NCBI GenBank assembly: GCA_022562275.1 | Contig: JADFPP010000029.1 | Span: forward strand, 1-35,005 | Direction of reading: 5' to 3' | Length of the DNA: 35,005 nt | DNA from: Bacteroidota bacterium | GTDB lineage: Bacteria; Bacteroidota; Ignavibacteria; Ignavibacteriales; Ignavibacteriaceae | In this document: piece after piece, positions 1-35,005 of the stretch | Layout: the number at the start of each line of letters is the position of its first letter | Position numbering within the stretch: the stretch's first letter is position 1 | Notes under the pieces: generated by a model | Seen by the model: only the letters and a program-made list of their open reading frames with translations | What the model was told of the DNA's origin: nothing | The model's database searches: none | Program-made: the position numbers and the translations under genes

Positions 1-635
1 AAATTTTTAAGAGCTTTCTTGGAATAACTATTTTTTTCGAAGATTGAAGATATTTCCTTTATGTAACCAATAAACACATCATGTTTTTTTGATTTATTAT
101 TCATCTCTTGGAAACATTCCAAATATTTATCATAAATATCCTTTCTTGTTACTTTAACGGATGGTGAATCGTTAATATAGTTCTCAACAGCGATTTTAAA
201 ATCATATTCAAACGTGAAATAAGAATCTTGGATAAAAGCATATAAAAGCTGATGCATTTCCCACAATTTCTTGTTATTGAATAGATTATTCACACGGTGC
301 AAAGCAATTGTAGGAAGCACCATTCTTCCCAAACCAAAATACTCTGTTATTGCTTTTTTACTGATCAAATCTTTTGGCAAATCTCTAACTTGTTTCAGAA
401 CAATGAAACTTAATTGCCAGTTATGATGATATGATGCCATTGCATTTTCATAATCATTAATTAATTTGTCAAATCCCTCATCTAAATATCTTTTTTGAAC
501 CAATTCATATTCTCTTTGTTTCTTAAATCGCCAAATACCTATAATAGCAACAATAACTGGTGTTAATATTGCAATTAGAATTTTCCAGAAATCTGCATCA
601 GATAATATTTTATATAAAAAGTTAAACAACTCCAT
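1..635 (-). CDS. Partial membrane-anchored protein of unknown function
   Basis: The minus strand is open from an ATG at 635-633 to the window edge, giving 211 codons without a stop, so the C-terminus lies outside the window. The protein starts MELFNFLYKI and has one hydrophobic helix at about residues 17-36 (KILIAILTPVIVAIIGIW), followed by basic residues (RFKKQRE) and a long soluble alpha-helical part. This suggests an N-terminal signal-anchor with a cytoplasmic domain. I recognise no catalytic motif. It resembles the small membrane-anchored helical hypotheticals common in accessory regions, and it points away from the rest of the window, toward degraded restriction-modification-like DNA. 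Function unknown. The ORF itself is well supported by its length in AT-rich DNA and its sensible composition. Confidence 0.7.
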   Translation of the reverse strand, partial: MELFNFLYKILSDADFWKILIAILTPVIVAIIGIWRFKKQREYELVQKRYLDEGFDKLINDYENAMASYHHNWQLSFIVLKQVRDLPKDLISKKAITEYFGLGRMVLPTIALHRVNNLFNNKKLWEMHQLLYAFIQDSYFTFEYDFKIAVENYINDSPSVKVTRKDIYDKYLECFQEMNNKSKKHDVFIGYIKEISSIFEKNSYSKKALKN

Positions 636-727
636 ATTTTACTTTAACCAAATAACTAATACTTAACAGGATTATAGGATTCTCCTCTAATCCTGATAAA
701 AATCTGTCTCGTTTTATAATAAAATAA

Positions 728-862
728 TTATTTCATGTTTTCCTCAACAATTTTAATCTCCTCATCAGTTAAGCCGTAAAGCTGGTAAACCATTTTGTCT
801 ATTCACTTGAATGATTTTGGAATAGAGACATAAGCCCCGTTCAATGATGAATTAATAATACA
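728..862 (-). pseudogene. Decayed C-terminal tail of an N-6 DNA methylase / type II restriction-modification enzyme
   Basis: Read on the minus strand, this stretch ends with IDKMVYQLYGLTDEEIKIVE, a few more residues and a TAA. The (I/L)DxLVYxLYGLTxEEIxIVE tail is characteristic of Eco57I/TaqI-like methylase-restriction proteins. Just before it, the same frame reads NGAYVSIPKSFK and then an in-frame TGA at 805-803. Upstream of about 862 the frame is closed by TAA codons and no methylase body follows within the window. It is therefore a remnant rather than a gene. The family assignment rests on a short conserved tail. Confidence 0.55.
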
Positions 863-934
863 TTATTAAAATAAGAGATTTCTGAAATAAACGCATCCTC
901 ATGTTTTGCAACTGCCAAAAGAGTCTGTATGATG

Positions 935-1118
935 TTAACACCTAAATTCAGAATCTGTTGCACTATAAGGATTTGTCATACTGATTCAGATTTATCGGGA
1001 GAAGTGTCTAATTTTTTTAGGAGGAGATTCTTCTCCCGCCAAGATTCTCTTTTACAGGTATAGCGGGATCAGAATGACATTTCATAGTTCTGCAACACTT
1101 ACTAAAGTCGGGTGTTAA
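935..1118. repeat. MITE-like element with nested inverted repeats (about 184 bp)
   Basis: The outer arms begin TTAACACC (935-942) and end GGTGTTAA (1111-1118). Similarity between the arms continues inward: GTTGCA near 957-962 is mirrored by TGCAAC at 1091-1096, and TGTCATACTGATTC (974-987) is mirrored by GATCAGAATGACA (1067-1079). An inner perfect 9-bp pair, CGGGAGAAG (996-1004) and CTTCTCCCG (1030-1038), makes a central hairpin. The arms are imperfect, about 50 bp each, and no long ORF lies inside. No convincing target-site duplication is visible. This has the structure of a non-autonomous miniature element or a large intergenic palindromic repeat. Confidence 0.6.
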
Positions 1119-1232
1119 TATGCGTTTAACTCAAGTAAATTTCAAATTACTTTTTCCCTCCTGTTTTCAATATAGACTTGAAAAAAGCCGCTTATAAATT
1201 TAGATTTCTAACTCACAATACAATTTCCTTGT

Positions 1233-4200
1233 TTGAAACCGGCTTATAAATTTATTTTAATCATATTTCTCGTTCTGCTCTTTAAGGCAGATCTGCATGC
1301 TCAAAATCAGTATAACACTGTTGTTGTAACTGATTCTATTCCTATAAGTTTTGATAATCATTATAATATTTCCGGCGTTTCAATAATTCCATTTACTGAA
1401 AGGATAGTATTACGGGATTCACTATTGCAGCGGTTTAAGGATTACAAGTTTATTTATTCAACTGCTACTTTTACAATTTCAGATTCACTTCCGTATTCAA
1501 TATTCGATACTTTGTTTGTTACTTATCAAACTGTTAAACTTTCACTCAACAAAGAATATAAAAGAAGAAGTCTTGTAATCAGGTACAATGCTGAAACAGG
1601 TGATACAGTTCGTGTTACACAGCTTGAAGGAAGCGGATTTACACCTGAGGCAATATTTGGACCCAGAATTCAAAAAAGCGGTACTTTGATAAGAGGATTT
1701 ACTGTAGGAACAACGAAGGATTTTTCACTTCAAAGCGGATTACGACTTCAAATATCCGGAAACTTATCGGATGATATTGAGATAGTTGCAGCACTAACTG
1801 ATGAAAACACTCCAATCCAGCCGGAAGGAAATACCGAAAGACTTGAAGAGCTTGATAAAGTTTTTATACAAATAAAGCACCCTAACGCTATAGGCACTTT
1901 CGGAGATTATCAATTAGGAAAACGTATTGGAGAGTTTGGAGTAATCAACAGAAAACTCCAGGGGTTGATGGGTGAATTCTTTTTAAAAGATCAGGATGCT
2001 TATCTTTCTATCGGCAGCCCGCGTGGTAAATTTAATACAAATAATTTTCTTGGCACCGATGGAGTGCAGGGTCCGTATAGTCTTACGGGGATTAATGGTG
2101 AAAAAAATATTATTGTTATTGCCGGAACAGAAAAAGTTTTCATAGACGGTATTCAAATGACGCGCGGCGAAAATGCCGATTATATAATTGAATATTCTAA
2201 TGCTACAGTTACTTTTACACCGCAAAGGTTAATAATTTCTGCCAGCAGGATAAGTGTTGATTTTGAATATACAAGCAGGCAGTTTAACCGTAATTTTCTT
2301 GGTGTTGGGGGTTCATCCAATTTTTTTAATAATAAATTAAATGTACAGTTCCAATATATGCAGGAAGGTGATGATGAAAATTCACCGATAGATATATCTT
2401 TAACAGAAGAAGATAAACAAATTATTTCGGATGCAGGTGATGATCAATTAAAAGCAACTAAATCAGGTGTATCGCTTGCTCCTGCGGATTCTCTTGGTAA
2501 CAGGAAAGGTGTTTATTCTAAAATCGATACGGTGATTAACGGTGTGCAGGATTCAATTTATCTATACAATCCGGGGGACTCCACCGCTATTTACAATGTT
2601 TCGTTCACAAACGTTGGTGAAGGTAACGGAGATTATACGAGGCAAGCCATCGGTAATTTTAAATTTGTAGGAAGAAAAAATGGTCTTTACTTGCCAATTA
2701 TTTTCCTGCCTATTCCGAAGGAAAACCGATTGGGAAATCTGGTTGTAAACGTAAATCCGTTTGAAAATACATTCATTGGATTGGAATATGCAGGCAGTAT
2801 ACTTGATCGGAATAAATTATCTGATTTTGATGATGGTGATAATTATGGTTATGCAACAAATGTTTTTTTTAGAATCAATCCCACCGAAGTGAGATTGGGC
2901 TCGTTAAATTTTGGTAAAATTGGTTTTAGTTATAAAGATCGGTTCATACAAGGTAAGTTTTTTACTGCTGATAGAATAAACGAAGTTGAATTCAACCGGG
3001 ATTATAATATTACACCAACTTCAACAAAAGAGGATGAAAGTTTACGGGAAATAAGATTAAGCCTGCTACCTATTGATGAAATCAGTCTGCGGTCGTCTGT
3101 TGGGTTTTTAAGAAAGGGTGATAATTTTAAATCGGATAGATTTAACAATATCTTAAAAATAACTAACAACAATGATTACAGTATAGATTATAATTTTGAT
3201 TACAATACGTCTGAAAACTTATTTGTAAATACAGATTGGTTGAGACAGGAGGGAAGCGGATATTGGATTTATTCTATTTTTAAACCGGGTGTAAACTTTC
3301 GTGCCGAAGATAAAAGAGTGAATGGAAAAAATAAAGATTCTCTTCTTACAGGAAGTTTAAAATATCTGGAAGTTCTTCCATTTCTTCAATTGATAAATCT
3401 TGATGGGTTAACTGTGAGTGCAAAATATTCACTGCGCGATGAGTATCTTCCCCTGGGCGGAATTTTGGAGAAGGAATCCCGTGCAACCACACAATTATTT
3501 GAATTTTCATACAGCGGTACAAAAGAGTTTAACACTATATTCAATCTAACTTTCAGGGATAAAGTATTCACCGATCCTTTTAAAGAACAAGGGAAACTTG
3601 ATAATCAAACCATACTCATTCGTTCCAATTCTAAATTTAGGTTTTGGGATCCGATCCTAAATGGAAATTTATTTTATGAGGTATCAACAAAAAGATCTTC
3701 ACGTTTGGAAAACGTATTTGTTCCGGTTAAAAAAGGAACCGGCAACTATATTTATTTAGGTGATTTAAATAATAATGGAGTTGCCGATGAAAATGAATTT
3801 AGTGCTACCTTGTTTGACGGCGATTTTATATTAGTAACAATTCCATCAGATGAGTTGTTCCCGGTAATTGAATTGAAAACGAGTACAAGATGGAAAATTA
3901 AATATGCAAAAATATTTGATAGGAAGAGTTTAGTAGGAAGCATTCTCAAACCTCTTTCCACAGAAACTGTATTAAGAGTAGAAGAAATTACACGAGAGGA
4001 GGATTTTTCTAAGATCTATCTGCTCAACTTTAATCACTTTCTGGTTGAAGGTACAACAATAAGGGGAGGAAATTTTATTCAGCAGGATATTTTCCTGAAC
4101 GAAAACAGGCAGGAACTCTCATTCAGATTCAGGTATACTCAGAACCAAAGAATGAATGAATTTAATAGTGGTGTTGAACACGGCTATAATCGCGAACGAA

Positions 4201-4709
4201 GTTTAAGAATAAGATTCAGAATGGTTAGGGAATTTAGCAACCAAACAGATATCGTAAACATTACAAATAATGTTTCCGCACCCGAATCATCCACAAAAAA
4301 CTTAACTGTAACCGATAACAGTATAACTTCGGATTTTTCTTACAGACCTGCCAGAACTCTTGAAGTTGGATTCGTATTAAAAGTAGGAAAAATTGAAGAT
4401 TTCTTTCCGGAAAAACCAACCATTATTGATCTTAATTCTCAAAAGTTAAGATTTAATCTTTCTTTTATTGGCAAAGGAAGATTGAGAATAGAATTTGAGA
4501 GAAGTGAATTACTTGCGAACACAACAGATAATTTTATACCTTTTGAACTAACGGGAGGAAGTGCCCTGGGAAAAAATTATTTTTGGAGGGTAAATTTTGA
4601 TTACAGAGTTGCATCATTTTTACAGATTACTGTGAATTATGATGGCAGATTGCAAGGAGAAAGTAAAGTTATACATACGGCACGTGCAGAAGTAAGAGCG
4701 TATTTTTAA
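1233..4709 (+). CDS. Large secreted envelope protein of unknown function, probably outer membrane
   Basis: This 1158-residue protein has a signal peptide at about residues 1-23 (hydrophobic FILIIFLVLLF, cleavage near LHAQ). The start is a TTG with no clear Shine-Dalgarno site. Residues about 150-400 carry segments such as GTLIRGFTVGTT, FGDYQLG and DYIIEYSNATVTFT, of a kind found in long uncharacterised surface proteins of the Chlorobi/Ignavibacteria branch. The second half alternates short amphipathic stretches rich in aromatic residues, as in an outer-membrane beta-barrel, and the protein ends in RAYF with a terminal aromatic residue. An EF-hand-like loop, DLNNNGVADENEF, lies near residue 845. 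It stands alone, with a repetitive 180-bp spacer before the next gene. It might be distantly related to large secretion or adhesion barrels, but I cannot name a family. Confidence 0.8.
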   Translation: MKPAYKFILIIFLVLLFKADLHAQNQYNTVVVTDSIPISFDNHYNISGVSIIPFTERIVLRDSLLQRFKDYKFIYSTATFTISDSLPYSIFDTLFVTYQTVKLSLNKEYKRRSLVIRYNAETGDTVRVTQLEGSGFTPEAIFGPRIQKSGTLIRGFTVGTTKDFSLQSGLRLQISGNLSDDIEIVAALTDENTPIQPEGNTERLEELDKVFIQIKHPNAIGTFGDYQLGKRIGEFGVINRKLQGLMGEFFLKDQDAYLSIGSPRGKFNTNNFLGTDGVQGPYSLTGINGEKNIIVIAGTEKVFIDGIQMTRGENADYIIEYSNATVTFTPQRLIISASRISVDFEYTSRQFNRNFLGVGGSSNFFNNKLNVQFQYMQEGDDENSPIDISLTEEDKQIISDAGDDQLKATKSGVSLAPADSLGNRKGVYSKIDTVINGVQDSIYLYNPGDSTAIYNVSFTNVGEGNGDYTRQAIGNFKFVGRKNGLYLPIIFLPIPKENRLGNLVVNVNPFENTFIGLEYAGSILDRNKLSDFDDGDNYGYATNVFFRINPTEVRLGSLNFGKIGFSYKDRFIQGKFFTADRINEVEFNRDYNITPTSTKEDESLREIRLSLLPIDEISLRSSVGFLRKGDNFKSDRFNNILKITNNNDYSIDYNFDYNTSENLFVNTDWLRQEGSGYWIYSIFKPGVNFRAEDKRVNGKNKDSLLTGSLKYLEVLPFLQLINLDGLTVSAKYSLRDEYLPLGGILEKESRATTQLFEFSYSGTKEFNTIFNLTFRDKVFTDPFKEQGKLDNQTILIRSNSKFRFWDPILNGNLFYEVSTKRSSRLENVFVPVKKGTGNYIYLGDLNNNGVADENEFSATLFDGDFILVTIPSDELFPVIELKTSTRWKIKYAKIFDRKSLVGSILKPLSTETVLRVEEITREEDFSKIYLLNFNHFLVEGTTIRGGNFIQQDIFLNENRQELSFRFRYTQNQRMNEFNSGVEHGYNRERSLRIRFRMVREFSNQTDIVNITNNVSAPESSTKNLTVTDNSITSDFSYRPARTLEVGFVLKVGKIEDFFPEKPTIIDLNSQKLRFNLSFIGKGRLRIEFERSELLANTTDNFIPFELTGGSALGKNYFWRVNFDYRVASFLQITVNYDGRLQGESKVIHTARAEVRAYF

Positions 4710-4830
4710 ATGAATACATGGATGCATGGTTGCATGAATGAATGTATGGATGTATGGAAGTATGGAAGTTTGGATGTGTGATTGATAAATGTTTTAGCAT
4801 GCAATCATCCAACCATGCAATCATAAAATC
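4710..4830. repeat. Degenerate period-4 ATGN repeat with inverted second half
   Basis: Directly after the stop at 4709, about 75 bp read as a run of ATGG/ATGC/ATGA/ATGT units (ATG every 4 bases with some drift to TTG or AAG). A second block at 4798-4830 carries the complementary CAAT/CATC/CATG units. GCATGGTTGCATGA (4724-4737) matches the inverse of TCATCCAACCATGC (4805-4818) at most positions, so transcripts could form a long imperfect hairpin here. No T-run follows, so it is not a canonical terminator. It is a simple-sequence or intergenic repeat. Confidence 0.6.
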
Positions 4831-4888
4831 ATACAATTAAAAACATAAATAGAAAGTCGTTAAATATTTTTTTAAAAAGGTTAAAAGA

Positions 4889-5350
4889 ATGAATATCATC
4901 TCAAATTTAGTAGAAGCACACATCTTCAGAGAGACTGAAAATGGGATTGAGTTTCTCTTGCTGAAGAGAGCAGCAGATCAGATCTATCCGGGCGTATGGC
5001 AAATGGTTTCCGGTAAAATTAATGATAACGAAAAAGCATTTGAAACTTCAGTTAGAGAAATTGAAGAAGAAACAGGATTAACACCGGAGAAGATGTGGGT
5101 CGCACCTAAAGTCAACTCATTTTATTCTGCAGTTTCAGACACGATTTGTTTAATCCCGGTGTTTGCTGCCCAGGTAGCAAAAGATTCGAATGTAATTATT
5201 AGTGCTGAGCATAGTGAATGCACATGGGTTAACCCACGTGAAGCAAAGGAATTACTGGCATGGGATGGACAGCGGAGAGCCATTGATCTTATTGAAGAAT
5301 ATTATTTGAATGAAAAAAGTTTATTAAAGTTTATTAAAATTGATCTTTAA
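4889..5350 (+). CDS. Nudix hydrolase, NudB-like (dihydroneopterin triphosphate / dNTP pyrophosphatase type)
   Basis: The 153-residue protein is a single Nudix domain. The Nudix box is complete: G at about 42, E five residues later, then REIEEETGL, fitting GX5EX7REUXEEXGU with all metal-binding glutamates present. Before the box, WQMVSG is the usual strand leading into it. The C-terminus (EHSECTWVNPREAKELL, then QRRAI) matches the layout of NudB, where EH..xW precedes a final helix with RxAI. NudB removes pyrophosphate from dihydroneopterin triphosphate in folate synthesis and also acts on dNTPs. The exact substrate cannot be read from the sequence. It is isolated between a repeat-rich spacer and a 111-bp gap before the PfkB gene. 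The ATG follows AAAAGGTTAAAAGA, a weak ribosome site. Confidence 0.88.
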   Translation: MNIISNLVEAHIFRETENGIEFLLLKRAADQIYPGVWQMVSGKINDNEKAFETSVREIEEETGLTPEKMWVAPKVNSFYSAVSDTICLIPVFAAQVAKDSNVIISAEHSECTWVNPREAKELLAWDGQRRAIDLIEEYYLNEKSLLKFIKIDL

Positions 5351-5461
5351 TCTATAATCTTTAAGAATAAAATAGTACCGGTTGGTTTATCCAATTGTAC
5401 TTTAATTTTGCTTTTGTTTATGTTTATAGCTTAATTTCCTTACAATTTATCGGAGAAAATA

Positions 5462-6382
5462 TTGGGTTTACTAGTAGTTGGATCACTTGCGTTAGATACA
5501 ATTATTACTCCATTTGATAAAGTTGAAGATGCTCTCGGCGGCTCAGCAACTTACATTTCAATTGCGGCAAGTTATTTTGTTGGTCTTGTTAAATTAGTTG
5601 CTGTAATTGGCAGTGATTTTCCGGAAAAATATATTAGTTTGCTCGAGGAACATAATGTTGATCTGGAAGGAATGAAAATCGAACAAGGAAAAACATTTCG
5701 CTGGGGTGGTAAATATCATTATGATCTAAATGTACGTGATACGCTGTTTACGGAATTGAATGTATTTGAATCATTCAATCCAATTATTCCTGAGAATTTT
5801 AGAAAATCAAAATATGTTTGTCTTGGCAATATCGATCCTGTATTACAATTAAAAGTTTTAGAACAAATGAGTGATCCGCAGTTTGTAGTTTGTGATACTA
5901 TGAATTATTGGATAGAAGGTAAGAGAGATGATTTGTTAAAATTGCTAGAGCAGGTGCATGTATTAATAATCAATGATTCAGAAGCACGTCTGCTGGCAAA
6001 TGAACCAAATCTCATCAAAGCATCCAGGATGATAAGGGATTTAGGACCACAATCTTTGATAATTAAAAAAGGTGAACATGGTGCAATGTTATTTACAGAT
6101 GATACGATATTCTCTGCACCGGCGTATCCAATGGAAATAATTATTGATCCAACCGGTGCAGGCGATACATTTGCCGGTGGATTTACTGGTTATCTTTTTA
6201 AAACGAGGGACCTTTCACCGAACAATTTAAAATGTGCTGTAATTTACGGCAGTTCGATGGCTTCATTCTGTGTTGAAAAATTCAGTACAGAAGGAATTGA
6301 AAATCTTTCATATCTGAAAATTCAGGATAGGTACAGAGAATTTTTGAATATATCAAGAATCGATGAAACAATTCCAGCTTGA
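5462..6382 (+). CDS. PfkB-family carbohydrate/nucleoside kinase
   Basis: This 306-residue ribokinase-like protein transfers phosphate from ATP to a sugar or nucleoside. The N-terminal substrate-side signature GGSATYISIA is at about residues 26-35. The ATP-side signature DPTGAGDTFAGGF starts at about residue 229, and its second Asp (about 235) is the catalytic base. The length is normal. The TTG start is preceded by GGAG (5452-5455) with 6 bases between, which supports this start. It lies 70 bp upstream of mtnA, separated by palindromic repeats, and the pair may be co-transcribed. The neighbourhood hints at a sugar linked to methylthioribose or 5-deoxyribose salvage, but the specificity is not evident; ribokinase and adenosine kinase activities remain possible. 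Confidence 0.88.
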   Translation: MGLLVVGSLALDTIITPFDKVEDALGGSATYISIAASYFVGLVKLVAVIGSDFPEKYISLLEEHNVDLEGMKIEQGKTFRWGGKYHYDLNVRDTLFTELNVFESFNPIIPENFRKSKYVCLGNIDPVLQLKVLEQMSDPQFVVCDTMNYWIEGKRDDLLKLLEQVHVLIINDSEARLLANEPNLIKASRMIRDLGPQSLIIKKGEHGAMLFTDDTIFSAPAYPMEIIIDPTGAGDTFAGGFTGYLFKTRDLSPNNLKCAVIYGSSMASFCVEKFSTEGIENLSYLKIQDRYREFLNISRIDETIPA

Positions 6383-6395
6383 GCAGGACGAGTTT

Positions 6396-6439
6396 CCCGA
6401 TACGTTGGGATAAAAATAAAAAATTCCGCCGGAGGCGGA
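6396..6439. repeat. Two small intergenic palindromes between PfkB and mtnA
   Basis: The 70-bp gap holds an imperfect palindrome, TCCCGATACGTTGGGA (about 6396-6411), and a GC-rich perfect hairpin, TCCGCC-GGA-GGCGGA (6425-6439). They stand out from the AT-rich surroundings and look like dispersed REP-type elements. A T-run does not follow, so they are not obvious terminators, although a stem here could affect mRNA stability between the two genes. Confidence 0.6.
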
Positions 6440-6452
6440 TAATTGTAAACAG

Positions 6453-7487
6453 ATGACGCAGAGTAATTACTTCTCACTTAAATTTATTAGGAAAGACTCC
6501 TCAAAAGAAAACGATAAGCTTACTTTCCTTGATCAGACAAAACTTCCCATCGAAGAAAATTATATACAAACAAATAGTTATGAAAGAATTGCTCAAGCAA
6601 TCGAAAAATTGGAGATACGCGGAGCACCGCTGATCGGCATTGCCGCTGCGTATGCACTTGCCTTAGCTGTTAAGTCTCATACAAATAATGTTCAAGATAA
6701 ATTTGATCTTGCTCTAAAAAGATTGAGTGAAACCAGACCGACTGCAGTAAATCTTTTCTTTGCCCTTAATACAATGAAAGATCATTTTTTGAACCTGGAT
6801 AATCCCAATAATGCATATGAATCACTACTAAATAAAGCGAAAGAGATCCACAGAAAAGATGAAGAATACTGCAGTAAGATTGGTAAAAACGGGTTAGCCA
6901 TATTTAAAAAGAAGTCAACCGTTCTTACTCATTGCAATACCGGTAAGTTGGCAACCGGGGGAGATGGTACGGCATTCAACGTAATAAAAACTGCTTTTGA
7001 AAATGACTTAGTTAATTTTGTTTATGCAAACGAAACCCGTCCATTACTACAGGGCTTAAGATTAACTGCTTTCGAACTTGAAAAATGTGGTATTCCGTTT
7101 GCACTTCAAACCGATTCCTCGGCAGCTTTTCTGATGAAACAGAATAAAATTGATCTTGTTGTTACAGGAGCGGACAGGATTGCTTTAAATGGCGATTCAG
7201 CAAATAAAATTGGCACGTACAATTTGGCTTTATTAAGTTATCATCATAATATCCCTTTCTATATTGCAGCTCCTTCTACTACTTTCGATCGCACTATTGC
7301 TTCCGGAAATGAAATTGAAATTGAATTTCGTAATAAATCAGAGTTAGTTTCAGTTTATAATACACCGGTAGCTTCTGAAAATTATGATGTGTTCAATCCT
7401 GCATTTGACATCACACCGTCGCATCTGATAACCGGTATTATTACTGAAGAAGGTTTGTTTAATTTTCCATATAACTTTCCTAAATGA
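6453..7487 (+). CDS. mtnA: S-methyl-5-thioribose-1-phosphate isomerase
   Basis: The 344-residue enzyme interconverts 5-methylthioribose 1-phosphate and 5-methylthioribulose 1-phosphate in methionine salvage; relatives also process 5-deoxyribose 1-phosphate. Family motifs appear in order: EIRGAPLIGIAAAY (about 53-66), RPTAVNL (about 93), THCNTGKLATGGDGTA (about 159-174) with the catalytic Cys, NETRPLLQG (about 195), and GADRIALNGDSANKIGTY (about 239) with the catalytic Asp. The GDSANKIGT stretch separates MtnA from eIF2B-type relatives. The length is typical. It overlaps recO by 4 bp (ATGA), so translation is coupled. No other mtn genes are in the window, so the rest of the pathway must be elsewhere or a shortened shunt is used. 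Confidence 0.95.
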   Translation: MTQSNYFSLKFIRKDSSKENDKLTFLDQTKLPIEENYIQTNSYERIAQAIEKLEIRGAPLIGIAAAYALALAVKSHTNNVQDKFDLALKRLSETRPTAVNLFFALNTMKDHFLNLDNPNNAYESLLNKAKEIHRKDEEYCSKIGKNGLAIFKKKSTVLTHCNTGKLATGGDGTAFNVIKTAFENDLVNFVYANETRPLLQGLRLTAFELEKCGIPFALQTDSSAAFLMKQNKIDLVVTGADRIALNGDSANKIGTYNLALLSYHHNIPFYIAAPSTTFDRTIASGNEIEIEFRNKSELVSVYNTPVASENYDVFNPAFDITPSHLITGIITEEGLFNFPYNFPK

Positions 7488-8221
7488 GCAAAATAATAAA
7501 AACAGAAGCTATAGTCTTAAGTAAAATGAATTACAGGGATACAAGCATTATTACCATTGTATATACGGAAGAATTAGGAAAAATTTCTGCAATAGTAAAG
7601 GGAGGCAGAAGTCCAAGATCAAAATTTGGTATGATCATAGATCCACTGAACCATTTGCAAATAATTATTTACTTAAAGGAATCACGCGAAGTACAGTTGC
7701 TCTCTGATGCTGGTATAATTTCACATTTTCCAAAACTTAAAGAAAATTTGAAAGCAGTTAAATATTCTTACGCAGTAATTGAACTTGTGAATAAATTAAT
7801 CCCCGGTGATGAACCAAATAAAAGAATCTTTAAAGGACTGGTAAGAATCCTCTCACTGCTTAATTCATCCGATCAGAGTCCCGAAATTCTCTTTGGTAGA
7901 TTCTTCTTATTTTTAACAACGGAGATTGGTTACGAAATCCAATTAGATAAATGTTCTGTTTGTGGATCAACAGAACTTAATAATGGAGAACTTGGATTTA
8001 ATTATGGCAGGGGTTTATTATGTACGAAATGTAAAAAGGAAAGCATTGACAATTACAAAATTAATTCGGAACTTTTTAGTTATATAATTTGTCTAAAGAA
8101 CAATGAACAGGTAAATTCGTTAACCGAGACGACCATTAACAATGCAAATAATTTTTTCGAGTCTTATTTACAGTATCATATTTATAAATTTAAAGAAATT
8201 CAATCTCTAAAAACTTTGTAA
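7484..8221 (+). CDS. recO: DNA repair protein RecO
   Basis: RecO (245 residues) helps load RecA at single-strand gaps in the RecFOR pathway. The N-terminal OB-fold strand pattern is clear (IIKTEAIVLSKMNYRDTS, then a KGGRSPRSK loop at about 38-46). A four-cysteine zinc site is formed by CSVCGS (about 157-162) and LLCTKC (about 180-185). The length matches the family. The ATG overlaps the mtnA stop, and there is no independent ribosome site, consistent with translational coupling. The gene ends 67 bp before the Deg gene's original start. Confidence 0.93.
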   Translation: MSKIIKTEAIVLSKMNYRDTSIITIVYTEELGKISAIVKGGRSPRSKFGMIIDPLNHLQIIIYLKESREVQLLSDAGIISHFPKLKENLKAVKYSYAVIELVNKLIPGDEPNKRIFKGLVRILSLLNSSDQSPEILFGRFFLFLTTEIGYEIQLDKCSVCGSTELNNGELGFNYGRGLLCTKCKKESIDNYKINSELFSYIICLKNNEQVNSLTETTINNANNFFESYLQYHIYKFKEIQSLKTL

Positions 8222-8251
8222 AAAATAAGTGTATTATTCAGCAAAGAGTGC

Positions 8252-8257
8252 TATAAT
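8252..8257 (+). promoter_or_regulatory. Candidate -10 box upstream of the Deg protease
   Basis: TATAAT lies 32 bp before the ATG at 8289, in the 67-bp gap after recO. No good -35 box is seen at the usual spacing, so this is only a weak candidate promoter. Confidence 0.3.
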
Positions 8258-8288
8258 TGTAATTAAAAGTAAATTAATTAAAGGATAA

Positions 8289-8390
8289 ATGATGAAAATA
8301 AAGGGAATTTTAAGCGCAGTAGTTCTTTTGGTTATCGGTGTTTTATTTGGTGCAATGCTGGTTTCAGGATTTGGTTTGGTTAGACCGTGA
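8289..8390 (+). pseudogene. Signal-anchor of the Deg protease, separated by an in-frame TGA
   Basis: From the ATG at 8289, 33 codons read MMKIKGILSAVVLLVIGVLF, then GAMLVSGFGLVRP, and meet TGA at 8388-8390. The same frame continues as YADIKLGADNPPV straight into the protease. AAGGAT lies just upstream of the ATG. This is a normal N-terminal signal-anchor for a periplasmic Deg protein. One base change (for example TCA or CGA to TGA) would account for the break. As read, a translated peptide would stop before the catalytic domain. Confidence 0.75.
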
Positions 8391-8405
8391 TATGCCGATA
8401 TAAAA

Positions 8406-9776
8406 TTGGGGGCAGATAATCCGCCGGTATCTCTCGATGCAGATGCTTCTTCTTTTGGGCAGGCATTTATAGAAACGGCTGAAAAAGTTACTCCGTCAAT
8501 TGTTCAAATTACTGTTATCTCGGAAAGAGGTAAAAGTCCGCATGATTTTTTCTCCTTCCCATTTAAAGATATGCCGAAAGACAAAAAAGGATCCGGAAGT
8601 GGTATTATTATTTCTGATGATGGATATATAGTAACTAACAATCATGTAGTTGAAAATGCAAAACAAGTATCAGTTGGGCTGTTTGATAAAAGAAGATTTG
8701 ATGCAACTGTTATAGGCACGGATCCGTTAACCGATCTTGCTGTTATAAAAATTGATGTTGAAAACTTACCGGCTGCATTCCTGGGTGATTCAGATCAATT
8801 AAAAGTAGGGCAATGGGTTATGGCAATTGGCAATCCGCTTTCGTTATCCTCAACAGTAACTGCCGGAATAGTTAGTGCCATTGGAAGGGGACAGTTAGGT
8901 TTAATTAGAGACAGCTACGGTGTTGAAAATTATATTCAGACTGATGCTGCGATTAACCCCGGGAACAGTGGCGGAGCGTTAGTTGATCTTTCCGGTGCAG
9001 TTGTTGGCGTGAATTCAGCTATTGCATCATCCGGTACCGGTACTTATATAGGTTATGGATTTGCGATTCCCATAAACCTTGTTAAAGCAGTTGCCAAGGA
9101 TCTTATTGCAAACGGAAAAGTTAACCGCGGATATATTGGTGTTAATATTGGCGAAGTAGATGATGCTATGGCGAAATCTCTTGGCTTGGATAGACCGAGA
9201 GGAATAATCATTCAGGGTATTTTGGATAATAGCGCTGCCGCAGAATCAGATATAAGAGAAGGTGATGTTATTCTTGAAGTTGATGGAAGAGAAGTTAACG
9301 CCCCAAATCAGTTACAGGGTTATGTAGCTTCTCAAACTGTCGGAACTACAATTACTTTAAAGATTTTTAGGAACGGTACTGAACTGGAGCGAAAAGTAAC
9401 ATTGAAAGCAAAAGATGACGATTCTAAATCTGAACCTGTTTCCAATAAATCGAAAGATAAATCGGAGAGTAAAAAGAATTTAAATACAGCAAACTTCGAT
9501 GATATTGGTCTTACAGTAAAGAATCTAAGTGAGCGTGACTTATCTGATTTTAATGTTGATCATGGTGTTTTAATCACAGATGTAAAACCTTTTAGCAAAG
9601 CAGAAAACCAAAGATTATTTGCAGGGTTGGTTATAGTGGAAGCAGATAGAAAAAAAGTAAATAATGTTGATGAATATTCGGATATAGTTGAAAGTAAACG
9701 GGGCTCTGCACTTTTATTAAAAGTAATTGATAATAAAGGTAATACCAGGTTTGTTGGTTTAGAGATTCCCAAATAA
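8406..9776 (+). CDS. Deg/HtrA-family serine protease with two PDZ domains (export signal interrupted)
   Basis: This is a periplasmic quality-control protease of the DegP/DegQ type. In the 456-residue reading from TTG 8406 the trypsin-like domain shows His80 (TNNHVVENA), Asp110 (LTDLAVIK) and Ser188 (NPGNSGGALVD). PDZ1 begins near residue 240 (GYIGVNIG, then RGIIIQGI). After a charged, Ser/Lys-rich linker (about 338-358), a degenerate PDZ2 runs to the end. The catalytic part is intact. The signal-anchor lies upstream in the same frame but beyond a TGA at 8388-8390, and TTG 8406 has no Shine-Dalgarno site. The protein is therefore either poorly made and non-exported, made by readthrough or reinitiation, or affected by a sequencing error. 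A strong terminator follows at 9802. Confidence 0.88.
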   Translation: MGADNPPVSLDADASSFGQAFIETAEKVTPSIVQITVISERGKSPHDFFSFPFKDMPKDKKGSGSGIIISDDGYIVTNNHVVENAKQVSVGLFDKRRFDATVIGTDPLTDLAVIKIDVENLPAAFLGDSDQLKVGQWVMAIGNPLSLSSTVTAGIVSAIGRGQLGLIRDSYGVENYIQTDAAINPGNSGGALVDLSGAVVGVNSAIASSGTGTYIGYGFAIPINLVKAVAKDLIANGKVNRGYIGVNIGEVDDAMAKSLGLDRPRGIIIQGILDNSAAAESDIREGDVILEVDGREVNAPNQLQGYVASQTVGTTITLKIFRNGTELERKVTLKAKDDDSKSEPVSNKSKDKSESKKNLNTANFDDIGLTVKNLSERDLSDFNVDHGVLITDVKPFSKAENQRLFAGLVIVEADRKKVNNVDEYSDIVESKRGSALLLKVIDNKGNTRFVGLEIPK

Positions 9777-9801
9777 AATAGAGATAATCTATTTTTATAA
9801 G

Positions 9802-9830
9802 ACGCCCGAATTTTTACGGGCGTTTTTTTT
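9802..9830 (+). terminator. Rho-independent terminator after the Deg gene
   Basis: A 7-bp GC-rich stem, ACGCCCG (9802-9808) and CGGGCGT (9817-9823), has an 8-base loop and runs directly into an uninterrupted T tract to 9830. It lies 25 bp after the Deg stop and 32 bp before aroC, so aroC probably has its own promoter. Confidence 0.88.
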
Positions 9831-9862
9831 ATATTTAAACTTCATCAATCAAAAAATTATTT

Positions 9863-11074
9863 ATGATAAGGTTTTTAACAGCAGGCGAGTCTCACGGAAA
9901 AGCAGTAACTGTTATTGCTGAAGGTTTCCCATCAAATCTTCCCATTAAAAAAAGTTATATAGATTTTCATCTTAAGCGAAGGCAACAGGGTTACGGCAGG
10001 GGTGGAAGAATGAAAATTGAATCTGATGCAGCAGAAATTTTAAGCGGGATAAGAAACGGCAAAACACTCGGTTCACCGATTTCCATGCTCATTAAAAATA
10101 AAGATTGGGTCAACTGGAAAGAAATAATGGATGCTGAGAAAATTCCAGGTGACACAGTTAAAATTAACATCCCGCGTCCCGGTCATGCAGATCTCGTTGG
10201 AATTTCGAAATATGATTTTGATGATATTAGAAACTCGATTGAGAGATCGAGCGCAAGAGAAACTGCTGCCCGTGTTGCTGCCGGAACAATTGCCCGTAAA
10301 TATTTAGAGGAATTCGGAATAAATGTGGGAAGTTATGTTGAAAGTATCGGGGATATTTTTCCTAAAACAAATTTTACAGAATCCCTCCTGTTAAATAATA
10401 TCAGAAAAGATTTTAATGCGTGGCATTTATCAAAAAGATCAGATCAAAGCGATGTACGTGTTTTAGATGATGAACATCAGAAAAAAATAATAAATAAAAT
10501 TAAAACTGCTAAGAAAAGAGGGGACACATTAGGCGGCTCATTTATTGTTGTTGCAAGCGGTGTACCCGTTGGGCTTGGAACATTTATGCACTACGATAGA
10601 AGATTGGATGCTGGTATTGCCTCAGCTATTATGTCTATCAATGCTGTTAAGGGTGTTGAGATTGGGCAGGGTTTTCAGAATGCAAATGCCTTTGGTTCTC
10701 AGGTTCATGATGAAATTATAAAATCAGGACATGGTTTTACAAGAAAAACTAATCGTGCCGGCGGAATTGAGGGAGGAATAAGTACCGGGCTGCCAATAAT
10801 TGTTCGTGCAGCGATGAAACCCATCGCAACTTTAATGAGTCCTATTGAGAGTGTAAATCTTTCAACAATGAGAAAAGTGGATGCAAGGCGCGAGAGAAGT
10901 GACTTTGTTGCTGTACCTGCTTGTGCAGTAATTGCAGAAAGTATGCTTGCCTGGGTAATCGCTGAACATTTTTCGGAGAAGTTTGGTGGAGATTCAATTA
11001 GAGAGACAAAAGATAATTATAATAATTACACAAGAAAATTATTCAGCCGCATGAAGAAGAATTTTAAGAAATAA
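9863..11074 (+). CDS. aroC: Chorismate synthase
   Basis: This is the last enzyme of the shikimate pathway: it converts 5-enolpyruvylshikimate 3-phosphate to chorismate using reduced FMN. The 403-residue sequence carries the family signatures: GESHGKA (about 8-14), RRQQGYGRGGRM (about 39-50), RPGHADLVG (about 101), SARETAARVAAG (about 128) and, near the end, DARRERSDFVAVPA (about 343-356). The length is at the long end of the normal range. It is separated from the upstream gene by a terminator and sits 11 bp before the MBL hydrolase, so the two are probably co-transcribed. Nothing in the sequence is unusual. Confidence 0.97.
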   Translation: MIRFLTAGESHGKAVTVIAEGFPSNLPIKKSYIDFHLKRRQQGYGRGGRMKIESDAAEILSGIRNGKTLGSPISMLIKNKDWVNWKEIMDAEKIPGDTVKINIPRPGHADLVGISKYDFDDIRNSIERSSARETAARVAAGTIARKYLEEFGINVGSYVESIGDIFPKTNFTESLLLNNIRKDFNAWHLSKRSDQSDVRVLDDEHQKKIINKIKTAKKRGDTLGGSFIVVASGVPVGLGTFMHYDRRLDAGIASAIMSINAVKGVEIGQGFQNANAFGSQVHDEIIKSGHGFTRKTNRAGGIEGGISTGLPIIVRAAMKPIATLMSPIESVNLSTMRKVDARRERSDFVAVPACAVIAESMLAWVIAEHFSEKFGGDSIRETKDNYNNYTRKLFSRMKKNFKK

Positions 11075-11085
11075 TTTCATGTTTT

Positions 11086-11724
11086 ATGAAAATTAATAAA
11101 TTCACATTCAATTCTTTTATGGAAAATACTTATGTTATTTGGGATGAAGAAACCAGTGAAGCCGCTGTAGTCGATCCCGGGATGTCCGATGCTAATGAAG
11201 AGCAGGAATTCATATCTTTTATAAAAGAAAAAAATTTAAAGCTAAAATATCAAATCAATACTCACTGCCATATTGATCATATTCTGGGCGTTGCTTTTGT
11301 TAAAGAAAAATACGACCCAGTATATTTAATCCCTGAAGAAGATTTGCTGCTTTTTGAAAATGCTGAAACACAAGGACAAATGTTTGGTGTTGCAGTTAAC
11401 AAACTGCCGAAACCGGATAAATTTTTATCTGAAAATGAGAACATTATTTTAGGTAATGAATCTATCGTTAATCTATTTACACCGGGTCACTCTCCGGGAG
11501 AATTTTCACTATATGCAGAAGAAAGTAATTTTTGTATAACCGGTGATGTTCTTTTTAAGGAAGGTATCGGAAGAACAGACCTTCTTGGTGGGGATTATGA
11601 AACATTAATAAATTCAATTAGATCAAAACTTTTTACTTTACCGGATGAAGTGGTTATTTATCCAGGGCATGGAGATGATAGTACGATTGGATATGAAAAA
11701 CTTCATAATCCGTTTCTTGTTTAA
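11086..11724 (+). CDS. MBL-fold hydrolase, glyoxalase II-like
   Basis: This is a 212-residue single-domain metallo-beta-lactamase-fold protein. The metal-binding motif THCHIDH (about 58-64) is complete and is followed by the later ligands in TPGHSPGE (about 130), GDVLF (about 156) and YPGHGDDS (about 193). The compact length and the GDxLF...GR(T)D pattern match the YcbL/glyoxalase II-like group, which hydrolyses thioesters or related substrates, rather than full-length glyoxalase II with its extra glutathione-binding domain. The true substrate is unknown. It follows aroC by 11 bp and precedes the carboxylase gene by 64 bp. Confidence 0.88.
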   Translation: MKINKFTFNSFMENTYVIWDEETSEAAVVDPGMSDANEEQEFISFIKEKNLKLKYQINTHCHIDHILGVAFVKEKYDPVYLIPEEDLLLFENAETQGQMFGVAVNKLPKPDKFLSENENIILGNESIVNLFTPGHSPGEFSLYAEESNFCITGDVLFKEGIGRTDLLGGDYETLINSIRSKLFTLPDEVVIYPGHGDDSTIGYEKLHNPFLV

Positions 11725-11788
11725 CTGGTTATTGATTTATTAAAACTACAGTAGTTTGAAAAAATTATTTTTAATTTAGGTTTTAGTT

Positions 11789-13333
11789 ATGAAAGAAAAA
11801 ATTGAACAGCTAAAAAAATTAAAAGAACAAGCTAAATTAGGCGGTGGTAAAGCTAAAATTAAAATACAGCATGATAAAGGAAAGCTCACCGCAAGAGAAA
11901 GAATCGAGCTGTTGGTTGATGAAGGCAGCTTTGATGAAATAGATATGTTTGTTAAACATCGCTCCAAGGACTTTGGATTGGATAAGCAAATTTATCCTGG
12001 TGATGGGGTGGTTACCGGTTTTGCAAAAATTGATTGCAGACCCATCGCACTTTTCAGCCAGGATTTTACAGTGTTCGGTGGCTCATTATCTGAAACACAT
12101 GCCGAGAAAATTGTTAAGATAATGAAAATGGCAATGAAAAATGGTATACCCGTAATTGGATTAAATGATTCGGGTGGTGCAAGAATTCAGGAGGGAGTTT
12201 CCAGTCTTGCTGGTTATGCAGATATATTTCTGCTCAATACACTTGCATCTGGTGTGATACCTCAAATTTCTGTGATTCTTGGTCCGTGTGCCGGAGGTGC
12301 TGTTTATTCACCCGCTATTACAGATTTTATTTTTATGGTAAAAAATACAAGCTATATGTTTGTTACCGGGCCAAATGTTGTAAAAACTGTTACAAATGAA
12401 GATGTAAGTTTGGAAGAACTTGGAGGAGCAGAAACTCATGCATCAAAAAGTGGAATTGCCCATTTCATTTATGAAAATGAAATTGAAACCTTGCTGAATG
12501 TTAGAAAGCTATTAAGTTTTCTTCCATTAAACTACAGAGATAAATCTCCGGAACTGAAGTTCAATCAAAGCGAAATAAAACCTGAACCAAAACTTGATAA
12601 TATCATTCCCGATAATCCCAGCAAACCATACGATATGCGGAAGATCATTAATCTATTAGTTGATGATAATGATTTCTTTGAGGTGCATAAAAATTATGCA
12701 GAAAATATTTTATGCGGATTCTCAAGAATAGGTGGAATGGCAATTGGAATTATTGCAAATCAGCCCGCTGTATTGGCAGGAGTATTGGATATAAATGCAT
12801 CTGTTAAAGCAGGAAGATTTGTAAGGTTTTGTGATTGCTTTGGTATTCCATTATTAGTGCTGGAAGATGTACCGGGATTTTTGCCCGGAACAGAACAGGA
12901 ATGGAATGGGATAATCCGTCATGGTGCAAAACTTTTGTTTGCCTTTTGTGAAGCGACCGTACCAAAAATAACTGTGATCATCAGAAAAGCTTATGGCGGT
13001 GCTTATGATGTTATGAATTCAAAACATGTTAGAGGAGATTTTAACTATGCCTGGCCCTCTGCAGAAATTGCTGTGATGGGACCAAAAGGTGCAGTTGAGA
13101 TAATCTTCAAAAAGGAAATAAGTAAATCAAAAGACCCGAAAAAAGAGTTGGAAAAGAAATTAAAGGAATTTAAAAAAAGGTTTGCTAACCCATATATCAC
13201 TGCAGAAAGGGGTTTTGTGGATGATATAATTCTGCCATCAGAAACAAGGGGTAAACTAATTAATGCCTTCAATCTTCTTCGCACGAAAGTTGATATAAAT
13301 CCAAAAAAGAAGCATGCGAACATTCCATTATAA
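11789..13333 (+). CDS. Acyl-CoA carboxylase beta (carboxyltransferase) subunit, propionyl-CoA type
   Basis: The 514-residue protein is a two-lobed carboxyltransferase that moves CO2 from biotin to propionyl-CoA or a similar acyl-CoA. The N-lobe has [17 protein letters not shown] (about 31-47), [14 protein letters not shown] (about 124) and [16 protein letters not shown] (about 166). The C-lobe has [12 protein letters not shown] (about 360), [14 protein letters not shown] (about 398) and [17 protein letters not shown] (about 424). Length and order match PccB and also the alpha subunit of methylmalonyl-CoA decarboxylase, from which it cannot be separated by sequence alone. The biotin carboxylase and biotin-carrier partners are not in this window. 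Confidence 0.92.
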
Positions 13334-13391
13334 TTTTTAATGAGTAACTCGTTAATAAACAAAAAGTTATGAACATCATTTAATTTATTGC

Positions 13392-13422
13392 TTGATTAAA
13401 CAAATTGTAAACTATATATTTG
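13392..13422 (+). promoter_or_regulatory. Candidate promoter of the LysM transglycosylase gene
   Basis: TTGATT (13392-13397) and TATATTTG (13415-13422) are spaced by 17 bp, 27 bp before the ATG. The -10 also fits the TAnnTTTG form used in Bacteroidota. A GGAG (13441-13444) is placed 5 bases before the ATG at 13450. Confidence 0.5.
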
Positions 13423-13449
13423 TAATTAAAGTTTCATTTTGGAGAATAT

Positions 13450-16425
13450 ATGAATCCATTTCTGAATAGAATGTGTTTACTCCTTGCGAGTACAATTCTT
13501 ATCATTTCCTGCGGCGGAAATACTGAGATCACTGAAAATAAAAAATCTTCAACATATCAGAGGGAAATAAAAAAGAATAGTATTGTTGCCGAAATGCTTG
13601 AGCAGGCACGCCAAAATTATTTAACAGCTCTTGCAAAAAAAGAAGAGGGTGATGTTGCAGCAACTGTACAAAACTTTGAATCCGCTTTACATAATATAAA
13701 TAACCTTAGTTACTTTCCGGGTATTGAACAAAATGATGCATACGTGGAATTATCAAATGCTATAACCGAGGATTACAGAGATTTTATTGATGGGTTAGGT
13801 GAGCTGCCTGACGGCGTTTCATTTGCTGCTTACGAGGAATGGATGAAAGAATCAGTAAATGAGATAGAATTAACATCCGGTTCCGGGAATGGGCACATCA
13901 CAGAAGTTATTGCCGCAGATATTCCTCTGGAAGTTAATTCTTATGTGGAAAAATATATTGAATACTTTACAAATAATCCCAAGGGCAATGAGGTTATGTA
14001 TCTCTGGATTTCTCGTTCAGGTAAATATTTTCCAATGATGAGTAAAGTTTTCTTCCGGGAGTCTGCACCTGATCAGCTAAAATATTTAAGCATGATGGAA
14101 AGCGGTTTAAATCCTAAATCAAGATCGTGGGCAAGCGCTGTGGGATTGTGGCAATTCATTAAATCGACCGGAAAAATTTATGGATTAGAAACCGATTTTT
14201 ATGTTGATGAAAGAAGAGATCCGTACAAATCTTCTGTTGCAGCCGCAAGACATTTAAATGATTTATACGAATCTTTTGGGGATTGGTATTTAGCTTTAGC
14301 TGCTTATAACTCGGGTGAGGGAAGAATAAAGCGAGCGCTGCGTAGATCCGGGAGAGATGATTTTTGGGGAATCAGGAGATATCTGCCCAGAGAAACAAGA
14401 AACTACGTTCCGCAGTATATTGCTGTTTGTTTGATTGCTATGGATCCTGAAGCCTACGGATTTACTAATCTTCAATTTGAAGACCCCTATATATATGATA
14501 CTTATAATATTAACGGAGCCATTGATCTCGGGTTCCTTTCGAGTAGCGCAGGAACCGATTTAGAAACATTGAGAAATATGAACCCTGAGTTAACACAATT
14601 GAGCACTCCACCTGATTATGCAGGTGGTTACGAATTAAAGATTCCTAAGGGCTCATTGGAATTATTCGCATCTAATATGAAAAATATTCCTGAATCAGCT
14701 AAACGTACATTCCTTGTTCATACAGTTAGAAGGGGAGAAAATTTAACAAGGATTGCTAAAAAATACAGCGTTACTGTTTACGATCTCGCGGATGCAAATA
14801 ACATATCAACCAAATCAAAATTATACGCAGGTGTTAAATTAAAAATTCCGGTAATTGTTGATATGCAAACCAATGACTTTGCTTATAATACTGATACTCA
14901 GTTAGCTTTAGAAAATGGAAATAATTCTAATGAAAAATATACTTCACCATACGCTGACTTAAATGGAACAACTAAAACTGAGCAAAAGGAAACGGAAAAT
15001 ACAACTGTTGCAGTTTTTGAAGAAGATATAAAAAAATCAGAAACACCTGAAGAGCCAATCATATCTGCACCTGTTATACCGAAAGGATATGTTGCTGTTC
15101 AGTACAGCGTAAAGAAAGATGATAGTTTATTAGGTATTGCCGATAGATTTAATTCGCGAGTTAGTGATTTAAGAAATTGGAATAACATTGCTTATACAAC
15201 TACTATCAGAGTTGGGCAAAAGATAAATATTTATGTTCCCATGGAAAATAAAGATTATTTTGCAAGTCTTGATAAAAGTACAAAAATAGAAGAGAAAGCA
15301 ACTATTGAAAGTGCAATGGTTTATCACAAAATAAGAAGGGGAGAGAACCTTGGACTTATCGCTTCTCGTTACCGTGTAAAAATAAGTGATATTAAGGACT
15401 GGAATCATTTACGAAGTAACAAAATAATTGCCGGAAAAAGATTAAAAATTTATACTGATGGCAGTGCACCAACCACAAATTATACCAATACAAATAAGAT
15501 TTATAAAAATTCTAAAGCAACCTTGTACAGATACAAAGTACGCAAAGGTGACGCTATTAGTAAAATAGCTGAGCAGTATGGTGTAAGAACCAGGGACATA
15601 AGAAGGTGGAACGGGCTTAAAAGTAATAGAATTATTGCCGGACAAACTTTAAAGATATTTTCAAACTATCCTTACGCACCGGATAATGAATCGTTCACTA
15701 CTAATTCGAATACGAATGTAGTTTACTATAGAATAAAATCGGGCGATACAATTGGCGGGATTGCAGAACTTTATAATGTCCGGGCATCTGAAATACGAAA
15801 ATGGAATGGTATATCGGGTAACAAAATTATTGCAGGTAAAACCATAAAAATTTATTCTGGTATTGAAGGAAGTAAAAAAGATAATAACACAGTAAAATCT
15901 AAATCATCTTCAGGCAATTATATTATATATAAAATTCACAAGGGAGATAACATTGCTAGGATCGCAGATAATTTTTACGTCACTGTTTCTGATATAAAGA
16001 AATGGAATAATTTATCGGGAAATAAAATAATAGCCGGCAAAACATTAAAGATTTATCCAAATTCGGCTGTAAAAAATAATGTTTCTAAAACAAAAACTGA
16101 GGAAAAATCTGGTAAGTATTTGTACCATACTGTAAAAAGAGGTGAGACCCTTAGCAGTATAGCTGTAAAATATCGTGTTCCAACTTCTTCAATCAGAAAT
16201 TGGAACAGCTTATCAGGTAACAAAATAATTGCCGGTTCCAAACTCAAAATTAAAAAGGGGCAGACAGTTTTATCGGATGGTAAAAATAATTATCATCTTG
16301 TAACAAGGGGCGAGTCTCTTTATTCGATCGCAAAAAAATACAAAACAACTATTTCGCGGATTAGATCATTGAACAATCTTTCCGGCAGTAAAATAAAAGC
16401 AGGACAAAAACTTAAAGTAGGTTGA
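13450..16425 (+). CDS. Lipoprotein lytic transglycosylase with eight LysM repeats (MltD-like)
   Basis: This 991-residue protein cleaves peptidoglycan glycan strands. A lipoprotein signal ends at LIISCGG with Cys at about 21. The SLT domain spans about residues 195-330, with the catalytic Glu in SMMESGLNP, then [25 protein letters not shown] and [10 protein letters not shown]. Eight LysM peptidoglycan-binding modules follow, starting near residues 422, 551, 625, 694, 758, 826, 892 and 948. Each begins (H/Y)xVxxGexlxxIA and most end NKIIAGxxLKI. MltD proteins usually carry two or three LysM modules, so eight is a marked expansion. The repeat DNA has diverged at many third positions, so the copies are not a recent duplication. 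An ATG with GGAG at good spacing fixes the start. Confidence 0.93.
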
Positions 16426-16452
16426 CTTAGCAAGAACGAAATCTTAACTTTG
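16422..16452 (+). promoter_or_regulatory. Promoter of the thiamine operon, overlapping the upstream stop codon
   Basis: TTGACT (16422-16427) and TAACTT (16445-16450, extending to TAACTTTG) are separated by 17 bp. The -35 box contains the TGA stop (16423-16425) of the LysM gene. Transcription would begin near 16458, about 15 bp before the TPP aptamer. Confidence 0.55.
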
Positions 16453-16472
16453 TAACAAACAAAATATTTTTA

Positions 16473-16562
16473 AGCCGTTAGGGGTGTTAGCCCAAGCCAT
16501 GGGATGACTGAGATAATACCCTTTAACCTGATCTGGATAATGCCAGCGTAGGGAAACGGGCT
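16473..16562 (+). ncRNA. TPP riboswitch (THI element) aptamer
   Basis: The conserved parts of the thiamine pyrophosphate aptamer appear in order: GGGGTG (16481-16486), CTGAGATAATACCC (16508-16521), AACCTGATCTGGATAATGCC (16525-16544) and GCGTAGGGAA (16546-16555). The P1 stem is closed by AGCCGTT (16473-16479) with AACGGGCT (16555-16562). This is a direct TPP sensor. It controls the receptor, thiamine pyrophosphokinase and symporter genes that follow. Confidence 0.96.
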
Positions 16563-16633
16563 AAAATTGTGTATGTAAGAATAATTAAGATTTTAGCCGT
16601 TTCTCCGAAGTAATACTTCGGACACCAACGGCT
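16555..16633 (+). promoter_or_regulatory. Riboswitch expression platform with alternative hairpins
   Basis: AACGGGCTAAAAT (16555-16567), the 3' side of aptamer P1, can instead pair with ATTTTAGCCGTT (16590-16601), with one bulged G. The second partner also contains AGCCGTT (16595-16601), which can pair with AACGGCT (16627-16633) around an inner hairpin CCGAAGT/ACTTCGG (16605-16621). The P1 and AAAAT helices are mutually exclusive, and so are the AAAAT helix and the downstream hairpin. With TPP bound, P1 holds AACGGGCT and the downstream hairpin can form. Without TPP, the middle helix blocks it. No strong T-run follows the last stem, so termination, or an effect on the nearby GGAGG at 16648-16652, are both possible. 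Confidence 0.7.
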
Positions 16634-16658
16634 GTTATAGTTTAAATGGAGGAATGCT

Positions 16659-19163
16659 ATGAATAACTTAATTATTCTTTTTCTGTTTTTAAATGTCTTT
16701 GTTTTTGGGCAGAAGCAAAGCTTTAACGGAAACGTTAGAGATGCCGAAACAGATAAACCATTGCCCAATGCCAACGTACTTTTAATTGGGGAAACAACTA
16801 CGGGAACTATCACTAATGAAAATGGGGATTTCACTATTCTTCGGGAATTTAAAGAAGGTGATAAACTTGTAATTACTTATGTTGGTTATGAAGATTGGAA
16901 TATTTCTTTTGAAGATATTCCAAAACTCCAAACCAAAACCGCCGAAGACGGGAAAACAATTTATCTCTTTTATCTTAGTTCAAAAATTCTTTCATCGCAA
17001 ACAGTTCTTGTGGAAGCAACTATAGGCAAGCAAGGAATCACACCAATCACATTCGATCAGATAAAACGAAAAGATATTGAAAACAATTATACTGTATATG
17101 ATATTCCAAAATATCTGAGCGACCTTCCTTCAACAACATTTTATTCTGAAAGTGGAAATGCAATTGGTTATAACTACATCAGCATCCGTGGATTTGATCA
17201 ACGAAGAATTTCCGTTTCAATAAATGGTATTCCACAAAACGATCCCGAAGATCATAATGTTTACTGGCTGGATTTTCCTGATCTGCTTGCAAGCACAGAA
17301 TTAATCCAGGTTCAAAGAGGTGCGGGTTCCGGGGTTTTTGGTTACCCTGCAATTGGCGGTTCAATTAATATTATCACCTCTTCATTTTCAAATAGACCTA
17401 AACTTGAATTATCCGCATCTTACGGTTCTTATGTAACACGCAAATACTCTGCTGCATTTTCCAGCGGATTGATCGATAATAAATATTCTGTTTATGCCAA
17501 ACTCGGACAGATACTCAGCTCTGGTTATAAAGATTTAACATGGGTTAATTTTAAATCTTATTTCCTATCTGCTGTCAGATACGATAAGAACTTTACAACA
17601 CAGTTTAACTTTTACGGCGGACCAGTTGCAGATGGATTGGGATATACGGGTGTGGCAAAGTTTGCTGTAAAGGATAGAAATTTGAGAAGACAGAATTTTT
17701 CCTTCTGGGTTGCTGATGATAACCAATACACATTTACTCTTGAAAGAAGACCTGAAGAGATTGAGAATTTCTCTCAGCCGCATTTTGAACTTTTGAATGA
17801 ATGGCAGATAAATAATGATTTAATATTTAATTCAGCATTATTCCTTGTGAAAGGGGACGGTTTTTTTGATTTTGATGGATCATGGTCGGTTTTCTTTGAT
17901 GATTATTTCAGATTGAAAGAAAATGGGTTTGACTCAAGTTTTATTCCTACAAATGCATTAATCAGAGCTAAGGTGGAAAATACTCAGTATGGATGGATAC
18001 CAAGATTTAGTTTAAACCATGATAACGGTGTATTATTTTTCGGTGCAGAGCTTAGAAATCACAAATCAATTCACTGGGGAAGTATAAATTTTGCAGAGAA
18101 CCTTCCTCCGGGAGTTACAAAGGAATATCGTTATTACTCTTACCGCGGTGGAAAAGATATTGCGAGTGTATTTGTGAACGAATCATATACTTTAAATGAA
18201 CATTGGAATCTGCTTGGCGAGTTTCAGTTGGCTTATCATAAATATAAACTGTACGATGAAAAGTTTGTTGGGACAGATTTTGCAATAAGTGATTTATTCT
18301 TTAATCCCAGGATAGGAATTAATTTCAAGCCAATAAGCCCGCTAAATATTTACTTTTCGTTTGCCCGTGTTTCGCGTGAACCACGATTAAAAAACTATTA
18401 CGATGCCGCTGAATCAAGCGGAGGAGACATTCCTCAGTTCGAACAAAATCCTGATGGCTCCTTTGATTTTTCAAAACCGCTTGTACAGCCGGAAACAATG
18501 AATAACATTGAACTTGGTGCTGCACTTAACGGAGAAGATTACTCGTTAACATTAAATCTCTACTATATGCTTTTTAATGATGAAATTGTTAAGAACGGTC
18601 AGTTGGATAGATTCGGGCAGCCGGTTACGGGCAACGTTGATAAAACTGTGCACGCCGGAGTTGAGCTTTCATTTATCTACAGATTTTTTAAGGATCGATT
18701 TAAATTATTCGGTAACGGGACTTTCAGCCGAAACACAATTGAGGTTGGGAGATATTTTATGGATGAAGAAAACTTTATCGATCTAAGCGGAAACAGAATT
18801 AGCGGTTTCCCGGATTATATGGCTAATTTAGGTTTGGCTTTTAATTACAACGGTTGGTATTTCAGATGGAGCGGAAAATACGTCGGCGAATTCTTCTCAG
18901 ATAATTATGATAACAATCTGAGAAATTATTTGCAGACTTTTCCCGGTTTTGTTAGTTACTCAGATAATGTAAACGATGCGTACTTTGTTTCCGATATTTT
19001 TGCAAGCTATGAATTTCCTGTTGTCAACGCTTTAACTCCGTGGAAACTTTATATTCAGGTAAATAATATTTTTGATAATTTGTACTCAGCTAATGCAATT
19101 GGCAAGGAATTCTTCCCCGCTGCGGAAAGGAATTTTATAGCTGGAATACAGATTGGGTTGTAA
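16659..19163 (+). CDS. TonB-dependent receptor, predicted thiamine or thiamine-precursor importer
   Basis: This 834-residue outer-membrane receptor has a signal peptide at about residues 1-18 (LIILFLFLNVFVFGQ). A carboxypeptidase-regulatory-like domain follows (about 20-100, with GNVRDAETDKPLPNANVLL), then the plug (about 140-250, with NYISIRGFDQRRISVSING and VQRGAGSGVFGYPAIGGSI), then a 22-strand-type barrel ending ERNFIAGIQIGL. The ATG has GGAGG at 6 bases. The TPP riboswitch in its leader and the thiamine pyrophosphokinase downstream point to thiamine, thiamine phosphate or a precursor as ligand. Known family context: THI-controlled TonB receptors, called OMR1 in comparative studies of thiamine regulons, occur in Bacteroidota. 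Specificity is inferred from context only. Confidence 0.9.
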   Translation: MNNLIILFLFLNVFVFGQKQSFNGNVRDAETDKPLPNANVLLIGETTTGTITNENGDFTILREFKEGDKLVITYVGYEDWNISFEDIPKLQTKTAEDGKTIYLFYLSSKILSSQTVLVEATIGKQGITPITFDQIKRKDIENNYTVYDIPKYLSDLPSTTFYSESGNAIGYNYISIRGFDQRRISVSINGIPQNDPEDHNVYWLDFPDLLASTELIQVQRGAGSGVFGYPAIGGSINIITSSFSNRPKLELSASYGSYVTRKYSAAFSSGLIDNKYSVYAKLGQILSSGYKDLTWVNFKSYFLSAVRYDKNFTTQFNFYGGPVADGLGYTGVAKFAVKDRNLRRQNFSFWVADDNQYTFTLERRPEEIENFSQPHFELLNEWQINNDLIFNSALFLVKGDGFFDFDGSWSVFFDDYFRLKENGFDSSFIPTNALIRAKVENTQYGWIPRFSLNHDNGVLFFGAELRNHKSIHWGSINFAENLPPGVTKEYRYYSYRGGKDIASVFVNESYTLNEHWNLLGEFQLAYHKYKLYDEKFVGTDFAISDLFFNPRIGINFKPISPLNIYFSFARVSREPRLKNYYDAAESSGGDIPQFEQNPDGSFDFSKPLVQPETMNNIELGAALNGEDYSLTLNLYYMLFNDEIVKNGQLDRFGQPVTGNVDKTVHAGVELSFIYRFFKDRFKLFGNGTFSRNTIEVGRYFMDEENFIDLSGNRISGFPDYMANLGLAFNYNGWYFRWSGKYVGEFFSDNYDNNLRNYLQTFPGFVSYSDNVNDAYFVSDIFASYEFPVVNALTPWKLYIQVNNIFDNLYSANAIGKEFFPAAERNFIAGIQIGL

Positions 19164-19173
19164 TTATCAAGAT

Positions 19174-19206
19174 AGATATGCCAGATTTTTAAAATCTGGC
19201 ATATCT
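19174..19206. repeat. Perfect 16-bp inverted repeat between receptor and thiN
   Basis: AGATATGCCAGATTTT (19174-19189) is followed by one T and its exact inverse, ending at 19206. It lies in the 72-bp gap inside the thiamine operon. The stem would be very stable, but no T-run follows. It could be a dispersed palindromic repeat, a partial attenuator, or an mRNA-processing signal that lowers kinase and symporter expression relative to the receptor. Confidence 0.75.
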
Positions 19207-19235
19207 AAGCCCTAATAAATTAGAGAGAATACAAT

Positions 19236-19898
19236 TTGAAAAAATGCATAATACTTGCAAATGGCAAATCACCCCGAAAAAGTGTAATCACATTCTTCCA
19301 AAAGAATGGGTTTGATACAATAATTTGCGCAGATGGTGGTGCAGACTCTGCTTTGAGATTGGGTTTAACTCCTGATTTTATTATCGGTGATCTTGATTCA
19401 ATAAGTAAAGAAGCAATTAAAAAATTCAAAAGCACCTCAAAGATTTTGCAGTATAAAAGACAAAACGATACCGATGTTGAAAAGTGTTTGAAGTTTGCAA
19501 TAAAAAATAAATTTGATGAAGCATTATTAATTGGTGTAACGGGTAACAGGTTAGATCACACAATATGCAACCTTGGAATTGTATTAAAGTTTTTCAGCAA
19601 AATAAAACTCTCATTAGTGGCTGAGAATTCTTATCTCAAACCTTATACTGGAGATTTTCGTTTAAAAACACAAAAAGGTGAAATTATTTCACTTTATGGT
19701 TTTGATAAAAAAACTAAAATAACTTCCAAAGGATTAAAGTATTCGTTAAAAAATATTTCACTTCCTTTTGGTGAAAAAGAAAGTACAAGCAACATATCAA
19801 CATCAGGTATTGTTCAACTTAAAATTAAAAATGGGATTATATTTGTTATCAGGGATTTTAACTTTATAAAAAAATATGATCTCTTTCAGTTCGATTGA
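19236..19898 (+). CDS. thiN: Thiamine pyrophosphokinase
   Basis: The 220-residue enzyme converts thiamine and ATP to TPP and AMP. Family motifs appear in order: CADGGAD (about 30-36), IGDLDSIS (about 49-56), QNDTDVEKCL (about 76-85) and GVTGNRLDH (about 101-109). These form the ATP- and metal-binding site. The C-terminal beta domain (about 140-215), which binds thiamine, is present, with TSNISTSG near 187. The start is TTG, preceded by GAGAGA. The 3' end overlaps the symporter gene by 23 bp, so the two are translationally linked. It lets the cell make cofactor directly from imported thiamine, which in turn is the riboswitch ligand. Confidence 0.95.
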   Translation: MKKCIILANGKSPRKSVITFFQKNGFDTIICADGGADSALRLGLTPDFIIGDLDSISKEAIKKFKSTSKILQYKRQNDTDVEKCLKFAIKNKFDEALLIGVTGNRLDHTICNLGIVLKFFSKIKLSLVAENSYLKPYTGDFRLKTQKGEIISLYGFDKKTKITSKGLKYSLKNISLPFGEKESTSNISTSGIVQLKIKNGIIFVIRDFNFIKKYDLFQFD

Positions 19899-21303
19899 TA
19901 TTGTTATAATTCTTACCTTCTTTTCTTCAATTTTGTTTATTGGATTCTATACAGGGAGAAAAACCGGTTCGGAGGCAAATGATTACTTGCTGAGTGGAAG
20001 AAAAGTCGGATTGTTTCTCTTTGTGCTTACCACCGTTTCAACATGGTACGGCGGCATACTTGGAGTTGGTGAATTTACTTATCGTTACGGAGTAGTTAGC
20101 TGGATAACACAAGGACTGCCCTATTACATATTTGCTTTTCTGTTTGCCATTTTCTTTGCTAAAAAAATCCACAGTGCTTCTCTCTTTACAATTCCGGATA
20201 AGTTAACTGAAGTTTACGGAAAGAAGGTAGGTTTGCTTTCGGCTGTTATAGTATTTGTTTTAGTATCACCCGCTCCTTACCTGTTAATGACGGCAGGACT
20301 TCTCTCTTTACTTTTTGATATCAGTATTTTTCCTGCTTTGATTATTGCACTCATATTATCAATAGCGTATTTGATCAAAGGAGGTTTCCGTGCGAATATT
20401 TATGCAGATGCGTTGCAGTTCTTTGTTATGTTTGCCGGATTTATTTTAATAGTAATTTTTTCAGTCGATTCTTTTGGTGATGTTTCATTTCTATCTCAAA
20501 ATTTACCGAAAGATCATTTAACATTAACGGGAAACACCTCAATCACTTTTATTATAGTTTGGTTTTTAATTGCTTTATGGACATTTGCCGATCCTGGATT
20601 TCATCAAAGATGTTATGCAGCAAAATCCGGCAATGTTGCAGTAAAAGGAATAATCATCTCAATTTTCTTTTGGGCTTTGTTTGATTTTCTAACAACAACC
20701 ACAGGACTTTTTTCCAAAGCCGTAATACCTAATCTCGATAATCCTATTCTCGCATTTCCGTTATTGGCTGAAAAGGTATTACCATCAGGAGTGAAGGGAA
20801 TCTTTTATGCTGCATTGTTTGCAACTATTCTTTCTACGTTAAACAGCTTTTTATTCTTAAGCGGAACAACTATTGGAAGAGATTTTATATATCGGGGCGT
20901 AGTCCCGCTGAGCGGGACGAAGCCTGATATGTCCAAACCTGGTGATGAAAGCAAACTAAAAAACTATACAATAATCGGATTGATCATTTCAGGAATACTT
21001 GCAATAGTCCTTGCATTACTTATTCCATCCGTAATTGAAATATGGTACACGATAGGTTCACTTCTTATTCCTGCAATTATACTTCCGGTTATTAGCGCTT
21101 ACTATCCAAAAATAAGGATTGAGAATAATCTTGTTTTAATTGAAATGATTACCGCCATTACGTTAAGCAGCATTTGGCTTTTTATAAGAAATGAATTTGC
21201 AAGCGTCTCTATTCTTAACGAAGTTGAACCGATGTTAGTGGGGATGGTTGTTGCTTTTCTAATCCATCTTATTTCTCTTGCTATTATAAAATTAAAAATC
21301 TAA
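19876..21303 (+). CDS. Sodium:solute symporter family transporter, predicted thiamine or precursor uptake
   Basis: This 475-residue inner-membrane protein has about 12-13 hydrophobic helices spread along its length. It is of the SSS/SSF type, with the typical N-terminal GRKTGSEANDYLLSGRK loop (about 27-43) and TVSTWYGGILGVGEF (about 53-67). Members import vitamins, sugars or amino acids with Na+. It overlaps thiN by 23 bp under a TPP riboswitch, so thiamine or a precursor (HMP, thiazole) is the likely substrate. SSS members have been predicted in this role (ThiV), where many Bacteroidota use PnuT. A hydrophilic loop near residues 340-360 (YRGVVPLSGTKPDMSK) is encoded by a palindromic DNA repeat and is probably an insertion. 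Confidence 0.88.
   Translation: MISFSSIDIVIILTFFSSILFIGFYTGRKTGSEANDYLLSGRKVGLFLFVLTTVSTWYGGILGVGEFTYRYGVVSWITQGLPYYIFAFLFAIFFAKKIHSASLFTIPDKLTEVYGKKVGLLSAVIVFVLVSPAPYLLMTAGLLSLLFDISIFPALIIALILSIAYLIKGGFRANIYADALQFFVMFAGFILIVIFSVDSFGDVSFLSQNLPKDHLTLTGNTSITFIIVWFLIALWTFADPGFHQRCYAAKSGNVAVKGIIISIFFWALFDFLTTTTGLFSKAVIPNLDNPILAFPLLAEKVLPSGVKGIFYAALFATILSTLNSFLFLSGTTIGRDFIYRGVVPLSGTKPDMSKPGDESKLKNYTIIGLIISGILAIVLALLIPSVIEIWYTIGSLLIPAIILPVISAYYPKIRIENNLVLIEMITAITLSSIWLFIRNEFASVSILNEVEPMLVGMVVAFLIHLISLAIIKLKI
20894..20923. repeat. REP-like palindrome inserted in-frame in the symporter gene
   Basis: GTCCCGC (20902-20908), TGA, GCGGGAC (20912-20918) form a perfect 7-bp hairpin, flanked by GGGGCGTA and GAAGCC, which extend it imperfectly. 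It is far more GC-rich than the surrounding gene. It is translated as part of a polar loop, and the reading frame is preserved on both sides. Confidence 0.7.
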
Positions 21304-21352
21304 TTTAAAACAGATTAATTATAAACGTATCAAACAAATTACAAGTTCTATC

Positions 21353-21928
21353 ATGCTTCGTCAAATAATTTATAGTTCAATTCTTTTCATCTTCTTGTTT
21401 ACTTCTTCAAATTACTCACAATGGTTTTGGCAGAATCCGTTGCCGCAGGGAAATAATTTAAGTGATATTTATGTGTTTGATGAGAACAAAGCTATTGCTG
21501 TTGGCGCTATAGGTACTGTTATAAAAACTACAGACGGCGGAACGAGTTGGAATTCTCAAACAAGTGGAACGACAGTGTTGTTGGAATCAGTCCATTTCAC
21601 AGACAATAATACAGGATCAGAGATTGTTGAAGCTGCTGTTGATTGGCTTGAAGGGCAAATAAATATAGATGCAGAGATATTAGAGTTAAAATGTACTAAC
21701 AGATATAGTCCCGGTAACTGCGAATGGAATGTTTCTGACCAACATAAACTTTTTTCCTTTTTTCCCGATAACTTTTGTGGAATTGAAATTACTGATTCTG
21801 CTCGAATGACTACGATAAAATTTATGAGTGGGATAATTGGTTTAAGTGAAAATGTAAAGAAGAAAACAGATACATGTAACATATGTTCCATGGTGAATTT
21901 CTATATAAGATTGCAGGAGTATGAATAA
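21353..21928 (+). CDS. Chimeric ORF: YCF48-like secreted N-terminus fused to a methionine-synthase activation-domain C-terminus
   Basis: Residues 1-88 are the start of a secreted YCF48/BNR-type protein: signal peptide (IIYSSILFIFLFTSS), QWFWQNPLPQGNNL, and the repeat AVGAIGTVIKTTDGGTSW. At about residue 88 (nucleotide ~21615) the character changes abruptly. SEIVEAAVDWLEGQ, NRYSPGNCEWNVSDQHKLFS and SGIIGLSENVKKK match the C-terminal half of small proteins related to the MetH vitamin B12-dependent activation domain, ending in a Cys-rich tail (CNICSM). Both parents are truncated: no further YCF48 blades, and no N-terminal part of the activation protein. A deletion or recombination joining two genes in-frame is the simplest account. 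A product would be exported, where an activation domain has no known use, so it is probably non-functional. Confidence 0.7.
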   Translation: MLRQIIYSSILFIFLFTSSNYSQWFWQNPLPQGNNLSDIYVFDENKAIAVGAIGTVIKTTDGGTSWNSQTSGTTVLLESVHFTDNNTGSEIVEAAVDWLEGQINIDAEILELKCTNRYSPGNCEWNVSDQHKLFSFFPDNFCGIEITDSARMTTIKFMSGIIGLSENVKKKTDTCNICSMVNFYIRLQEYE

Positions 21929-21931
21929 GAA

Positions 21932-23248
21932 ATGTTTTCGGATAACCAACTTGCGGATCTAAAACATCGGGCTATTGAGGTACTTAAATTAAACAATCAT
22001 AAACACTTCACTAAACCATCTTCAAAACTATATCCCCACCAGTGGAACTGGGACTCAGCATTTATTGCTATTGGATTATCTCACATCGACCAAGAACGAG
22101 CACAAAAGGAAATATATTCATTGTTAAATGGGCAATGGACTAATGGGATGCTCCCTCATATAATTTACTCTCAAAATAATAATGATTATTTGCCAAACTT
22201 AGATTTTTGGGAATCAAAAAATATTGAAAATTCACCTGCGAATATCAGTACGTCTGGTATAACTCAGCCTCCTGTTTTAACTTTTGCTGCATTGAACGTC
22301 TATGAAAATTCAAAAGATAAATACAACGCTCAAAAATTTTTAAATAATATCTATCCCAAACTTCTTTCTTACCATAGATTCTTACATGAAGATAGAGACT
22401 TAGTTGGAGATGGCTTAATATGTATTTTACATCCCTGGGAAAGTGGTTTAGATAACTCTCCTCGCTGGGATAAGATTTTGCAAAATATTCAAAGTAAAAA
22501 TCTTAGCAGAATCAATCGTATCGATAATAAGTTAATAGCAAAACATCAAAGACCAACCGACAAAGACTATGAGCTATACTTTTTTATTGCCGAAAAATTA
22601 AAAGCACAGGACTTCCAGATTAATAATTTTCTAAATCTGCCTTTTGCTGTAAAAGATATAATGTTTAATTCACTAGCTTTACTGTCTCTTGAATCGTTGA
22701 TACATATTTGTGAATTAATCCAACAAGATTCATCGTTACTAAATAAATGGTACAACAATCTCAGCAATGCAATAATTACAAAACTTTGGAGTGAAGAGAA
22801 TAATCAGTTTTGTGATTGGGATATTATTTCAGACAAAGTAATTGATAAGCTAACCATTGCTAATTGTATCCCTCTTATTTTGAATACATTAGCAAAAGAA
22901 CAAATTGAATCAATTGTTAAGCTTGTAAAAAAGAATGGTGAATTCTGGAGTGAAACTGGATTCCCATTATCATCAATTTCATTAACATCCCCAGAATTCA
23001 ATTCTCAGAATTATTGGCGTGGTCCTGTGTGGATAAATATGAATTGGCTAATTATTCAAGGTCTTGAAAAACATGAATTTAATGAGTTGGCAATTGATTT
23101 ATCCTTTGAGACAATTCGTTTAATATCGGAAAGCGGATTTTACGAATATTTTGATCCACTTACCGGCGAAGGATGCGGCTCGCAAAATTTTTCATGGACT
23201 GCTGCATTAATTATTGATATTATAACTAAACTTCAAAAAAAACTTTAA
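21932..23248 (+). CDS. GH63 / mannosylglycerate hydrolase-like glycoside hydrolase
   Basis: The 438-residue protein is an (alpha/alpha)6-barrel glycosidase related to bacterial mannosylglycerate hydrolases and other GH63 enzymes. Diagnostic segments are HQWNWDSAFIAIGL (about 36-49), GQWTNGMLPHIIY (about 67), STSGITQPPVL (about 106), LHPWESGLDNSPRW (about 165) and YWRGPVWINMNWLI (about 353). FDPLTGEGCGSQNFSWTAA is at about 408-426. The Asp in GLDNSPRW and the Glu in the YEYF segment are the expected acid/base positions of the family. No signal peptide is seen, so it acts in the cytoplasm. It begins 3 bp after the chimeric ORF and ends 1 bp before a convergent pseudogene. The ABC and regulator genes downstream suggest it hydrolyses an imported glycoside, possibly mannosyl- or glucosylglycerate. 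Confidence 0.85.
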   Translation: MFSDNQLADLKHRAIEVLKLNNHKHFTKPSSKLYPHQWNWDSAFIAIGLSHIDQERAQKEIYSLLNGQWTNGMLPHIIYSQNNNDYLPNLDFWESKNIENSPANISTSGITQPPVLTFAALNVYENSKDKYNAQKFLNNIYPKLLSYHRFLHEDRDLVGDGLICILHPWESGLDNSPRWDKILQNIQSKNLSRINRIDNKLIAKHQRPTDKDYELYFFIAEKLKAQDFQINNFLNLPFAVKDIMFNSLALLSLESLIHICELIQQDSSLLNKWYNNLSNAIITKLWSEENNQFCDWDIISDKVIDKLTIANCIPLILNTLAKEQIESIVKLVKKNGEFWSETGFPLSSISLTSPEFNSQNYWRGPVWINMNWLIIQGLEKHEFNELAIDLSFETIRLISESGFYEYFDPLTGEGCGSQNFSWTAALIIDIITKLQKKL

Positions 23249-23249
23249 C

Positions 23250-23460
23250 TTAATTAGTTAATGTTTTCATAGCATTTTTGATTTGGCAGATATGTTCAGG
23301 TGCAGTTCCTCAGCATTTACCGATTATTGACATACCATCGTTAATTGATGCTCCTATTCAATTAACAAAGTATCCGGGTGTTTCCGGATAAGTCAGATTT
23401 CCATCAACAATACTTTGCAAATCGGCATTCGCTTGAATCATTAATGGATGATCTGAAAAA
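23250..23460 (-). pseudogene. Decayed C-terminus of a homocysteine S-methyltransferase domain protein
   Basis: One minus-strand frame reads DHPLMIQANADLQSIVDGN, LTYPETPGYFVN, TGA, IGASINDGMSIIGKC, TGA, GTAPEHICQIKNAMK and ends TAA (23252-23250). The conserved parts of the cobalamin-dependent methionine synthase N-domain are unmistakable: PNAG-like QANAD, YPETPxYF and the zinc-binding GGCCGTxPEHI, here GKC-stop-GTAPEHI. Two in-frame TGA codons (23360-23358 and 23312-23310) break it, the second exactly at a zinc-ligand Cys. Nothing of the upstream TIM barrel is recognisable beyond 23460. The chimeric activation-domain ORF nearby suggests that a methionine-synthase locus decayed here. Confidence 0.75.
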
Positions 23461-23685
23461 ATCATAAGATATTAAAACGTCGAGGATATACAATTCGAGG
23501 AAAAACAATTATATAATAAATTATCCTTTCAAGACTTATTATTCAAAAAGAGAATCTCAATTAATTGTTTCCATTTAATAAATCATTCTTGGATCAAACC
23601 AGTGCTGGGGTGAATTAGCTTGGTATTTTATGACTCGGGAATATCTTATATCAATAAATTTGGCAATGGTAAAGCATAATATCGC
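23461..23685. other. Gene-free spacer before the GntR operon
   Basis: This is AT-rich sequence between the homocysteine-methyltransferase remnant and the gntR promoter. I see no convincing gene, RNA or repeat. A short minus-strand open stretch ends at about 23579 but has no recognisable content. Confidence 0.5.
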
Positions 23686-23712
23686 TTGACAAATAGTCCT
23701 AAAAGTTATATT
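23686..23712 (+). promoter_or_regulatory. Candidate promoter of the gntR-ABC-TonB operon
   Basis: TTGACA (23686-23691), a consensus -35 box, is followed after 15 bp by TATATT (23707-23712). The spacing is slightly short. It lies 44 bp before the gntR start and is overlapped on its downstream side by a palindromic operator. Confidence 0.55.
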
Positions 23713-23713
23713 T

Positions 23714-23735
23714 TCCATATGTTCAAACATATGGA
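23714..23735. promoter_or_regulatory. 22-bp palindromic operator, probable GntR site
   Basis: TCCATATGT (23714-23722), TCAA, ACATATGGA (23727-23735) form perfect 9-bp arms around a 4-bp centre. The site begins one base after the -10 box and ends 20 bp before the gntR start. A dimeric GntR-family repressor bound here would block transcription, which gives autoregulation of the whole cassette. Confidence 0.65.
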
Positions 23736-23755
23736 CATAATATTAGGCTATAAAA

Positions 23756-24493
23756 TTGAATCTTACAATCGATCATAATTCAGCAATTCCTTTACACTCT
23801 CAGGTTGAACAAATACTTCGGGAGCTAATACAACAACCGGAATATCGTAACGGCAAGCTGTTTCCAAAGGAAGTTAACCTTGCTAAAAGATTAGGTGTTT
23901 CCAGAAATACCGTTCGGCATGCTGCAAACAAGCTAGTACTGGAAGGACACCTATTACGAAAGAAAGGTGTTGGGACAAAAGTAATCAACAAAACAGTTAC
24001 AACTAAATTGGATTCCTGGTTCAGCTTTGCACATGAAATGCACGAGAAAGGGATACAATTTAAAACATGGGAAATCTCATCCGAGTGGGTTTTACCTGAT
24101 CGGGAAGTAGCTCAATTTATTGGAATTTCTAGGAACAAAAAAGTGCTTAAGATGTGCAGACTTAGAGGTGTTGGTCATGGACCTGTAGTTTATTTTGTCT
24201 CATACTTTCATCCGAGAGTTGGGTTAACGGGTAACGAAGATTTTTCTAAACCGCTTTATGAAATGTTAGATAAAGAATATCATACAGTGGTTGCGATTTC
24301 AAAAGAAGAGATCAGCGTTATTAAATCTGATAAACTTGTAGCAGGAAAATTAAAATTAAGAAAAGGCTCTCCGATATTATTAAGAAAAAGATTAGTTTAT
24401 GATCCCGGTGAACGTCCGGTCGAATTTAACCTTGGATTCTATAACCCGGATAGTTTTACATACTCGATAGAAATTAGAAGAGAGGGATATTAA
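23756..24493 (+). CDS. GntR-family transcriptional regulator, HutC/UTRA type
   Basis: The 245-residue protein has a winged helix-turn-helix (about residues 10-80) with SQVEQILRELI, then LAKRLGVSRNTVRHAANKL as the DNA-recognition helix, and KKGVGTKV in the wing. A UTRA ligand-binding domain follows (about 95-240), with RLRGVGHGPVVYFVSYFHP and the usual PILLRKRLVYD near the end. UTRA regulators bind small sugars, often phosphorylated. It is the first gene of a run of sugar-transport genes and has a palindrome in its promoter, so it likely represses the cassette until the imported sugar or its derivative is present. The start is TTG; its ribosome site is weak. Confidence 0.9.
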   Translation: MNLTIDHNSAIPLHSQVEQILRELIQQPEYRNGKLFPKEVNLAKRLGVSRNTVRHAANKLVLEGHLLRKKGVGTKVINKTVTTKLDSWFSFAHEMHEKGIQFKTWEISSEWVLPDREVAQFIGISRNKKVLKMCRLRGVGHGPVVYFVSYFHPRVGLTGNEDFSKPLYEMLDKEYHTVVAISKEEISVIKSDKLVAGKLKLRKGSPILLRKRLVYDPGERPVEFNLGFYNPDSFTYSIEIRREGY

Positions 24494-24539
24494 TATTAAA
24501 AAGCAGATAAAAAATTCAAAATTATTTATTGTTAGGTAA

Positions 24540-25874
24540 GTGAGAAAGCATATAGCAAAAATTTTACTCCTTCCCCTTGCAGCATATTTAATGTATGCAC
24601 TGTTCGCCTCACCGCATACTGTGGTGGATGATGGAAAAATACACGTCAGATATTGGTTTGTTTCGGGACCAGAGGAAGTAATCCCGTATCGCGTAACTCA
24701 ATTCAATAAAATGCATGATGATATTTTTGTTGATGCAACACCTATCCCATGGAATGAACACGAAAAAAAGGTTCTTACTGCAATTCTTAGTGGTAACCCG
24801 CCCGATGTAGTAAGCTTAATTGCACCAGTGCAGCAATGGGCTTCCAGAATGTCACTAAGACCTCTCGATAAATTAATTGAGCAAGACGATTTCGACACAT
24901 CATATGTGTTCCCTGCTTTGTGGGAAGAAGTTAATTACGAAGGACACATTTTTGCAATTCCAACACATACGGCTTCGTATGCATTCTTTTATAATAAAAA
25001 ATTATTCAGAGAAGCCGGTCTCGATCCTGAAAATCCTCCGAATACCTGGGATGAGGTAAGAGGGTATTCAAAAATACTGACCAGGATGGAAAATGAAGAT
25101 TACACTCAAATAGGTTTTATACCTGTCTACGGAAATCTTCAAGTATCTGTTTTATTAGCTAATGAACTTGGCGCTAAGTTTTTATCAGAGGATGGTAAAA
25201 CAGTTCATCTGGACAATGAACAAATGGTAAAGAGTCTCGAATGGATTCTGAACTATTATAGTGATTATGATTTTGATAAATTAATTTCATTTCAATCCGG
25301 TTTCGGTTATGCAGATCAACATGGATTTCTGGCAGAAAAGGTTGCTATGATGATCCTGGATCATACGTTTTTAGATGGAATAGATATTTACAAACCAGAA
25401 TTAGATTTTGGTGTTTCAGCTATACCCTCGTTTGAAGGTTATGAAACATCATCATCAACGGGTAACTGGTGGATGGCAATGCCTAGGGGTGCAAAAAATG
25501 TTAAGGCAGCGTGGGAGTTTATGCAATTTGCTGTTAGTTACGAGGTGCAGGTAAAAGAAGCTACCTTAATGAAACAGAGGCTGATGCCCGCAAATATAAA
25601 TGCGGCAAAAGATACAGCGTTAACGAACAATAAAAAATTCTACGATGTACTTATAGAGCAGATGCAATATGCTAAAACTCCATCAATTGTTCCTCTCGTT
25701 AACGGTACTTTTTGGAGAGAATTTACTTTTGCCCAGGAGAGGGTCATCCGTCATATTCAACCACCCCGGCAATCACTTGCACAAGGCAACAAAGTTATTC
25801 AAGCCGAACTGATCAGGGCAAAAGAATATGATATTTATGTGAGGCAGAATATGGAGCTTGAAGAATATCAATGA
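24540..25874 (+). CDS. ABC transporter sugar-binding protein (family 1), membrane-anchored
   Basis: The 444-residue solute-binding protein has the family-1 pattern: RYWFVSGPEEVIPYRVTQFN (about 38-57), PPDVVSLIAP (about 87-96), PTHTASYAFFYNKKLFREAG (about 141-160) and STGNWWMAMPRGAKNVKAAW (about 304-323). These proteins capture oligosaccharides or glycosides in the periplasm. The N-terminus is basic and then hydrophobic (ILLLPLAAYLMYALFAS), without a lipobox Cys, so it is either anchored by this helix or cleaved. The start is GTG, 46 bp after gntR. It overlaps the first permease by 4 bp (ATGA). Trp-rich segments suit a sugar ligand; the ligand itself is unknown. Confidence 0.9.
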   Translation: MRKHIAKILLLPLAAYLMYALFASPHTVVDDGKIHVRYWFVSGPEEVIPYRVTQFNKMHDDIFVDATPIPWNEHEKKVLTAILSGNPPDVVSLIAPVQQWASRMSLRPLDKLIEQDDFDTSYVFPALWEEVNYEGHIFAIPTHTASYAFFYNKKLFREAGLDPENPPNTWDEVRGYSKILTRMENEDYTQIGFIPVYGNLQVSVLLANELGAKFLSEDGKTVHLDNEQMVKSLEWILNYYSDYDFDKLISFQSGFGYADQHGFLAEKVAMMILDHTFLDGIDIYKPELDFGVSAIPSFEGYETSSSTGNWWMAMPRGAKNVKAAWEFMQFAVSYEVQVKEATLMKQRLMPANINAAKDTALTNNKKFYDVLIEQMQYAKTPSIVPLVNGTFWREFTFAQERVIRHIQPPRQSLAQGNKVIQAELIRAKEYDIYVRQNMELEEYQ

Positions 25875-26791
25875 CGAATATTCTCGAATATATTAAACAT
25901 CCACTCAAAAGAAGACAGGCCTTGGCGGGTTATTTATTTATCTCCCCATGGATCATAGGTTTTCTTGTATTTGGTATTTATCCTATTTGCATGTCCGTCT
26001 ACTATAGCCTCTGTCAATATGATGTGTTAAGAATCCCACAATTCATTGGCTTTAGGAATTACAGCGACCTGCTTTTTAACGATAATTACTTTTGGGGATC
26101 AATTTGGAATACACTCTTCTTTACAGTTATTCGGGTACCACTTGTAATTATTGGTTCACTGTTATTAGCAGTATTAGTAAACAATGCAATTAAGGGTGTA
26201 AAAATTTTCAGAACGATCTATTTTATTCCCTCAATTATTACAGGGGTAATTCTTTCTTCTCTTTGGTTGTGGATGTTAAATCCTCAGTACGGTTTAATTA
26301 ATTCAATGCTGGCATATATTGGAATTGACGGACCTCTTTGGTTGAATGATCCAAATTGGTCAAAGCCATCAATAATTATGATGAGTCTTTGGTCAATCGG
26401 TGGCGTTAGAATGCTTGTATTCCTTGCAGCACTTCAAAGTGTACCTCAGCATTTGTATGAATCTGTTGAGCTTGAAGGCGGCAACTGGTGGCATAAATTC
26501 AAACACATTACGCTGCCATTAATTTCGCCCATAATATTTTTATGGTCGATATTGGAAGTGATTGTCTCAATGCAAGTATTTATAGAGGCATATATAATGA
26601 CCAAGGGTGGTCCGCTTAACTCAACCCTGTTTTACAATTTGTATTTATACAACAAAGCATTTGACGATTTTGAAATGGGGTATGCATCGGCGATGGCGTG
26701 GATATTATTTATAATTACTATGATCATTACCGTAATACAGTTCAAAGGCAGTAAACGATGGGTTTACTACGAAGGTGAGGGGGCAAAGTAA
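25871..26791 (+). CDS. ABC sugar transporter permease, MalF-like
   Basis: This 306-residue inner-membrane permease is of the carbohydrate-uptake-1 class. It has six predicted helices: the first near residues 20-45 (GYLFISPWIIGFLVFGIYPI), others around 75-100, 115-135, 160-180, 210-235 and 275-295. The cytoplasmic EAA loop that docks to the ATPase is seen as YESVELEGGNWWHKFKHITL (about 195-214). It pairs with the MalG-like permease 10 bp downstream to form the channel. It overlaps the binding-protein gene by 4 bp, so their translation is coupled. Confidence 0.92.
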   Translation: MTNILEYIKHPLKRRQALAGYLFISPWIIGFLVFGIYPICMSVYYSLCQYDVLRIPQFIGFRNYSDLLFNDNYFWGSIWNTLFFTVIRVPLVIIGSLLLAVLVNNAIKGVKIFRTIYFIPSIITGVILSSLWLWMLNPQYGLINSMLAYIGIDGPLWLNDPNWSKPSIIMMSLWSIGGVRMLVFLAALQSVPQHLYESVELEGGNWWHKFKHITLPLISPIIFLWSILEVIVSMQVFIEAYIMTKGGPLNSTLFYNLYLYNKAFDDFEMGYASAMAWILFIITMIITVIQFKGSKRWVYYEGEGAK

Positions 26792-26801
26792 TAGAATTGT
26801 A

Positions 26802-27626
26802 ATGACCCAAAAAAAGTTAAAAAATATAATGATATTCTCTCTTCTTACTCTTTTAGCGGTAATGTTTATCATTCCGTTTCTCTGGATATTATCAACATCT
26901 CTAAAACCGGAATCAGCAGTGTTTTCATTTCAATGGCTGCCTGAAACATGGAAATTTGATAATTATCTGAAAGTGTTTGAGAAAATTCCTTTTCTTCTAT
27001 ATATGAAAAATTCGATTGTAATTTCACTCATTACAATAATCGGTACTGTACTTTCAAGTTCGATTGTTGCTTATGCTTTTGGATGCTTGGAATGGCCCGG
27101 AAGAAACACTATTTTCATTTTTGTCATTGCCACAATGATGCTACCCTTGCAAGTTATTATGATTCCATTGTTTATCATGTTCAAGGAACTTGGCTGGTTA
27201 AATACTATCAAGCCATTAACTATTCCTGCATTCTTTGGTGGCGGCGCATTCAATATATTTTTATTAAGACAATTTTTTAAGTCGATTCCAAAAAGCTTAC
27301 TTGATGCAGCAAGGATTGACGGTTGTTCAGAGTTCCGTATCTATTGGTCTATTGTAATACCATTGGCAAAACCGGCATTGGCTACCGTAGCTATATTAAC
27401 TTTTATGTTTACGTGGAATGACTTTTTAGGACCGTTGATTTATTTATCGGAAAAAGCACAAGGAACTTTAGCTTTGGGTATTGCTCAATATGCAGGACAA
27501 ATGAATCCTGAGTATTCGGTTTTGATGGCAGCTTCAGTTTTAATGATGCTCCCAGTCATAATAATATTTTTCTTGTTCCAGAGATACTTTATTCAAGCAT
27601 TTACTATGAGTGGAATTAAAGAGTAA
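26802..27626 (+). CDS. ABC sugar transporter permease, MalG-like
   Basis: The 274-residue second permease has six helices, the first at about 10-32 (IFSLLTLLAVMFIIPFLWIL) followed by STSLKPESAVFSF, the usual MalG N-terminal signature. The EAA loop is LLDAARIDGCSEFRIYWSIV at about 165-184. I place the start at ATG 26802, 10 bp after the preceding stop; an in-frame GTG at 26775 would add nine residues that overlap the upstream gene and look unnatural. No ATP-binding subunit follows, so this transporter must borrow an ATPase encoded elsewhere, as many sugar ABC systems do. Confidence 0.92.
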   Translation: MTQKKLKNIMIFSLLTLLAVMFIIPFLWILSTSLKPESAVFSFQWLPETWKFDNYLKVFEKIPFLLYMKNSIVISLITIIGTVLSSSIVAYAFGCLEWPGRNTIFIFVIATMMLPLQVIMIPLFIMFKELGWLNTIKPLTIPAFFGGGAFNIFLLRQFFKSIPKSLLDAARIDGCSEFRIYWSIVIPLAKPALATVAILTFMFTWNDFLGPLIYLSEKAQGTLALGIAQYAGQMNPEYSVLMAASVLMMLPVIIIFFLFQRYFIQAFTMSGIKE

Positions 27627-27667
27627 TGAGAAGAAAAAACATAATTCTATTTAATGATGGTGGGAAG

Positions 27668-30640
27668 ATGAAATCTTGTGTCTCTTCAATAATTAAATTA
27701 TCTATAATTTTGTTATTTTCAATTTCATTCCACACTTTTGCCGGTTCACACGGTAAAATAAAAGGAAGTGTAATTGACAAAGCTACCGGAGAACCTATAC
27801 CCGGAGTAAACGTGCTTGTGATGGGCTCAACACTCGGAGCAGCCGCTGATGTTAACGGTGACTATTTCATTTTTCAGGTTCCTCCTGGCGAGTACGAATT
27901 GAAATTTTCAATGATTGGTTATCAATCCATTACTTTTAAGAACGTAAAAGTTATGGCTGATCTTACAACAACAATTGACACTGAACTCCAGGACCAGACA
28001 ATCGAACTGGAGGAACAAGTGATTGTTTCTGCTAAGCGGCAGGTTGTACGGAAAGATATTACCTCAAGTATTCAAATTCTTGATTTAGAGAATTTAGAAG
28101 CGTACCCGGTTATCAGTGCCATTGATGCTGTGGTGCTTCAGACCGGGGTTTATCTCGATCCAATTCCGGTTGCGGGAGGCTTAGGATCTGCAGGAAAAGG
28201 TGAAATAAGATATTCAATTAGAGGTGGTGAGCAAATTCAAATTGCCTGGTACCTGGATGGAACAAGAACATCGACCTTAGTAGCCGGCAGAGTTGATTGG
28301 GGAAGCGCTTTTACAAATGTAAATATAAATTCTGTTCAGGAAATTCAAGTTAATACCGGTGGATTTCCTGCAGAATATGGAAATGTGCAAGCTGCAATTA
28401 TTAATACAGTTACAAGAAGCGGAACCGATGATTATCACGGTTCAGTAGAATATATTTATGGAATACCGGGGCAGCATCATTTCGGAAATTATTTGTTCGA
28501 TCAAAGCACTCAGAAAGAATTTATCGATAACACGTTACCTGATGGTTCTTTGGATCCCAATTGGTGGACACCCTTCAGACAAAACCAGGTATATGATTAC
28601 ACAACGATCCCGGATAATACACTTTACTTAAGTTTTAATGGACCTATTCCGTTTGTATTAATTGATGGTTTACCAATAAGGTTTTTTCTTTCTTCCAAAA
28701 TTGATCAAAAGGCATATGTGTTACCGCATCCAAGAGATTCCCGCAACAGCGAGAACTTTTTCGCAAAGTTTTCTTACGATCGTCCAGGGATGAGTCTGAG
28801 ATTAGGTGGATTTTATGATCACGATGCTCATACCACGTTACAAGAAAACGGAGACTTTACTAATCAAGCAAAGTTCTACCGTGGTTGGGGTTCTGTGACT
28901 GATAAATATACCTATGAAGCGAATTTACAATGGACCCATGTGTTAAACCCGCGTCTCTTTTACGATTTAAAGTTAAGTTCATTCTTCGTGAATTTTATAG
29001 AAGGGACAAGCGAACATTTTGTTGAAGGAAAAAGTGAAAATCCAACTTTGTTCGGATTCCAACGCTACGACGGATTTGAGAATGAACCGTTTGATCAATA
29101 TACACCCTCTTTGCAAGGTGATTACTTTACAGGGGATGTATCCTTAGTAGGAAGTATGAACTGGCAAATTGATAATGCGAACTTGATAAAGTCGGGTTTT
29201 GAACTCCGCTATAACACTTACGATGAGAGAAAAAATTATCGCTTTCCTTCATTTACATCGGATCCACAGTACTGGATTAACAAAGGCTTAGGAGAAAGTT
29301 TCAATCCATTACAAATCTCAGTGTACTTGCAGGATAAAATGGAATTTGAAAGTATGGTGCTGAACATCGGTGTTAGATTCGATTACTTTAATCCAAATAT
29401 AAATTGGTTCGATCAAACAAATTTGTTCAATCCTTCAATCGATCCGCTATATGATCCAAGTGCAGACCCGGATGGGAACTTTATCGATTCATCCGGAAGG
29501 TTTAAATATTCGTTTGATAATGTTCTTGCACAACCCAGATCGAGTGCAAGAAGTTATAATTTTATCAGTCCCCGAATCGGTGTTTCATTTCCCATAACTG
29601 AAAATACTCTTCTTCATTTTAATTATGGGCATTATATTCAAATGCCGCCTGTAGATCAATTGTACGAGTTTATTTATTTTCGTCCTGTTTATATTGTTGA
29701 AGGGATGATTGAAAACAATACCGATTACTTTCCTTCAACCGATGGGGATCCGGAGAGAGTTGTTGCTTACACCACCGAACCATTGAAACCCGGTAAGACA
29801 ATAATGTTCGAAGTCGGTGTGAAACATAATTTCTGGGATTTTGCTGTATTAGATGTGACGGCATTTTATAAGGACTTTTTCGATCAAACACAGGAAAGGA
29901 TTGGACTATTTGATCATTTTGTACATGGATATGATCCATTTAGAGGTGAAATTACACCTAATGTTTTTTATTCTGCATATTTAACTGGTGATTATGCTGA
30001 TGCAAGGGGGTTTGAAACCACGTTGCGCTCTTTATTTAGTAGAAATTTTCTGTTCGATATAAATTATAGTTTTTCTACTTCAACTCAAGGAAGGTCAACA
30101 CCACGCAGAGTTTTTATTGATCAGGATGGTACAACAACTTATGAGTGGGATATACAAGTAAATAAACGTATTGGAATCGAGAAAAGTTTTAGCAGACCTC
30201 ACATTGTCCGTGCTAATTTTATGCTAAGTTATCCGGAAAATTGGAGTTCCGGTATTGCAGGTACGATATTCGAAAACACCAGTATCAGTTTTCTTTACCA
30301 ATACATAAGCGGTCAGGCATTTACATATTTACAGCCGGACGACCCGCCTGATACGTATAATAATCACAGATTCCCTGCAACACAGTTTGTAAACCTCCGG
30401 TTTGATAAGTTGTTCAACTTATTCGGCACGCAAACACTCGATTTATTTATTCAAGTGACAAATCTCTTTGATAAAAAGAACCTGCGATCATACGGAGATG
30501 TAATCTTTGATGCAGAAGCGACGAAGAAATTTGTTGAGGAAGGTATAATTAGTACAGTTGATGGAGCAGGTTATGATATTAGCTGGCAAACATATTATGA
30601 TCGGAGAAGGATCTGGTTAGGCGCGAAGTACAATTTTTAA
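27668..30640 (+). CDS. TonB-dependent receptor with carboxypeptidase-regulatory-like domain
   Basis: This is a 990-residue outer-membrane receptor. I choose ATG 27668, which follows GGTGGG and gives a clean signal peptide (KLSIILLFSISFHTFA); an in-frame ATG at 27626 overlaps the permease stop and adds 14 polar residues. A beta-sandwich domain follows (GSVIDKATGEPIPGVNVLV), then a plug domain (about 125-260) with YSIRGGEQIQIAWYLDGT and GGFPAEYGNVQAAIINTVT. The barrel runs to RIWLGAKYNF. It resembles SusC-type importers, but no SusD gene is adjacent. Its place after sugar ABC permeases implies TonB-driven uptake of the same carbohydrate. Confidence 0.92.
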   Translation: MKSCVSSIIKLSIILLFSISFHTFAGSHGKIKGSVIDKATGEPIPGVNVLVMGSTLGAAADVNGDYFIFQVPPGEYELKFSMIGYQSITFKNVKVMADLTTTIDTELQDQTIELEEQVIVSAKRQVVRKDITSSIQILDLENLEAYPVISAIDAVVLQTGVYLDPIPVAGGLGSAGKGEIRYSIRGGEQIQIAWYLDGTRTSTLVAGRVDWGSAFTNVNINSVQEIQVNTGGFPAEYGNVQAAIINTVTRSGTDDYHGSVEYIYGIPGQHHFGNYLFDQSTQKEFIDNTLPDGSLDPNWWTPFRQNQVYDYTTIPDNTLYLSFNGPIPFVLIDGLPIRFFLSSKIDQKAYVLPHPRDSRNSENFFAKFSYDRPGMSLRLGGFYDHDAHTTLQENGDFTNQAKFYRGWGSVTDKYTYEANLQWTHVLNPRLFYDLKLSSFFVNFIEGTSEHFVEGKSENPTLFGFQRYDGFENEPFDQYTPSLQGDYFTGDVSLVGSMNWQIDNANLIKSGFELRYNTYDERKNYRFPSFTSDPQYWINKGLGESFNPLQISVYLQDKMEFESMVLNIGVRFDYFNPNINWFDQTNLFNPSIDPLYDPSADPDGNFIDSSGRFKYSFDNVLAQPRSSARSYNFISPRIGVSFPITENTLLHFNYGHYIQMPPVDQLYEFIYFRPVYIVEGMIENNTDYFPSTDGDPERVVAYTTEPLKPGKTIMFEVGVKHNFWDFAVLDVTAFYKDFFDQTQERIGLFDHFVHGYDPFRGEITPNVFYSAYLTGDYADARGFETTLRSLFSRNFLFDINYSFSTSTQGRSTPRRVFIDQDGTTTYEWDIQVNKRIGIEKSFSRPHIVRANFMLSYPENWSSGIAGTIFENTSISFLYQYISGQAFTYLQPDDPPDTYNNHRFPATQFVNLRFDKLFNLFGTQTLDLFIQVTNLFDKKNLRSYGDVIFDAEATKKFVEEGIISTVDGAGYDISWQTYYDRRRIWLGAKYNF

Positions 30641-30653
30641 TCAACAATAAAAT

Positions 30654-32486
30654 ATGAAAAATAAAATAATATACATATCGTTTTGTTTTATACTGGTCTT
30701 TACGCAATCCCACTTTGCTCAGGTAAGAATCGCTGATTTTATGATCCATGATAGAGGTAATCTTTGGGAAACAATGAAGGATGATGGAACAATTGGTCCT
30801 GCAAATCCAACTAATAGATTCGAAACATATCCTTCCATGGATTGGCCCGGAGGTCCGGCAAAATTGGCTAAAGACGATCAAAGATCATATTCATTTGCAT
30901 CGGGATTTTGGCTTGGAGGTAAGCGAGGAGATGGCACAACTTTTTTAATTGAGAATGGACCATTAAACTTTGTGGATTTAGGCACATTTAATGATCTCAT
31001 TATGGAAGAAAATTTTGTGGGCTCAAATAATTATAATCCTAACGAGCCTGAGCAAAAGATTATTGCTGAATGGACAAACAGTGAAAATATTACAATAAAA
31101 CGTACTAGCAATGTTTGGAGTTTTAATAATCTTAATAACTTCGTAATAATTGATTATGAAATTACCAGCAATAAAAGTGAAACCTTAACAGATGTATATG
31201 TTGGCTTTCCAAGTCTGATTCGCCCCAGCTACCAGGATTTCGTTGTTCACAACGGATGGGGCGATGATTTTAACCGCACTGATGAGTTAGTTGATTACGA
31301 TACAACAAACGGTATCCTCTATGCTTATGATGATACACCAAATTTTAGCCTGCCAAATGATGTTGGTAATTACTGGGATTTTAATGATTTGAACGAGATG
31401 AGGACTCCGGGTTATGCAGGTTATAAAATTCTGTACGCAGATGAAACAACAGATCAGCAGCTTCAGCCTGCAACTGTATTTTTTGCACAGTTATTAAATA
31501 ATCAGGATCAATTATCAACTGTTAGCAATAGTCAGGAAAATGTTTATAATATACTTTCCGGAGAAGATCAAAGTCTTCAAGTTGATAATACTACACATAT
31601 AACTCCTTTTATGCTTTTAGGTGTCGGTCCCTACAATTTAGCTCCCGGCGCAACTATTAGAATATCAGTTGTTGAAGCCGTTAATGGTCTTCCGATCGAA
31701 GAGGCAATAAAAGGATTAGAAGTACAACCGGATCTACCTGCGGGATTAGATTCTCTGAGAAACACTATCGCAAACGCTCAAATTCTTTTTGATAACAATT
31801 TTCAGTTAACAAGCATTCCTCCTCCCTCACCTAAGATTGACATTATACCAATCCCGAAAGATCAAACAATAACAATTTTGTGGGACCCCCTAGATCAAAC
31901 CTGGATCGATCCCATTAGCGGTATTACTGAAATTAGTGAATTTAAAATTTACAGAGCCGACAGAAGTTTTATTGGTCCATATAAGTTTCTTAAAAGGATC
32001 AGACCAGGACGAGATACTGACCGGACAAGGTTTTTTGATGAAGATATTAATAAATGGGTGTATGAAGATCAAAGCATAAGCCTGGGTGCCGGGTATTTTT
32101 ATACTGTAACTTCATTAGACGCTGAAGGTGATGAAAGCTGGTTTACAAACCGCAACACCGAACCTGTGTTTGCTGCCAGTGATGCAGCCCCTGATGCTCT
32201 TAACGTTAGAGTCTTTCCAAATCCGTTTAAGGAAATTTCAGGCTTTCCAACTTCCGGGTCTGAAGATTCAATCGTTTGGATAAACCTTCCGGGACGCTGC
32301 ACAATTAGAATATATACGAGCAGTGGTGAACTTGTTAAAACTATGGAACATGATAATCCAGACCTCGGTGAAGAAGTTTGGGATCAACTATCCGACGCCA
32401 GGCAGCAAACAGCACCTGGTATTTACTTTTGGACTGTAGTATCTGCCGTCGGTAATGCTAAAGGCACTTTATTAATACTTAAATAA
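30654..32486 (+). CDS. Secreted surface protein with type IX secretion C-terminal sorting domain
   Basis: The 610-residue protein has a signal peptide at about residues 1-22 (IIYISFCFILVFTQSHFAQ). The N-terminal 350 residues are a beta-rich domain I cannot name (IADFMIHDRGNLWETMKDDG, SFASGFWLGGKRGDG). A fibronectin-III-like stretch lies at about 395-505 (ITILWDPLDQTW, YFYTVTSLDAEGDE). The last 80 residues are a T9SS type A sorting domain: VRVFPNPF, then IRIYTSSGELVKT, and APGIYFWTVVSA ending LLILK. It is therefore exported across the outer membrane and attached to the surface. It is 13 bp after the receptor, where SusD would normally sit, so a substrate-capture role is plausible but inferred. 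Confidence 0.85.
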   Translation: MKNKIIYISFCFILVFTQSHFAQVRIADFMIHDRGNLWETMKDDGTIGPANPTNRFETYPSMDWPGGPAKLAKDDQRSYSFASGFWLGGKRGDGTTFLIENGPLNFVDLGTFNDLIMEENFVGSNNYNPNEPEQKIIAEWTNSENITIKRTSNVWSFNNLNNFVIIDYEITSNKSETLTDVYVGFPSLIRPSYQDFVVHNGWGDDFNRTDELVDYDTTNGILYAYDDTPNFSLPNDVGNYWDFNDLNEMRTPGYAGYKILYADETTDQQLQPATVFFAQLLNNQDQLSTVSNSQENVYNILSGEDQSLQVDNTTHITPFMLLGVGPYNLAPGATIRISVVEAVNGLPIEEAIKGLEVQPDLPAGLDSLRNTIANAQILFDNNFQLTSIPPPSPKIDIIPIPKDQTITILWDPLDQTWIDPISGITEISEFKIYRADRSFIGPYKFLKRIRPGRDTDRTRFFDEDINKWVYEDQSISLGAGYFYTVTSLDAEGDESWFTNRNTEPVFAASDAAPDALNVRVFPNPFKEISGFPTSGSEDSIVWINLPGRCTIRIYTSSGELVKTMEHDNPDLGEEVWDQLSDARQQTAPGIYFWTVVSAVGNAKGTLLILK

Positions 32487-32498
32487 AATCAGATTCAA

Positions 32499-33497
32499 AT
32501 GAAACAATTTCTATATATCGTATTAGTTTTTTCATTATTATTTACATCGAATGTTTTTGCACAGTTCGATTTTGGATTTGATTTTTCTAAAGCAGGTTCT
32601 GCTGGATTACAATCATTAAAAATTGAGTCAGGTGCAAGAGAAAGAGCTCTGGGTGGTGCTGTATCGAGTATTGTTAACGATGCTAACGCGATTTTTTGGA
32701 ATGTTGCAGGAATTGGTTATGTAAAGGATTTTCAACTATTTGCGTCACATTCAAATTGGCTGGTTGATAGTAAGCATATTACATTTGCCGCTGCTTACCC
32801 GGTAGGGCCAGTCGTAATTGGTCTTAGTTTAATGTCTATGCAAATTAATGATTTTGAGGAAACAACTGCACTTTTTCCGCAAGGTACCGGAAGAATGGTG
32901 AGTGCAGGAGATATCTCGATAGGGATTGGTGTAGCCAGGCAGTTTACTGATAAGCTTTTAATAGGTGGACAGATAAAGTATGTTATAGAAACACTTGATG
33001 ATAAATCGTTCGATAATATTTTATTTGACATCGGAACAATTTATAACACCGGATGGCGAAATTTGCGCCTCGGTTTTGCGTTACTGCATTTTGGACCAGA
33101 TATGAATTTCATCAATAAAACAGTTAGAACTCCACTACTTTTTAGGGTGAGTGCTGCTGACGATATTATTTCTTCAGAGAACTTTTTGGCTACCTTGATG
33201 ATTGAACTTGTACATCCAACAGACAACGACGAATGGCTTAGCATAGGGAGTGAGTTTGTTTTACTTAATACTTTGAAATTAAGAGCAGGATATAGATTCG
33301 TTAATGATGAAGGCAACTCTAGAGTCGATATTGATATAGGCACCATAGGTAAAAATGATGTGGGCAACTTAAGCTTTGGAGCAGGTGTCCAGTCTCCAGT
33401 ACTCGGTATTTCGAATATTAAAGTAGATTATGCATTTACATCCTATACGCAGGTGTTTAATGATATCCATACAATTACAGTGGGTATCGAATTTTAA
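32499..33497 (+). CDS. PorV/PorQ-like outer-membrane protein
   Basis: The 332-residue protein has a signal peptide (YIVLVFSLLFTSNVFAQ) and then the PorV/PorQ family N-terminus: KIESGARERALGGAVSSIVN and ANAIFWNVAGIGYVKDFQLF. The remainder is a series of beta strands ending FNDIHTITVGIEF, as in a 14-strand FadL-like barrel. PorV shuttles T9SS cargo to the surface attachment complex. Many paralogues lie beside single cargo or transport genes. It lies 12 bp after a T9SS-sorted protein, which makes a dedicated partner role likely. It is shorter than PorV itself, so the call is family level. Confidence 0.85.
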   Translation: MKQFLYIVLVFSLLFTSNVFAQFDFGFDFSKAGSAGLQSLKIESGARERALGGAVSSIVNDANAIFWNVAGIGYVKDFQLFASHSNWLVDSKHITFAAAYPVGPVVIGLSLMSMQINDFEETTALFPQGTGRMVSAGDISIGIGVARQFTDKLLIGGQIKYVIETLDDKSFDNILFDIGTIYNTGWRNLRLGFALLHFGPDMNFINKTVRTPLLFRVSAADDIISSENFLATLMIELVHPTDNDEWLSIGSEFVLLNTLKLRAGYRFVNDEGNSRVDIDIGTIGKNDVGNLSFGAGVQSPVLGISNIKVDYAFTSYTQVFNDIHTITVGIEF

Positions 33498-33514
33498 ATT
33501 AAAATATTCTTAAA

Positions 33515-35005
33515 ATGTTCAAAAGGAAAAATCAGTTAATAAAAATTTTACTTCTGGTGATAATGAGTTTTCTTGTAACGCAGTGTAAATTTACATTTAT
33601 TAATCAGCCGAAACAGGCTGAACCAAACGAAACAATCAAGATAACGCTTCAGATTGAGGATACATTTGTACCCGAACCCAATCCGCATAAAGGTGTGATC
33701 TGTATTCTAACACCTGCCGATTGGCAGTATGTTTCGGGCAACTATAGTTTCTCTTTAGGGGAAGGAATTATAGAACTATCGGAAGAATGGGCAGATTCTG
33801 CAAGTAGATGTTTTCCACCCGACGATTTTGGAGAGAACATGAAATGGATCGGATTGATATCCGATTCAGGGTTCTCTTATACCGATCCTATTGCTATCGA
33901 TGTCTCCATCTATCTGAAAGTAGGTGAGATGGAAGGCTGCTTTAATCTTGCGTATCTCACAACAAAAGCAACTGGAGGATTAATTTGTTCAGGTAATCCG
34001 GGTTGGGTTGCATTCTCATATCCCCACAGAATTGGGGTGCCGGATTCTGCACTTTGTGAACCTGAACTTACGGCACTACCCGCACCGGAGTGGGACGACT
34101 TATTTACCAGAACAAATGGCTGGACAGGTGCTGATGGTATTTATTCAATTCCTCTTTCTGGATTAGAAATACCTCAAACTGGAACTTCGGCATTAGATGA
34201 AATCTTCGTGTTCAGCGATACATTTATTGGTGAGGTTGATACAAATAATCAGCGCCAGAATGCAGATCTAATTAATAACACTTTAGGATTTATGAAGGGA
34301 CATAGACCGATAGAAGAAAATATTAACTTCTTTTGGGAAACAAATAACCAAAACGAACCGGAAGCAGTATTTATACCTAACACTCCTGAATCGAAGCCAG
34401 GTGATTGGTATTGGTTGATGGATGGTATTGCTCTAAATGATAAAGTTTATGTGTACGCCTTGAGACTTGAAAGAGGAGATGGTGGATTTTTTAATTTCAG
34501 ACTAATTGGTGTTAACCTTATTAGTTTTGATGCTCAACCGGGAGGTTCTATATCAAATGTTGTTCAAATGGATACACCATTGTTGTACTTAAATGAATCT
34601 GAAAACATAAATATTGCATTCGGACAAGCAATAATGCCGATGACTGAGGAATCTGGTAACCCCGGAAGTGATGGATATATCTATATATACGGTCCGAAGA
34701 ACAGTGCATCAGGTAAGGAACTAACTGTTGGAAGATTTTTACCTCAGAATATAGAAATCTTTTCCGAATATGAATTTTGGAACGGCATACAATGGACTAA
34801 TAATATTGAAGACGTTCAGATAATAAACAATAATACATCACAAGAACTCAGTGTTACCCCTCTGGCTGATGGTTCGTTTCTATTGGTTTATCTATCAGGT
34901 AGCACTGTATTTATCAGCGTTGGAGAATCACCGGTGGGTCCATTTGCATATCCTGAGGGAATATATAACTGTCCTGAACCACAACAGATTCCAAGTACAT
35001 TTGTA
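33515..35005 (+). CDS. Partial lipoprotein with probable beta-propeller (DUF4185/DUF5005-like)
   Basis: The frame is open from ATG 33515 to the window edge, 497 codons, with the 3' end missing. The N-terminus is basic, then hydrophobic (LIKILLLVIMSFLVTQC), with a Cys at about residue 24 that could be lipidated, although Gln at -1 is unusual. Residues about 35-180 form a beta-rich domain with several cysteines. From about 195 onward the pattern resembles five-bladed beta-propellers related to glycosidases: DEIFVFSDTFIG, WYWLMDGIALNDKVYVYALR, DGYIYIYGP, then GPFAYPEGIYNCPE. Such domains bind or cleave glycans. As the last visible gene of the operon it may be a surface glycan-binding protein or an enzyme. 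The family call is tentative. Confidence 0.75.
   Translation, partial: MFKRKNQLIKILLLVIMSFLVTQCKFTFINQPKQAEPNETIKITLQIEDTFVPEPNPHKGVICILTPADWQYVSGNYSFSLGEGIIELSEEWADSASRCFPPDDFGENMKWIGLISDSGFSYTDPIAIDVSIYLKVGEMEGCFNLAYLTTKATGGLICSGNPGWVAFSYPHRIGVPDSALCEPELTALPAPEWDDLFTRTNGWTGADGIYSIPLSGLEIPQTGTSALDEIFVFSDTFIGEVDTNNQRQNADLINNTLGFMKGHRPIEENINFFWETNNQNEPEAVFIPNTPESKPGDWYWLMDGIALNDKVYVYALRLERGDGGFFNFRLIGVNLISFDAQPGGSISNVVQMDTPLLYLNESENINIAFGQAIMPMTEESGNPGSDGYIYIYGPKNSASGKELTVGRFLPQNIEIFSEYEFWNGIQWTNNIEDVQIINNNTSQELSVTPLADGSFLLVYLSGSTVFISVGESPVGPFAYPEGIYNCPEPQQIPSTFV

Follow-up and report, generated by a model that had tools for sequence, protein, structure and literature searches.

A SusD-less, putative glycan-uptake locus of Ignavibacteria with a TonB receptor, a T9SS-sorted protein and a PorV-like barrel

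Here we describe a locus that probably serves glycan uptake, most likely of alpha-mannosides, and in which a module of three genes would stand in for SusC/SusD: a TonB-dependent receptor (TBDR), a surface protein exported by the type IX secretion system (T9SS), hereafter the cargo, and a PorV-like barrel of its own. The TBDR–cargo–PorV triad is a conserved unit; its roles in surface capture and glycan uptake are our inference. SusD is the accepted hallmark of Bacteroidota glycan uptake loci, and genomes without it are therefore read as poor in such loci.

The window (the whole stretch of DNA analysed, 35,005 nucleotides) is an entire contig. Its positions 23756–35005 hold eight open reading frames (ORFs), all on the forward strand, which together account for every gene that a first-pass annotation had proposed, from GntR and ABC genes to the barrel (Table 1). 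The packing is as tight as had been claimed (gaps of 50 bp or less), with successive intergenic gaps of 46, −4, −17, −1, 13, 12 and 17 bp. The GntR-to-PorV gene order is repeated in five other genomes from our class sample, so the locus is more than a chance arrangement; regulator orthologues from these five syntenic loci are 59–67% identical. The cargo has relatives that are 50–62% identical. Nineteen named records contain related loci, with receptor, cargo and PorV in all of them as far as the contigs reach, where four (L126, L130, L131 and L134) are apparently the same contigs as L049, L053, L054 and L055, and the phylum names are those of the records, in which misbinned contigs are possible. 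In L138, L141 and L142 the ABC genes lie downstream of a triad that is itself intact.

Table 1. Genes and cargo domains of the locus, in window coordinates.
Feature	Coordinates	Strand	Basis
GntR/UTRA-family transcription regulator	23756..24493	+	PF00392 57 bits, PF07702 90.1 bits
ABC sugar-type solute-binding protein	24540..25874	+	PF01547 (SBP_bac_1) 111.7 bits
ABC permease, UgpA-like	25871..26791	+	PF00528 (BPD_transp_1); NF007852 129.6 bits, below cut-off 335
ABC permease, UgpE-like	26775..27626	+	PF00528 (BPD_transp_1); NF008210 134.2 bits, below cut-off 297
TonB-dependent receptor, triad gene 1	27626..30640	+	PF13715 (CarboxypepD_reg), PF07715 (Plug), PF00593 (barrel)
T9SS-sorted surface protein (cargo), triad gene 2	30654..32486	+	C-terminal domain (CTD) supported through relatives
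Cargo residues 28–387, predicted beta-sandwich and helix	30735..31814	+	AlphaFold2 model; like GH116/GH94-type N-terminal domain
Cargo residues 390–490, FN3-like domain	31821..32123	+	Strands in model; FN3 chains among Foldseek matches
Cargo residues 517–608, probable T9SS CTD	32202..32477	+	Profile scores and model
PorV/PorQ-family outer-membrane barrel, triad gene 3	32499..33497	+	NF033709 147.3 bits, cut-off 90 (passed)
DUF4961–DUF4185 lipoprotein-like protein, cut by contig end	33515..35005	+	DUF4961 25.5 bits (cut-off 27.1), DUF4185 40.0 bits (cut-off 39.5)

The last gene, previously described as a probable beta-propeller lipoprotein, is present, and we refine it to a DUF4961–DUF4185 protein whose remainder appears, by homology, to open another contig of the same genome (C112) and to end in an ordinary T9SS CTD. 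C112 is placed after the window by this homology, the two contigs having no overlapping bases. Behind the gene remainder it carries GH38, esterase, ROK kinase, ManA-like and ABC ATPase genes. The GH38, esterase and SASA esterase genes found on C112 and in relatives put glycan-degrading enzymes in the locus, and GH38 consists mainly of alpha-mannosidases. All five relatives examined keep a large GH38 and the ManA-like gene, four keep the ROK kinase (absent from the locus of G257) and three have a second, cytoplasmic-looking GH38. Thus, this is probably a glycan-uptake locus with alpha-mannosides as substrate. Another glycoside, or a glycan containing sugar acids, is a lesser but substantial possibility, to which several observations point: genes resembling the enolase superfamily, SDRs and metallo-beta-lactamases run divergently upstream of three loci (L125, L130 and L137), no family was found for GHx691, the ManA-like match is weak (29.6 bits, below the cut-off of 116.2), a GH38a query finds a single GH38 gene in the source genome, and the kinase is missing from one locus; the recurrence of GH38, ManA-like and kinase genes among the relatives nonetheless argues for alpha-mannosides. 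The labels pectin, SusE, chitinase, enolase-family, SDR and thiamine-pyrophosphokinase, where used for single proteins, were given by eye and are presumed here.

The same annotation saw the cassette as SusD-less, with the T9SS protein in the place of SusD, and our searches agree. No SusD was found in the window or on C112, which, carrying the continuation by homology, also answers the question of a SusD gene immediately beyond position 35005, and neither PF07980 nor PF14322 was detected in the 148-contig draft of the source genome; a SusD hidden beyond the window is therefore rejected within the extent of C112 and the draft. Within the class, SusD is a minority feature (PF07980 in 37 of 149 genomes), and PF14322 was found in one of eight genomes, that of Melioribacter, which serves as positive control. 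We also considered whether the ‘SusC, SusD, SusE’ reported for Melioribacter (PMC3534657) might be a misannotated triad, and rejected this: the operon that it likely corresponds to (L170, equated by fitting gene order, the locus tags being unmatched) has a true SusD domain, PF14322. Separate triads occur in that genome besides the SusD operon.

The cargo–PorV pair might have been scattered through genomes without receptors, and it is not. A census of 40 consecutive places from the list of cargo homologues, following those examined earlier and less one place with no ORF (L121), found PorV immediately after the cargo in 38 of 39 cases and a TBDR directly upstream in 34 of the 35 with readable upstream sequence, counting one receptor 823 bp away (L120) and one short receptor ORF of 550 aa (L122). 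A chitinase-like gene intervenes in the lone case without an adjoining TBDR. There are exceptions, among them one cargo homologue that lies on another contig of the source genome (C75) with no PorV beside it. Outside the class, all six best-scoring loci with DNA available have the same arrangement, and in the reverse direction a TBDR lies no more than three genes upstream of 14 of 20 non-core PorV-family genes in two complete genomes. In the source genome itself, just three of the seven PorV genes above cut-off lie in triads, one of these cut by a contig end. The list of homologues also includes a partial relative (63% identity over 110 residues) at a contig end in G015.

Across 58 triads (62 found, minus four fetched twice), the phylogenies of the three genes are strongly correlated (r = 0.926 for cargo and receptor, 0.908 and 0.940 for the other pairs), compared to 0.137 for the best of 2000 permutations. 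The gene trees agree overall, yet they share just 35, 26 and 24 of 55 splits. A same-genome test covered 29 of the 58 triads, of which 26 come from genomes that contributed at least two triads. This co-inheritance backs the proposal that the cargo has its own dedicated PorV-like partner, as does, for triads in general, the CTD class described below. Among the neighbours of triads (102 of 108 proteins, the six longest having been scanned separately against Pfam), carbohydrate enzymes are only a part, TIG and NHL proteins are common, and no obvious glycan enzymes adjoin many of the paralogous triads. The idea that triads are glycan modules throughout is thus unsupported; the glycan link is good for the focal locus and some paralogues, not for every triad.

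T9SS sorting of the cargo was supported through its relatives. Whereas the window protein itself reaches only 12.3 bits against TIGR04183 (cut-off 23), a divergent T9SS signal, that model matches 17 of 20 rows of the cargo orthologue alignment at E ≤ 0.1, the window row not among them; in a second alignment it matches 10 of 15 members, and the PorZ model matches 10 and 6 members of the two, respectively. At the N terminus we see, by eye, a hydrophobic start and an A–Q site whose Q23 is invariant in six orthologues. The type B CTD model TIGR04131 gives no match in the window cargo at E ≤ 1, and a weak one in another triad cargo (L091; 13.9 bits, cut-off 35).

The class of CTD tracks the gene that follows. 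A PorU/PorZ-type CTD is found in 97 of 107 CTD proteins with a PorV gene next, compared to 7 of 92 other CTD proteins, the remaining 85 of which have an ordinary type A CTD and no adjoining PorV gene; related proteins in this count are not independent. Proteins with a cut C terminus or no next gene were dropped, as was the half of 59 motif-chosen sequences that had served to train the generic CTD model. The NCBI PorZ model points the same way, in a check of ten hand-picked cargos of which one (L120) is PorU-like by E value and nearly tied by bits. Against this, the PorU model also matches 15 of the 102 triad neighbours, and in both cargo alignments more members match TIGR04183 than PorZ. Judged by these profiles, triad cargo CTDs are mostly PorU/PorZ-like and those of the focal family ambiguous: of the ten PorV-adjacent proteins scoring better with the generic model, nine are members of this family (six with a margin below 3 bits, three with one of 5 to 9 bits), separate scoring gives the same preference for 6 of 12 focal cargos, and the window cargo scores 19.1 bits with the PorU, 17.6 with the generic and 11.6 with the PorZ model.

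This ambiguity matters for an alternative that we consider rather unlikely, namely that the PorV-like protein is a dedicated shuttle only, with PorU cutting the cargo CTD, the cargo fixed to lipopolysaccharide and no fixed receptor–cargo complex. The source genome has a T9SS core of SprA, PorU, PorZ and a core PorV, the last being its best PorV-family match and adjoining PorU on contig C111, and each of the eight genomes checked has PorU, a core PorV and PorZ; as PorU and PorZ are there, cleavage and A-LPS attachment are possible for the cargo. What speaks against a shuttle alone is that a core PorV already exists, which leaves unexplained why each cargo would have one of its own, and that triad cargo CTDs generally resemble those of PorU and PorZ, which are reported to stay on PorV and PorQ, respectively (PMC10202324).

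No family was found for the cargo among Pfam or NCBIfam models, and PDB sequence searches with the cargo profile, with GHx691 and with GH38a found nothing related. Its AlphaFold2 model has a moderate mean pLDDT of 72.7, with residues 19–81 unresolved, and suggests a fold like the N-terminal domain of GH116, GH94, GH149, GH161, GH65 and GH15 enzymes (the GH15 label is our assumption) over roughly 200–270 residues with Z scores of 12–17; VIA-align against 7w2t_A gives Z 17.2 over 257 residues at 3.8 Å. Whereas GH116/GH94-type enzymes have a catalytic domain, the cargo, at roughly 10% identity, has FN3 and CTD regions instead: beyond the sandwich the model consists mainly of FN3 and CTD strands, its only long helices are residues 354–380 and the signal-peptide-like start, and it shows no helical catalytic barrel. 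The cargo may thus be modelled as the beta-sandwich domain of a sugar enzyme minus the enzyme, plus FN3 and CTD. A SusD fold was rejected, as the model is mostly beta and no SusD-type chain is among the best 50 matches listed in either fold search.

That fold lends itself to a further reading, which we hold to be doubtful: the cargo would serve as an adhesin or as an accessory, SusE/SusF-like grappler of glycans beside a lidless receptor, and would be no functional substitute for SusD. A paralogous locus (L212) has receptor and PorV gene together with no cargo between them, and the predicted model of the receptor (pLDDT 67.7) is most like siderophore-type receptors, with a SusC chain at rank 39; this fold search indicates a general TBDR, nothing more specific. 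However, the position of the cargo between receptor and barrel is almost constant, its phylogeny tightly follows that of the receptor, and a separate DUF4961 protein set is available for an accessory role.

The barrel falls below the core PorV/PorQ equivalogs NF033710 (24.6 bits, cut-off 250) and NF033711 (73.8 bits, cut-off 220) and has no PorP match at E ≤ 0.01. That it is a FadL-type small-molecule channel, the three genes being linked solely by shared regulation, is very improbable: other FadL-like barrels do occur near triads (PF03349 in 5 and the BamG family in 9 of 102 neighbours), but this one passes the PorV/PorQ family cut-off, its sole match in a PDB profile search is Flavobacterium johnsoniae PorV (6h3i_F, E = 3.5 × 10−7), and the CTD class of the preceding gene tracks the presence of the barrel.

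Returning to the three-gene uptake module that we favour, the cargo would exit via Sec and then the SprA translocon, and its cognate PorV-like barrel would take the CTD and keep hold of it, as PorV does with PorU and PorQ with PorZ. The beta-sandwich domain, thereby held at the cell surface next to the receptor, could capture an oligosaccharide and hand it on to the receptor, with TonB powering inward transport. The GH38 with a signal-peptide-like start would trim the oligosaccharide in the periplasm, the ABC transporter would import the trimmed sugar, and the ROK kinase and ManA-like isomerase may channel it into glycolysis.

More tentatively, the triad may be the general SusCD counterpart of Ignavibacteria and their relatives, with a private PorV-type barrel that never releases an uncleaved PorU/PorZ-type CTD. 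If so, many nutrient transporters would be assembled by way of the T9SS, two fields would be joined with the T9SS as transporter builder, and uptake loci could be listed by a simple signature in Ignavibacteria and probably in KSB1, Calditrichia, Neomarinimicrobiota and Rhodothermia. The sequence rule we offer is that a PorU/PorZ-type CTD with a PorV gene behind it would mark a retained protein, and an ordinary type A CTD without such a gene one handled by the core system. Type A CTDs are all recognized by PorV according to PMC12618676; a rule that a single PorV serves every type A cargo would then not hold outside Bacteroidia.

Among known systems, SusC/SusD systems and utilisomes (PMC7618045) share with the triad locus a TonB receptor with an N-terminal carboxypeptidase-like extension, an adjoining gene for a surface partner, nearby glycosidases and several copies per genome. 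Here, however, no SusD was found, the receptor is far below the SusC/RagA cut-off (65.1 bits with TIGR04056, cut-off 368.25), and the partner, a T9SS-exported protein with a PorV-like barrel of its own, is predicted to be mostly beta. BtuB–BtuG and XusA–XusB (PMC10404256, PMC13142918) are reported to pair a TonB receptor with a surface partner other than SusD, but these partners are surface lipoproteins, whereas that of the triad has a T9SS CTD and a PorV-like protein dedicated to it. Cargos with a type B CTD and cognate PorP/SprF shuttles (PMC12618676) resemble the triad in having the shuttle gene directly downstream and in forming co-specific pairs; in the triad, however, the shuttle is of the PorV/PorQ family and the window cargo matches no type B CTD model. 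Finally, in the PorU–PorV and PorZ–PorQ pairs of the T9SS attachment complex, as PMC10202324 describes them, a CTD protein is held by a PorV-family barrel, and triad cargo CTDs generally resemble those of PorU and PorZ; whereas the protein held in those pairs belongs to the secretion machinery, the triad cargo adjoins a nutrient receptor and occurs in many copies.

ORF calling recovered the eight genes of the first-pass annotation where it had described them, with intergenic gaps from 46 to -17 bp, and Pfam and NCBIfam matches assigned a regulator, a binding protein, permeases, a TonB receptor, a PorV/PorQ-family barrel (above the NCBIfam family cut-off) and a DUF4961/DUF4185 protein. For the middle protein (610 residues), a T9SS-sorted surface protein hereafter called the cargo, neither Pfam nor NCBIfam gave a family. 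The window is the complete contig C14. Using a relative's GH38 gene as query against the same genome, we found contig C112, whose first stretch is, by homology, the remainder of the gene truncated at 35005, with a T9SS C-terminal domain (CTD); the two contigs have zero overlapping bases, and their adjacency rests on homology. C112 further encodes GH38, a further two CTD-bearing DUF4961 proteins, DUF4185, an unassigned protein of 689 residues, an esterase, a ROK kinase, a ManA-like protein, an ABC ATPase and a SASA esterase, names mostly taken from matches to genes of one relative (G211). We looked there for a SusD gene beyond 35005 and found none on this contig. DUF4961 proteins carry a lipobox-like cysteine at the start and an ordinary T9SS CTD at the end, an unusual double address. 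The riboswitch-led genes upstream form a thiamine uptake operon resembling the one described for Caldithrix (PMC5317091).

Positions of the receptor–cargo–barrel triad and of features in and around comparable loci (L, loci read elsewhere; C, contigs of the window's own genome)
Location	Feature	Remark
Window 16470-21303	TPP riboswitch (70.6 bits) ahead of TonB receptor, further gene and SSF symporter	Gene between receptor and symporter presumably thiamine pyrophosphokinase (read by eye)
Window 21353-21928	191-residue ORF	Ycf48-like start (23 bits); its downstream portion resembles a reading frame that is unrelated or has decayed
Window 21932-23248	MGH1-like glycoside hydrolase	Akin to glucosylglycerate hydrolase, at 364.6 bits against a cut-off of 550; about 500 bp ahead of GntR, outside the conserved block
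Window 27626-30640	TonB-dependent receptor (TBDR)	
Window 30654-32486	Cargo	
Window 32499-33497	PorV/PorQ-family barrel	
Window 33515-35005	DUF4961 double-address protein	Lipobox doubtful, as Q precedes the cysteine
L145:3937-6109	DUF4961 double-address protein	
L069:4251-6302	DUF4961 double-address protein	
L140:9953-11640	Cargo gene broken into two ORFs	Sequencing error or decay
L116:8801-10144	Gene separating a triad's receptor from its cargo, taken by eye from its sequence to be chitinase-like	Rare insertion; hints at chitin ligand
L146:4906-12549 (C143)	Second own-genome triad	Cargo of 1136 residues, PorZ-like CTD
C30, contig start	Apparent third own-genome triad	Cut by the contig start
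L147:7463-9583 (C75)	Cargo homologue without PorV directly next	
L176:8648-18541	Cargo homologue without PorV directly next	Seems rearranged, with a receptor–PorV pair three genes later

Among 294 genomes of the class, the window's own included, the cargo has five other full-length relatives (56-62% identity) and one that is a fragment at a contig end. The order from GntR to PorV is identical in all five, followed by a lipoprotein-like gene in four and a GH38-like gene in the other (G257). A scan of named genomes returned 19 loci with a cargo at 50-62% identity, recorded under the names Ignavibacteria (MAGs), KSB1, Calditrichia, Neomarinimicrobiota, Balneolaceae and Rhodothermales; the receptor lies directly upstream in 19 of 19, and PorV directly downstream in all 17 whose contig extends past the cargo. 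At three loci (L138, L141 and L142) the ABC genes stand behind the triad. As they move while receptor, cargo and PorV remain together, the triad is the unit and not the whole operon.

That the cargo–barrel pair is tied to receptors and not scattered was borne out by a run of 40 successive cargo matches of lower rank (27-39% identity, chiefly over the FN3 and CTD part), taken irrespective of neighbours: in readable cases, a PorV-family gene directly follows 38 of 39 and a TBDR directly precedes 34 of 35, with a chitinase-like gene intervening in the remaining one. The six best-scoring loci outside the class and within the phylum are all triads. A reverse count that began with PorV and covered two complete genomes gave 20 non-core PorV-family genes over the cut-off; 14 of them have a TBDR at most three genes upstream, and the other six are apparently three pairs common to both genomes. 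The own genome has seven PorV genes over the cut-off, of which three are in triads (one cut by a contig end), one is the core PorV and three are located elsewhere. One irregular locus, L212, has receptor and PorV with no cargo between them.

Distances in the trees of the three members correlate at 0.926, 0.908 and 0.940 across 58 triads (best of 2000 permutations, 0.137), with lower fine-scale agreement (35, 26 and 24 of 55 splits common). Within a subset of 29 triads, of which 26 come from genomes contributing at least two to the set, no member had its closest relative in its own genome. Among 102 proteins encoded just downstream of triads we observed nine further PorV-family and nine BamG-family barrels, perhaps partly the same proteins; some triads may hold two barrels.

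The AlphaFold2 model of the cargo (20-row alignment, mean pLDDT 72.7) aligns over residues 28-387 with the GH116 N-terminal domain (Z 17.2, 257 residues, 3.8 A, 9% identity), followed by GH94, GH149, GH161 and GH65 chains and glucodextranase; a sequence search of the PDB with the cargo gave no matching chain. The predicted fold has no catalytic helical barrel, its N-terminal domain being followed instead by FN3 and the CTD. The title of one listed chain, 6hq8, gives laminarihexaose bound at a surface site, making glycan binding plausible in such enzymes, which does not thereby place it in the cargo-type domain. The loop HNGWGDDFN (residues 199-207) is a candidate specificity loop, as it is invariant in six orthologues and lies mostly inside a low-confidence part of the model.

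Gene content (GH38, the ROK kinase, a weak match to ManA) points to alpha-mannosides as substrate. A GH38a query found one GH38 in the own genome; three of the five relatives read have a second GH38 gene and four have ROK. Other triads adjoin chondroitinase-B-like, GH18, GH20 and GH-like genes, as well as TIG and NHL proteins, and from these mixed neighbours the module probably serves large or scarce ligands generally, not glycans alone.

All eight genomes checked have PorU with a strong PorV adjoining, PorZ, and 13 to 29 PorV-family matches each. PorU/PorZ CTD models are preferred in 97 of 107 CTD proteins with a PorV-family gene directly next; of 92 without one, 85 favour the ordinary type A model. 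NCBI models agree in part with a PorU/PorZ-type CTD in triads: the best E-value in ten author-picked cargos fell to PorZ in seven, PorU in two and TIGR04183 (type A) in one, whereas the 102 downstream neighbours gave 35 TIGR04183 and 15 PorU matches, PorZ not being among their 25 commonest families. Pointing the other way, at E<=0.1 TIGR04183 matched more members of the cargo alignments than PorZ (10 against 6 of 15; 17 against 10 of 20).

The SusD domain PF07980 occurs in a minority of the class (37 of 149 genomes) and was not found in the own genome in that search. PF14322 occurs in one of eight genomes, Melioribacter roseus, in an operon that fits the organism's published starch operon; the same genome carries triads, so both designs coexist. 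The cassette as observed is confirmed, and its reading as an alternative to SusD has gained evidence beyond the original. Judged by titles and abstract openings, searches of mainly open-access literature listed no description of a receptor, T9SS cargo and PorV module. Non-SusD surface partners are already known (BtuG, XusB; PMC10404256, PMC13142918). The triad would function like SusCD yet lies outside the SusCD definition; the decisive points of this model are the proposed receptor contact and CTD retention. According to PMC10202324, the PorU CTD remains on PorV and that of PorZ on PorQ, and cognate PorV-like barrels are suggested to protect CTDs against cleavage. Compared with type A CTDs, all of which use PorV, and type B cargos with cognate PorP/SprF shuttles (both per PMC12618676), the triads look like a third arrangement. 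Two observations count against this: nine of the ten exceptions among PorV-adjacent CTDs belong to the cargo's own family, with margins below 3 bits in six and of 5 to 9 bits in three, and models score the window cargo's CTD almost equally.
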